From assembly GCA_021234155.1 (NCBI GenBank), contig JAJEKV010000064.1:3720001-3784000 (forward strand): 64,000 bases of DNA. The letters run 5' to 3'. The stretch is from Isoetes taiwanensis. Its lineage: Eukaryota > Streptophyta > Lycopodiopsida > Isoetales > Isoetaceae. The notes below the pieces were generated by a model, which did not search any database, was not told the origin of the DNA, and was given only the letters and a program-made list of their open reading frames with translations. Below, one piece after another: positions 1 through 64,000 of the stretch (positions within the stretch are counted from its first letter, which is position 1; each line of letters begins with the position of its first letter). A program made the translations under genes and the position numbers.

Positions 1-759
1 TTTCTGTAGTACCCTGCTAGGCCAAGGAAACTTCTGACCTCGTGGACGTTCTTTGGCACCGGCCATTGAATCACTGCTTCAATCTTGGCAGGATCCATCG
101 AGATTCCTTCTGCTGAAATCACATGACCCAGGTATTCCACCTTCTCTGTTGCGAAGTGGTACTTCGACAACTTGGCGTACAACTGGTGCCTTCTCAACTT
201 CTCGAGCACCCTTCTTACGTGTTGTACATGCTCTTCAAGGGATCTGCTATACACGAGGATGTCATCAAAGAACACTATCACGAAGGTGTCCAAGAACTCC
301 CTGAAGATGTCGTTCATGAGTCTCATGAACGTTGCCGGGGCATTTGATAACCCAAATGGCATTACCGTGAACTCGTAATACCCATACCTGGTCCTGAAGG
401 CCGTTTTGTGGATGTCTTCTTCCTTTATCCTGATCTGGTGGTAACCTGACCTTAGGTCGATCTTGGAGAAGACCTTTGCCCCTTGGAGCTGATCCATCAA
501 GTCGTCCGATCTGGGGAGTGCGTACTTGTTCTTGATGGTGTGCTTATTCAGTTGTCTGTAATCTATGCACATCCTCAAGCTGCCATCCTTCTTCTTGACA
601 AAGAGAATGGGTGCCCCAAATGGTGAGACGCTAGGTCTAATGAAGACTAGATCAAGCAATTCCTGCAATTGCTTCTTCAGCTCCGTCAGTTCCTGCGTCG
701 TCATTCTATACGGAGCCTTGCTCGTCGGCTTGGTTCCTGGTTCGAGTGATATCTCACAC
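1..759 (-). CDS. Ty3/gypsy reverse transcriptase, N-terminal two thirds (cut by window edge)
   Basis: The minus strand carries RT blocks in order: [15 protein letters not shown], the region around [36 protein letters not shown], the catalytic [10 protein letters not shown] (the YxDD-equivalent loop) and [13 protein letters not shown]. The protein copies element RNA into DNA in the particle. The frame leaves the window before the thumb and RNase H. It closely parallels 57767-58570 codon for codon, so both copies belong to one family. Confidence 0.9.
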
Positions 760-1450
760 TCGACTCCCCTGTAAGGAGGAAGCTGCTCGATCTCGTCTGG
801 GAAGAGATCGTGGAACTCCGTGATCAAGTTGGCTATTTGCTTGGGCAACTTGCTGAGCACTTTGTCTTCCTTGCTTTCCTCCGACTCGGGTTCTTCAATC
901 TCGAGTTTGAAGATGTATGCTACCTGCTCGCTCTTGATAGACTTGAGCAGCTTCTTAACAGACATACACTGCATGATGGGGACAACTTCTTTACCTGTGA
1001 TCTCAATAACTTTGTCGTCGGGCATTGTGAGGGTCACCTTCCGCTTTCTACAGTCAATGATGGCCCCTGCTGGTCCAAGGTACTCCATGCCTATTATCAG
1101 GTCATACTTGCCGATGCCCATTACTTCTACTCCTATTGGGATATTAATTCCTAGCAAGTCAATGTCCAAATTGATCCTCTTCCCTGCCGTCTGTCTTACT
1201 GCTCCGCTTGCCAAGATTACTGGCCTTGGCTTGGACTTTAAGGGTTTCAACTTCAACATGTCGACCATCCTTGGGGAAGCGAAGTTGTGGCTACTTCCCG
1301 AGTCTATTAGGACTATGAAGGACTTGGTTTTGGCCTTCCCTATTGTGGAAATTACTCTATACTGATTCTCTGTCTGTTCTGTATCTATAGCAGCAAAGAT
1401 GTGGCACTCACCCTCAATATAATCGCGCGCTGCCTCGCCGTCATCGTCTG
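760..1450 (-). CDS. Ty3/gypsy aspartic protease and protease-RT linker (fossil)
   Basis: The minus strand encodes a retropepsin-like domain with an IDSGSSHNF active-site loop, followed by [14 protein letters not shown], the usual second half of the fold. An acidic linker then leads to [16 protein letters not shown], which precedes the RT in plant gypsy polyproteins. The protease would cut Gag-Pol inside the particle. A plus-strand fragment of the same linker recurs at 55015-55140. Confidence 0.75.
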
Positions 1451-1489
1451 ACAGAGTGTCCCATCCACCCAACTCCGCTAGCGCTGAGC

Positions 1490-1823
1490 TCATGACGAAA
1501 GGGCAGTTCGCCGTTCTGTGGCCTGGCTAAAAACATCTGAAGCAAAGCTGCTTCTCCATACACTCCTGCCTCTTTTCTTTGGGCATTGCTTGTAGGAAAG
1601 ATCGCACTGCCTTCGAGTAGTTTGACCCTTCCTGTTTGTCCTTGAAGGACACCTGCTTCCTTTCCTGTTGTCTCCCTTGGTTGCCACTATATGGGGATTT
1701 TGCTGGACTTGGGCTGGCTGCCCTAGGGCTGGCTGCCCTAGGGCTATAACTCCCTGTTGCTTTGCCTCTATCCTGGTAGTATGGCTGTTTCTGCGCGCTG
1801 TTTTGAGGCCCCGATCCTTGCAA
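1490..1823 (-). CDS. Gag C-terminal region with zinc knuckle (fossil)
   Basis: A basic, Ser/Pro/Gln-rich stretch leads into a cysteine cluster (CFRCF...H...C) typical of a retroviral-type CCHC knuckle, which binds genomic RNA during packaging. It sits between Gag and protease as expected. A short tandem duplication (GCTGCCCTAGGGCTG, near 1720-1745) gives a repeated RAASP peptide. This is part of a broken element. Confidence 0.7.
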
Positions 1824-1873
1824 GCTGATTGATTTGTATTCTGCTTCAGATACCGTCTTAGGGTCTATTGCCC

Positions 1874-2737
1874 TTACAAGTTTGCCTCGTTCAGTCCCTC
1901 AATGTAGCTCTCCACTGCGTGCTTTTCACTCAACTTCGGCACATATAACCTTAGTCTCATGAACTCTTCAGTGTACTTCTGCACTGTCTTGTACCCTTGC
2001 TGCAATCTGTAGAACTGGTGCATCATGTTTGACTTGTGTTTCCGAGGAACATAATGGCGCTTGAAGGCTTTCGAAAACTTCTTAAATCTGCACCCATCTC
2101 TGCTCAAGCCATGGGCCTTGGCATAGCCCTTCCACCAGATGCGTGCGGCTCCCTTCAAGTTGGCTGTTGCCACCCTGCCTTTGTCCTTATCCTTCATGCC
2201 GTAGGCGTTGCCATACTCGCTCATCTCGTCGAGCCATGCCTCTGCCTCTAGGCCTGATCTGTTCTCGCCTGAAAACTGTTCAAGTTTCCGGGCCTTCCAT
2301 ACATTGCCCAATGCTGAGTCTACCTTCTTCTGGTAGTCTAAGGCCTTAGTGTCCTTCTGTCTGCCATCTCTACGGTCCGGCGCTTGCTCAGCCTCTTTCT
2401 CGGACTCAGAGTCCGAGAGCGAGCTTGAGTCGGAGGTTTCTTTACTAGGGGACCTCCTTCTCTTACTCCTCCTCTTATCCTTCCCCGACTTTTGAGGTGT
2501 TGTTTGCGGCCCGACTAATGCTTGCGCCACTAGCAGGGCTTTTATCTGGTCGAGTTCCGTCCGCATTTGCGACATCTCCTCTTCTGGGGTCATGGGACCA
2601 TATCCTTCGAACAGGTTCCTTGGAATGGGTTGCCTGTCAGGGGTCTCTTCGTCTCTGTTGAGCCTCCTGTTTTGCTCGACTGTTCTTTGTTCCCTATCTG
2701 CATACACAATTGGCCATTGCTTTATAGTTAGATTCAT
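1874..2737 (-). CDS. gag: Ty3/gypsy Gag (retrotransposon capsid domain)
   Basis: This 287-codon frame encodes a charged, serine-rich N-terminal half with a KDKRRSKRRRSPSKE-like basic patch. A typical retrotransposon Gag domain follows at about residues 150-285. Recognisable marks are EAEAWLDEM, ARIWWKGY, FKKFSKAFKRHYVP and the helix around QKYTEEFMRLRLYVPKLSE. Gag forms the cytoplasmic virus-like particle that packages element RNA. The zinc knuckle follows downstream in the neighbouring segment. The start is the first ATG of the frame and is preceded by about 350 bp of AT-rich spacer that separates it from the 399-codon accessory ORF. This is a fossil copy. Confidence 0.85.
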   Translation of the reverse strand: MNLTIKQWPIVYADREQRTVEQNRRLNRDEETPDRQPIPRNLFEGYGPMTPEEEMSQMRTELDQIKALLVAQALVGPQTTPQKSGKDKRRSKRRRSPSKETSDSSSLSDSESEKEAEQAPDRRDGRQKDTKALDYQKKVDSALGNVWKARKLEQFSGENRSGLEAEAWLDEMSEYGNAYGMKDKDKGRVATANLKGAARIWWKGYAKAHGLSRDGCRFKKFSKAFKRHYVPRKHKSNMMHQFYRLQQGYKTVQKYTEEFMRLRLYVPKLSEKHAVESYIEGLNEANL

Positions 2738-3084
2738 TTACTTTATTGTACTCATGTATTTGCCGATATAATTTTTGGAATCAAATACACTCAACAAAGT
2801 ATTTAAATATTGGCACAAAATATTTTTATTATATAATATTATAGATACAATTCCTCCGGGATCAAGATTTTAACTATTCTTGAGATCGCCGGTAGGATAG
2901 GTTATCCTCTAAGAATTTCTTAACTTGGGCCATTCCTACCGAGCGTCCCAAGTTTCTGAGGACATTGGTTGACGTCCCGCCCTGTAAGGCTGTCACCAAT
3001 TCCTCTACCCTGCGGTCGGAGGTGTAGGCCTTGGTTACTGCCAATCTTCCCTGTCGTCACTAGGGCACGGCGAAGTCGAAGATG
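2738..3084. other. AT-rich spacer between gag and the 399-codon ORF
   Basis: About 350 bp are AT-rich next to gag (2740-2870) and more GC-rich towards 3080. I see no LTR, no primer site and no separate gene here. This absence supports reading the accessory ORFs and gag-pol as parts of one element. Confidence 0.4.
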
Positions 3085-4284
3085 TCAAGTGCCATCGCTC
3101 TCTTGACTAGCATAGTCGACATTTGCAGCTATTCGAGCATGCATGCCAAAGCCAGAGAGTGCAATGAGCATAAACACTTCTTCTTCGCCACGGGGACTGA
3201 ATTTGCGGTGTATCACCGCTATTCTCCCATCTAGCAGCAGGGGCAGGTAGTATCTCAGCGACCTGTCATTGTGTGTCGCTGATGATTCCCCACTTGCTTG
3301 GCCTCCAGCTCTATGCCGCCCGGCGTATTCATTGACCTCTACCTCAGTGATTTCTCGGTAGTCTCCAATCGTCGATGAAGCCCGCCTGATGTCGATTCCT
3401 GCTCCTCTTGCACGAGGTGGTGTCGACGAGCTCGGCATCAAAATGCTCGTGGCCTTGCCACGGATCCCCATCCGTTCTTGGATGGCATAGAACTCCTCCT
3501 CAGATGGCAGTTCTCGAGCTTCCATAATTTGCCGTATGTTGCTGTAAGCCTGGATATCCGAAGTCGACTGCCCTGTATAGGTGTCAGCTTCTCTCACTTG
3601 AAGCGGGAAGTCTGAGACTTCCCGGACGATGAAGTCGTCTAAGTCTGGTTGCTGCCGTAGTTGGTGCAGCAATTCATCAAGTCGGAACTCCCTCTCCCTG
3701 CATTCGGGGAGATTCTGGATATCACTGAGGAGCAGGTACTCCTCACCGTCAATGATAATGGGGGCTAGGCTTGTAATGCCTAGCCCTAGTGGGGGAGCGA
3801 CTCTGAGTGTTTGGCGGCTCCGCTCGAAGTTGGGTAGCTCTTCTTCTGCTTGCCGCCGTTCTTCCTCTGGGTCGAGCTCCGTGTACTCTTCCTCGTCCGA
3901 TTCCTCTTCTTCTGTTCTTCCTTCCTGCTCTTGCTGGTACTGCAAAAGCATCTGTTCTGCTGCTGAGGATGCTATGGGGTCCACTTCCATGGGAGGAATA
4001 GAGGTTTCCCCCATTGGGTTTTCAGCACGGTGGGAGAGGAATATGGCCAAGGCGGCGGTGTAGGAAAAGTACTTGGTCCTGTCAACTGTCAGGACCACGT
4101 AATCTGGCAACCTTTGTGCCTTGTTGGTCAAATACTTGGCAATGTTTGGGACATCACCCAAGGCTGCCTGAAGGGATGGGCGGGGGACAAAATAGCCCGT
4201 GCAAGGGGGAAGTTGTACTAGGGACTGACCTACCCTATCTTGGAACTCAGCCAAAACTCGCCTATATGCTGGCGTTGCGTGCAA
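3085..4284 (-). CDS. Element-borne accessory protein (399 codons), unknown family
   Basis: I do not recognise a named family. The protein has an N-terminal region (LPDYVVLTVDRTKYFSY), a very acidic middle (EEEESDEEEYTELDPEEE, about residues 120-145) and a globular part around APIIIDGEEYLLLSDI. It ends with a conserved segment, GRIAVIHRKFSPRGEEEVF. The acidic middle is typical of nuclear, chromatin-binding proteins, but that is inference. A clear diverged homologue lies at 43167-44334, again beside an H3-like gene, so the two proteins probably work together. A TATA box (4507-4519) and two hairpin repeats lie upstream. The first ATG after the TATA box is about 110 bp above the frame given here. 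Fossil element context applies. Confidence 0.7.
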   Translation of the reverse strand: MHATPAYRRVLAEFQDRVGQSLVQLPPCTGYFVPRPSLQAALGDVPNIAKYLTNKAQRLPDYVVLTVDRTKYFSYTAALAIFLSHRAENPMGETSIPPMEVDPIASSAAEQMLLQYQQEQEGRTEEEESDEEEYTELDPEEERRQAEEELPNFERSRQTLRVAPPLGLGITSLAPIIIDGEEYLLLSDIQNLPECREREFRLDELLHQLRQQPDLDDFIVREVSDFPLQVREADTYTGQSTSDIQAYSNIRQIMEARELPSEEEFYAIQERMGIRGKATSILMPSSSTPPRARGAGIDIRRASSTIGDYREITEVEVNEYAGRHRAGGQASGESSATHNDRSLRYYLPLLLDGRIAVIHRKFSPRGEEEVFMLIALSGFGMHARIAANVDYASQESDGT

Positions 4285-4506
4285 AGTTGCTTGGACATCT
4301 ATCTCTTTGCCAAAGACTCGGAAGATGTCATTGACATTAGCCTCGGCTGCATGGGCACTGGCGTTGTACCATCATCTGAAGTCAGCAGTTGCCATTGATC
4401 TAGGGAAGAGGTGAGTAACAAACAGATGCAGAAGCGCCTATGGGAGCTGGGAAATCGCCTAAATGGTCAAGAGCAGACTTGTAGGGTGTCAAGTAGCAAA
4501 TGGGGT

Positions 4507-4519
4507 CCTATTTATAGGC
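4507..4519 (-). promoter_or_regulatory. TATA box upstream of the 399-codon accessory ORF
   Basis: The minus strand reads GCCTATAAATAGGACC around here, a strong plant TATA box about 110-120 bp before the first ATG. The same arrangement (CTATAAATAGACC, about 110 bp before ATG) occurs at 22880-22890 before the MARTKQTAR ORF. Each accessory gene therefore seems to have its own promoter inside the retroelement. Confidence 0.6.
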
Positions 4520-4708
4520 AAGGGAAAAACCCTAATTTTTGGATGACCTAGAAATTTATTGGGGTTGGGCAATTCTGACCTATTAGGAGGTCCAAATGAG
4601 GATTTGAAGACTAGTTTTGGGGTTTGAGCATGCTAAGATTAGCTAATGAACCTATTGCAACAAACTGGAAGTCATTTGGATCTGGCATGGTGGAGAAATT
4701 GATGAGAG

Positions 4709-4775
4709 GTCTCACACGTTGTGCCCAGACCAATAATGAACTTTTCATTTTCAGTCCTGGCGCGACGTGTGAGAC
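4709..4775. repeat. Hairpin repeat C (GTCTCACACG...CGTGTGAGAC)
   Basis: The unit begins GTCTCACACGTTGTGCCCAG and ends CTGGCGCGACGTGTGAGAC. The arms can pair over about 20 bp around a loop of about 27 nt that contains CAATAATGAAC. Three related units are at 4908-4962, 22989-23055 and 23203-23269, all upstream of element-borne genes. Confidence 0.85.
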
Positions 4776-4907
4776 ATTGCCTCTAATTGGGTTAAACTTG
4801 TCCAATTTGGGTGATGGAAGGGTCTAATTCTGCTAGATTCATCGATTAGGCAGAATTGACCCCTTATTTGGTCGATTTGGAGCAGTTTTGGGCACTTTTG
4901 GTCCATG

Positions 4908-4962
4908 GTCTCACACGTTGCGCCCAGACCAATAATGAACTTTTCATTTTCACGTGTGAGAC
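4908..4962. repeat. Hairpin repeat D, shorter right arm
   Basis: This is the same repeat family as 4709-4775, with the same left arm and loop and a shorter right arm (CACGTGTGAGAC). It sits about 200 bp from repeat C, matching the ~214 bp spacing of the pair near 23 kb. Confidence 0.8.
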
Positions 4963-5108
4963 ATCCTCTGAATTTTGCTTAAAGTGTCCATTTTAACTAA
5001 AACAAAAGCCAGAATTCAATAACTTAACTTAATTAAGCAAGATTACACATATTACTTCCTCTAAAACTCTTTACATTAACAAAATTTTTCTATTTATGTA
5101 GAAAATCT

Positions 5109-5480
5109 TTATGGTCTCTCTCCCTTGATGTAGCTAGCAAGATGCATGTCTTGCTTCATCAGGGTCACTCTCTTTGCATGGACTGTGCAAGCTGTCGAAT
5201 CTTCAAAATGCTGCACCAGTTTCTGTTCTGTTGCCTCTTGTAATGCCAGCAACATCTCATCCGTCACCCGCATCTCCGTGTTGTACTCTTGTATCACCTC
5301 TCGAACTAGGCGGGCGAACGTTGCACGGGGGATTAAAAAGCCGAAGCTTCTCTGAAAGTGCCTGATCTCTCTCAGGGCTTTCCTCTCACTCTCCTTTCTG
5401 TCGGTTCTCTTTTTGCCTGGTGGTCTAGGAGGCTTGGGCTTTTCTGGTGGGGGCTTTAGCATCTTCTTCTTAGAGGGCAC
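5109..5480 (-). CDS. Histone H3-like protein, histone-fold part (element-borne)
   Basis: Residues 35-123 align without gaps to histone H3 residues 47-135, with roughly half the residues identical by eye. ALREIR, FARLVRE, LALQEA, FED, C..HAKRVT and a GER ending are all present. H3 C110, H113, K115, R116, D123 and the minor-groove R83 have equivalents here. The N-terminal ~34 residues are Lys/Pro-rich and not a canonical H3 tail. Canonical H3 packages DNA as an H3-H4 tetramer in the nucleus, but whether this protein enters nucleosomes is unknown. It lies just left of the large insertion whose right side carries the MARTKQTAR tail ORF. LIPR..FARLVR is shared with the second copy near 39.3 kb and differs from canonical H3. 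Confidence 0.85.
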   Translation of the reverse strand: MPSKKKMLKPPPEKPKPPRPPGKKRTDRKESERKALREIRHFQRSFGFLIPRATFARLVREVIQEYNTEMRVTDEMLLALQEATEQKLVQHFEDSTACTVHAKRVTLMKQDMHLASYIKGERP

Positions 5481-5736
5481 TCCACCTTAAAATCTCTTCT
5501 TCTTCTTCAACAAATGTTACTTTATTGACCTGATAGTAGGAGTTATAGGCCTCCCACTTCGCCATGAAAGCGTTATGCTCCCTTAATTTCTTCTGATAGA
5601 CCTTGACGGGGTCTATCACATACGCCTCACTGGCTGGCCGCGACGCTTTGTTTCTGTCCCACGTCGGGTATGGCGGGGGCTTCTGCACTTGATCCGGCTG
5701 CCCTGGGTCCTGTGCTGCCTGCTCGTCGCCTGGCAC
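5470..5736 (-). CDS. Middle segment of the H3-like element gene
   Basis: This frame overlaps the H3-fold ORF and lies directly upstream of it. It encodes a Gln/Pro-rich stretch (DPGQPDQVQKPPPYPTWDRN) followed by a helical, charged part (KVYQKKLREHNAFMAKWEAY) and an acidic run (VEEEEEIL). No known domain is evident. It ends at the left junction of the ~16.6 kb insertion, so it probably belongs to the same gene as the H3 fold and the MARTKQTAR ORF. The frame opens at a non-ATG codon, as expected for an interrupted gene. Fossil element. Confidence 0.55.
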   Translation of the reverse strand: MPGDEQAAQDPGQPDQVQKPPPYPTWDRNKASRPASEAYVIDPVKVYQKKLREHNAFMAKWEAYNSYYQVNKVTFVEEEEEILRWSAL

Positions 5737-5769
5737 AAGGCACCCAAAGATTTAACTATCATAGATAAC

Positions 5770-6400
5770 CACTACAAAACCACTATGATAGTGGTTTTCC
5801 ATGCAAAAATAATTTTCCTTAATAAAATCCACCTATTACAGTGGTTTTTAGAATGGAACTATGGTTTTGCATGCTAGTTTATACTCTTATGTGGTTAATT
5901 GAGACTGATGAAGCTTTTTATCCAGGTCTTTGCTACGAGTTTGGCATGTCATAGTGGTTAATTATGCAATTTGCAACATTGAGAGTAAGAAAGTAATGCT
6001 TAATAGTTTTTTTATACATGTAGATGGTTTTGGGAGTGGTTTTAACTGGCAATACTTCAATGTTCATATATATGGTTTAACAAAGTCCTTTTATTTGTGA
6101 TTTTTCATTTGGATTCTTTAAGCAAGCACGACTTGCCAAAATGTTAGTGGTTTTTTACTGGAAATACTATAATGTTTCTAGACATAGTTTAACAATGTCT
6201 TTTTATTTGAGGTTTTTCATCGTAAATTTTTAAGCTAACATGAGTTGCCAAATTGTTGGTGGCTTTTAACACGGTTTGGTGGTTGACTTTTTCCGTTTCC
6301 TGTTGAGAAAGAATGCTAGTGGTTTTTTTGTTAAGGAAGACATGGTGAGTACATGGTTTTACATGGTTTGTTAAGGAAGGAAGGAAGGAAGGAAGACATG
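5770..6400. repeat. Left subterminal repeat region of the CACTA-like element
   Basis: About a dozen variants of GTGGTTTT, such as ATAGTGGTTTTCC, ACAGTGGTTTTTAG and TAGTGGTTTTTTAC, are scattered over 600 bp. They are mirrored as AACCAC at 21.3-22.3 kb. In CACTA elements such repeats bind the TNPA-type protein. A short GGAA microsatellite lies at about 6375-6393. Confidence 0.55.
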
Positions 6401-6599
6401 GTTAGTACATAGTTAGACCAGCCTGAAACAGTGAATTCGACTCCACTTCCTTACTCCGTTGAATTTTTGCCACCATCTTCTGGAACTTTTCTTCTAATTC
6501 AGCAACTTCACTGAATGGCATGTTACTAGTAGCTTTTTTGTCTTCAACTTGTAAGGTGCATTGTTCACGTGTATTGGAAGTGCAGGGCAGCATTACCTT

Positions 6600-7016
6600 C
6601 TAATAATATCTCTCAATTGCCTTGTAGGTTGTTGAAGAATATCGCAAGAACGAATATGTGTCTTTGCTTTGTGGCGACGAAAAATTTGGTTTGGGGTTGA
6701 TTCATGAAACAGATCCTGCTGGTTTAGCACATGGAATACCAATTGGTGAAGGTAACGTTTCATTAAATATTTATTATATTGAGAAGGGTTCGAAGAGCTA
6801 CCAATGCCATTTCCGACGAGTGAACTCGAGATTTTAAATGATCTTGGCACTAATATGAAGCAATGGTTCGTGCGATGGCCAAAATCAAGGCTTCGACCCG
6901 TTCCTCAAATTGAAGCGAGGAAAATTCTGTCTGATTTAAGCACAATGAATGAAGACAATTCCATTACGGAAAAATCAGATGATGATAGCAGTGGCGATGA
7001 TTTGCAGGTATGTTAG
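6600..7016 (+). pseudogene. CACTA transposon TNP-like protein, exon fragment
   Basis: On the plus strand, VSLLCGDEKFGLGLIHETDP...HGIPIGEGN is followed in a second frame by EELPMPFPTSELEILNDLG and QWFVRWPKSRL. This resembles the C-terminal domain of plant CACTA accessory proteins, where a his-gly-x-pro-leu-gly segment is followed by LP.P and a 'G..V.WPK' block. Part of the change of frame may be an intron. The tail is acidic (SDDDSSGDDLQ) and ends near a GTATGT splice donor. The assignment rests on pattern memory. The surrounding subterminal repeats support it. Confidence 0.45.
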
Positions 7017-7107
7017 ACTTCAAATTGTCCTTTTTCATGATACAATAATGGGGCTGCCATTGAAATTAAATGTGTTGTTTTGAAATTCTTGTTTTTTATA
7101 TTTTGAT

Positions 7108-7262
7108 GTGATTTGCGTGTCACAGACTACAAAGTCAAAGCAGATTAGAAGATTGGAAAAAATGCAGCCTCTCAAACACAAGATTATATGCATGATTGCG
7201 CTTGACAAGGAGAAGATTGATGATGTTAATGTTGTAGATCTTCTTAAACTGAGCAAGGATCC
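7108..7262 (+). pseudogene. Possible last exon of the TNP-like gene
   Basis: After a likely intron, a Lys-rich frame (TTKSKQIRRLEKMQPLKHKI...DKEKIDDVNVVDLLKLSKD) runs directly into the 19-bp minisatellite. The charge pattern is protein-like, but I recognise no domain. The minisatellite probably replaced the original end. Confidence 0.3.
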
Positions 7263-7850
7263 AAACATGCCAGCAGGCTCCAACATGCCAAGGTGGCTCA
7301 AACATGCCATGTAAGCTCCAACATGCCGCCTAGGCTCCAACATGCCAAGGTGGCTCAAACATGCCACCTAGGCTCAAACATGCCAAGGTGGATCAAACAT
7401 GCCAAGATGGTTCAAACATGCTATGCAGGCTCCAACATTCCACCTAGGTTCCAACATGCCAAGATGGCTCAAACATGCCACGCGGGCTCGAACATGCCAC
7501 CTAGGCTCAAACATGCCATGCGCGCTCCAAGATGCCACCTTGGCTCCAACATGCCAAGGTGGCTCAAACATGCGACATGTGCTCCAACATGCCAAGGTGG
7601 CTTAAACATGCCACCTAGGCTCAAACATGCCAAGATGGCTCAAACATGCCACACGGGCTCCAACATGCCACCTAGGCTCAAACATGCCAAGGTGGCTCAA
7701 AGATGCCACGTGGGCTCCAACATGCCACCTAGGCTCAAACATGCCAAGGTGGCTCAAACATGCCACGCGGGCTCCAACATGCCAAGGTGGCTCAAACATG
7801 CCATGCAGGCTCTAACATGCCACCTAGGCTCCAATATCGCCACCTGTTGA
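7263..7850. repeat. 19-bp minisatellite (GCTCAAACATGCCACCTAG type)
   Basis: About 30 units of 19 bp repeat in tandem, alternating between GCTCAAACATGCCAAGGTG and GCTCCAACATGCCACCTAG forms. Because 19 leaves a remainder of 1 on division by 3, each unit shifts the frame. The unit lacks stops in all frames, so long spurious ORFs appear on both strands. Scattered units recur at 9285-9350 (inverted) and 10170-10262. Confidence 0.95.
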
Positions 7851-8291
7851 TTTTTGGAGTTCTTGGCATGCACCTTGCAGCAGCAGTCTATGACTGCCAG
7901 ATGCCACAAGGCTGCCACAAATGCTCATGAATCAACAAAAGAAGGTGGGAAGAGACTCCAAGAACAAGAACAAAGCAAAGAATGAACAAAACAGAATCAC
8001 ATTGATGCTCCAAAAGGAGGTGCTCCAAAACGTGAGCAAAAGCCTAAACAATGAGAGGAAATGCTCTCTCTAAATAGTAGAGCAAAACCCTAACCCTAAC
8101 TGACATCTCACCTACCACAGATCTAGGCTAAATCTGGGCCATAGATCGTGGGGTCCAATATGACAAATACATGTGGCCTATGCCACCTATCCCATATGGG
8201 CTAAATCTGGGCCCTAGATCAAGTGGTCCAATGTGATAAATACATGTGGCCTACGCCACTCATACATATGTTTAGCCCAAAGGGCTAACAC
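7845..8291 (-). mobile_element. LTR remnant (3' LTR, minus strand), ~447 bp
   Basis: The segment begins TGTTGATTTTTGG and ends GGGCTAACA (TG...CA borders). At 8292-8301 the minus strand has a purine tract GTGGGGGGAG directly before it, as expected for a polypurine tract next to a 3' LTR. A ~78 bp tandem duplication (CTAAATCTGGGCC...) lies at 8129-8275. No partner LTR is seen in the window. Confidence 0.55.
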
Positions 8292-8618
8292 TCCCCCCAC
8301 CAAACCAAACTATGTAGAACCTTTATAACAATAGGTTAAACATTTACAACAGTGTCCAAAGTGAGGGGAAGGAATGACAATGTCGCCAAAAAGTCTTGGG
8401 TCATTTTTGGCAACAAAAGAAACACGAACCTCTACATGGCAGTATTCTGCAGCCACCTCTTAGGCCAATCGACTACGAATGTGTTGGACATGAGCTACCT
8501 TGACGCTTCTTGGAGAAAGGGTGGTCTTCCGCTCACGAAACTTGGTCTCGAGGGTAATGTCGATGTTTTGAGTCCATTGGCAGAGTCAGTTTATAGTTTC
8601 GGAGTGGGAGAGTTGCCC
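8292..8618 (-). mobile_element. Internal remnant next to the LTR
   Basis: This lies on the internal side of the 7845-8291 LTR. A plus-strand frame is open across 8352-8678, but its orientation is opposite to the LTR and it resembles no protein I know. I treat it as non-coding retroelement remnant. Confidence 0.3.
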
Positions 8619-8619
8619 A

Positions 8620-9284
8620 TCCGTGGCCAAGCCTTCGGGAGAGGACCTTTGGGGCGAACTGCTTCCGGAAGGTTTTAAAGGTCCGTCTTCTGGCGTCAAC
8701 ACCCTCCCTCTACGTGATGACATTGTGCAAGATCCTGGTCGAATCCGACTAGGATATGGCCTCCGAAACGTAAACCCTGTGCGTTGCTAGGTTATTGAAG
8801 GGTTTACGTTATGAAGGTCGAGATTTAGTCAGTTGCACTTGGGACATGGTCAAGAAGCTACAGTTAAAAACATGAAGCAACAGGAACTGAAGGAATGGGG
8901 TTTGGATCTATTGACCATCCCAAATGATCCCAAACAATTTTGCTACTGCAAAAGGCACTCTTGGCTTCTATTTGCCATTATGGGAAGGGGGTAAATCAAA
9001 ACCCCATCCTGTCAATTCCTATTGCTTCGCGTTTTCAATTGCAGCGTCTCGGCCATGTCCCAATTGCAATCGACAAAAACTCGGCCTTTAAAACGTAAAC
9101 CCTTCAATAACCTAGCAACACACAGGGTTTACGTTTCGGAGGCCATATCCTAGTCAGATTCGACCAGGATCTTGCACAATGTCATCACGTAGAGGGAGGG
9201 TGTTGACACCAGAAGACGGGCCCTTAAAACCTTCCGGAAGCAGTTCACCCGAAAAGTCCTCTCCTGAAGGACCTTGGCCACGGA
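8620..9284. mobile_element. Foldback element, ~665 bp, with ~290 bp inverted arms
   Basis: 8620-8908 matches the complement of 8997-9284 almost throughout. CGTAAACCCTGTGCGTTGC, for example, faces its complement near 9110-9130. About 90 bp separate the arms. Such long imperfect arms suggest a foldback/MITE-type element or an inverted-duplicate insertion. Transcripts would form a long hairpin. No gene is inside. Confidence 0.8.
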
Positions 9285-9350
9285 CAGGCATGTTGGAGCC
9301 CACATGGCATGTTTGAGCCACCTTGGCATGTTGGAGCCCGCGTGGCATTG
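9285..9350. repeat. Inverted block of the 19-bp minisatellite
   Basis: Units reading GGCATGTTTGAGCCACCTT continue from the right foldback arm. They are the reverse complement of the 7263-7850 units. Confidence 0.8.
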
Positions 9351-10165
9351 TACAAGTTTCGCTGGACTTCACAAGTTCCCAACATTTGCATGTTACCAAA
9401 TTGTGTCCAACAATGCTGGGCACCATAACTAGATTCTCATATTGGTTCCATTTTTGTCTTGGATTAGTTGAAAACGCTAGAAATGCCAATATGGCACTCC
9501 TAAAGTCTAGGCACCTAGAAGAAAAACACGTCGATATTATCCTAAGAACCAATAGGTTTTGGACATGCCACACTAATTTGAAGTTGACCTCTTTTAGATT
9601 TTGCATAAGAATTGAAGCTAAAAACACTAGCTACTAAGCTACATGATTCTAGTGATTTAATCTGGATGAGACTATTGCCTATTGGGAGAACAGTGTTGGG
9701 CAAGATTTTTATGTCCCATCGAAAAAGTTCTTATGGTTACTTTGGTCAATGGAATATCTTGTGTTTAGAGCCGAACCTTCCTTTGTCTTAATTAAAAACC
9801 CATAAGAAAACTTGCTAGAAGTTTTCGATATATACTAGCTTCGCCAGAAGACTTTCAATTTCAACCGGTTGGTTAGTGTTCCCTAAATTTTTTCCAGATC
9901 TCATTGAGAATTGAAAATAAGGACTTATTGAGCTTATACAACCAAGAAGATGGTGCAGTGCACGTCCCAACCATTTTGGTTATGGCTTGAACATAGCAGG
10001 ACCCCAAAGATACCCCGCTAGAAGTAGTGGAACATAGATTATCATAGGTTGAAAATTAAAATTGAGAATTAATATATGTGTGAGAAAAATGCACCATCAA
10101 ATTCCCCCCTTGCTTTCTTTCTCCAGCTATGGCGATTTGTGAGCATGTCTGGTGCTATAGCACTA
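9351..10165. other. No gene recognised
   Basis: AT-rich sequence with frames open on both strands near 9323-9637 but no protein signature. Nothing else was seen. Confidence 0.4.
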
Positions 10166-10262
10166 TCGTTCGAGCTAGAACATGCCCCAAGGCTAGAACA
10201 TGCCTCCTTGGCTCAAACATCCCACATAGGCTCAAACATGCCCCTAGGCTCAAACATGATCA
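10166..10262. repeat. Short outlying block of the 19-bp minisatellite
   Basis: About five degenerate units (GCTAGAACATGCCCCAAG, GCTCAAACATGCCCCTAG) lie in the plus orientation. They show that the repeat once spread over at least 3 kb. Confidence 0.75.
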
Positions 10263-12810
10263 CGTTTTGCGGGCAAAAAATCTTGTAGGAACTTTGGAGT
10301 TTCTATACAAAATTCGGCAAATACTCCTTAGCTTATATGCAAAATCTAGTGGAGCCTGACATACAATGGCAGATTATTTTAAATAAAGGTACTGGGGATT
10401 CTGAAGCATGGCCACTGGAGTCATAAAAATGCATAATTTATTTGTTCTTTGGATGAAAAATGATCTTGTATGAAATATCACCTGAGTCTGGATCGGGACA
10501 TCGTTGATGCCCCATGGAGAAAAGGGGCATCATGGGATGGGGGCATGGGATGACGTGACAGTGGCCATAAACTTTGCAAATCTTTTTACAAAAAATTTTG
10601 AAGGGAAAAAAGTTTCTAATCAAAAATGATTTTTGGTTTGGATGGACCATTGGTTTTTTTTGCAGATATCTTCTTCCCTTTGAAAATATTTTCTTCCCTT
10701 CAAAAAAGAACATAGGATATTATTAGAATGACAGACCCTTTGATCTGAAAGCTGCCCTTTTGGTTCACTGCATACAGGCAGTAGGACCCAGATTTGGCTT
10801 CGGCATCCAAACAAATCGTGGAGCTTTGTGGGTTTATTGGTGCTTTCGATGTTGGAGCTTCATTTTGTGCACCTGTTGTAGTATTACTTGGGCAAAGGCA
10901 TCCTTGGCATGCAACATGCAACCAAAGCTTTTTTTTACAAATCCCTTGATGACATGCCTTCCTTGGCCCAAAATCTCTCGCACCCTGACCTGTCTGTGTT
11001 CAATGTGCTGGTCGGCTGGACTATGTTATGTTAGAGCTCCAGCGATGATCTTAGAGTGTGTTTTGTTTGTTTGATTGTTTTTTGCTTCTCAACATCGATC
11101 TACAACAAGAAATTTTACGTTGGCTTTGTCTTTGCAGTCATTCGACATTTTTGATGTTTGCAACAAGGTGTCTGAAGCATATTTCCGGCAACAAACTAGG
11201 TGTTTGAGGGGATGATTAACCTCAGTCGACTCAGTTTTAGGGATCTCAAAGGCCTTGGTTGGGCTGGTGCTGGGTATCCTGCAAATGCCATGGAGGTCCA
11301 ATTTTTCCACCTCTGTCCTGAGTAAACAGGGGGCTTTGCCACGTGTACGGTGGCAAGACCCCTATATATTGAATCATTGGTGGTAATTTCGTAATCCAAT
11401 GGCTTTTCATTATTGGCTTTGTTTTTTTTAATTTTGGCAGACCAAAAAAATGACGTGTCCCATACAAAAAACCCTATAACGAAAAAACAATAGAGCTTTG
11501 GGCGGCTTCCTATTAGCATTGCACATTGCACCTAGGTTTCACCCTTGTGCCTTGTAGGGCAACATAAATGGGCCCTTTGTCAATGGTGAAATAAAAAAAA
11601 AAAGGCATGTTATAATTCGATCCTATATAGCGGCTCAGATGAGTGGTTCAGATCGTGATCCAAGTCGTGCAATCCTATTGGCCGAAAAATAACGGTCGAG
11701 ATTAACAACTCAGATTGCTTGCATTGTGTTTTTTTCGAACCGCTTCAATCTCCCTTCTTTCCCGCTTCTCATTTCCCGCTTTTGATCTCCGGCTTCACCG
11801 CTTCTTCTGAAGTTCTGATCTCCTATCTCGCTTGTTTACCGCTTCTTCTGATCTCCTATCTCGCTTGTTTGCTGATCTCCAGCTTCTGAACCCGGTTCTC
11901 CTGTTTTTTATCCACGACTTTTGAACCAGCTTTTCCGCTTTCTGGTCCATTTTGTTTTCTTCAGAAGCGGTGCTGTTACAGAAGAGGAGTTGTCCTTCTC
12001 AAGATAAATTAGCACATTAGAGCAATTTGAAGCGGTATTTAGAAGATCAGCTGGGTGTTGAGTATGGCGTTGGATCGAAACCGAGTTGCTGCACTGGTTT
12101 CTGCACTTCCGATCCATCTGATTCTAGCACCTTTTTTTTTTTCCCATCAAATTTCGATGTCAGATTCTCATTTTCTTTTTCACAGCTGCTTATACATCAA
12201 CGGATATGCAATCGATTTGGATCCAAGGCTTCGATCACGTTTTCCTGGACTCCTTTCAATGAATCTGCTGCTTCACTGTAGAAATCATCAATCCGGTCAT
12301 GGTTTTGCTTAGGTTTTTGGATTCCTCAAGTTATTGGGTTCTTGAAATTTGAGCTTTGTTCTTTAGAGTAGAACAAAAGAAGAAAACTTATGCTGGACGG
12401 TATTCAGCCAAACTAACGCCTCTGCTTAGCTAAATTTCAGAACCATATGAGGATTCAGAGATGAATATTTTGCATAGAGCAGCAAATGGCGGTAAGAGCT
12501 GCATTCGGCTGCAAATTTTTAGCCTGCATCAGAATATGAAGGGTTTTGAAGGAAAGGGAATATCATTGTGCAAGCAAACAACGTATGGCAAAATATTTGG
12601 GGATTGCTCAAGCAATTTTTAATTCTTGGTAATGACTTCCTTTTCTTTTTGGATTGATAGGTCTACTATACAAAGGAGAATTCATGCAGAGCACAAGGCC
12701 TCAATGCAAGCTTGGGGCTGTAAGATCCATAAATTTGCTAGGAACGAGGTCTGTAATCCTATCCTCAATAATGGTTGCACTGATGGTTTCCATAAACTGC
12801 ACTTTCTGGG
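10263..12810. other. No gene recognised; a CT-rich promoter-like stretch
   Basis: I see no supportable coding region. At 11620-12000 there is a TATATAG motif followed by repeated CGCTTCTTCTGATCTCC-type CT-rich DNA, resembling a plant 5' leader. It could be a captured promoter fragment. A T-rich/A-rich inverted patch lies near 10570-10710. Confidence 0.35.
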
Positions 12811-12814
12811 AAGG

Positions 12815-12845
12815 GACTCGCGAGAGACACAAAACCGGCCGATAG
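12815..12845 (+). repeat. Direct repeat pair with 13834-13873
   Basis: GCGAGAGACACAAAACCGGCCGA occurs here and again at about 13850-13872. The left copy is just before the A-rich block. The right copy directly follows the 13711-13832 repeat, suggesting a ~1 kb repeated or rearranged end. Confidence 0.7.
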
Positions 12846-13384
12846 GCTTGTCATTCATCACAGCAGCAGTATACAATGTGTGGAAAAACTAGGGAGAGAG
12901 AGAGGGGATAGCCGACCATAGGAACAATATCGGACTACCCCCTAAAAAGAAATTTGCCAAGGCAAAATAAAAGGGTAATGGCGACAACTTCTCACCGGGA
13001 TAAAAAACCCCGCCCTTTCGGGTTTTCGAGGAAAACCCTAATGAGAAATGGTCGCCAACAACCTTGAATGTGTTGCCTGGAGAATGGAGAGAAACGAGTT
13101 GATGGCGAACACAAAATAGAGCACGACCCCAGCCAACGGCAAAAGCCTCCCCCGAATGTGTCCATGGAGAACCGAAGGAGAGGGGTGATGGCGAACAGAA
13201 ATAGAGCAGGACCCCAGCAGACGGCGGAAAACGGCGGAATCCTGCAAGCAATACCAAAAAACTCCCAAAAAGAACACCCGTAAATGGTCAGAGAAAACAA
13301 ACAGCACAAGCTGCACCAAGAAGGTCCGAAAATGAAAACAGAGGAAAAAAGAACATAACAGAAAAAGATCATAGGGTGGAAAAA

Positions 13385-13545
13385 GCATCACCCAGCAGGT
13401 GGAGAACCATTATGTAAAAACATGCATCACCCTCGAGGTGGAAATAAACAGCGTAAAGCATCACCCAGCGGGTGGAGAACCATTATGTAAAAATATGCAT
13501 CACCCTCGAGGTGGAAATAAATAGCATCACCTGCAGGTGGAGAAC
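13385..13545. repeat. GCATCACCC-GGGTGGA hairpin repeats (tandem)
   Basis: Short palindromes such as CATCACCCAGCGGGTGG, CATCACCCTCGAGGTGG and CATCACCTGCAGGTGG occur five times. Some are in a ~74 bp tandem unit with AACCATTATGTAAAAA. Two more are at 15163-15210. Confidence 0.8.
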
Positions 13546-13710
13546 AACACAACAAGAGGGCAATGGAACAGAAACATAAGAATAGCAGGGCGATGGAACA
13601 GAAACATAAGAATAGCAACACTCACAGGTGGAGAACAAAGAGGCATGAACAACAAAAAATACAAATGAAAAAGACTCATGCGCCACCGTCAGCAGGGCGG
13701 GAAGGGAGGG

Positions 13711-13832
13711 AAGCCACGAGAGGAGAAAAAGAGCTGCTGTGAGAGGACGCCGATAACCGAGCCAAAATGAAAATGGCCTAATATGGGCCGTCCCTTCCTA
13801 ATGGCGATCCGATGGCTCGGATCGATGGGATT
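13711..13832 (+). repeat. Direct repeat, left copy (pairs with 20640-20766)
   Basis: The copy starts AAGCCACGAGAGGAGAAAAA and ends GGATCGATGGGATT. It is nearly identical to 20640-20766 apart from small indels. The pair brackets ~6.8 kb of A-rich DNA. The repeats are too short for typical LTRs and lack TG...CA ends. Confidence 0.85.
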
Positions 13833-15159
13833 CTCGGGAAGGACTCAAGCGAGAGACACAAAACCGGCCGACTACCAAAGGACTTCCTCAACTATAAGCC
13901 TAGTCGCTATAAAACCTCCGTGTGAAGCCGATAGTAAGAAGATACTCCTGCCACCACCCCCGAGCAGTCGGATAGGATAAAGGATGCAGAGAGAAAGGAG
14001 AGGAGCGAAAAAGAGAGCCGCCGGACGGAGGATCGAAGAGATGATAGGAACCAGTAGAAATTAGGCGCTGAAGGATAGTGATGGGGCATGCGAATGAAGG
14101 CAAGCGAGCTAAAGAAATCGTGATGACCACGGCAAATTGGTCTCGCTTTGGAGTGGCAGGAGGAGAAAGGAAACCGTGGTCCGAAAAGTCCGAAGCTACA
14201 TGTTGATTGAGAACCAAGGCCATGAAGCGGTTTTTGAGTGGGGGGAGAAAACGAAGCTGAAGAAGAAGAGCCGGAAGCGCCTGCTATGGACGGTATCAGC
14301 TCAATGACCTGAAAAAAGGAAAGGACATTAGAAAAAAAACAATGAAAAGAAAAGCACGCCGCCATGATGACGAAGCGCCCCAGCAACAAGGCGATGAAGA
14401 AACAAACCACGTTAACGCGTACAATGCACATATGATATGAATGCAGATCACGGAATGTCAATATGCGGGAAAAGAGGTCAAACCATAAACTAGATAAAGG
14501 AAGATGAATATCAAGAGTGGTAAGGTGAACCTAAAAAGCAACGTCGCAAAGCTTACCAATACAAGACAAACACCAACAGAATGAGCCAGCTCAGAGGAAT
14601 GTCAAGAAAAAAGAGGTTGACAACAAGAAGTCTAAAGCAAAGAAGTTCATAATGAGGAGAGTGAAAATGCCAAGGTCCGGTTCAGGGTAGCATAGGAGAA
14701 ATGTGTAGTGATGTCAGAAGACAAATACCATATGCAAAAAGCCATGAATAAAGGCCCCAATAGGAAAACAAACTTTGGCAAACGAGGGATGAGATCGAAG
14801 AAGAGAATGGAGACATACTAGCACCGAGCAAAAGGAAGGTCAAGAAGGAAACTAAAGGTAATTCGGAGCACAACGTAAAAGAAAAAATGAGGCGTAACTT
14901 CATAAACTATAAGCCCAGCCACCGCGAAACCGCCAGGTGTCGACTCAGGTGACGAAGCGCGTAGCGAGGGTGAGACGAAGAGGAGTGCCAACGACCGTGA
15001 GCACGAGAAGGATGGGAACAGGTAGAAGGCACCCATGAACGATTAAGGAGAACAAGAATGTGCATAATGGTGAAGCGACAAATTGCAAAACTACAAGCAC
15101 CCAAATTGATGTGAGCGATTAGAAATGAGAAAAAATCAACAATTCATGAAAAAAGAGGG

Positions 15160-15212
15160 GATAGCATCACCCGGGGGGTGGAGAAAAGCATCACCCAGCG
15201 GGTGGAAGAAAA
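15160..15212. repeat. Two further GCATCACCC-GGGTGG hairpins
   Basis: AGCATCACCCGGGGGGTGGA and AGCATCACCCAGCGGGTGG lie in tandem. They are the same family as 13385-13545. Confidence 0.75.
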
Positions 15213-15630
15213 ACACATGATAAACAGAAATTTATGTCCAAATATAGCTAAATAGCAAATATGATGTATAAGGGTAGCACAATGCATAATGATAGCGAGC
15301 GACAAATGAAGTCCCCAAAAAGACAATAAAGTTATGTTTTAAGCCCAAGGATAAATACGAGAAAAGAGGAATGCAAGCCAATGAACAAATCAACAGGAAA
15401 ATAACCACAGACAAGAGCCCAGCGGCTAGAAAAAGTGTAAAACACGATCGCCTTAATAACAACATGAACAATGCTATAATCCCCAAACCACATCAGAGTA
15501 TATACCGACAGAAAGTAGGATACGAAAAATGATCGAGTGAGCAGGGCAAAATAATGGACGAAGCTCCCCATAACTAAAAAATCAAGGAAAGAATATACAA
15601 TATGAAAATACGACATGAAGTTTAAACCAA

Positions 15631-16232
15631 TGAGGTGAATAGGCTTCAAAGGATAAATATGGTGCAAAAGAGCTCGCAAATGCAAAAACATGACAAAGTG
15701 CAAAAAACATGGCAAGGAGAAGAATGTAAAAGGTTGAATGAGTATAAGGAAGTGCCAAACGCAACATGCGGCATATCCAGAAAAAGATAAATAGCACAAA
15801 TACAAATGACGTGTAATACTAAGGCCAGAAAACCAAAAACTGAAAAGAACAAGGCAAGAACACAACGCCAAACGACAAGGTGCCAAATCGGACTTAAAAG
15901 AGGTCAAACCATAAACCAGATAAAGGAAGATGAATATCAAAAGTGCTAAGGTGAGAGTGGAATTCATGAGGTGAATAGGCTTCAAAGGATAAATATGGTG
16001 CAAAAGAGCTCGCAAATGCAAAAACATGACAAAGTACAAAAAACATGGCAAAGAGAAGAATGTGAAAGGTTGAATGAGTATAAGGAAGTGCCAAACGCAA
16101 CATCGCGACGATCCGAGAAAAAAGCTAAATAGCACAAATACAAATGACGTGTAATACTAAGGCCAGAAAACCGAAAACTGAAAAAAACAATTGCAAGAAC
16201 ACAACGCCAAACGACAAGGTGCCAAAAAGGAC
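15631..16232 (+). repeat. 336-bp tandem duplication
   Basis: 15631-15895 and 15967-16232 are near-identical (both run from AGGTGAATAGGCTTCAAAGG to AACGACAAGGTGCCAAA). A further partial copy of the intervening piece (GAGGTCAAACCATAAAC...) is at about 14476-14525. Confidence 0.9.
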
Positions 16233-17199
16233 TCGGTAGCCCCTAGCAACGAGGGTCATGAGATCGTTAAGGGACATCGACATTATCTCTATATTGTCTC
16301 TACATTGGCTCTATATTGTTTCTATCAGGGACATATGTACACAGTCCAAAAGAGTCGATTCATGATAAATAACCAATCCCCCTATAGAAATGGAAAATAC
16401 CCACATTCATGTATCTAGATAAAATTGAGTAAGCCACCACGTGAAGAAAAAGTGGCAGAGATATCGGTCCACCAACCTAAAGCCCATAAAGAACCAATAA
16501 AAGAAAAATCATCGAACACATAAAATGCATGTATCTAAGCAAAACGGAGGAGCCATAGCCCATAAAAAAATCAATAGAATAAAATCATCTAGCACATAGA
16601 AAAAATGCATGTATCTAAGCAAAATGAAGGAACCACCATATGATACAAAAAATGTTTCCATTGATCGTATTCTAAGACAAGAAACCGTCAAAGAGTAGGT
16701 CCCATTATGTCTAGCAATGTCAAAGGCAACTCTAGATGCGAAAACAAGAAGAGAACCCGGTATAGTACTCATAAGAACCACCAAAAATCAATAATCGGAA
16801 AAGAATACTACAAAGGAACTTACCATAGTAAATATGTGAACAACAAGCATCGACATGACCCTAAGCAAAAAACCCCCAACATATGGAATACTTGGAACAC
16901 AAGCCCTGTAGCAATATTGAAAATAACTAAGATGGCATACACAAGTCAGGTAACAATATTTAAACAACTGGCAACAGACATAAAAAGACAAAGTGCAACC
17001 TGGCAAATGTGATGAATAAATCTCGGGCAATCAAAAGAATGAAACCATGAGAATGCAGCATATAAAATAGAAAAACAACAAAGACAAAATTCAGAACAAA
17101 CAACACATAGGCCACGAAAAGAAACTAAAGTAAAAATCGCGGGCCGAACATAAACCCGGAAAATCAACCTGGAATAACCCGCACAAACATGTTGAAGAG

Positions 17200-17930
17200 T
17201 CGCGGTGCATCCAAAAAATAAGATAAACCACAAGTGCAAAAAATAAAACCCAACAACTATGGGAAACCTAGAATGTAGAAGATAATACCACCCGAATAAC
17301 GTATACCACCTGAGCCAAGGGTAGTGCATCACACATAAGATATAAACACAAGTGCAAAAGATAAAACCCAAACCACCATGGGGAAACCCTAAACACAGAA
17401 AAGAATGCCACATATAACCACATGGGAACCACAATATAAAAAATAACATACAAAAGAGATACATGTCGGAGAAATAACACGCAATTAAGGCCATACTGCA
17501 ACCTACCATGGAAATGGAATGCCTCAATGTAAAAAAGACAAATGCAACCCGGAAGATGGTGGCCACAAATCTAAAGGCAATAAAAAGATAATAAACCAAG
17601 AGACTGCAGCGTAGAATTATGAAAACAAGACAACATCCCAAGTAACCGACCACAAGACGAAAACGAGGTAAAAAGTGAGCCAGAACATAAACAAGAGAAA
17701 AAACAGCGCGAGGAGAGCATAGACCCATTTAAATAGTATGGTGCATCGAATCCACGATTAAAACACAAGTGCAAAGAAGAAAAATCCGAAAACAACCATG
17801 AAAAAGCCACAAATTCAAAGGATAATGTCACATATATAAAAACTAGATGTCCATCAACTTGGAAAAGGTAACATACGAAAGAGATAACATGGGAGGGAAA
17901 AACCACCCCCTAAAACAAAAGCCCCTAGAT
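17200..17930 (+). repeat. Diverged repeats around ACAAGTGCAAAAGATAAAACC
   Basis: Three or more diverged copies (near 17228, 17350, 17765) share ACAAGTGCAAA, AACCATGGG-like and CACATATA-like blocks. This is old tandem structure inside the A-rich block. No coding sense is visible. Confidence 0.55.
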
Positions 17931-19284
17931 GCCTCATATTCTAATGCAATTATGAATAAGACATGAGAAAAACATAACAATCGAAAACCCCGCATAGGAA
18001 AAAGAAAAGGGACACCCAAATGATAGAAAATATAATGTAAATGTGACTCGTAATTCCCTCCGAGGGTATATGTAAAGGGGGCATAAGATAACCTATGTAA
18101 CCATTATAAAAAATCAAAGGCTATGAAAAGGCCATGATAAGTAAAATAGGGAGCATAAGACAAATAGTAACCGATGGAGAAAATATGTTGAAAAGAGGAA
18201 CAAACGCCAGATAAATGAGATGATCCAATGAATATAGGCAACTGATCATGCATATCGTAGAGTCAAAAGTGCCAGTAAGCACAAATGAGAAGAAAAAGAT
18301 GCCAAACCCATAATTAAATGCAAATACCAAACCCAATCCCCATGAACAATAGTTGAAAATAATTATGTAGGCAGCTAACTAAAACATAAAACTAACTAAA
18401 ACATAAAACGACTTGAACAATATAAAAATTGTGAGCTAAGGAAACATAAAAGGCTAAGAGACATGGACGAACCCAGAGCGACGAAACAAGTGCCGCATTG
18501 GAACATACAAACGCGAAACAAGCTAACAAAACAAATTTCAAATCTTTCTGTGGGAAATCCGGAAAAAGAGAAAATCCAAATCCACAGGAGAAAAAAGGTA
18601 AGAGCAAACCATATGCGTGCCATCGCCGTGCGCTGCAGCCTCCTATAAGGGAAGAAAAGCAATCAGAAAGGGAAGGGAAAAGAAGAACTGCCATAGGTGT
18701 GCTCTGCCATCGCCATCTCCGGCTGCATGCTCGTCACGATAGCTGCTGGCCGACCTGTGGATAAAGGAGGAATGAAAAGACAGGAAAAGATCGCCACCAT
18801 AGCCGCTTGTTTGTTGCCGAGTGGCCATCTCCACTCTGTGACTTGAAGTCGCTCCAGCGCCATCTGGAAAAATCGAGCTCCAAGGCATGGTCCGAAAAAT
18901 CCTGAATCGACATGGCCCAATCTGTAAATCTGTTCAGAGAAAAAAGAAACGAAAATAACAAACAAGAAACAAGGGTCTGATCCAGCCCGAAAATTTGAAA
19001 ACAACCATCCTTAGAAACAAGTGGAGCAGGGGTGAAATGAAACGCGAAGTCCAGAAGCCAACTGCGCAGAGGCCTACTAAATGGACAAGCTCATACCTGA
19101 GAGGCCTGCTAGATGGACAAGCTCATACCTGCATCTGCCCACGTAGCATGGAGCATAGGAAAAATCCATGCATCCACGCAAGTCGCATGTAGCATATAGA
19201 GGAAGCGTCAACGAGGAATCGAAAAGAGACCGTGGCATGATCTACTTGGAGAAGAAGCTAGAAAGGATCAGGCGTCATGTGAGA

Positions 19285-19500
19285 AACAATATAATATCAT
19301 AAAGCTTAAAAAGAAAGGTTTTTAACCATTTATATCAAAACAACAAGAACATAATAAAAGAGAACGTTTCAATACCGTTATCTACAAACAAGGAACCCTA
19401 TAAGGAGTAAATGCATGCGAAAAACATTATAATATCATAAAGCTTAAAAAGAAAGGTTGCGAGAAACATTATAATATCATAAAGCTTAAAAAGAAAGGTT
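19285..19500 (+). repeat. Three copies of a ~32 bp repeat
   Basis: ATAATATCATAAAGCTTAAA followed by AAGAAAGGTT occurs at about 19291, 19429 and 19469. The last two copies are almost adjacent. They lie just left of the tRNA-like sequence and may be its tail. Confidence 0.8.
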
Positions 19501-19514
19501 AGGAAAAGATGAGT

Positions 19515-19585
19515 TCTAAGCCGGATTTGAACTTGGGTCTTTGCTACAATGGATTTAAACCTTAACCAACTAGACTAGTAGATGT
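19515..19585 (-). ncRNA. tRNA-derived sequence (SINE head or decayed tRNA)
   Basis: The minus strand has an A-box-like TAGTCTAGTTGGTTAAGG (19560-19577) and a B-box-like AAGTTCAAATCC (19522-19533) at tRNA-like spacing. Arms are imperfect, so this is probably not a working tRNA. RNA polymerase III promoter boxes of this kind define SINE heads. The 32-bp repeats to its left would be the SINE body or tail. I cannot assign an anticodon with confidence. Confidence 0.45.
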
Positions 19586-20639
19586 GTAATAAATTAAAAA
19601 CCAAGGGTTTAATAAGAACTGTAAACAAACACAAACAAACCTAACAAGGGACTCTGTTTGTGCGAGGACAAGGCCGGAATGGCAAAGCAAGGTCAGAACA
19701 GGTCGGGATGGCGAGGAATCATGCCGAATAGGAGTGTGAGAGGCCGTTCTACGGCTTGTTCTATCTGCAAGCTTCTAGGTATGCAATTGTAGAGCTTGAG
19801 GAACCCATATCTGAAAACATTCTGGAAGAAAACAGAGATGATCAAGAGGCATCTGCTTAGAATACAACAGAGGTTTAAATTGAAGAAAAATCCCTTTCTG
19901 CAGAAGTAAAACAGGATAAGCGTAGTCTGAGCCCATCGCTGTAGGAAGAGGCAAAGGTGAAGGCTACGAGAAAGAAAACAACGAAGTAGAAGAGCGGGTT
20001 GGTTGGAGCAGATCGAAGCAGGGAGATGGCCACATGGAAGAGATCAAACTAACAATCAGAGGAGAAGAATGAGAATCTGAGCATGATAGAAGAGATTAAA
20101 CCCATAATGAAAAGAAAAAGGGATGATACCAATGAGACTTAGAACCTGGAAACAGATCGAAGTAGGCTACTCCCAGTCGAAAGGATCGGATACAACCACG
20201 GAACTCATCGCTGGTACAGATCGAAGATCGCAGCAAGCCATGCCCAGCCGAAAAGAAGGAACCCGATACCAGCAGAACGGAAAAAACGGACTCCAACGAC
20301 TGCATATGCCGCCCACAAGAATCGTACCACCGAACCATGCATGCTAATAGTAAGATAAGTGCATCCAATAGAAAAGAGAGACATGCACAGCGTGAGAGCA
20401 ACACGGTTAGCAAGATCGAGACAGAAAACATATGAAGAACAAGATTGCACAAAATTGCACAAATCCCGATGATATTGAAACCTTTAAGAGGATGATCAAG
20501 GAAAACTCGCCAAGAAGAAAACCGAGACGACGAGGCTGAGAAGCGATCCAGTAGTGATACCAAACAAGAGATTCGATGAAGAGAAAAACATCGTGGATAA
20601 AGAGAAAAACATCGTGGACAGGGGCAACGTGGACGAAGA

Positions 20640-20766
20640 AAGCCACGAGAGGAGAAAAAGAGCTGCTGTGAGAGGACGCCGATAACTGAGCCAAAATGAA
20701 AATGGCCTAATATAGGCGCTCGTCCCTTCCCAGAATGGCGATCCGATGGCTCGGATCGATGGGATT
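20640..20766 (+). repeat. Direct repeat, right copy
   Basis: Matches 13711-13832. The A-rich block ends exactly where this copy ends, so the repeat probably marks a true element border. Confidence 0.85.
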
Positions 20767-21299
20767 AACCAAATTGCACTTTAACCAAATGGTAATTTTA
20801 AGCTGCACTAGTATGTGCCTTCAATGTTCTGCTTATCTGCATCAGCAGAAACGGAATTGCAAAAATATAAAGATGCTTTTAGACGTTGTTGTAATTCCTT
20901 CAGTAAGTTCCTGATAGTCTTTGAACGAAATCTACATCTACGGCTTAGAACAGGAAACAGCCACGCTCATCTCATCTTCAGGTGGGTTGTTCGTTTCCTT
21001 TTCCTTCTTTCTTTAGCTAAGCTAGACATAGTTCATAAGATGTTAACATATCTGTGCAGATTATTTCTATATCATCTTCTAAAGCATCGGATTGCCGTGA
21101 TGCATTTCAAAATGCTAAACATGTGAACAAAAATGCTCAAATAAGCAGCAATTTTTACCAAATGCTTTAAACAAATAAAAACTATGGAAATAACGTATTA
21201 TTTGCTTATCAATTACTTAAGCCATTTTTTTTAATTTTAATATTATTATGCCTTATGGACTTGTTTGGGTTCGATTCCCAAAAGGCTATCTTAAGAAAA

Positions 21300-22304
21300 A
21301 CCACTAGGCATAAATGTCAAGAAACTATGTAGTCATAGAACAAATGCATACATATATAATCAATAAGACTGCTCTTGTTTTCATTCATTAACCAAAAGTG
21401 CTTTAGATCATAGAAACGTAGTGATTTGTCATCATCACCATTGCTACTATGATTGAAGAAACTATTAGGTCTTCGGTGAAAAGATTGCCATTCTTTCTAT
21501 GCATAACTTAAGAAGCTTAACACTAGAAAGTGTTTAGTGGTTTATCATTCTTAACAAATACACTTTGAGTGGAAAGGGCGTCATGCCTTTTATGCATTAA
21601 TTGAAACGCTTTAGACTAGAAGCCATTAGTAGAATAGAATATGATTTTATCGTCAGTGGATTACCAACTTTAATAAGTACTACAATACGTAAGAAACCAT
21701 CCATAGTTCTTAATGGTTTTAGTCTATTAACTTGAAATGCTTCAGACTATATAACATTACTAGTTTATCAATGATAACCATGACCCTAATGCGTTATAAA
21801 ACCATGCACATTTAGAACAAAACTGTTATATCTAATTTTGATAAGCACAATAGTGCTTTAATAGAAAACCCTAAATACTTTGACTAATCAACTAATAATG
21901 TTTTATTGCTATTAACACAATTCGAACTATGCATATTTACCATGAAAATTAGTCAGGCTAGTTTTCCACAATAACAAACCACAACAACTACCACATTATG
22001 AAATCACATGAATAGAGCACTACATTGAAACCACATCCACAACCATCACATTATACCACATGGACAAACCGTACCCTTAAAACAATATAATGTACCACAT
22101 CCACGTACCAACATATAATACCACTGCCACAAACACTAGAAATAAGCCATTTACAATCACCATGACGTAATACCATTTTAACAGACCTTATAAGAAGACC
22201 AACTAGTTTAGCCACATATGGTTTTTAATGAAATTAACCCCCAAACACCCATTGGTTTTGTAGAATGATTTTCTAGTCACAACCATAGAAAAAACCATGT
22301 AGTG
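21300..22304. repeat. Right subterminal repeat region of the CACTA-like element
   Basis: AACCAC/CCACAT-type motifs (AAACCACATCC, ATACCACATGG, AACAAACCACAAC, GTACCACATCC) recur across about 1 kb and end in ACCATGTAGTG. They mirror the GTGGTT motifs of 5770-6400. The stretch 20770-21300 shows no gene. Confidence 0.55.
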
Positions 22305-22322
22305 TTTTAATTTTGGGTGCCT

Positions 22323-22775
22323 CTCCTCTTCTTCCCTCTTCCTTTTCTTCTCTTCCCTCTTTCTCTCTCGGCGGCGTTCCTTGGCTTCATGCTTTCTAAT
22401 CCACGCCGCCAGTTCTTCTTCTTCCGCTGGGTCGAGGGTCGGCTCCCTCTGCTCCTCTTGCTCCTCGGCCCGATCTTGTTCTTCTTTCTTCTTCCTTTCC
22501 TCCTCCTCCACTTCTTCAAGAATTTTCTGCATGACGTCCGGCTCCTCATTGTCAAGGACCTCTGTCCCCGCATCGGAGTGTGCATCCTCCTCCACCTCTG
22601 TCTCACCCCCTTCTTGGTCGTTGTTGTTGGTGGGGTGCTCCTCGGACTCCGTTCCCTCGCTGGTTGAAGGTTGACCTCCTTGCTGAAAGAGGCACTCTCG
22701 AAGCATCTCTTGGAGTAGGGCGCTGGGAGTTGTTACACCTGGAGGAACTCTAGCAGTCTGTTTCGTCCTGGCCAT
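22323..22775 (-). CDS. H3-tail ORF: starts MARTKQTAR, acidic coiled region (element-borne)
   Basis: The first nine codons give MARTKQTAR, identical to the start of histone H3 (tail residues 1-8 after Met removal, including K4). The tenth codon is Val, where H3 has K9, and PPG follows. The rest is Glu/Lys/Arg-rich: an acidic stretch (residues ~45-75), then a long charged helix (KILEEVEEEERKKKEEQDRAEE-type) and a basic end (KRRRERKREEKKRKREEEE). The frame continues to 22203, but that part is transposon sequence. The ORF starts about 110 bp after a TATA box and directly follows the 5' LTR, primer site and hairpins. It appears to be the front of the H3-like gene whose fold lies at 5109-5480, across the insertion. 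The rest of the element is a fossil. Confidence 0.8.
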
Positions 22776-22879
22776 GTTTGAATGTTCTTCAATCTAAAGT
22801 CGGACACCCAAAAATCGCCTTGGCAAGGGGGAGCGATTTCCTAAGGAGGAACGTGAAAATGGGGAGGGGGGTCCTAGGT

Positions 22880-22890
22880 CTATTTATAGA
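22880..22890 (-). promoter_or_regulatory. TATA box upstream of the MARTKQTAR ORF
   Basis: The minus strand reads TCTATAAATAGACC, about 110 bp before the ATG. The flanking GGTCC/GGACC context resembles the TATA region at 4507-4519, so the two accessory genes seem to have duplicated promoters. Confidence 0.6.
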
Positions 22891-22988
22891 TGGTCAATTC
22901 TAGGTCAAATTGCAAACTACCCTTTTGGGTCACTTAAAACACTTATTATCTTACTACATGGCTAAATTTAGACATTTCTAACCTCATG

Positions 22989-23055
22989 GTCTCACAGGTT
23001 GCGCCCAGACCAATAATGAAAAGTTCATTTTCGGTCCTGGCGCGACGTGTGAGAC
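22989..23055. repeat. Hairpin repeat A
   Basis: Left arm GTCTCACAGGTTGCGCCCAG and right arm CTGGCGCGACGTGTGAGAC can pair around a CAATAATGAA-containing loop. Family member of 4709-4775. Confidence 0.85.
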
Positions 23056-23202
23056 ATGGTGGATTCTGATGCTAAATTTTATACTTTCTAAGCATGTTTT
23101 TAGGAATGTAACATACTAATCTAGCTAGTTTTTAGCTTAAAATCCGAATTACCATGTTACTTTCCTGAAATTCCTCACTTTTCAAAGTGTTTTGGGCTCA
23201 AT

Positions 23203-23269
23203 GTCTCACACGTTGCGCCCAGCCCAAAAATGAACTTCCCATTATTGGTCCTGGCGTGACGTGTGAGAC
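23203..23269. repeat. Hairpin repeat B
   Basis: GTCTCACACGTTGCGCCCAG ... CTGGCGTGACGTGTGAGAC, about 214 bp from repeat A. It lies between the primer site and the TATA box. Confidence 0.85.
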
Positions 23270-23463
23270 CATCCTACTTTTGAAGGTTTTGGCTCAATAA
23301 TTTTTTTTCCTTTCTATGTTCTAATTAACTTAACTGTTACTAGCTTAGCATGTACTAAAAAAAATGAGAAATTTTTTTCCCATTTTTCGAGGTTTGAGGA
23401 TCCTATCAAGTTAGTACTACTGGGAGCATGGTCAGTGCTTTGTTCTTGCTCTCCAAGAACATT

Positions 23464-23475
23464 GCTCTGATACCA
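23464..23475 (-). promoter_or_regulatory. Primer binding site (initiator-Met tRNA type)
   Basis: The minus strand reads TGGTATCAGAGC, the usual plant retroelement primer site complementary to the 3' end of initiator tRNA-Met. It lies one base from the LTR end (23477), as expected. Confidence 0.9.
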
Positions 23476-23476
23476 C

Positions 23477-24877
23477 TGTGACGTCCCCTACTCGTGTACG
23501 GTGCACCCATCGTATACAAACAGGAGTTCATCCCCCATACCAGTGAAGGGGTCATTTTACCCCGTCTCCCTCAGGGCCTACCTAGCTGCGGAAGCGTAAA
23601 CATACATGTCAGTATATATAATCATCACATGTCCACCTCGAAGGGTGGCACACCAACATCTGCATAGACAAAGATCAGCACAATACAAGTGGGTTCCTAC
23701 CCAAGGTTCAGACTCTAGGGGATGACTGACAAGCTTGGGTCTCCAGAGTTCATTGCAGACAGAATCATGACAATGGATTTGGCTGGCATAAGAACATGGC
23801 ATTGGGTTGTCCACTCCATCCGCCCCTCCTGTGCACACTTTGCAGAGTAGGTTGAAGAGTGTTGGGACTGGACTGTAGCCCGCCGGATGCATAGCCAAAG
23901 GGGCTACTTCTGGGTTGCATCTCCCCAGTTCCGATGGGGCAGGTAGGGATCACTCCCACCAGAGATCTCCATGCTGACTCAAGGTGACTAGAGGGCCACT
24001 GCCCTTATTCGACTTAACCCACTGGAAAGTGAACTCCACTCCACGGGTGTCGAGCCCATGCCTTACCCACACTCAGTGGCAAGCCATTAGACCTAGTCTA
24101 CGGTGATCCCGGTAGGCCTTACACACCAGAGGGATCGATCAAGAGTCAGAACACGAACCTCCTTCTGAGCCAGTCTGGCCCCTTCACCCACAACCAGGTG
24201 TGGTTCTTGTACACAGGCCAAAATCTAGTAATGCACTAAGAGGGACTAGCTAGGAGCATCAACTACTAAGCTTTAAGTCTCTACCCCCCCTTCCCAATAC
24301 AATGAGTCCACAGAATTCATCCGTCTATCACATCATCATAGAACTAAAGAATAAGAACTAATCTATATCATAGAGTTAGGTTCTTTAGTTAGGGTCAATC
24401 TGGGGCTCTGCTTGGCTACTAAGAGTAATTTAATAGGCTAAACATATTGGTTCGATGGCTGGAATACGGTTTAGGCTATTAAATCGACTAAATACCTGAT
24501 CCCTGGTTCACTCCTCTTGATCCGAAGGCGTACATGTCGCTGCTCTGCTTGGGGATGCGGTCGGAAGGTGAATCTGACGAGCTAGGGCGCACGGGCAGAT
24601 CTTGGAAGGTTCGTGTACGAAAAGGGAAGAATTAGAGTTTGGTTACCTTACATAGGCTCTCAGTTAGGTTTAGGGTTTCCATGACCCTTGGTCTGCCTTT
24701 AATGGGTTAAAGGTTTAAAGTGCGCACATTGCTAAGTGTGCGCACCCTTGCAAGTTGCCCCCTAGGGTGCCCTTGCTTGGTTACACGTCGGCGTACACGT
24801 CGATTGGAGTGGCGTGTATGCGTGACGGTGCAGTACGGTATACGTTTTGAGACCGTATATCGTACTGGAACGTCACA
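23477..24877 (-). mobile_element. 5' LTR (1401 bp) of the H3-bearing retroelement
   Basis: Perfect 8-bp inverted ends TGTGACGT...ACGTCACA bound this segment, and the primer site follows immediately. The LTR is GC-moderate and non-coding. Frames within it have no domain. The partner LTR should lie beyond the left window edge past pol, so an age cannot be estimated from this window. Confidence 0.85.
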
Positions 24878-25067
24878 GAAGTTACTTAATTACATGGAAA
24901 TTACATACTTATATACTTAATTTCTATGAAAAGCATAGGTTTATACCCATAATTCCAATGGAGTATCTTTACCTGTGATATGCACTTATTATGTGTTGCG
25001 TGCTATGTAGCCATAGCTCACGTGTATCCCAAGGAATTGTATCTCATATGGGGAATTTAGATCGTAA
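24878..25067. other. AT-rich flank, no gene
   Basis: No feature was recognised between the LTR and the ORF fragment that follows. Confidence 0.4.
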
Positions 25068-25460
25068 CTATAGGATGTCGAAGTCAATGAAAAGGAATAG
25101 GAGCTGACCAATATCCACAAAAGATTTATAATGGAAGTTGTAAAGTTCAATAAAGATATAAATCCTATTCTTTTCACAAGTAGGAATGACCAGAGGTACG
25201 TAGTGATCTAGAGAGTAGGCCACGAAACCATGGAAAAGCATGTCCTTCAACTGTTCTAGCCTCTCTTTCAAATATGAGGGGGATTCAAGAAGTCCCAAAG
25301 CAGTAAGAGTCATCGTTGCATTCCTCGGACTGATCTCCTGCAGTGGAGGGAGCCGACAAGCATAGCAGTCGATAATGACTTCAGCTGCCTTGCAAGCTCC
25401 GTAGTTGGACCGTGGCGCCACCGATGCTCCCAAAAGTTGCTAACAACTTCACCAAAAGTG
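25068..25460 (-). pseudogene. Unidentified coding-like fragment
   Basis: A minus-strand frame contains a protein-like stretch, DCYACRLPPLQEISPRNATM, followed by LTALGLLESPSYLKERLEQL and FHGFVAYSLDHYVPLVIPT. After that it turns low-complexity and Phe/Tyr-rich, probably past a lost splice site. I do not recognise the family. It could be an exon of a host gene carried by a transposon. Confidence 0.3.
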
Positions 25461-25743
25461 CACGCACTTCTTTTGCCGCATGCTTGCGGGGATTCCGGAT
25501 CAACCCAGCGAGGATGTTCTTGAAAAGTTAGCATTTGCAAAAAGTAGTGGAGGAGCAGACAAGGAGCAAAAAAGCTACTTGATAAGGAACATGCATACAA
25601 GGAGCAGGCAAGGAGCATGCAAACAAGGAGCAGACAGGGAGAAGACAAGAAGCATATCAGAGAAGAGGAATAAGGGGAAAGAGGCAAAGACAATGAAGGC
25701 ATGGATGGCTATTTAAAGAGAAATTATCTTCCTATATATATGA

Positions 25744-25771
25744 CTAGAAAAATTGCCCAGCGTTGCTGGGC
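25744..25771 (-). mobile_element. Helitron-like 3' terminus
   Basis: The minus strand reads GCCCAGCAACGCTGGGC (7-bp stem hairpin), eight bases, then CTAG followed by T. A GC hairpin 8-12 nt before a CTRR end, inserted before T, is the Helitron 3' signature. The element would extend to the right. Its 5' end was not located. Confidence 0.5.
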
Positions 25772-25774
25772 TTT

Positions 25775-26500
25775 TCGTCGAGCAGAAGTTCAAAAATTAA
25801 TAAATTGTTGAGAACATCGTTGGGCATATCTTGGGTCCATGTTAAAAAGGAAATGGATTTTATAAAGAAAATAAAGATAAGAGACCACGTGTCTTCACTA
25901 TTATTGCTTAAAAAGACATCAATTTGCCAAGCATATTATTGGTACACATAGACTTATATTGTTGTTTGATCAAATGTTATAATTGAAATGGAATTGCTGC
26001 TACTTAGAAGTAGATATCTAAGTAAACAATAATTGCTACTTGATGTGGGTACCTCCATTGTTTTTGTTTTTAGGGCATGTTTTGGTATAGTTGTCAAAGA
26101 AGTCTGCCAATTTTGAGATTATATTATTTTAGATTCGTATAAGTTTACTGTATGAGTTTGATTTCTTTAGGCATATAGGCATGTGATTTGTTTTTCCCTA
26201 GACGTATTGCTTGTTCTAAGTGGCATAATGCCAAACAGAAGACTCTGATATCCCTCTCAAGTCCAGCTTCCCTCTTATAGTGCTCCTTCTTCACTAGGTT
26301 ATTTCTATTTAGATGAACGTACCCTTACGCAAGTAGAAGCAGAATTTAAATAAAGTTCTATATGACGATATTTGTGGCTATTGCTGCACCTAGGACAATT
26401 GTGTCCCAGAACTAATTGTAATTTGTTTCAGCGGATGACAAGATCAAGCACGTAATGCTTTTAGACTGACACTATTGGTAGCATACATGTTAGAAATGAG
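25775..26500. other. AT-rich, no gene
   Basis: AT-rich DNA without supportable features, possibly Helitron body. Confidence 0.35.
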
Positions 26501-26504
26501 CACA

Positions 26505-28190
26505 TACTCTGCAGCACAATCAGAATCTAAACAAACAATCTCCTTTAACACTGTCTTCCCAAGTCCATATTACCGTGCATTCTGCAAGCACTAAGCAATG
26601 ATCTCCATAGTGAAGTGTGCATGGTGTTATGGAGTACTTTTCCATTGCTTTATAAAACTGGCGTCCTTCGTCTACAAGGCCCGCATTACTACATGCATTA
26701 TGCATTAAGGATGCCAATAAATGTCACGTCATCTGGACTGATACCATTAGATTGACTGATACCATTAGATTGCATCTCCTTGAGACACTGCATAACCAAT
26801 TTAGCATCTCCATTTTGAGAATATGCAGCAATCATTGCATTCCATACCACCACATTTTGATTTGGCAGTAAATCAGATATTTTCCTTGCAGTCTCTAAGC
26901 CCCCACAATTAGCATACCCATAAAAATATCAGACTCCAAACCACGTCTTCTGACCTGTTCATGGATTTTCTTTCCTAGATCTATAGCTGCAATATCTCCA
27001 CATGCTTTTAATATTGTCGTAAATGTAACATCATTTGGGTGAATGCCTTTGTGCTGCATTTCTTTATTATAGTCAAGTGCAATGCTGCCTTTGCCATGCT
27101 GGCAGTGACATGCAATTATGGCATTCCATGAAACCACATCCCTATTTGACATTTAAATGAAGATCTTATGTGCCTCCTCCAAGTTCCCAAGTTTTGCATA
27201 CACATCAATAAGAGTGTTACATATGACAAGATCTAAGTGCAGACCAATTCCAATTATCTGATCATGGATCCTTGCTCATGGATCCTTCTGCCCTGGCTTA
27301 CGGCCATCTGACTGGCACAAGCCTTCAATATACTTAGAAATATTATCCTATCTGACTTTATGCCTTGGCTAGATGGCCTTGCCAACATTGGGTGTAACCA
27401 TCAATCATTGCACTGCACATTGCGACATCCCGGTTTAATGATCTTTCAAAAACCTTATGTGCTTCCTCTAAGCCACCATATTTGGCATACATATCTACAA
27501 GTGTAGTTTTCACAAAAACATCCAACTGGATCCCACTTTCAAGTATTTGCTCGTGTATGTAGCGGCCTTGTCCTATAACTCCAATGTTGCCACGTGCTTT
27601 TAAGATGCTTGTGTAGATAAGGTTGTCGGGCTTTATGTTTTCACATTGCATGTCAGCAAAGCATTCCAATGCAGCAACGTTTTCATCATGCTGAACATAT
27701 CCGTCAATCACTGCACCCAAGGACACCACATTTCAATTTGGAGACTTCTCAAGTAGTCTCTGTGCTTTTTCCAAGTTTCCAGATTTTGCATATCCTGCAA
27801 TCATTACAGTCCAAGAAACTACATCGTGTTTTGGTAAATCATCAAATATTCTTCTTGCATCTTCCAAGCCTCCACATTTGGCATACATATCAATCCCAAC
27901 AAATACAACAAATTGCAGATCACAACAAATGACATGTTCATGCAATTGCCTTCCTCTATTAAGGCTTGATAAAGAGATCCATGCTTTTAAGACAGTAACA
28001 TACACATACTTGTCTGTCTTTATAGCTGAAAGGAACATTTCCTAGTACATTTCAAAGGCCATTTCGGCTTGGCCAAGCTTTGCATGCGCCTCGATAATTG
28101 CATTCCAGGTATATACACTTGGTTTCACAACTTTGTTGAATGCATAGTTGTTTGAAGCCAAATGCGTACATGCATCTATTCTCAAGCTAT
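26505..28190 (-). pseudogene. PLS-type pentatricopeptide repeat (PPR) gene remnant
   Basis: The minus strand encodes about seven PPR units with hallmark strings VDMYAKYGGLEEAHKVFERS, HDVVSWTVMIAGYAKSG, GRQLHEHVI, NPDNLIYTSILKA-like and FTTILKACGDIAAIDLGKKI. PLS-type PPR proteins bind organelle RNA and support editing or splicing. The gene is decayed: a TGA codon interrupts the junction near 27731 (LLEKSPN, stop, NVVSL), an earlier stop lies near 28040, and frames change near 27150-27360 and 26700-26890. No E or DYW domain follows at the left end. It lies in the same orientation as the Helitron-like end at 25744, suggesting capture. Confidence 0.85.
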
Positions 28191-28770
28191 CTTGGTTCAT
28201 TTCCCAATTGTGTTAACATGCAGTGTGTCTCTACTAATACCATGCAGTATGTCTCTACTAAGATGACACTTTTCATTTGTTCCACTTAAATTAACATGTG
28301 GATGTAGAGACTTGGCCTCAATATCCCTCTGTGGATTATGCATAGCAGCAACCATGGCACTGTAAACATCAAATTGTTACCTCAATCCCGATGCTTGACG
28401 CCTTACAAGCAGAAGTAAATCTTCTTCATTTAGAAATACCAGCATTGTAATATGATTGTAGCCAAGGTTTTCAACCTTCTTTTTGTTGCTGCTATAAACA
28501 TGAACAAGTTAACGCTTGGCCATCCAATTGTCCAAATTGTCTTTTGGTTTGAAACATCTAGTATGGATGCTAGTAAGTTATCATACAGAATAAATCACAT
28601 CCTCAGAGAGTGTATTGAAAGGTGCTTTAGGGTAATGGACCCAGATTTAATGACCCACAGATAAAGCTAAAAATCTGGAATGAGCACCGCTGTCAGTCAT
28701 ATAGCAGACACGAAATTGAGAAAATTTTGCAGATAATACTGAATTTGGCAAAGGTAGATGTTACAATAGA
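28191..28770. other. Degraded upstream region, no clear gene
   Basis: A short duplicated ATGCAGTRTGTCTCTACTA pair lies near 28219-28262. The minus strand may hold the decayed start of the PPR gene, but no firm frame is visible. Confidence 0.35.
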
Positions 28771-28772
28771 TG

Positions 28773-29450
28773 CTACTTTGAGTCCCTATGAGATACAAGC
28801 TGGATCAATCCAGGCACGCCACAAACTTCATCTTCTATAAGAACCTTCTGCCAACAAAAGATTCTACCGAGAAAAGAGGCAGTTTTCTTTGTGGAGAGAA
28901 TGGGCTGAATGATTGCTTTCTTGAAGCTTGTATAGTTAAAAACACAGTCCGCTCCAAATATGCTCCTGCATATCACTCCTTTGAAGCTGTGTATGCATAA
29001 AGTGTTCTTGATCACATGCTCACCAAAATTGATAGCAACAGCTTCATAATCAACTGTCATAGCCCGTTCAAAGGAAAGATTTGACATCAATGTAGATGCA
29101 CAAAGTTTGTCACCAGTTCCAAACACATCTTTATGTTTCTGATGTATTTTGGATGATAGAGGTAGTGCCAAGACTCTGTCATATGGCATATTTGGCACAA
29201 TAAAGTCCCTGCATAAGCAACAGCGCATCCATAGAAATGTGTAGCCAGTAAAATGAAGTAAAAGCAAACCTGAAGTGCTTAGAAAGAATGCCAGCATGCC
29301 TGTTTTCACCTGGGTCCCCATGACTGATACAAGAAACATAAATTCCTTCCTTAAATGCTTAGAAACTTGTGCACTTCCATTGCTAATTCCTGATACCCGG
29401 CCAATAAGTCCTGTGGTGTCAAGATTCACAAGTTTTATAGCATTGTTCAA
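28773..29450 (-). pseudogene. Unidentified multi-exon gene remnant, part 2
   Basis: The 225-codon minus frame mixes protein-like stretches with likely intron. LVSVMGTQVKTGMLAFFLST followed by GLLLLHFTGYTFLW is a plausible membrane segment. VFGTGDKLCASTLMSNLSFE and AMTVDYEAVAINFGEHVIK look like conserved soluble sequence. I do not recognise the family. It continues the unit at 29566-30153 in the same orientation. Confidence 0.35.
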
Positions 29451-29565
29451 TACTTCTCAATATATCTGGAGCTTCATAAAACTACATCCAAAAGCACACA
29501 TAAATTTGCTCATCATTACCTGCAGGGGAAAACGACAAATGGAGTTATGCCCCATGTGAGCCCAA

Positions 29566-30153
29566 TCAATCCTCCAGCTCATCTGTACGTCCTGATCCTT
29601 TGCAAAAAGGTTCCTGCGTGTGGGAGTTAGGCTTATGCCCATATTCCCGCAATATCCATGCTTCTACAATGTGCGTGCTTTCATTCAGCATAATCCTGTC
29701 CATAATTGATATATGGTGCCCTAGATAAACATCTCGAGTTGTTTGCAGTGGCATATAAAAGACAGATTTCAACGCATCCATGCAAAACAATTCATTCAAA
29801 CATGAAGATCCATAGGGATGCATACCCCCGAACTGAACAGAGTAGAAATATCTCAATCTCAATAGAAATATCTCAACATGTTGGCCGGAGTTGGTGTAAT
29901 GCAATATCGAGGATTTTTTCCAAGAAAAAGCCTCGCAAGAAAATCTGTCACGGTTTTTTCTGCATATAACGTCTAGGGATCCCTTTATGTCACAATCCTC
30001 ACTTCTATCCAGGCCACTTTCATCGGACTCAACATAAACCCATTTACCAGCTTCAATTTCATAGAAAAAATCATGTTTAGAACCTGTATTCTTACCGACA
30101 TTTTCCATCTTAAAGGCATGAAATTCGCTAGGTGTTCGAATTTTCAACGCCAC
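29566..30153 (-). pseudogene. Unidentified gene remnant, part 1
   Basis: A 195-codon frame includes NTGSKHDFFYEIEAGKWVYV and ESGLDRSEDCDIKGSLDVIC, then ELFCMDALKSVFYMPLQTTR and DVYLGHHISIMDRIMLNEST. The sequence looks like a real globular protein, but I cannot name it. Part of it (from about 29815 to 29973) is duplicated at 30361-30505. Possibly a Helitron-carried host fragment. Confidence 0.4.
29815..29973. repeat. Direct repeat copy 1 (pairs with 30361-30505)
   Basis: Runs from GGGATGCATACCCCCGAACT to GCATATAACGTCT. It is identical by eye to 30361-30505 except for a ~20 bp extra piece (CTCAACATGTTGGCCGGAGTT region). Confidence 0.9.
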
Positions 30154-30360
30154 GCCAGAAACAAAGAATAAGAAAGGCAGGTGCTTTTACTGCATCTTGC
30201 GCTGCCATAGAGTATGCTTGGCTAGAAATCTTTGCGCTGGAGGTCCAAATAGAGGAGGAATTAAAGAAAAAAACCATGCACAAAAAGCTACATTGGCAAG
30301 TCGGCAGTTGCAGAAAAAAATAGAAGCGCTGGCCAACTTTCTTCCAGACCAGTGCCAAGT

Positions 30361-30505
30361 TCCTAGGGATGCATACCCCCGAACTGAACAGAGTAGAAAT
30401 ATCTCAATCTCAATAGAAATATGGTGTAATGCAATATCGAGGATTTTTTCCAAGAAAAAGCCTCGCAAGAAAATCTGTCACGGTTTTTTCTGCATATAAC
30501 GTCTT
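30361..30505. repeat. Direct repeat copy 2
   Basis: Same as 29815-29973 but without the ~20 bp piece, 546 bp away. The high identity implies a recent local duplication or gene conversion. Confidence 0.9.
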
Positions 30506-31760
30506 GTGCCCTTTCCCAAATCCTCAAATCTCAACCATCCATCTGCATCAATGGTTCAAAATTGAAATTGTCAAAATCTCAAACACTCAAAATCTCTTTA
30601 GTATAAGAAAGATCAGTGTTGGGGAAACTTTTTGTCCCCAGTAGGAAAATTTCCTAACACTCTCCAGGTCATTCGGAATTTATAAATTCCAATCGGAAGC
30701 TCCCTACAACTATTTTCCCAACCGGAAATTTTTAAAATTGGGAAAACTTATGTTTAAACTTTACATCGAGGCCTTTCACCTGCCCTTTCTGTGATAAAAC
30801 AGAGAATGAAATGTGTTGGAACAGAGAAGAAATTTGTATTTCTTGTCTTAATGCAAAACAGATAAAAACATGCACTTAAGAATAAAGAAAATCTTTATTG
30901 CATTCATTTTTTAACTCAAGATTCAAGTGAAGAAGCATATAAAACTTGTATTTCTCAACTGTGCTAACCTGTACTTCTAAAAAAAAGCTTGTAGCAACTC
31001 AAACTTGGCCATTCCTATGGTAAAACTTGGCCATTCCTAATATGGTAAGGCATCTGATTCTTCTGCAACAGGCTTTTTGATCTTCATGTAAAACTGCTTC
31101 ACAGGCTACTCTTTGAAGTAAATCCTTTCTTATCCTTCTATGGCATAAAAAGATTGTAGAAAGCGGAGACAAACACAAAAGGCCGCCAGAAGAGAACTCT
31201 CAGTAGTTGTCTCTAGGCACAATGCTCAATCCTGGGATCTGATTTAGATCGAGAAATAGAAGTGCATTTAACTGAATTGGCATACCTGACATTGTTCATC
31301 AAACACATCGTTGTATGCCAACCATCAAACAAAATAACATCATGCACGATAACACTATTAGAAGCTTCCAATTATATCAAAAGATTAAACATGAAAATGT
31401 AAATAGTTTGCACATATAGTTCTTGACTTCTGTGCTGGTAGTATTATTTTATACACAGCAACAGTTTAATTTGTATGGAGAAAAGGTACATTTGATAACT
31501 CTACCACATTACTCGCAAATCCAGAATGTCAACCTAAAGTGGTCTAAAGGCGAATTTTCCACACAGATTAGTCTTCTCTTTATGTATCCATAATTAACTG
31601 CGTTACATGAACCGAAGGTATATCTGGCAGGGCTTGCTTAGGTGAAAAAACTGATGTTCAAAAGCACAGTACAATCTCACTAGCATGGTAATCGAGCTAA
31701 ACAGCTGACTGGAAACCAGAAATTAAGAAACAGAATCCAAAAAAAAAGTGAAGAGATATC
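30506..31760. other. No gene recognised
   Basis: AT-rich, possibly intronic sequence. I see no frame with domain character. Confidence 0.4.
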
Positions 31761-31762
31761 TC

Positions 31763-31985
31763 TTACCACCGCCTTCCAGGAGGAACCCTATCCAATAATG
31801 CATTTAGCCCAATAACGGCTCCAACAGAACTCGTCGTTGCTCCAATATAGGCTTCAAATATTCGTTGCATGCTCTCCTGATTAGAGGCATTCTGATTTGC
31901 ATAGTAATGCAAACAGTTGTAAGTCTGATTAAGCCACTGGGCGCCAACGTTCTGCTTAAATCCTTTGGCAGAGATCATGAGAGTA
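31763..31985 (-). pseudogene. Sideroflexin (SFXN) family exon fragment
   Basis: The minus strand encodes NVGAQWLNQTYNCLHYYANQ, then an EAYIGATTSSVGAVIGLNAL segment. This is the conserved W.NQ.xNA...NY.N...YxxATT.AV..A.GLN pattern of sideroflexins, inner mitochondrial membrane carriers of serine and related small molecules. A good splice donor (GTAAGAG) closes the exon near 31768, so this is genomic rather than a processed copy. No other SFXN exon is visible, and a full protein has about 320 residues. It is probably a carried fragment. Confidence 0.65.
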
Positions 31986-31993
31986 TCCAGCAC

Positions 31994-32690
31994 AGCGCCA
32001 TAGGCCTATAAATGCCGTCCCCTCTGCTATAAGGCGGGAAGAATCCGAAATAGGTAAAAAAAAGGGCGGGATGGAATCCGTCGTGATTCGAGGTAGGACG
32101 GATAATTGTCCATCTGGGACGGTAGGACTACCGTCTCCCGGGGAACTTCCCCAACGTAGAGAAAGATTAGTAGGAAAAAAAAAAGAGGTTTTCAGGCAAA
32201 TAAAAATTCAAAAATAAATATTTCAGGCGAAAAAAACCCAAAAAAAAATACATTTGGCATCAGAAAAAATGGTTCCGGGGCTGTTGTAGTCTTCCCCAGG
32301 CGTGGTGGAGCTCTGGTGGTGCAAAGGCTGGTTTAGGAAGGCTGGGGAGTTTTCCTGAGGCACGCTAGTGTTATTAGACGAGAACACCTGCTTCTATGAT
32401 TTGGCCAGCGAATTGAGCTTACACATAATTCAATTGAAAAACAGCTTCGGCTTTGCAGAATGACGCCTCCTGTGTTTTCCGTGGCTTGAGACCTCTGCCC
32501 CAATTCCTTGAACGAGGTAGGTGATTATTTTGTCAAGCTTGTGGATTGATCCCATGATTCGAGTTTTACGGAAGCCTTCTCCTGCATATCTTTAACCCAC
32601 AGGCAAAATGGGGTCTCGAATTCTGTTTAGAGAGAAACGTGGTTGCATTTGCCTTATTCAAAGGTAAACACAGCTGATTTTCCAGGCAAA
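31994..32690. other. No gene recognised
   Basis: Mixed sequence with A-runs at 32175-32260. No supportable gene. Confidence 0.4.
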
Positions 32691-32950
32691 GGAGCCGGAT
32701 TTGAAGGTCAAGAGGGTCAATTCTAGGGTTTTAGTTGGACGTCTTATTAACTGGAAAAACACTCTAGATAACTGCTTTCAACATGGGCACAGTATGGAGG
32801 TTGTTGAATGCTTTCAACAGATGCAAGAGGAAGGTGTGGAACCAAATGATGTTACTCTTTTCAATATTCTTAATGCATGTGCAATTCTATCAGCACTCGA
32901 ATCAGGGAAATATGCTCATGCTTATCTTGCCGAACACATTTTTTTTTAAC
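32690..32950 (+). pseudogene. PPR gene remnant, internal repeats
   Basis: The plus strand encodes LINWKNTLDNCFQHGHSMEV, ECFQQMQEEGVEPNDVTLFN and ILNACAILSALESGKYAHAY, about two PLS-type PPR units. The frame stops at 32950. The matching C-terminal part of such a protein appears 3 kb downstream at 36045-36205, so the middle was lost or displaced by other sequence. Confidence 0.75.
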
Positions 32951-33059
32951 GTAAGGAGTCTATATTTACTTAGAAGGTTACTGGTTTACGATGATTATGA
33001 GCAATGGTTTGGTGTAGAGACCTCTGAAAGTCTACCGCAAACAGCAAAAAAGGAGCCAA

Positions 33060-33420
33060 TTGCAAAGAATGATACAAAAAAAGAAAAGGGATCACCATCT
33101 CATGTCCGCAAGCATGCAGCTAACACAGGAACCAGCAGCCGCAAATGTAATTGCTGCTGATAATGCATGGTGCTCATGGCTTGAGAATTGTGCAGATGGT
33201 AGAATAAAGGGATGCGCTGACCTTAAAGTACGTAGCTATGCTAGAATGGCTTTACTCAATGTTCTCCAAGCAAAAGATTGGATTAAGGCGTCGCAGCAGT
33301 TGGTTCCTGCTCTAAGAAAGGATTTCTCAAGGGGATTATGGCCTCGTTATGAGGATATGATCTTTTTGTTGAACATTTCTTTGCAGGGTTTTCTTGCAAG
33401 CTCTTATGCTCAGAGTTCTA
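33060..33420 (+). pseudogene. Unidentified exon(s) inside the split PPR remnant
   Basis: A plus frame contains AADNAWCSWLENCADGRIKG, CADLKVRSYARMALLNVLQA and KDWIKASQQLVPALRKDFSR. This looks like real, helical coding sequence but I do not recognise it. A short coding-like piece with a GTATGC donor (SFQSQMAYPAQSAAMEKK) lies at about 33650-33705. The layout suggests exons of one foreign gene with introns, in the plus orientation. Confidence 0.4.
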
Positions 33421-33705
33421 CAAAGTACAGACGCATCAGTAAGTTAAATTTATTTTCTTTCTTGTGCATAAATATCAAGTTATTACTGCTATGGCTTCCA
33501 GGAGGGATAATATATGATGTGCTTGCGCTGTAACTTTCATAACTGGATGCCCAGCTTTTCATTTGATTAGATTTTAATGCTAAAGTTTTAGGCAGGCCAT
33601 TCTTGGAAGCCAAGTTGCCAACTTGGATCATAGTGCACATAATGTGCAGGCTCCTTTCAGTCTCAGATGGCATATCCTGCTCAGTCTGCTGCCATGGAAA
33701 AGAAG

Positions 33706-36040
33706 GTATGCTAAACTATATATTGATTTCCTTATTGTATTTACTTATCTATGTTTTTGTGATGGGTTGGGTTTTCTTAGCCGCTGGAAAGTCTAGCTGA
33801 AATGATTTGGGCATATATTTCGAGGATCCTAATGATCAGAGAGAGACAAACATACAATTTCGAAAGGTCTTATCAATAGGTAAGTGTGAAGTTAAATGGT
33901 TTTCTCTTAAAATCATTCGTTTCAAATTGAAGTAGTCTGCAAATGCTGTACAATGCTAGGGTATGCAACAGTTCGGGATTGCTCATATTTGGTTATTTTT
34001 TGCTTTAAAATTCATGCCTCATTAATTTTTTCTTATCGCTTGTGGCTTTCAAGATTTCAGGATTCAGATTTTGGATCTGTGCAACAATAGCTTGGTCCAA
34101 CAATGGAGCTTGAATGGTTTACTTGCGGGACAACAGGTCATTTTAATATTTGTCTATTTTCTAATCATTTTTTTCTACGGGTCTTTGTTGAGATTCCTCT
34201 ATTGCTCTTAGCCTGCATGTGGGTTATCGGCTCCATTTGCTTTCGTAAGCATAGGGCCATGTATGCTGCATCCAGTAACATAGAACTCTTTGAGTAGTTA
34301 ACACTGTTCATGATGGTTGGTGTAACAGACCTTTAAAAGATGGAACATGCTGGATATGGGATGCTTGTGATTCTTCTGTCAACTCTTAGGTATATGTGCT
34401 AAAAAAGAGGTGATCAGAGCCTTGATATAAGTATGAGTACATTATTCCTATTTCTGCAGACTGCTTAGTCCGTGATCAGATATGCTGTTCTTTTAATTGG
34501 ATGGCACAATTTTTGTAGCTAGGGGGTAATTATGTATGTTGTGTTTAGGTTGTTTATCTTCTTTTTTATGAACCAGAAGTATCTTCTATCAGGTCTGGGA
34601 TAGCATCTATATCTTTCGGATTATATGGTTCCTATGAACTTATGTTTGTGCAGTATTATATGATCGAGGTAAGCTATGACTATGGTGTTTTTCTACAGGC
34701 TATTATGGGCGATTTACACAGGTAAGGTCTCCATACTGCATTATCCTTATGTGATTACCCTGTTTTCCAGAATAACATTATGATTTTTGGGATTTTGTGC
34801 TCTACATACATATGATATTGCAAAGGACTCTATTCCCTGCTGTGCAAACCCAAGTAGGCGCTTTTTGTCTGCAAAGCAAATTCCAAGAAGGCAGCATTTA
34901 GGCGCCCTACCTAAAGTTGGGCTTTACAGACTGGCAGTTGGTCCTTCCTTTTCTTAGAAACGCACTCATTACGTTTTCCATACCCTTTTAAAGTAGGGAG
35001 ATTAGCATTATTAATGGTACCATTGTGATAAACTAAAGGGCAGAACTATGGCACTTTTAAAGTTCTAGCTAAGATATGGTTTGCTACTGTAGAGTGGCGT
35101 CGCTTATATTTATGCCTCTTTCTTTTGCTATTGAATTGCCATAGACTATCTTTCTACAGATCTGATAAGGCTGGGAAGCTTTTGGCTGATTGTCTGCTAA
35201 GAGACCTTCATGGCAGTAGGTCAATGATCGATGATCGATGTTCTTCATTAACAATGCTGCTACAGGCCTGTGACACTGGTAGGTTGGAGCCCGGGTAATA
35301 TTTCATGGCAGCGAAGGTAGGTAATGGTAAGTTGGATTTTGTATAAAGTGCCAATGCCCTTTGTCTTTGTCAAGCATTGATAATTGTATGTGTAACAGCA
35401 TCTATTTGGAAAGGGTGTGTGCGCCACTAAAACTAGAGAAGCAACAGTGGAAAGGAGTATGCCAGGCAAGTTTTGTCTTCACAATAGTAAAAACTCCCAT
35501 TGATCTGTTCATGACTTCTAAGGATATGGATACGAATGCTTTAATGTGGTAAATGCTATGATGCTCTAATGGCTGGAGCTTTTTATTGTTGTAAATACAT
35601 TGGGACCAGCTGGCCTTGGAGGCTTTTTCAACTAAGACCCTCAGAAGTGTTTAGATTCTACATAGAATGTTCTCATAGTAAAGCAATAGGAGGCTTGAAT
35701 CTGACCACCAAGACTGTCATTTATTTGTTTCCTTGCTTCACAAACATACTAAGTGTTACATGATCCTTCATAATGTTCTTAAAGCAGTGCTTCAGTATTC
35801 CGTTATTGACGAGATAAAACGCCCTAATTTTTCTCTTGATCTTGACCTAAATATATTGGAAAATGAATATGCTCCTGGTTAAAGAGGGCGTGAAATCAAT
35901 TATGTTTGAAGTGAAGCAAGAAGGCATGGAAAAGGTGATGGAGGAGATTGAAACGACTTATTTTTAGTCTGGCAGAAGTGTGTAAAGCAACAATGGCCTT
36001 GATTTGGAATAGCCCAAAACTTTCTTCTTTTCCTTGCTTC
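33706..36040. other. Intron-like sequence with small coding-like islands
   Basis: Mostly T-rich, intron-like. Islands include GYYGRFTQ before a GTAAGGT donor near 34722 and AVLQYSVIDEIKRPNFSLDL at about 35785-35880, ending in a stop. They may be later exons of the gene begun at 33060. No firm assignment. Confidence 0.3.
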
Positions 36041-36044
36041 CTGT

Positions 36045-36205
36045 TTAGCTTAATAAGTGAAGGCCATGGCATTCTCCCAGCTCTACCACATTATTGCAGT
36101 TTGATTGATCTTCTTGGACGTTCAGGGTACATGTCTGAATCAGAAGATTTAATAAACATGATGCCCTCTGAACCTATAGTTGTATCATTTGGTGCAGTGT
36201 AAAAT
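36045..36205 (+). pseudogene. PPR gene remnant, C-terminal E-region
   Basis: The plus strand encodes ISEGHGILPALPHYCSLIDL, LGRSGYMSESEDLINMMPSE and PIVVSFGAV, the classic HY.C.IDLLGRSG...EA..LI..MP end of plant PPR proteins. It probably belongs with 32690-32950. Confidence 0.75.
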
Positions 36206-37840
36206 ACATGATGTCTTTGGACTGATGCATTAAGTCACCAGTAGAGATGCATGAGCCGTTGTTGATACTGAGCTACCATATTATACCATATTATCTACAG
36301 CAAAGGCCGTTTCCATGGAATTATGGTGTGATATCGACTCGAAATTCGTTTTGAATAACAATCAACTAAGATGCTTAGATAATAGCAAGCTGATGGACAT
36401 GTCTTTTACATGCTTAGAATAGAAGTATAGTACAATAGGCATATACCAAACAACCATCAAATTCTGAAAAATTTATTGAACATGTAGTCAACCATTTAAA
36501 GAAGGACAAATCAGCAGAGGTCCTGCAAATTTATTTCCAGGCCCACAGATTTACCAAATATTTATGGTGCTGTTCCGAAATTTCTCTGTTTTCACGTGGA
36601 GTCTTGGTATTATCATGTGAAGTAGATCCGGAGAGAGATTAACCATTAAAGCAACCTTTCCACATTGTAATAGAACTTCAAATTCCACCATCCAGTAGAG
36701 ACCTTTGTTGGAAAGAATTAAAAAACATGAAGTGATGGTCAATAGAAAACTACCTTTATAAAATGAGCAGCAGATCATGCAATTCATTTCCAGATCCACA
36801 GATTTTCCACGTATTCATGGTGCAGCTCTTAAATTCTTTGTTTTCACGTGGAGTCTTGGCATTATTATCTGAAGTAGATCCGAAGAGAGATTAATCATTA
36901 TAGCAACATTTCCACATTGAAATTATAACTTCAAATTCCACCATCCAGTAGCTGAAACCTTTGGAGGGTATTAAAAGCATAAAATGAGCTGGGATGGGTT
37001 TTTAATCTCTGGGCTGTAAAAAAAATCAAGCTCGGCTTGCTTTGATTCACCCCATTTTACTGAAGCATCCAATCTTACTTCATGCAGCTATTGCTCTATA
37101 TCCTTCACCCGGATTTGTATGAAACCATAGTTCGTTCTTGCAGCTAAACTTTGTGGGCTACTGCCACATTATTTATGTCTGTAACATAGTTCCGAAATCA
37201 AGCCCATTTGCCTTTATTCTAATTGCAGCAAACATATCTCAACTAGATGTCGTCTCCCGCCCGCTTAGCGTCAGAAAAAAACCTAAGCTTTATTTTTGCC
37301 AAAGGCCAAATTTTCCACGATATTGTTTCCATGATAGTGCTCAAACCATCTAGGCAGCCGCTTCACATGCTAAAAACTTCCCATGTATTTATCAAAGCAT
37401 GCCTTTCAGATTCTGCATTGATCGTTCACATTATATGATTCAATATTAAGACATGGTATATTCTATGTAAACCATAGAGTCCACAAAGTAATCCATGATG
37501 CCCCAACACTTGAAGATATATAGAAACACTAAGGTCTATTTTAGACCAACATGCTCTAAGGCCATTGCATAATTAGACCTTGAAAGTATTCAAAGGTCAT
37601 ATATTGACCACTGTTAACCATTTCTTAAGGTCTTTTGTAGACAAAAATCTATTTAAAGCTCATATTTAGACCATTGTTAACTTCCATGCCACACTGTCCC
37701 ATACTTTAAATGTGGAACATTGCTAGTGCAATGGACTTGCCCCATATTGTATCACATCAAGGTCATTTTTTGCACACTACGTGAGGCCAACTTTGCCTTG
37801 AAGAGCACATTTCCTAGAAATAGTCTATACGCATTGGAAC
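36206..37840. repeat. No gene; a ~165 bp diverged tandem duplication
   Basis: 36534-36697 and 36787-36955 share TTTTCACGTGGAGTCTTGG, GAAGTAGATCCG and CTTCAAATTCCACCATCCAG. Otherwise I see only AT-rich sequence. Confidence 0.6.
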
Positions 37841-37848
37841 ATGCCCAA

Positions 37849-38035
37849 GGTGTAGAGGGAGCAGCGATATTGATGCTCCCTCTACACCATTGTTGCCGCA
37901 TCGAGGGTCGCACTTGGGTTCGACTCCCAGCGGTGCACAAGGCGCCGGCAAAGTCGGCGCCAAATTCTTGTATATATATACTATTACTGTACATTATATT
38001 TATATGTGTATTTTGTACATTATACTCATATATAT
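37849..38035 (+). mobile_element. SINE-like unit with strong hairpins
   Basis: A perfect 15-bp-stem hairpin (GGTGTAGAGGGAGCA and its complement, 37849-37888) is followed by a B-box-like GGGTTCGACTCCC (37916-37928). A GC palindrome GGCGCC...GGCGCC (37941-37961) and a TATATA-rich tail come next. A polymerase III B box with a short AT tail is typical of tRNA-derived plant SINEs. I see no clear A box. Confidence 0.45.
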
Positions 38036-38120
38036 AACCAATAATGCTGCTACAGTGCATATCAATAATTTTATTCGATATAAGTACAGCTCCATTCAAT
38101 GCAGAAGGCATCCATTTTCT

Positions 38121-38405
38121 ATGTCTGGATCTTCATCTTCTCATTCCATGGGGCCTACCTCGCCTCCTCGTCCCGAAGATATAGACTCTATTACTTGCTC
38201 TATGGCATTTAATGATCTTGTTAGATGCAAACAGAGGGGTATCCCCCTTGCTCCCTGGCTGGATGGAATAGCTATGGGTCGCAAGGAATCTTCCTCTGGG
38301 TTATACCGTGTTGTTATCCATCTTGTTTGGGTTTCAGAGCACGGCGCCTATGAGCGTAATAGCATCACTCAACCACCTGCTCATGATGAGCCCGATTGGC
38401 AATGA
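38121..38405 (+). CDS. Unknown small protein (94 aa)
   Basis: The ORF starts MSGSSSSHSMGPTSPPRPED and continues through DLVRCKQRGIPLAPWLDGIA to VVIHLVWVSEHGAYERN. The N-terminus is Ser/Pro-rich and disordered. The rest has protein-like composition without low complexity. I know no family. It lies just outside the palindrome-bearing cluster and on the opposite strand, so it may be an independent gene or a fragment. Confidence 0.4.
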   Translation: MSGSSSSHSMGPTSPPRPEDIDSITCSMAFNDLVRCKQRGIPLAPWLDGIAMGRKESSSGLYRVVIHLVWVSEHGAYERNSITQPPAHDEPDWQ

Positions 38406-38639
38406 ACTGCTTCATTCATGTATGCTATGCCTCTGATATGAGTTATAGATTCTGTTACTAGTATATTTCAGACATCCACTAGTTATAAGGATGTAATATA
38501 AGTGAAATATGTGATCCATCTATCTATCGCATATTTTGAATTTGCATAGCTCTTGGCCACTTGCTATGTAGATTCAAAATTCAGAAAAACATTCTCTTCA
38601 ACATATAAGTTGCAATTGCCAAGGTGCGAAATAGGCACT

Positions 38640-38850
38640 CTTGCGCATTGTATGAGTAAAATGACTGAACGTATCCACGGTGCGAAAATGGCCCTCACAC
38701 AGCTTGTGGAACAGTCTTTTCCGCACCGTAGTCACGGTGCGAAATTGCCCCCTCCAGAAAGTTAGGAACTATTAATTTTGCACCATGGCGACGGTGCGAA
38801 ACAGACCGTCCCACAAAATGTGGAATAGTCATTTTTGCACCATGGCTACG
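38640..38850. repeat. GCACCGTGGCTACGGTGC palindromes downstream of H3-like gene 2
   Basis: Several complete or partial palindromes (CCGCACCGTAGTCACGGTGCG, GCACCATGGCGACGGTGC) occur here. They are the same family as at 42755-43050 and 44585-45110. Confidence 0.85.
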
Positions 38851-39011
38851 ATCAACAATGGTCAATAAATACACAACCTCAATAAATAAAAGAGCAAATA
38901 AATACAAAACCTCAACACATATTTAAACAAAAACTAAAATATAAGCATAAAGAGAGACAATAATTTAAAACACCCATATATTAATATCCGAAGTAGGGTT
39001 ACAAAAGGTTC
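38851..39011. other. AT-rich 3' region of H3-like gene 2
   Basis: A-rich DNA following the last codon of the H3-like gene, before the palindromes. No feature. Confidence 0.35.
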
Positions 39012-39560
39012 CTAAAGGAGGCATCCAAGGAAGTATTTAGCTAAGGCATAGTCCTCGTCCTGCACAGTAACACGTCCTTTGTGCACACAACAGCGGACAC
39101 TGTCCTCGAAGAGGCTAACTAAATGAGCCTCTATTGCCTCTTGTAGTATATCCAAGGCCTCTACTTGGATTCTGTTCATCTCCTCCTCCACCATCAGGAC
39201 ATAATCCGGTTCCCTCCTCTTCTTCCTTGATTCCTTTCTTCTCTCAATGATATGGCCTGCATCTCGTACCTCACCATTCTAGCAAAGGCAAGCTTGGGAA
39301 TCAGAGGATGGGTATGTGCTTGCCAGTACCTAATCTCTTGTACTAAAGCTTGGATGCCAGGAGGAGCACCCTTTACCTTCTCAGGGCCACCATATATAAT
39401 ATTGGGCTTCCCTTCCTTCGACTTCTGCTTGTTTCCATGCTTGTCCTCTCCCTGGCTGCATCTCTCTCAGCTTGTCTCCAACTAGAAACAAGCCTAGGAG
39501 GCTTTACTGGGCCGGATCTCTTGCGCGTGGATTTCTGCTTACGCCGGGATGGGGCTTCAC
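39012..39560 (-). pseudogene. Second histone H3-like gene, fold region (element-borne fossil)
   Basis: The minus strand shows PPGIQALVQEIRYWQAHTHP, LIPKLAFARMVRYEMQ, ALDILQEAIEAHLVSLFEDS and CCVHKGRVTVQDEDYALAKY. These correspond in order to H3 residues about 43-129, and the C..H pair of the H3-H3' interface is retained. A basic stretch (RRKQKSTRKRSGPVKPPRL) lies upstream, like the Lys/Pro-rich linker of copy 1. LIPK..FAR.VR is shared with copy 1 but not with canonical H3, so both descend from one captured gene. The copy looks broken, with a few breaks. A non-autonomous LTR element sits in its upstream part. Confidence 0.75.
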
Positions 39561-39640
39561 AGTAGCTGTTCCACTGGAACTAGGCTTCCCGCGATCATCC
39601 TAATCCTGCTGATCTTGTTGGTCTTGCTGATGCTGTTGTT

Positions 39641-40262
39641 TGTTATGAATGCTCTGTTCTTCCTGCAAATTCATCAACTTATTAGAAAGTAAAACACCAC
39701 AGGGTACTCGATTTACCACCCAACTGAACCAACTAGAAGAGATGTCACCAAATCAAGCTACTCCGCAAGACTGTATAAGCATAAGCTCTTTCTAGCCACC
39801 AACCACTGGTGTTACAGGAACTCCTTCTAATGATATGCTCAAGAAATAAGCAAGAGGAAACTGCAAAGCAAGGCTAGGCTCTTCATCAAACATAGAAAGA
39901 AGTAGATCTAGTTGTGCAGTCAGCTTAGACCCATATGACCTTTCTGGTCATAACTCTCAAACCATAAGGAATCTATGGACAACCAAGCTCAATCTGGAAA
40001 CTAGACTTCAAGGGCTTTTCAACAAGGTTAGGAGCACTGATTTCTGAGTTGTGATCGCGGAGATATCTCGTCTCAAAATTATCCTTCATTTATAGGTAAC
40101 AACAGCTTGTTTTTTGCATTTTTGCTTCTAAATAAAGGTCAAGGTTTATTTTTAGCTCTATCTTTAATAATATCAAGGCTTAGATATATTGGATGGCTTT
40201 CTTACTTGATTATATCAATAGATATTATTCCATGCAAGGCCACTCCCCCGAGCACCATATCA
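39641..40262 (-). repeat. 3' LTR of the nested element
   Basis: 622 bp, TGTTATGAAT...CACCATATCA. Adjacent polypurine tract at about 40263-40278 on the minus strand. Confidence 0.9.
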
Positions 40263-41258
40263 ATTCCTTCCCTTCTCAAGACTGATCGTCCTCGATCGCC
40301 ATTATATCTGAAAGGAAACCATCAAACCTCCCTTTCAAAATTGATCTTCAATCAATTTCTGAAAAGCGTGTTATTTTTTCCCTTCTTGGGACCAATCTTG
40401 TCCTCCTAGGAATGTTCTTTTTCTGATCCTCCAAGGTAGGGTCCGCGCTTGGACAGAAAAATCTTCATATTGATCCATGAAGGAGGCGTCCCTCACTTGG
40501 ACAGTCATGATATTCCCAGCCCTTTCAGTCTTTCAAGTTAAATATCACCATTCAACTTGAACAAGAAAGATAATTTCCCCTTCCATTCTCAGGAATAAAC
40601 TTATTTCCTCGAGAAGGTCTCCAAAAACCACAAGTTGAATATCAACTTAATTTATCGCAAAGTATAGGTTAGTGTAAAATAAAATATTTACTAACCTCCA
40701 CCAGAAGCACCAACTTCTTATCAGTTTCAATTCCAGTTTGTAATCTCCAGCACCCACTAGAAGACCTGCGAACATCAGGAATAACAAACATTCTATTCAC
40801 CTGGACATGAGCATCAACTCATTCCATTCACTTGGATATGGCGTCAACTCATTCCAACCTCTTGGACATGGCATCAGCTCATTCCAATCACTTGGACAAG
40901 AGCAACAACTCTTTCCATTCACCTAGTTTGGATTGTGATCTCATAGATAGCGCCAACCATTTATGACAATCACTAGCCTCACCTCACCCATAAGGATGTA
41001 ATAAGAAATATCTAAAGTTTCTAATCACAATTCTTAAACATCAATTTCATACTAGACAAGAGGTAACTGATTTGCAATTTGCTCCTCTTGGATCTCTTGT
41101 GCTGCTTTCTTTTCACCTTTACTCTTCTTGGCTTCAGAAGTTCTCGCTTCTTGCGTTGCCTTAAGATATCTTGTGTGCTGCTAAGCCACTCAAATTTTCA
41201 ATGCTTCCATCACCCACAGCTCCGCTGGTAAAGAACAAAACTGAGCTCTGATACCAAT

Positions 41259-41852
41259 TGTTACGAATGCTCTGTTCTTCCTGCAAATTCATCAACTTAT
41301 TAGAAAGTAAACATCGATTTACCACCCAACCAGACCAACTAGAAGAGATGTCACCAAGTCAAGCTACTCCGCAAGACTGTATAAGAACAAGCTCTTTCTA
41401 GCCACCAACCACTGGTGTTACAGGAACTCCTTCTAAAGATATGATCAAGAAATAAGCAAGAGGAAATAGTGCAAAGCAAGGCTAGGCTCTTCATCGAACA
41501 TAGAAAGAAGTAGATATAGTTGTGCAATCAGCTCTGGCCATAACTCTCAAACCGTAAGGAATTTATGGACAATCGAGCCTAATCTGGAAACTAGACTTCA
41601 AGGGCTTTCCAATTAGGTAAGGATCACTGATTTCTGAGTTGTGGTTGCGGAGATATCTCGTCTCAAAATTATCCTTCTATTTATAGGTAACAACACCTTT
41701 TCTTTGCCTTTTTGCTTCTAAATAAAGATCAAGGTTTATTTTTAGCTTTCTCTTTGATAATATCAAGGCTTAGACATGCTGGATGGCTTTCTTACTTGAT
41801 CATATCAATAAATATTGTTCCATGCAAGGCCACTCTCCCGAGCACCATATCA
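41259..41852 (-). repeat. 5' LTR of the nested element
   Basis: 594 bp, TGTTACGAAT...CACCATATCA. Primer site at 41243-41256 reads TGGTATCAGAGCTC on the minus strand. Confidence 0.9.
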
Positions 41853-42660
41853 ATGTTCCACCCGATCCTGCTGATCTTGTTGCACTTGCAGATCCTGCTG
41901 ATCTCCCTTAAGCCTCTGATCGTGCTTCTCTTCCTCCCTCTCAATGATCTGTAGCTGATTAGAGATAACTATTTGTGAAGAAAGCAGTGGTGGTGCCCAT
42001 TTCTTAAAAGGGGACACCTGATTCAGCAGTCATAGGGCACCATGGCCCTGGTCAACCTGCCACAGTACCTGGCCGTGAGTAGGCATTCCTCCCTGATCTC
42101 CTAGCATATAATTCAGCTCATTACACACGAACTAGAAGGGCCTTTTCTCCATGCCGGGCATGGATGTCATCAGTCTCGACCACATGACACATGACCCCAC
42201 GGCTTCCTCTACTGTCTCTGCGCCAGGGGTGGTCAAGGGCAGACTGGCCGTTGAATCCAGAGCTGTGTCCAATGCTACCACAATACAATCGTCTAGAACT
42301 GGAATATTGTGGCAGATAGATGCCTCGCAGAAAATTCCTTCGCCAACAACCTTACCGGAGCTCAGCAAGGAGACCTGCGTAGGAAACGCTGTCGGATTTT
42401 GGAAAAATTCGTCCATGCTGTTGTTAATGTCCTGGACAACCTTTCTGAGCCTTTACTGGAACCCTTCTGGAAGGATAGGGTCTTCGACGTCCATCTGTTG
42501 GGTTGTAAAGGGAAGAACTGTCACGGGCTCTAGATTTGTGGTGCTGCTAGTAATGACCTCGTCAAGATTCTAGCGCTTGTCAAGCGTCTCATTTTGTGGG
42601 ATATCAGAGCTAGCGCCTTCCATGGACATGAGCAGGTTTTATAGAGGAGAAGAAATTCAA
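41853..42660 (-). pseudogene. Upstream part of H3-like gene 2 (fossil)
   Basis: The minus strand is coding-like up to the nested LTR element. It contains a stretch around NNSMDEFFQNPTAFPTQVSL, a hydrophobic segment with IPVLDDCIVVALDTALDSTA, and a Gln/Asp repeat (QQDLQVQQDQQDR) at the insertion border. The Gln/Asp repeat continues on the other side (near 39600-39640), which supports a single gene interrupted by the nested element. No MARTKQTAR tail is visible here. The domain is unknown. Confidence 0.5.
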
Positions 42661-42754
42661 ATAACCAGTATGATCTCTTCCGATCCCATAAACCCCTAGA
42701 ATTAAAAAAATTCACAGTAGCCACTGCGCGAAATGGTATCATGCGCATGCCATG

Positions 42755-43050
42755 GAATAGCTATTTTTGCACCGTAGCCACGGTGCAAAAGAGGCCAGCC
42801 CAAAATCTTCAGACATCGTGTTTTTGCACCATGGCTATGCTCCTGATGTACATACATGGAAATGACTGAAGTCACAATTAAACAAGAGTTAAGATAGACA
42901 TCTAACAAGGATTTATAGCTGACATTGAAGTTTAACAATTCATATGTTTCATAAACAGTCATACAGAAGCAATTTTTTGCACCGTAGTCACGGTGCGAGA
43001 AAGATCATTTCAAAAACTGCAGACATCGTGTTATCGCACCGTGGCTACGC
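42755..43050. repeat. GCACCGTAGCCACGGTGC palindromes between H3-like gene 2 and its neighbour
   Basis: Four complete or half units (at about 42768, 42823, 42978, 43034) lie in the gap between the two genes. Confidence 0.85.
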
Positions 43051-43166
43051 TCCTTAAAAATGTGCATAGGAATGAATGAAATAACAAATGACATACAGTG
43101 ACATTTCTCATACAAAAACATTTTATGCATTCTATAGAAAAGATTTTATATTAATACAAAAATGTT

Positions 43167-44334
43167 TCAAGTACATTTTCTTTTCTTGACATCAAGGCCT
43201 GGAATACTCGAATCAAATGATTCTAAATCCACTTCCTTTATTCCAGCTCCAATTGCATCTAACAGACACAATATATCAGGGTCTTTCTGTGCACAAGACA
43301 AGCGCAGTGCTTCCTTGTCCGCTCCACTCAAGCCTAGAGCTGCTTTATTTGCAAGGACAGAGTACATTTTGAAGCCTCCGAAGACGTTATCTACTGCTAT
43401 AACTCGATCATAGTTCGCGGCGAGGGGAACATGGTTGCAACTAAGGACAGAGCTTTAAGCTTGAGGACCTCTTCTGCTCCAGATGGACTATATTTATTGT
43501 GAAACACAATAATTTTCCTCTTGTGGAGGTAGCCCATATAATGTGCAATACTGGCGTCCCGACCTAGGGTGAGTCTCTCATGCCTTGCAGAAAAGTCATC
43601 AATAAATAACTCATGTATAAAGGGAACATCAGATTCAAGAAAGAAATAAAAAACAAAACGAGATAAATACCTCTCTCTTGTCACGTTCGACAACTGCTGG
43701 GTTTGTTATTGAGAAAGAAGACTTCGACAGCTCATGTTCTATGAACATAGAAGTGGTGTTTGAAGAGCTGAGAGCTTCAGACATCTTTCATTGCTTCATA
43801 TCCTGCTTCAGCTTGCTGCATGACAACGTCAAATGCGTCCTCTAGAGGTATTGAGGATCCGTCATAAGTCACAGCCTCCATCATTTGTCTGGGAACATCA
43901 GACTCAAAGTCTATAAGTCCTCCCAGGCCTACAACATGGGCATATATCTGGCCCAGTATCTCGTCCTCTCTTAGCCCTATCACTTCACATATATCAAGCA
44001 GCAACAAGTACGGTTTCCTACCTATGTGGATGGGATATGCTTCTAATAACCCCCAAGTAGACAGTTTCTTCTCGGAGACATCCTCTTCCAAAACCTCATT
44101 TTCCTCATTTTCCAGTATGAGGTTCTCTTCCTCAGGATCTATCTGCTTCTCTACTGGTGAGGCGGGACGTTCTATCCGAGCGACCTGCACACTTGAAGAA
44201 GAACTGGCATCTTGGTTTGACTTAGTGTAAATCATGTATGTGCTGAACATGATATCTAGGCTGTAAAAAAATTCTTTGCCTTCTTGCCTGCACAGTTCTG
44301 CAGGTAGTCTCTTCAAACCTCCTGATTCAGTCAT
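43167..44334 (-). pseudogene. Homologue of the 399-codon accessory protein (fossil)
   Basis: The minus strand encodes LKRLPAELCRQEGKEFFYSL, an acidic middle (EEENLILENEENEVLEEDVS), PIHIGRKPYLLLLDICEVIG and KRKIIVFHNKYSPSGAEEVL. These parallel LPDYVVL..RTKYFSY, EEEESDEEEY, PIIIDGEEYLLLSDI and GRIAVIHRKFSPRGEEEVF of the 3085-4284 protein, in the same order. The C-terminal part (43167-43367) is rich in Lys and Asp. The family is unknown, but its conservation across two diverged clusters, each next to an H3-like gene, argues for a shared role. The copy looks broken. Confidence 0.7.
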
Positions 44335-44584
44335 GATCAGCCTTCGAAAACATCTTAATTAAAGCTTGCATGCTCAGTGAAAGCAAACCAGTCACAGGAC
44401 ATGGTTTCACGTCAGGTCCAGCTCTAGCCATGAAGCTATAAAGAATGCCCCCATATGCATCGGTAGACCTGTTACACTTTGCCATAATGTCTATTGTCCG
44501 CTATTTACCATTTTCGTTGAGCAGCACCTCGATTTGTGATAGTTTGAAGGTGAGTGCCTTAGTAGCAGCCTGATATGCAAGAGC

Positions 44585-45110
44585 GACTAACACCGTGGCT
44601 ACGATGCGAAAATACCACTTTCATAATTTATGCTATACATATATTCGCACCATGGCTACGGTGCGAAAATAACACTTCCATAATTTATATTATACACAAT
44701 TTTGCACTGTGGCTACGATGCGAAAACAACACTTCCACCATATTTTATGCTATGCACAATTTCGCACCGTAATAACACTTCCATATTTTATGCTATGCAT
44801 AATTTCGCACCGTGGCTACGGTGCGAAGACAACACTTCCATATTTTATGCTATGCACAATTTTCGCACCGTGGCTACGGTGCAAAGACAACACTTCCATA
44901 TTTTATGCTATACACAATTTCACACCATGGCTACGGTGCGAAAACAACACTTCCTTATTTTATGATATGCACAATTTCGCACAGTGGCTACGGTGCAAAA
45001 ACCACACATCCTTATTTTATGATATCCACAATTTTGCATCGTAGCTACGGTGTGAAAATAACACTTCCACATTTTATGTTATACACAATTTCGCACCGTA
45101 GCTACTTTAA
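44585..45110. repeat. Array of ~10 palindromes, TTTCGCACCGTGGCTACGGTGCGAAA type
   Basis: A 26-nt palindrome (11-bp arms) recurs every 56-60 bp with a conserved spacer (ACAACACTTCCATATTTTATGCTATGCACAA type, shown in part). Spacers are repeats, not unique. The array lies between the third ORF and the 399-homologue. Confidence 0.95.
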
Positions 45111-45234
45111 TTTTTTATGTTACAATGAAAGAAAGCCTTTGCAATTAATATACAATAATTTTCCAATTAATTATCATATATTTATATTACATAGATTCAT
45201 ATACAGATACTATTTTTGGTGGCATGCATGACCC

Positions 45235-45832
45235 CAATTTATAGCATTTTTCTCTGTGCTTTCCCCTTCTGGCCGTCTAGCAGGAAATGGAAGAAATTGA
45301 AGTCTGTCTCAAACTCCAATTGCCGCCGGACATCGAATAGAGACCACTTCTCTGCTCTGAGACTTTTGAATATCTGATTATCCTTATGAATATTTAAGTC
45401 TATGACAACGGAATGAGTGCCATCATTGTCATCTTATTCTACTGGAATCCAGACGTGCTTTCTTCCTTCACGGACATTTCACAATCTCCTATACTTAAAA
45501 GTGACATACATCATTTGCTTCCGAATGCAATATCTGAACCGAACCGTGTCCTGACTTATCCTGCATTCAGTAGATTCAGCTCCATCATGAAGTCGAGCAC
45601 TCCAACCTTCAAGAAATAGACTATCTAAAAAACTACCCACCGACTGTTGAACTGTAAATATCTTCAAGGTCTTCTTAACATTGTCGGCGCTCTTGAATAA
45701 GGCAATGAACAGACCAATTCCCAAATTTACCTTCACATGCCCGCAGACTCCTCCCTTCTCCTTCAATGCCGCGAACATTTCCTGCGACAACTTACTTAGT
45801 AAGACAGAAGTGGCATCCAGAGACCTGCAGTC
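45235..45832 (-). pseudogene. Third element-borne ORF (unknown, fossil)
   Basis: The minus strand shows LDATSVLLSKLSQEMFAALK, GHVKVNLGIGLFIALFKSAD and RFRYCIRKQMMYVTFKYRRL, then EKWSLFDVRRQLEFETDFNF and LLDGQKGKAQRKML near the end. It looks like a globular protein of at least 180 residues. No family is recognised. It is the first gene of the second cluster and is cut at 45833 by a CACTA end. The copy looks broken. Confidence 0.45.
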
Positions 45833-46450
45833 ACTACAAGAAAACAGGGTGGGTTGTGTCACTGACTGTGTCAAATTTGATCTAAAATAACAATTCAATT
45901 TTTTTTAACAAATGACGTAATTGATGCCACATGCTAGTGACACTAATGTAGCAATTATAACATCACTTGCAGTGTCAATGGCAATGTCACCTATATAGTG
46001 AGATAATTCGTCACCCATTATGTCACCTATAACATCAACTATATTGTCACTATTAGGTCAGGGGTAGAGACACCTATAGGGTCATCTATATCATCAACTA
46101 TATTGTCACTATTAGCGTCACCTATAGGATTGCATATAACATTATGTGTATTGTCATATATAAGGTCATTTCTAACGCCATTCAAGCCATGCGTATTGTC
46201 ATTCAATGCCAATTTTAGTGTCGTCTATAGAGTCATAAATAAGGCCATCTATTTTGGCATGCAAAGCACTTGAATGTGTTAAATATTGTCACACTTATTG
46301 TCAAATCTAATGTCATCAGTACTAAAATATAAATGCCACCTCTAGGCTTAATAGTGTCAATACTAATGTCACTTGTTAATTCACTATCACACCCATATTG
46401 TCATTGGAGATTGTCACTTGTATGCCACTGTTTATGTCACTTACAAAGAT
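45833..46450 (+). mobile_element. CACTA (En/Spm) transposon end with subterminal repeats
   Basis: The sequence CACTACAAGAAAACAGGGTG is a canonical plant CACTA terminus. About 15 copies of TGTCAC/GTCACCTATA-type motifs follow over 600 bp, as expected for subterminal repeats. The opposite terminus was not found in the window, so the element is truncated or its far end has decayed. Confidence 0.8.
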
Positions 46451-47683
46451 CATATATAATGTAGTTGAAATGGGTTACTAATAACTGCTTATAACACTCA
46501 AACTGATTATAAAGGGAATTGAACCCCCTTGCCAATTATTTACCGGCAGTACCATTACGAAGCAATTTGTTAATTATTGAGCACAACAATACTATGCTTT
46601 CTATCTACACTTAATCAAGGAGGCTTCCTTGCAATACATTTGAAAAGTCTATTGAAGAGAGATCAATAGAAATGCATGTTCTAATGATGAGTACAAAACA
46701 AAACAATGTGTGTTAATTTAGCTCGTCCGTCTTCAGTAAAATTGAGCAATCTATCATATCTTCAGTATACAAGTTTCTGCATGCTTTATAAAGTTTGTAA
46801 TTTAGCGACCTCATGCAAGCTATTGGATCCTAAAATTTAAAGCTTTTACCTTAACATTACACTATATACCACAAAAATTAGATAAGCATTGCGGAAAGGA
46901 GATAAATTGTGTACCAGCACATTATTCTATCTGCATTGCACATCTATGCTAGACTAGCCTTCTGCTTGAAAAATAAATAATGTTGGAACTTCTAAATACC
47001 TCAAAAGCTCTCGGGTACCTCAAATTCATTTCCGACTGTGATAAAGCTTACAACCATCTAGAGTCACAAAATTCAAATCAGAATGTAGAGCAGAATCGAA
47101 ATACTAGAAAAGATGCGGTAATTTTACCTTGATCAAAGCTATTCTGCCGTCGAAGCTCCCTTTGGCGCAGGTCGAAGCTATTCTCGAGCAAATCGAAGTT
47201 TCCTTGGCGCGGGCAATCGATCTTTGCGCAAACTCTGTTGAAGAGAACATCTGGGCGGGAATTGAGGGCAGGAGCTAACGGTCATAATTACTTGTGTGTA
47301 ATCTAACACCCAAAGCTAGAGGCACGGATATTATCGAACCTACGTGCAGCTGACACCTGGAATGGTAAAACCAAAGCTCGGTAAAAAAACTCTGTACAAG
47401 CTCGGCTCCCCATTGGCCACGAGCTTTTTGACGTGGCATCGAGTTTTGGCCCTTAATTGACCTCATATATTCTCTAATGGACCATCTTCATTATTTCTAC
47501 TGGAATGCAGATAGAAAGCAATTTATTGTCAAATGATCTTGACAAGTTTGTAATATGCATACATCTATGGGACCACTTTAATTATGGAATTTTTCCCATT
47601 TTCTATCTCTTTCCTTAGCCATTTTTTGCCTTTTGATTATGAGAACATAAATAAGCTCTTTGGATGTTTGAAACTTTCTATTG
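46451..47683. other. No gene recognised
   Basis: AT-rich, with a short GC-richer stretch at 47140-47240 (repeated CGAAGCT...TTTGGCGC, TTCCTTGGCGCGGG). It may be CACTA interior. No coding signal. Confidence 0.4.
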
Positions 47684-48240
47684 TGCTTGGCAACATCAGC
47701 AGGCCATGCAAGCAGCTATGACATGTCACGTCTACTTGTCTTCGTTGAACGACGTTGCGTACACGTGGCACCACACACAGACCTGCCAGTCTGGCATGCC
47801 GATACGCCACGACAACACCGAGGGCACGTCAGACGCCATAGAAGTCATTCAACGACGACACGTGGCACGACACGCAGGCCTGCCGGGCTGGCATGCTGGG
47901 ACGCCGTGGCAGCATCCAGGACACGTCAGATGCCATAGATGTCATTCAACGACGTCCTGTGCACGTGGCATGACACGCAGGCCTGCCAGCCTGGCATGTC
48001 GGGACGCCACGACAACACCCAGGGCACGTCATATGTCATGGACATCGTTGAACGACGTCGTGCACACGTGACATGACACGCATGCCTGCCAGCTTGGCAA
48101 CATCAGCAGGCCACGCAAGCAGTTATGACACGTCACGTCTACTTGTCGTCGTTGAATGATGTTAACGTCGTTGAAAGACGTTCTCGTCATTCAAAGACGA
48201 TCTGGCGTCGTTGAACGACGTTCAAACGTCGTTTAAGGTC
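47684..48240. repeat. ~100-bp tandem repeats with CGTCGTTGAACGACG palindromes
   Basis: About 3.5 units of ~100 bp each contain an ACGACG palindrome, ACACGTGGCA and CAGGCCTGCCAG. A flanking block (GCAACATCAGCAGGCCATGC) is repeated 408 bp apart (47690 and 48098). The end (48150-48235) is dense in CGTCGTTGAACGACG-like palindromes. GC-rich in AT-rich surroundings. Confidence 0.85.
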
Positions 48241-49764
48241 GACGATCCCTTATGTGATAGGTGCATTATACATGCAACTTGAGCCATATTCAGGTATTTT
48301 CCATACATAGTACTTGTGTGTAGAGATCTATTGGAGCATCATTAAAGGACTTCTTGATTGAGGTGTCAATGGCATGACGTAAAAATACTATCCATCCATC
48401 CATCCATCCATCCATCCATCGATCGATCTTATTGCTCATTTGTCATGGTTCTTTTCAAAAGAGTTAATCTTGTCATCGACTTTGATTTTATAAGAAACAT
48501 CAAAAGGATCTAAGGGAACTGAAAGGAATACTAAGAGAATGTAAAACTAAGATCTTCATATTCCTGAAGGCTAATGTGGTATATATCAATTGAATCAAAA
48601 AGAGAATTAACCAAATCTGATTATCGAGAGTGTCTGCAAGACCCTTGCACCTCCATTGCTTCTTTATTCTTGCTTCTTTCTCATCATACTCTTGGCAAAA
48701 TCTCAATCAATATGAATCTAACAAATAATTTAATGATACAGTACACTATCTCAAGTTCAACACATAAAGCATTTGAGATTAGAGTAACTTTGCACTCGCT
48801 TGAACAGACATCGATGGTTGACCTTGATGTTATATATTGATTGCACTTCATATGTTTGCTTTGATTGGACTTTGTGATTTGACTTTCAATTTTGAAGTTA
48901 ATTTTGATGAATTGGCTGACACGTGCATTCCCTATAGGCGAGTTGATATAGACCCAATCTAACCTTACGTTTACTTTCCCTTTGTGTTTGTCTTTCACTT
49001 TAGAATTTCTTTGATGTTTAGAACTAATTTTGATGGATAGATTATTTGATTTTGACTTTGTCTTTGACTTTTACTTTAGAATTTTCTTCCACTTTTGGAG
49101 TTGGTAGCATACAGTCGATTATGGACATTTCCTATAATATGTACATTTGAGTTGATGTAGTCCATATATATATAGTGGCTTTGACTTTGTCTTTAGATTT
49201 CAACTTGGAGTTAGGCTTTCGCTTTTAGAGTTCTTTTCATGAGTTGGCTCCTACAATTGACTATCTACATTTCCTAAAATAAATAGAGTTGTTTACAGAA
49301 TCTCAATGAATATAGGTCTAACAATACAATATCTCAATTTTAGCATAGGAACCATTTTGCAGTACAACAACTTTGCACTCACGTGAATAGACAATAACAA
49401 GGGACTTGTACATCATAATTTCATAATATATATAATATATATAAGTTTTTAGGATATGGGTTTGGTACATACCTCTAAACATGCATGCCCATGGTTTAAT
49501 TTTTTTTTTTAAATTGCAGTTTCTTTATATAAAGGGAGGTGAGATGGCACCCTTATTTCATAAAAAGGTAGTGAGGTGGCCAAGCATTTATAGATGGACT
49601 TTCTAGGAAGCTTCCTTTCTTACATTGCTGTCAAATGGCCATAACTTGCAATATAGGGGTCGCCTAAAGGTGAGGCCCACGCCTTGGACTCCTCTCATGA
49701 AGAGATTTCAAACGAGTGGTAGTTGGCATCATTCTGTCACAGTTGGAGCTAATGTGATCGAACT
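48241..49764. repeat. No gene; diverged ~200 bp repeats rich in GACTTTG
   Basis: At 48850-49290 about three diverged units share GACTTTG runs, TTAGAATTTTCTTCCACTTTTGGAGTT-like blocks (shown in part) and ACATTTCCTATAA. No frame is convincing elsewhere. Confidence 0.5.
48387..48421. repeat. (ATCC)n microsatellite
   Basis: About eight ATCC units, ending in GATCGATC. Confidence 0.95.
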
Positions 49765-50290
49765 CTCAGAATCTTTCGAAAATCTTGGAATCTTGCGGAG
49801 TCTACGGTAATTGAAGAGAATTTAGGGCAATCTTCATGGGATCTTTGAGAATCTGGAAGAATCTCAAGAGAATCTTAGGGAATCTATGGCAATAACAAGA
49901 GAGTCTTTGGAAATCTAAGGGAATTCAAGGGAATCTTCATAAAACCTAGAAAATGTAGGGGAAATCTTCAAAGGATCCTCGGGAATCTAGGAGAATCTCC
50001 ATAGAAACTTGGAAAATTTAGAGAAATCTTGGGATAATCTAGGGGAATCTCAAGAGAATTTTAAGGAATCTATGGAAATCTCAAAAACATCTTTGGAAGA
50101 ATCTAAAGGCATCTTCATAAAGTCTTTGAGAATCTTGGGGAACCCTGATAGAATCTAGAAGAATCTTTATAAAATCTAAGAGAATCTAGGAGAATGTACA
50201 TAGAATCTTGGGAAATGTAGAATCTTGGGATAATACCTTGATGGAATCTTGGAGAATCTAGAGAATCTCTACAAATCTTCATCGGATGGT
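49765..50290. repeat. AGAATCTAGGGAATCT-type minisatellite
   Basis: More than 30 degenerate copies of a ~10-20 bp unit built on GGAATCT / AGAATCT, with variable spacing. Non-coding. Confidence 0.9.
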
Positions 50291-52865
50291 TGGGGCATTT
50301 GATCTTAGACTCTAGCAATTGGGACTTTTGATATCGACCATCGACCTGATAAAATAATAATTAAAATGGCCACGGATTTTTCTCTAGTTATTTTCTCTAT
50401 TAATTTTAACCATTGATGTTATTACTACGTGGATTGATTATTTTTTCTATTAATATCGATGCTTGATATTTTAATTGCATGGTTCATAATTTATGACGTG
50501 ACAGAATAAAGAAATTATCTAGATTTACGCAATATAAGGCATTTCTGGAAAATTCTCGTAAGCTCTGTGCTTTTTAATCTAGTCTCACCTTCTCAAACCG
50601 ACTTGTGTTCTTGCAGATCCGGCATACAGTAGATAGTAGTGTTGCAAAGCTTCTTGGTCTAGTGCAAAGGCGAGTTTCGCTCTCTGGCGTTTGTCTATGG
50701 TGGGGTTTGTGTAATCTATAAGAGCTGAAGATTGTCAAAGATTTTTTTTTCTTTATTTCTTTCTTTTTTCTGCGCATTTGTTGCAGCTCCCATTGGACAC
50801 TTCTATTCAGATTTCTGATATGAATGATAGGTTCACGCCTAGCTTCTTCCATGTTGATTTTGTCTCTCTAAGATGTTTTTGCAAATTGATTCTAAGAATT
50901 TACATCTTTCTATAGTCTTCCCATAGACTAACATCAAGCTTATTGGCCTTGCAGATCTTCATTAGAGAATGACACTTTTGTTTCTTTTCTTGCTTTTTAT
51001 TACATAATCATTATGGAAATATACAACTCCTATAAAATGCCTCTTTTTTCTATATTTGGGGCACTACATCGGCTTCAACATTAGGCCTGCTCCATCGGTG
51101 CTGTAGGCAGAGGCATCGTGATGAACATCAATGCTTAAGCATGGAATGCACCAAGGCTAGAAAACTATAAAAACATCTAGGAAATTAGCACTAAGGCTTC
51201 AGTCAGAACAAAGAAATTAAATCTAGAATTCCATATCAAATTCGGCTAAAGTTGATTAGATGATGTAAAGGCTATCAAAAAGTAGATCAATGCTTTATCC
51301 TCTACAAAATTGAAAGTGGCCAATCTTACAGACAACTGGAGTAAAATATATTATTTCGATGGTATGGTATTTCAAATTGTGCTTTGTCGTGTCTTTCTCT
51401 TAAATACTAGATTATAGCATGTGTATTGTCTATGGGCATCATGCTGATAAGGAAGCAAAGGGACAAAAAATAACTTAAATAAGGTGCTGGAAGGGGAAAG
51501 AACAGAAACTTACTGCTATTTACCTTCGTAGTTCTAGAACTTTGTTTTCCTTCTACTCCGTGAAATGAAGGAAAACATCATCTATAGGCATCATGCGTGT
51601 GAAAATGGTATGAAAGCCATAAATCAAGGGTTGCCACTTACGATGATAGAAGATTTGTTTGGGTCAATTGTTTGCCGCTACATCATTCTATGATATGTGG
51701 ATCCATTGTGATCAAGGGGATAAGGTAACATGGCATTTCTTAGAGGCCTTCTAAGAAGCTTGCTTTTTAGGTTGGGAGAATCTTAAGGGAATGTCAAGAA
51801 TTCAGGATTTAGGCTTGAGAAGCTTGGCTAAAAATGGTTTTTCAAGCATGACTTATGGCAAAATGGTGTTTTCAGTAGAATATTGTGTTTATATATTTAT
51901 CTGGACTACAATTTGGCTGGCATGGTTTCTAGAGAAATAAATATAGAGGTCATAATTATCTCGGGACCAGTTACTCTGCTCTGTGCTTTTATAAGTTGAA
52001 CATTGGTTTCTATTTGATCGTGGAGGTGAATAGATAGCTGATTTGTTGGATTTCTATCTAAAGAAGAATGTACAACAGATAGGACATGAGCATTTGTTGG
52101 ACTCAAAGTGAGCATTTGTTTCTGCTATGGTTTTGCTTTTTGATGTTGATTGTAGTGGATATAGTGATCGCGTTAATGCAGCATGTTGTTTGCTGGGTGA
52201 TGATGGTTCCTTATTATGATTTTATGGCATCAATTTAGATTGAATGGGCCGATGTACTTCATTGGGTCCTCTGTGCCTCTAAAACAAACCTGTGCTGGTT
52301 GGAGTATTAGGAGAGGTTGCTCTAAGGAAAGATGTCTGGAACGAAGATGCATGCAACCACGTGGTTACCATTTACTACAGTACTATCATGACTTGGTCCA
52401 AGAATAGTAGAATTAGCAAATTTTAGTGCCATGGCTATATGTCGGTCTAAGCACAATGGTGGGGGGCACTTTTTATGTCGGCGACACATGGTGCTTGTGC
52501 TATGCTTTAAAAACTATTTTCTTTGTTTTTTTTTTTTTTTTTTTTGACTAATAAAGAGCAGGTGTTTCATACAAATAATCATATAGATAAAGGGTAAGAT
52601 AAAGCTTGATATTTTTCTGCAGCAGGTTATGCAAAGACGACTCTATGTAATAGGTTCGATACAGAAGTGAAATGTTCCCACTGCTCTGCATATAAGACAC
52701 ATGCATGGCTACATCATTGGAGAATGTAACTTATCAGCAGATGTCTAATACTTGGGCTTATTATTACACCTGAACCAGTTAGGTTTAATTGACTTCCACT
52801 TGCTAAAATATTAAGTATGTGGATTAAATATTAGACGTTTATATGGATTCACTTGCAAAATGAAT
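50291..52865. other. No gene recognised
   Basis: Mixed AT-rich DNA. A 20-T run at 52526-52545 could be the poly(A) tail of an old minus-strand retrocopy (the minus strand reads CTCTTTATTAGTC before the A run), but no gene body is recognisable. Confidence 0.35.
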
Positions 52866-52968
52866 ATAGAATAGAATAGAATAGAATAGAATAGAATAGA
52901 ATAGAATAGAATAGAATAGAATAGAATAGAATAGAATAGAATAGAATAGAATAGAATAGAATAGAATA
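52866..52968. repeat. (TAGAA)n array, ~21 units; likely LINE tail
   Basis: A near-perfect pentanucleotide array. On the minus strand it reads (TTCTA)n and directly follows the 3' end of the LINE at 53 kb. Confidence 0.95.
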
Positions 52969-53206
52969 CATTAATGCCCCTTGTGCCGCGAGGCCCCTGG
53001 ACTTGTGTAGCATGGGCGAGCTCCCTAAAAGGGTGCTACTAGCACATCACGCTGTTATTATGTAGCCTTTTCTGAAGGCTGACTTTTTTCTTTTAATACC
53101 GGCATCCTGCTTTATCTCGGCTTCATGGCCGTGCAGTGATGCGTCGTTATCAATCAGCTTTTAGCTGAACATTTTGTATGGGGTTTTATGATCCGTTTTG
53201 TACGGA

Positions 53207-53725
53207 TCATATTACGAACCCTCTTTCACTGTGTACTTCTTTATGTCTTGTCAACATTTTCTGAATCGCGTCTGCCAAATCCCGAAGTGATTCTGTTATC
53301 GTCATCAGAATGTAGACCGGTTCCCCCCATCTTATACTTCTGTACTTGTCTCTGATGTCTCCGTAGATCGGGCAATCGTTAATCATGTGGTTCTCATCCT
53401 CTATTCCCCCATCGTCATAGATTCTGCATATCCTGTCCTCCTTGTCTATCCCTCTCCACCTGTCTTTTTCGATTCTTAGATCATGACTTCCCATCCTGAA
53501 TCTAGCCAGAATGTCTCTTCTGTTTTTTCCCAGTATGTTATCCCGATACATCTGGTGTCCTATTTGCTGATCTGGGTTGAAAACCTGCATGAGCCAGGCT
53601 GTCTTGGAACCTGTGTATCTTTGCAGCCACGTTCTTGTGGCTCTGTCTGCCCATTCCTCATTCCACCACCCCTCTTCAATTAGGTCGCTCAAATTTAATC
53701 CCATTTCTCTTGTCCAAATTGCCAC
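53207..53725 (-). pseudogene. LINE C-terminal domain with Cys/His cluster
   Basis: This frame follows RT directly. It includes RNILGKNRRDILA-like basic helices (DNILGKNRRDILARFRMGSH) and RICRIYDDGGIEDENHMIND followed by CP, giving a C..H....C cluster typical of the zinc-binding region after plant LINE RTs. The last codons reach 53207. The 3' UTR and tail then run to 52866. Confidence 0.75.
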
Positions 53726-53729
53726 ATCT

Positions 53730-55010
53730 TTAAACCATCCACTTCCTGTGAGGATGTGTGATTTTGCTGATTCGGTAATTGCAATATCTTTGGGCTTTTC
53801 CTTGAATGTCTCCCCATTGTCCCCCGATCGGGTACCTTATGGTTCTTTCCCATGCTCTCACCTCCATTGGTTTTTGCCCTGTTTCGAGGACCATGATTGT
53901 TAGTGGCGTATTTGTCCTTACCCTGAATTCATGTCTGTGCCATTGCCTAAGAGTTCCTTCATGTTTTTCCCAATTTCTGTCTGTTAGGCCTGGCCCCCAT
54001 GCTTCTGCCACGTACAGCTGGGCGGTGGCTACCACTGCACTGAATAAGTAGCATTTGATGTCCCAGTCAATTATTCTGCTTCTGTTGCAAAAGTTCTTCA
54101 TGTTGAAGTAACTCCCTATAGCTGATTGGAACCTGGCGTCAGCTCCTTTGGCCCACTTCCCTGTACCATGTGCATCATACCCTAGATATCTGTATCCCGT
54201 TGCTTCCTCTATGTCTTTTTCCTTATATCTGAAGGGTCTATGTCTGTTCTTATGACCAAATATGACTATCTTGGTTTTTGCCAGGTTTACGGTCAGCCCT
54301 GTTTCTTCACAGAATTGTTCTAGAATTTTTAACAGTTTGTGCATCCCTTTGTTTTTTGTGGCCATCATGCTTAGATCATCAGCATATAGCATTATTGGTA
54401 CTTTAGTGTCTCCTAATGTGGGGGCATATTCGTCCCCTTGCTGTTCTGCTATGTATCCCTGCAGAGCATCTATGTATATTCCAAACAGAGTTGAAGATAA
54501 CGGGCAGCCCTGTTTTATGCCTGTGTCACAGATTATCGGCTGTCCTTCCTGTTCCATCTTAGCATATACCTTATGGTATAATCTTGCAATCGACCCAACC
54601 ATGTTTATCGGGGCCTGCATGTTTATCAATCTTTTTAATAGCTTCTCCCTCGGAACTGTGTCGAATGCTTTTCTAAAATCTACAAAACAACAGATGATCT
54701 TCCTTCCCTGTGCTTTGTTCTGCTCTATTAATATCTGAAGAGTCACCAGGTGATCGGTGGTTGAGTGTTCTGGCCTGAATCCTGCCTGCCCCTGTGCTCT
54801 CATGTTTCCTTCTTCTGCCCATTTCTTTAATTTGTTATCTAGTGCTTTTCCAAACCATTTCGCGAAAATGGAGTCCTATAGTTCCCTGGATCCTGTCTGC
54901 TTCCTGCCTTATGTAGAGGTATGACTCTATTATATGTCCACCTATCTGGAAGCCCTGTATGTATAATGTCGTTGAAAATGTCTGTGATTTGTCTGCCGAT
55001 TTCTGTCTCA
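53730..55010 (-). pseudogene. LINE reverse transcriptase
   Basis: The minus strand has the RT blocks in order: DRWTYNRVIPLHKAGSRQDP with NYR, QAGFRPEHSTTDHLVTLQIL, CCFVDFRKAFDTVPREKLLK (motif A), IKQGCPLSSTLFGIYID (motif B), MLYADDLSMM (catalytic motif C) and LTVNLAKTKIVIFGH (motif D). The enzyme primes reverse transcription on nicked chromosomal DNA. A frame change near 54860-54870 separates the first block from the main 357-codon frame. Another near 53735 separates it from the C-terminal domain. The catalytic Asp residues remain. I do not assign a clade. Confidence 0.9.
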
Positions 55011-55014
55011 GCAC

Positions 55015-55140
55015 ACAAGTTGCCCAAGCAGATAACTAAGTTGATCACAGAGTTCCACGATCTCTTCCCAGATGAGATCGAGCAGCTTCCTCCTTATAGG
55101 GGAGTCGAGTGTGAGATAGCACTCGAACCAGAAATGAAGA
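55015..55140 (+). mobile_element. Gypsy protease-RT linker fragment
   Basis: The plus strand encodes [20 protein letters not shown] and [20 protein letters not shown], matching the linker at about 745-870 (minus strand) of the left gypsy copy. Only ~125 bp remain. It ends abruptly at both sides. Confidence 0.85.
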
Positions 55141-55474
55141 TGACTTTAATATTTCTTAGGTTGCTTACCACAACCAATTAAAGTGCCTAATCTAAGCTTT
55201 GGGTGCATCGAGTGTTGCAGCTTCTTCATAATCCTTCTGCTGTGAGAACAAAGAATGGAGCAAATACAATGACAAAATAGTGTCTAATCTAAGCTTTGGC
55301 TGTTGTAAAATAATTTCTCAGCATTTGGAGGTCCTACATGCTGGAGTTACTCTAACAATCAGACATGAAACAGAATTTTACCTTTAAAAAGTAGATGCTA
55401 TTGTGCAGCAAGGAGCAAGGCATTTGCAAGGAGCAAGGCATTTGCAGCAGCACTGGAGGAAAGTATTAGGTAGG
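55141..55474. other. No gene recognised
   Basis: AT-rich, with a short duplication GCAAGGAGCAAGGCATTT near 55420. Confidence 0.4.
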
Positions 55475-55757
55475 GTTTACCACCACAGGATGCAACAAAA
55501 AAAGCAGAAGCAGCTGGAAAAAAAGCTACCAAGATAACATCTAAGAAAATTAAAAGAATAACAGGTCCTATTATATCTGCAAGATGGGATTTCTTTGAGG
55601 CAATGAGGGGCCTTGGCACTTTAGGAAGCACATGGATAGGTGGACTTCGAGCAGAAAAAAGACTTGGTCGAGTAGGATACTTCATAGGCAGCCATTTTGG
55701 AAGTTGGTTAAGATCCTGCTCAAGCAAGCCATCATACTCTCATAAATCAAAAAGATT
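55475..55757 (+). pseudogene. Unidentified coding-like fragment
   Basis: A plus frame reads GLPPQDATKKAEAAGKKATK, then RITGPIISARWDFFEAMRGL and AEKRLGRVGYFIGSHFGSWL. Composition and pattern are protein-like (basic linker, then Gly/aromatic-rich). A TAG stop precedes it near 55473. I do not recognise the family. Probably a fragment of a host gene. Confidence 0.3.
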
Positions 55758-56757
55758 CTTATAGCTCTGAAGTTCCAGCAGTTAATCAAGTTCATCTTCT
55801 TTGAAAATGTCATCTCGTTATTGCACATTGTAGCTTCTAAAAATCGGAGATGTCCATGCTTATCTGTGTAGCATATATTTTTCAATTGAGATAAAGGAGA
55901 TCAAAGATGTCTTGATATTATCGACCCTAATACGTCAAGCTTCATCAAGAAGATGGAATCCCGGATACTTGCTGCCATACTTTACTACACATTCTGGTGC
56001 AAGCCTAATGATTTCAGATTAATGTATCAATTCAAAACCCAAGAACCAACTTACAGCCAGTAGAGGAAGCAGCCACAAAAACAAAAAAAAAGCATTACAC
56101 AAAACAAAAAAAAGCCCACCTGCTTGATCAATCACAGTGCAGTAAGTGTGCTGGCGCCGCTCGTTCCTCAGCTACAGAGGCATCTCTAACCTGTTCAAAA
56201 ATCTACTGTAAAACCGGACAAAAAAAATCTTCATGCACTTACCATTACATACAAAAACACCTACCTGAAAAGCTAGAATGCAGCAAGCCTCCAGTGTCAA
56301 TATGCCCAGCTCCTTCCTCGGCTACAGAGGTTTATGGAAACCTGAGAAATAAATTCACCAACTCAGTTTTATGCAAGATCCGGCCGAGCTTCATTGCAAG
56401 CTTCTTGGGTTTTGCCATCGCTTTACCTGCAGCTCCACTCACCTTAAGATTCCAAGCCAGGGTAGTGCGCTCCTAGTATGCCGATGACGGATCTGCTTGA
56501 GGCGCAACAAAGCCGAGCTGAGCAAAAATTCGTAGTAAGCTGAGAAACCGAAATGCTTCCTCCATCTAAATTCCATCATTCAATGCTGGCGGGCCTGTTC
56601 AAAAACCAGGAATTTAATTTCGTCAACTTGGATCCCCGAGGGGGGAAGTTGGATGCCGGAGGGGGAGCCGCAAGATGAAGGGAACGCCGCATGCGGCGTT
56701 ACATGCGGCGTTCCATGGCACGCACCCCAACACCCTCCAAAAATAAGAAAGAAGATT
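55758..56757. other. No gene; one GC-rich palindromic patch
   Basis: Mostly non-coding. At about 56688-56716 GAACGCCGCATGCGGCGTT is followed by ACATGCGGCGTTC, giving alternative strong hairpins just outside the gypsy fragment. Confidence 0.45.
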
Positions 56758-57153
56758 TTTGAGGGTTTCCCTCTCCTTATCTGTTCTTGCTTCCTTGCAC
56801 AAGCTTGCCCACACTTCCTTGAAGTCTGCATCTGATGGCAAGAATTCTTCGATCTTCTTACCAAAGTCGCTGGAGAGCGTCGAAATTGCATTGCAGTGCA
56901 CTTTTGTTGTCAAAGGATGCCTTGAAAGCGCATCTACTACCACATTGAGCTTCCCCGGCTTATAGACTATATCAAAGTCATACTCTTCGAGGAACTCCAT
57001 CCACCTTCACTGCCTCAGATTGAGATGCGGTTGCGTGAACACATATTGGAGACTCTGATGGTTTGTGTCCAACTGGAACTTCCTCCCCAACAGGTAGTGC
57101 CTCCAAATTCTTAGTGCTCTGACAACTGCAAGCAATTCTTGGTCGTGCGTCGG
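56758..57153 (-). CDS. Ty3/gypsy RNase H C-terminal part (fossil)
   Basis: The minus strand encodes [40 protein letters not shown] and [20 protein letters not shown] with ALSRH, the typical end of gypsy RNase H. It degrades the RNA strand during reverse transcription. The two RNase H parts flank the MITE. Confidence 0.8.
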
Positions 57154-57709
57154 CATTAGAGGAAATTTGAGATCTCATTTCATCCCCATAAGAATCCTCC
57201 AATGGAATGGCTACCCTCTATTAACTGCAATTAATGCAGCACCAACAACTTCATTACTGTTGTTTTTCCCCCATAACTTTTGATCCACTTGTCAAAATGT
57301 TGCGGCGTTTGTTGCATTAGATGCGGAATGAAAAGATCTTTCCAATGATATATGGTTATGATGTATTTCAATATGGTCTTATACATTAACCTTTAAAAAA
57401 ATATGATTTTTTGCTTATTTCTTATATATTTATATCATAAAAGATGTATGAATGGGTTATCACTAGATAGATCTTGTGAAGACGAACCCATTGCTACAAA
57501 AAGTTTTTGAATCGGAGTTCTGGATCAAAAGTTATAATGAAAAAATGATTCTACAGAAGTTAGTTGCAGCTGCATTAATTACAGGCTGCCACATAATACT
57601 GGAATGAGATATACTGGAGCTCTTCTCTTATTGGACAGTTTAAAAAGCTGACATGGCATTTTAAGCATCCCTTAATGGGACAAAATGTGATCTCATTTTT
57701 CCTCTAATG
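57154..57709. mobile_element. MITE (~556 bp) inserted in gypsy RNase H
   Basis: Inverted ends of ~30 bp, CATTAGAGGAAATTTGAGAT on the left and a near-perfect complement ending TTTCCTCTAATG on the right, bound AT-rich non-coding DNA. The borders allow a TA target duplication, as in Tc1/mariner-type (Stowaway-like) MITEs. The interior also has an inverted CTGCAATTAATGCAGC/GCTGCATTAATTACAG pair. Confidence 0.75.
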
Positions 57710-57766
57710 GTAGCGCGTTTCGGCGTCGTTCATCTTCCTGGAGTCGTAGGTTACTACCCGCTCTTC

Positions 57767-58570
57767 CTACATGAGCACTGCACCTGTGGCAATCTTACTC
57801 GCGTCTGTCGCCACAAGCTTGTCCTTCTCCGGGTCTGGCAGGGTCAAGATGGGGGCGGTTGTCAAAGCTTCCTTCAACAATTCAAACCCTGCTTGGGCTT
57901 TCTTGTGCCAATGATCCGCCCAATCCTTCACTTTTTCCGCCCGTGTCAAATCTGTTAGCGGGGCCGCTATCTTTGCAAAGTTCTTCACAAACTTCCTGTA
58001 ATACCCTGCTAGGCCAAGAAAGCTTCTGACCTCATGGACATTCTTTGGTGCCGGCCACTGTATGACTGCTTCAATCTTGGCAGGATCCGTCGAAATTCCC
58101 TCCGATGATATCACATGACCCAGGTATTCCACCTTCTCCATTGCGAAGTGGCACTTTGATAACTTGGCGTACAACTGGTGCCTCCTTAGCTTCTCAAGCA
58201 CTCTCTTTAGGTGTAGTACGTGCTCTTCAAGGGATCTGCTATACACCAGAATATCGTCAAAGAATACTATCACAAAAGTATCCAAGAACTCCCTGAAGAT
58301 GTCGTTCATGAGCCTCATGAACGTTGTTGGGGCCTTTGATAAACCAAATGGCATTACTGTGAACTCGTAATGCCCATACCTGGTCCTGAAAGCCGTTTTG
58401 TGGATGTCTTCTTCCTTGATCCTTATCTGATGATAGCCCGACCTTAGGTCAATTTTGGAGAAGACTTTTGCCCCTTGGAGCTGATCCATCAAGTCGTCCG
58501 ATCTGGGGAGCGCATACTTATTCTTGATGGTGTGCTTGTTCAACTGCCTGTAATCTATGCACATCCTCAA
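57767..58570 (-). CDS. Ty3/gypsy reverse transcriptase (fossil)
   Basis: The 267-codon frame covers [60 protein letters not shown], catalytic [31 protein letters not shown], then the connection region [20 protein letters not shown] and the start of RNase H ([16 protein letters not shown], with the DAS motif). Closely similar to the left-edge copy. Confidence 0.9.
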
Positions 58571-58697
58571 GCTGCCATCTTCTTCACAAAAAGAATGGGT
58601 GCCCCAAATGGTGAGACGCTAGGTCTAATGAAGCCTAGGTTGAGCAACTCCTGCAATTGCTTCTTTAGCTCCGTCAGCTCCTGCGTCGTCATTCTAT

Positions 58698-61500
58698 AAT
58701 TCAATGGCCACGTACTGTTTGTTTCATATAAGCTCCATATGTCAGAGACTCCTTAATGCTGCTTAATGTAGTACTACCTCCTGCGGATATCCATCATGTT
58801 CAAGCAACAACTTTGCAAGAGTTCCAATTTTGTTAATCCACCATTCTGGTGTTCTGAAGGTATTTTCGTATCTTTGACAGTATAACTAGCAGTGGTCTCT
58901 CATGTGTTGGGTTTTGAGTTTTTTATTTGCTAGATCTGCTTTTGTTTTACCAGTTTTAGCAACTTTTACTCTGTAGGGCCTATAGGCATTGGAGCATGTT
59001 GGGCAATCGTTTGAGCATGTTGAATATGTTAGCCACGTTTTCAGTCCCAGGTACACTCAACATCGATTTTACAAGAGGAACAAATTGAAAGAATGTTACT
59101 GCGATGCAAAAGGTGCCAAGGTGCAGTTGTCATTTTTTATCGATCACTAAAATTCTGTAAGCAACAAATCTACACACAGAGTTGCTGCATCTCCTTCATC
59201 TCCAATAATTTAAAAACTTCTCTGAGTAGACTGTTGCTTCTTTTACCATGTAACCCATTAACTTATACAGTCTATATATGTAGTGTCTCTATCAAGCAGC
59301 TTGCTTATTATTAATATGGGCATGCCTTTCAACCAGAATGCACATGTAATGTGTGCATGAGCATGTGGGGAAGAAGGAATTTTTGCGAAACAATGAAGTG
59401 GAGCATGTTTGCCAGATGAGTTGCCCTTGGAATGAATTTGCGAGGACTTATCAAACTCATGTGCTCAAACTGTTGTAATGCAGAGGATTCCTGACCTGCA
59501 TGTTCTATGTGTAAGAGACACATCTTCAACAATGATTATGAAAATTGTACCAGAATTTATGTAATGTAAACAAATTCTGTCTTAAAGGAGCGTCTGTAAG
59601 GTAGGCCTAAGCATTTCTATCTTCTTGCAGAATGATTTTCCTTATCCTTCATCTTTTTATTTCAGTTTTGCAGTGGGAACCATTTTTCATTTCGATTTTG
59701 CAGTGGGAGATTGGGCATTATTGTAATATCGGCCCATCACTTCAGATAGATTTGCAGAGGTGATTTTTCTTCCAGATGATTGCTTCCCTTTTTGTACAGA
59801 TTTTTGAGCTTGAGTTTAGAGTTTAGGGGCATGTTTATTATTTTAGCATAGTTATATTTATCACCTGGTTAACCATCTCTTTCTTTGCTGCAAGTATAAC
59901 AGATTGAGGTTCTTTTGTGCATTTCGTGCAGCAGACATGGCAGCCCAAAACCCAGGCTTTAGGTTTACTACCCCAAAGTGCATGTTTAACAAGCAATCAG
60001 TTTCTGGCCTGCATTTTGGCAAATTCAAAGTAAAAAGATTTTGAGGTTCCAATGCAAGCAGATTTGCAGAGGGAGGTTGTGCATTTTGTTTCTAGAGGTA
60101 CTTTGTACATTTCATTTCATCCCGTTCTCTGATGTCTTTTATCTTTCCAATCCACGACAGCATATGTTGTCAGCAGCATCAGCATCACGAACTTTGAAGG
60201 TTGCAAATGAATCTACAAGGTGATATTCTAAGCAGCATTAGGTTCATGCATAAGTATCTTCTGCCCCGTCCTCTAAGTATTTTATGTTTATAGAGAGATT
60301 TAACACCAAGAATTTTGTATCCTTTCTCTTTCAGTTGCATTTTTGCGAAGGCAAGGAGGTAGAGAGTATGCTAAAGGACCATGTCAAGTATTTCTGCTAA
60401 GAAGGCAGAGATTCGGATGCATAACTTCTGGTAGTATCTGTGCTCCATAATCCCTGCAAAGAAGTTTCTATATTTAAGTGCATTGTTTTTTCTTTTAATT
60501 GTTGCATTTTTTTGCAGTTATAGATGAGTTATAGTATATGAATGTGGTGCAGAGGGATTCTTATCGATACATGCCTTCCAGCCATAGGAGATGTCATTTT
60601 TATAGTTCCCTCTAGGTAATGATTTGATTTTCTTGAGATAATTTGCCTGCAGGCATCAATTACTAGGGATGGAATGGCCAGAATAAAGTTTTTGCACTAC
60701 ATTGGAATACATGAGATCATGACATGAACTATCTTTGGCCCTACTTTAAACATGTTTCTGCAATTTATAACTGTTGTGGATTTTGAAACAAAGCATGTCA
60801 CATTTAAATCCTGAAGTTTATCTTCTTACATCTAACATGACTGCTTAATAGTTCATGTAATAGCTCATTACAATTTGCTAATTAAAGAGACAAAAGTTAT
60901 CTTATTTGGCTAATATTTATCTGACACAAGTTGGAGCCCTGGATACCAATGGGAAAAGCCACAAAAGTGATACATAAGCCTTTCACATGCATAAAAAAGG
61001 TACGAGCATCTAAGATTCTATTCCAGAAGGAGATGACAAAGCAGAAAGTATAGAAAGAAATACAATAACAGGTTGCGCGTTCACTCTGTTCGTCGAGATG
61101 CTTAAGATGTTGAGGATTACAGAATAGGGGACATAGTGCATTGACAACGAACTTATGGGTGCCGTGTTCTGCAAGCAGGCCGTACTCAGGTCTTTCACTC
61201 AATCTCATTGTTCACTAGATGATATTTATGTTTTGGGGCAAGTTTTTAATAAGTAAAATGAAATGCTTCAGAGAGCTTGCTTTGAGCGACGAGATTTTCG
61301 AACTTTATTAGCGATGTAGATGGCTTGCTTCAGAGCAACCGAGGGGTCATGCAATATCAGTTTTGCGTTCTATATGGTCCGAGAATTCTTGGCTGAAAAT
61401 ATTTACGATTGAATTTTTTGTCTGCTATTATGAATTGTTATTAGATGTTTTGATTGATGCATGTGTGTCATTGTAAAAAGAGTATTTTTGGAGGGACTCT
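58698..61500. other. No gene recognised
   Basis: T-rich, intron-like DNA with repeated TTTGCAGTGGGA motifs near 59660-59710. I can support no coding region or RNA gene. Confidence 0.4.
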
Positions 61501-61544
61501 TTCCCTTAGGTGCAACATTCACTCCTATTTTCATTTTATGAACC

Positions 61545-62186
61545 TTGCCATCAACAAAGAAACAAAAAAATCATTGCCTCTGCACAAGTGATGCCTCCGT
61601 ACAGACACTAGATACAGAATTACAGCCACAGAAGAAACATTGTGTTGAAGCAGAAGTGCAGACATTGGAAAGGGAACATGTTGAGGTGGGCGTACAGACA
61701 TCTCCACAATCCCAAGGGGACCAGGAGTCGCAGGGCCGCGCTAGCAGACAGGAGCAGGCTACCTCAATATCTTCTGTTACTAGGAGCCTGAACTTGCGTA
61801 TTATAGGGGTTGCAGAGGCAGAAGATGATGCCCTTTCTGATATGGATGCTGCTTTGCATTTTTTCACTGATGTCATGCATGTGAAGGCTGGTGGAGTTGT
61901 CTCCGCTACTAGGGTGGGAGCGGCAAGACCTGATCGTCCTCGCCATCTTTTGGTTCGGTTTCAAGACACTCTTAGCCGCTTACATGTTCTTCAGCATGGA
62001 AACCATCTCAGAGGGACTAGTTTCTCAGTACAGGAGGACCTCTCCCCTCTTCAATTGTGTAACCGTAAGGAGGAGCTCTGCAAGGTGAGGGCAGCCCGCC
62101 TGCAAAAGAAATGGGCAGTGTATAGGGGAGGCGCAGCAATTATTCTAGATCAATGGCCTTCCAATCCTTGGACTGGCTATGTCTAG
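61545..62186 (+). CDS. LINE ORF1-type RNA-binding protein
   Basis: About 213 codons. The N-terminus has repeated ETQT-like heptads (VQTLDTELQPQKKHC, VEAEVQTLEREHVEVGVQTS). The C-terminal half reads LNLRIIGVAEAEDDALSDMD, RPRHLLVRFQDTLSRLHVLQ, HLRGTSFSVQEDLSPLQLCN and LQKKWAVYRGGAAIIL. This matches the L1 ORF1p layout: an RRM with IxGVxE, RPR.LLV.F, then G....V.EDLS.......R..L and a final KxAxxR..II-like strand. ORF1p binds LINE RNA. The frame lacks an upstream ATG after a TGA at 61539, so the 5' end is truncated. No RT follows, only a short 3' UTR with a pentanucleotide tail. Confidence 0.7.
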   Translation: MPSTKKQKNHCLCTSDASVQTLDTELQPQKKHCVEAEVQTLEREHVEVGVQTSPQSQGDQESQGRASRQEQATSISSVTRSLNLRIIGVAEAEDDALSDMDAALHFFTDVMHVKAGGVVSATRVGAARPDRPRHLLVRFQDTLSRLHVLQHGNHLRGTSFSVQEDLSPLQLCNRKEELCKVRAARLQKKWAVYRGGAAIILDQWPSNPWTGYV

Positions 62187-62363
62187 ATAATTTTAGAAGC
62201 ATAAGTTTACCACTAGAATTAGCATTATCTTCTCTTATTCTAAGTAGCCTTTTAATATTTGGTTATTGTGTTTGGTGATGGGGCCTAGTCCCCAGGTTTT
62301 AGATGGGCTGTTGCCCTTGCATGTGCCGTCCCATAACCCGTTGGGTTCCCGTGGACGTAAAAA

Positions 62364-62388
62364 ATCATCTTATCTTATCTTATCTTAC
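62364..62388 (+). repeat. (ATCTT)n tail
   Basis: Four to five pentanucleotide units directly after the LINE 3' UTR, parallel to the (TTCTA)n tail of the LINE at 53 kb. Confidence 0.9.
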
Positions 62389-63804
62389 ACTAGAGGGTGA
62401 AACAAAAGTAATTTTGTACTTTACAATCCTAGGGTTCTTGGATTCATTTAGAATCATATAGAACTTGCAATTTTACCTACTTGAAAGGCGTAAAAATATG
62501 GGACTTCTAACACAACTTCTATTCGTAAAGGATTCAATTAACATGAAATTTAGTATTTACTACTAAGAACATCACATTGACAACAATAAAGAAACACAAT
62601 TACAAGTCCCAAGTGTTAGAACCCAAAAAATGCTTTTCAAGGTTGGCGTGACAAAAATGTCTATTTGAAATTATTTAAGCCTTCGTAATGACTTTTTAGG
62701 TTTCTAATAAGTTGACCTATTTATCTCTTGCCACGCAACAATAAGATCGTTGTTAATAATGTAAGAGTTTCCTCTTTTGGTAATACACAAAATCAGTAGC
62801 ACCATTGTTCACTAAGTCCTCCAAAAGCATTGTATAGCCCATTGAGAAATTATATGGCAAATTATTATTTGCTCGAAAATATCCTATAACTGTTTGAGAA
62901 AGCGACATTTTTGTACATTGCAAACTGCTTTGGAGGACGTTGTTAGAGGTATGTTGCATGGTTGAATAGGTTGTTCCTTGCAATTGAATAGGTTGTTCCT
63001 TGCAATTGGGAGCAACGACTCAAAAAAAGAAAATCACATATTTTTTAGAAAGAGCAACACACAACTGTATAAGCGCAACAACACAACTGAGGTATAACTC
63101 CAAAAAATTACTTATATTCCAAATTGGGCCACACCACTTTATGTAGGTTATCTAACACCATAACCATTAAACTCTAATATTTACTCTGTAACCATTAACA
63201 CATCATTGAGCACGTGTTTTCAAAGATTCTTTCAAGCTTTTGCCTCTTATGTTTTAAGCAGAATGTCCAAGGATATTTGTAGGTTTACAACATCAAAGTC
63301 AACCCGGTTCACGAAATTCGAGTATGCACCTATAATGCCACCAAATATGGTATCATTTGCCATGACACACACCTCTACGAATATTGGAAGCCTGTATAGA
63401 TACACATGCATACATAGACCCCACATCACATGATTTGTATTAAAAGATCATCTCCAACACGATGCTTGCATGTAGCAATAGCAACAACAACGCATTTCAT
63501 GCATGTATACAACACCACACTTCAATTACCATCATGGTGAGTACCCATTACATCCACCACGTCTTATGATTCCATGACACTTACAGTTGTACAATCACTT
63601 TCAAATATGGCATTTATAGCCCAGTACCACTACCATTGTCTCACAGTTGCACTTCGTTGCATCATATAAAAGACCAATTTTCTATGCATTTCACTTGCAA
63701 ATCGTGTGACTATCCGTTAAGTCTACACACACCATTAAATCTACCTATTCCATTCTATCCCATGTAGGCTTGCATCACCATCTGCCTATCCATGTGCCCA
63801 CCAC
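62389..63804. other. No gene recognised
   Basis: AT-rich. A minus frame at 62753-62983 lacks recognisable character. ATAGGTTGTTCCTTGCAATTG is tandemly repeated near 62969-63007. Confidence 0.4.
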
Positions 63805-63828
63805 GACTAATGCCCGGCATCGCCGGGC
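63805..63828 (-). mobile_element. Possible second Helitron-like terminus
   Basis: GACTAATGCCCGGCATCGCCGGGC has the same plan as 25743-25771 (GACTAG, short spacer, GCCCAGCGTTGCTGGGC). The hairpin is perfect, but the CTRR end is not canonical and the spacer is short. The element would extend beyond the right window edge. Confidence 0.3.
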
Positions 63829-64000
63829 ACACGTTCCTGTTACATTTATAACTCTTTATTATATCTATAAATTCCACTTTGTGTGCCCACAACTAATGCA
63901 AAGGTGTTGTGCAACCATCGTGTTTCTGTAATTTATTTGCATATGAAACCAGTTAAATTGAATTGTATTGAAATGGTGCAAATCGTCAAGCAGAACGCGA

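Follow-up and report, generated by a model that had tools for sequence, protein, structure and literature searches.

A Ty3/gypsy LTR element of Isoetes taiwanensis encodes, in the first of its open reading frames (ORF1), a variant histone H3 some 415 amino acids (aa) long, in which the tail residues ARTKQTAR are followed by a charged linker of around 300 aa and an H3 fold. The element was recognised in a stretch of 64,000 nucleotides (nt) from contig JAJEKV010000064.1 (positions 3,720,001 to 3,784,000; hereafter the window), where an ATG on the minus strand at 22775 opens MARTKQTARVPPG and reads MARTKQTAR. A preliminary description of the window had reported these nine H3-tail residues at a start codon, and they are indeed the sole 9/9 match in the six frames of the window, with fewer than 6/9 matching elsewhere. 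That description had also taken the frame for a retroelement ORF with an H3 tail; the tail is real, yet what had been missed is that MARTKQTAR opens a complete H3-like histone, split in the window by a 16.6-kb foreign insert.

The tail belongs to a chromodomain-bearing element that lies on the minus strand and reaches past the edge of the window (Table 1). Between the LTRs, the minus strand holds in order the primer site, two palindromes, a TATA-like box, ORF1, two further palindromes, a second TATA-like box, ORF2, gag, protease and reverse transcriptase (PR-RT), RNase H, integrase, and a chromodomain. The LTR, primer site, hairpins, and TATA box previously noted upstream of the tail are all present on the tail's strand, and the LTR is now backed by its partner and a target site duplication (TSD). 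The paired TG...CA LTRs with their TSD and a primer site adjoining the 5' LTR are the features of an LTR retrotransposon. The two LTRs match at 94.3% over 1376 columns and at 100% over a further 67-nt piece, while 64 nt of the 3' LTR have no counterpart in the 5' LTR. The primer site is one that we take to be of the initiator-Met tRNA type. The order PR, RT, RNase H, integrase is that of Ty3/gypsy elements, and the part lying past the window edge (L051) gave Pfam matches to RNase H (4.1e-31), rve (6e-07), SH3_Tf2-1 (1.2e-22), and Chromo (4.8e-10). The chromodomain at the integrase end is the chromovirus trait, and membership is judged here from the domains. The palindrome pairs and TATA-like boxes at ORF1 and ORF2 look like two internal promoter units.

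Table 1. Features of the histone-bearing element and its insert in the window (strand given as + or -, or as a point where none applies).
Feature	Position	Strand	Remarks
5-bp TSD GAAGT	24878..24882	.	other copy L051 340-344, outside window
5' LTR (TG...CA)	23477..24877	-	paired with 3' LTR L051 345-1851, outside window
Primer binding site TGGTATCAGAG	23465..23475	-	adjoins 5' LTR
Palindrome GTCTCACACGT...ACGTGTGAGAC, first of two 5' of ORF1	23203..23269	.	
Palindrome, second of two 5' of ORF1	22989..23055	.	
TATA-like box TATTTATA 5' of ORF1	22881..22888	-	
ORF1 first part, H3 tail MARTKQTAR and start of charged linker	22322..22775	-	
16.6-kb foreign insert	5739..22321	.	TIR-like ends GGCACCCAAA...TTTGGGTGCC (10 bp), without direct TSD
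ORF1 later linker	5481..5738	-	frame stops just before fold
ORF1 histone H3 fold	5109..5480	-	ends IKGERP; Pfam Histone 2.5e-25; PDB H3 chains 4.6e-25
Palindrome pair 5' of ORF2	4709..4975 (4708-4777 and 4907-4976)	.	match pair 5' of ORF1
TATA-like box 5' of ORF2	4509..4516	-	
ORF2	3085..4395	-	broken in window copy: early stop, frame break near 3085
gag	1874..2737	-	Pfam Retrotrans_gag 3.9e-17
Protease and reverse transcriptase	3..1526	-	Pfam RVP_2 6.6e-10, RVT_1 5.4e-40

The second extra frame, ORF2, is 508-509 aa long in copies L038 and L049. It showed no resemblance to Pfam or PDB sequences, and structure prediction from one sequence gave a mean pLDDT of 35. Elsewhere in the window, an ORF at 43777-44334 resembles part of ORF2 by eye, and pieces of a further chromovirus RT at 56623-58698 match the element's own at 87% over 300 nt. 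A separate reverse transcriptase ORF at 53730-54803 (RVT_1 1.8e-29) is unlike the chromovirus and perhaps that of a LINE.

The frame that carries the tail in the window, listed as 22203-22775, enters the foreign insert at 22321; the gene resumes at 5738 and ends at 5109. Compared with copy L018, some 190-200 nt of ORF1 are absent at the insert, and the insert and the flanking loss possibly reflect recombination between two insertions. Because the linker frame stops where it does, tail and fold do not stand in one frame in the window; with the insert, the loss, and this stop, the window copy is therefore dead for ORF1. A tandem array with a 19-nt period was also observed at 7200-7940 and 8632-9348, with nearby inverted repeats that contain units of the array. 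As for the class of the product, it has the fold of histone H3, while the canonical tail with K4, K9, K14, and K27 is kept for residues 1-8 alone, and ORF1 is thus an H3 variant and not a canonical H3.

The genome of Isoetes taiwanensis (1,658,258,908 bases in 1110 contigs) was searched for further copies, here called family A. ORF1 gave at least 195 matches (best 150 of 13173 candidates scored) and the fold at least 150, all with 78% identity or more (best 150 of 9858 candidates scored), and among the matches listed the copies are spread over many contigs. Two samples were drawn. The larger comprises 40 copies from the top 50 rows of the ORF1 search, all aligned from residue 1; the ten rows left out were the window's own, four starting later, and five others. 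The smaller consists of 20 copies from the upper part of the 150 fold-search rows that were absent from the ORF1 list. It is the fairer sample for the tail (7 of 20 exact), since the residue-1 start of the 40 copies favours intact tails.

The layout seen in the window recurs throughout the larger sample. In all but one of the 40 copies (39/40), MARTKQTAR is followed on its own strand by an H3 fold, whose first match begins 838-960 nt after the ATG in 35, and five copies have tail, linker, and fold in a single frame, uninterrupted over 410-424 aa. The primer site is exact in 29/40, lying roughly 620 to 760 nt upstream of the ATG; the first TATA box lies about 110 nt 5' of the ATG in 37/40 and the second TATA box is found in 34/40. 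At least one palindrome was found upstream in 33/40 copies (two in 21) and downstream in 34/40 (two in 26). Thus the tail does sit in an LTR element between primer site and gag in many copies, as had been anticipated, at least in the Isoetes taiwanensis genome. The absence of other LTR copies with this ORF and a chance fusion beside a host H3 pseudogene had been named as grounds for abandoning that idea; many copies share the layout, and its recurrence at a fixed arrangement in the same genome rules out such a pseudogene next to an LTR. The tail match is likewise beyond chance, because the same genome holds many copies with the same layout, in addition to the result of the six-frame scan. A stand-alone tail peptide is excluded by the fold that follows the tail and by the five uninterrupted tail-to-fold frames. 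In one family-A copy (L050), a fragment of a family-B gene (described below) was observed at 103-725, on the opposite strand and adjoining the ORF2 break.

Both the tail and the fold of family A are under purifying selection. Pairwise pN/pS was 0.069 for codons 2-9 and 0.162 for the fold, compared with 0.26 for codons 15-150 and 0.353 for the later linker. Just 3 of the other 407 eight-codon segments were as low as the tail, all of them in the alpha-2 helix, and the tail codons vary silently, e.g., R2 is encoded by AGG, CGG, and CGA. Among the 20 fold-found copies, 16 tails were recognisable by eye, 7 of them exact, and K4 and Q5 were kept in all 16; the remaining four had no tail within the 400 nt taken. 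Residue 9 is more variable. Of the 40 copies, 35 have Val at this place, three have Lys, and two have Ile; in the 16 fold-found tails the residue is Val in nine, Lys in two, Ile, Phe, Ala, and Ser in one each, and unreadable in one. In a tree of ORF1 built without the tail, Lys against the other residue-9 states amounts to two changes. The earlier proposal that this tail cannot be marked at K9 thus holds for most copies but not for those with Lys; since some copies keep K9, its loss is no rule. The five intact family-A frames contain no ARKS or ARKT (ARK[ST]) motif and therefore lack the sites, K9 and K27, at which silencing marks are usually set.

The family-A fold shares 48 of 89 positions with host H3. 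H3 residues R69, R72, R83 (16/17), C110, H113, K115, R116, T118, and D123 are kept in the sampled folds, while R63, K79, R129, and the P43-T45 stretch are changed. Outside the fold, the first eight tail residues are common to both proteins, whereas host H3 has 136 aa against about 415 aa in family A, in which the tail after residue 8 is replaced by the linker. In a tree of the fold, family A stands on a long branch and groups weakly (60/85) with three plant CENH3-like rows. Neither a grouping with H3 (p-AU 0.054) nor one with a second histone-bearing family, family B (p-AU 0.079), was rejected, and family B itself lies close to host H3 in a tree with 16 family-A copies and the window. A search for the host CENH3 listed matches indistinguishable from element copies. 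The folds of the two families may stem from either one capture or two.

Family B emerged from a search with plant H3, which found at least 15 host genes at 96-98% and at least 135 other places at 71-86% (best 150 of 9022 scored), many of the latter within frames that stay open for over 400 aa. In the four such loci (L084-L087) that were examined, the protein closes with a near-canonical H3 fold. An N-terminal domain starting MANTKS or MAITKS is common to three of them, while that of L086 is a different one. A 411-aa family-B query gave at least 101 matches at 79-100%, 69 of them without a stop (best 101 of 11077 scored). Family B is thus a second high-copy family with a fold far more H3-like than that of family A. 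Its element context is drawn from one copy, L088, downstream of which lie relatives of ORF2 (24% over 245 aa, E 1.8e-7) and gag (52% over 25 aa, E 3.2e-7), both E-values being from a small search space. In three pairs, dN/dS was 0.011-0.037 for the fold and 0.10-0.155 for the N-terminal domain. No homology was found between this domain and ORF2, and the MARTKQTAR tail is missing from the family; the stretch before the fold shows a weak and uneven likeness to the host tail (11, 5, 137, and 33 of 500 shuffles).

The element shares with the plant Ty3/gypsy chromoviruses the LTRs, the same primer site, gag, the PR-RT-RNase H-integrase order, and the chromodomain at the integrase end. It differs from them in having two extra ORFs 5' of gag, the first of which is the histone H3 variant, each with its own palindrome pair and TATA-like box. 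We know of no histone fold among the extra ORFs of the OTA Ty3/gypsy elements. These (Ogre, Tat, Athila) are also LTR elements with extra ORFs, but are non-chromoviruses (PMC6317226). An LTR element encoding a histone was not found among published open-access papers. The nearest known case is a hAT transposon of Pseudocercospora fijiensis and related fungi, a mobile element that has captured histone H3 and amplified H3 sequences to hundreds of copies (PMC6710886). It is a DNA transposon with copies mostly truncated and inactivated by RIP (PMC6710886), whereas the copies of family A belong to an LTR element, have long open frames and a linker of some 300 aa, and evolve under purifying selection.

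Among proteins from public assemblies, P0140 (402 aa) and P0142 (395 aa) have a similar plan, with a MARTKQTARK start, a long charged linker, and a terminal H3-type fold. They differ in that the part linking tail and fold does not significantly resemble that of family A, bar one linker test: after the tail, 19-218 of 1000 shuffles were as good, and for the linkers, which are of very biased composition, 40/300 and 1/300. A public protein search with the N-terminal piece of ORF1 returned 806 candidates, none at E 1e-3, and no close relative of family A was found among the public proteins. Viral contigs searched with ORF1 of L018 and with P0142 gave no confirmed match.

Taken together, these features suggest that the elements act on host chromatin. 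The reading preferred here is that element-encoded H3 variants pair with host H4 and enter chromatin, to the presumed benefit of the element, and we regard the chances for and against it as about equal. The ORF1 protein would pair with host H4, be handled by host histone chaperones, and be placed in chromatin, with the DNA of the element itself or its insertion sites, or their vicinity, as the most likely location. There, the family-A tail would add an end with K4 and, in most copies, without K9; it is plausible, as a candidate role, that this tail is shown to chromatin writers or readers. Such nucleosomes could bear active-type K4 marks but no plant heterochromatin marks, and thereby could help the element evade silencing. 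Since family B has no MARTKQTAR, tail-based escape cannot be what the clade as a whole uses its histones for; as the fold is the part common to both families, the task that they have in common is most likely a nucleosome or H3-H4 function. Entry into chromatin is countered by the changes at R63, K79, R129, and P43-T45, and by the AlphaFold2 prediction on the fold alone, which gave a weak model (mean pLDDT 68, pTM 0.42). A bolder version, in which a plant LTR clade builds its own chromatin, with H3 variants on its own DNA or insertion sites and a K4-only family-A tail that is unmarkable by K9 or K27 enzymes and read by its own type II chromodomain, seems to us unlikely.

Other roles can be envisaged for the same protein. 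It could be speculated that the histone made by the element docks at sites of integration or marks them, and is read there by the element's own integrase chromodomain or pre-integration complex. The presence of a chromodomain in the same element speaks for such targeting or tethering, but most plant chromoviruses, to our knowledge, have no histone gene, and we would be surprised, if not greatly, to see it confirmed. Judged by eye, the chromodomain keeps the cage Trp and not the other two aromatic positions, and may be type II-like; that the cage was assigned by eye weakens the case. In type II chromodomains, the first and usually the last aromatic cage residue are missing (PMC6317226, PMC3350952), and their partner is described as unknown (PMC6317226). 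That the element chromodomain meets the ORF1 histone is a guess. A somewhat smaller chance still is given to free ORF1 protein acting as a decoy that, without entering nucleosomes, titrates writers, readers, or chaperones of the host and thereby weakens silencing. The strongly constrained tail epitope and the long, charged linker would suit a decoy, but if readers were its only target, there would be no need for a histone fold under constraint, and in family B it is the fold that is kept, not the tail.

The weak grouping with CENH3-like rows, together with the resemblance by eye of APFARLVREV and LLALQEA to grass CENH3, raises the idea that the family-A fold is of CENH3-like descent and guides the element to the chromatin of centromeres. 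However, loop 1 has the length of that in H3, as judged by eye in the printed folds, rather than the longer one of CENH3; the grouping with H3 was not rejected; and copies lie on many contigs, among the matches listed. A centromeric origin is thus quite improbable. Hardly to be expected at all is a captured host H3 gene travelling with the element as a neutral passenger, in the manner of the fungal hAT transposon. Transposon capture of H3 is known (PMC6710886), but purifying selection on the family-A tail and fold and on the family-B fold, the fixed place within the element, and a plan common to two families all argue against a mere passenger.

If the protein does enter nucleosomes, as the preferred reading holds, a retroelement would write its own chromatin, going beyond reading or evading that of the host. 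It would allow a direct test of transposon escape from silencing and offer a possible partner for type II chromodomains. Finally, the two families would show, as a natural experiment, how much of its tail an H3 histone needs and which part, with eight residues kept in one family and none in the other.
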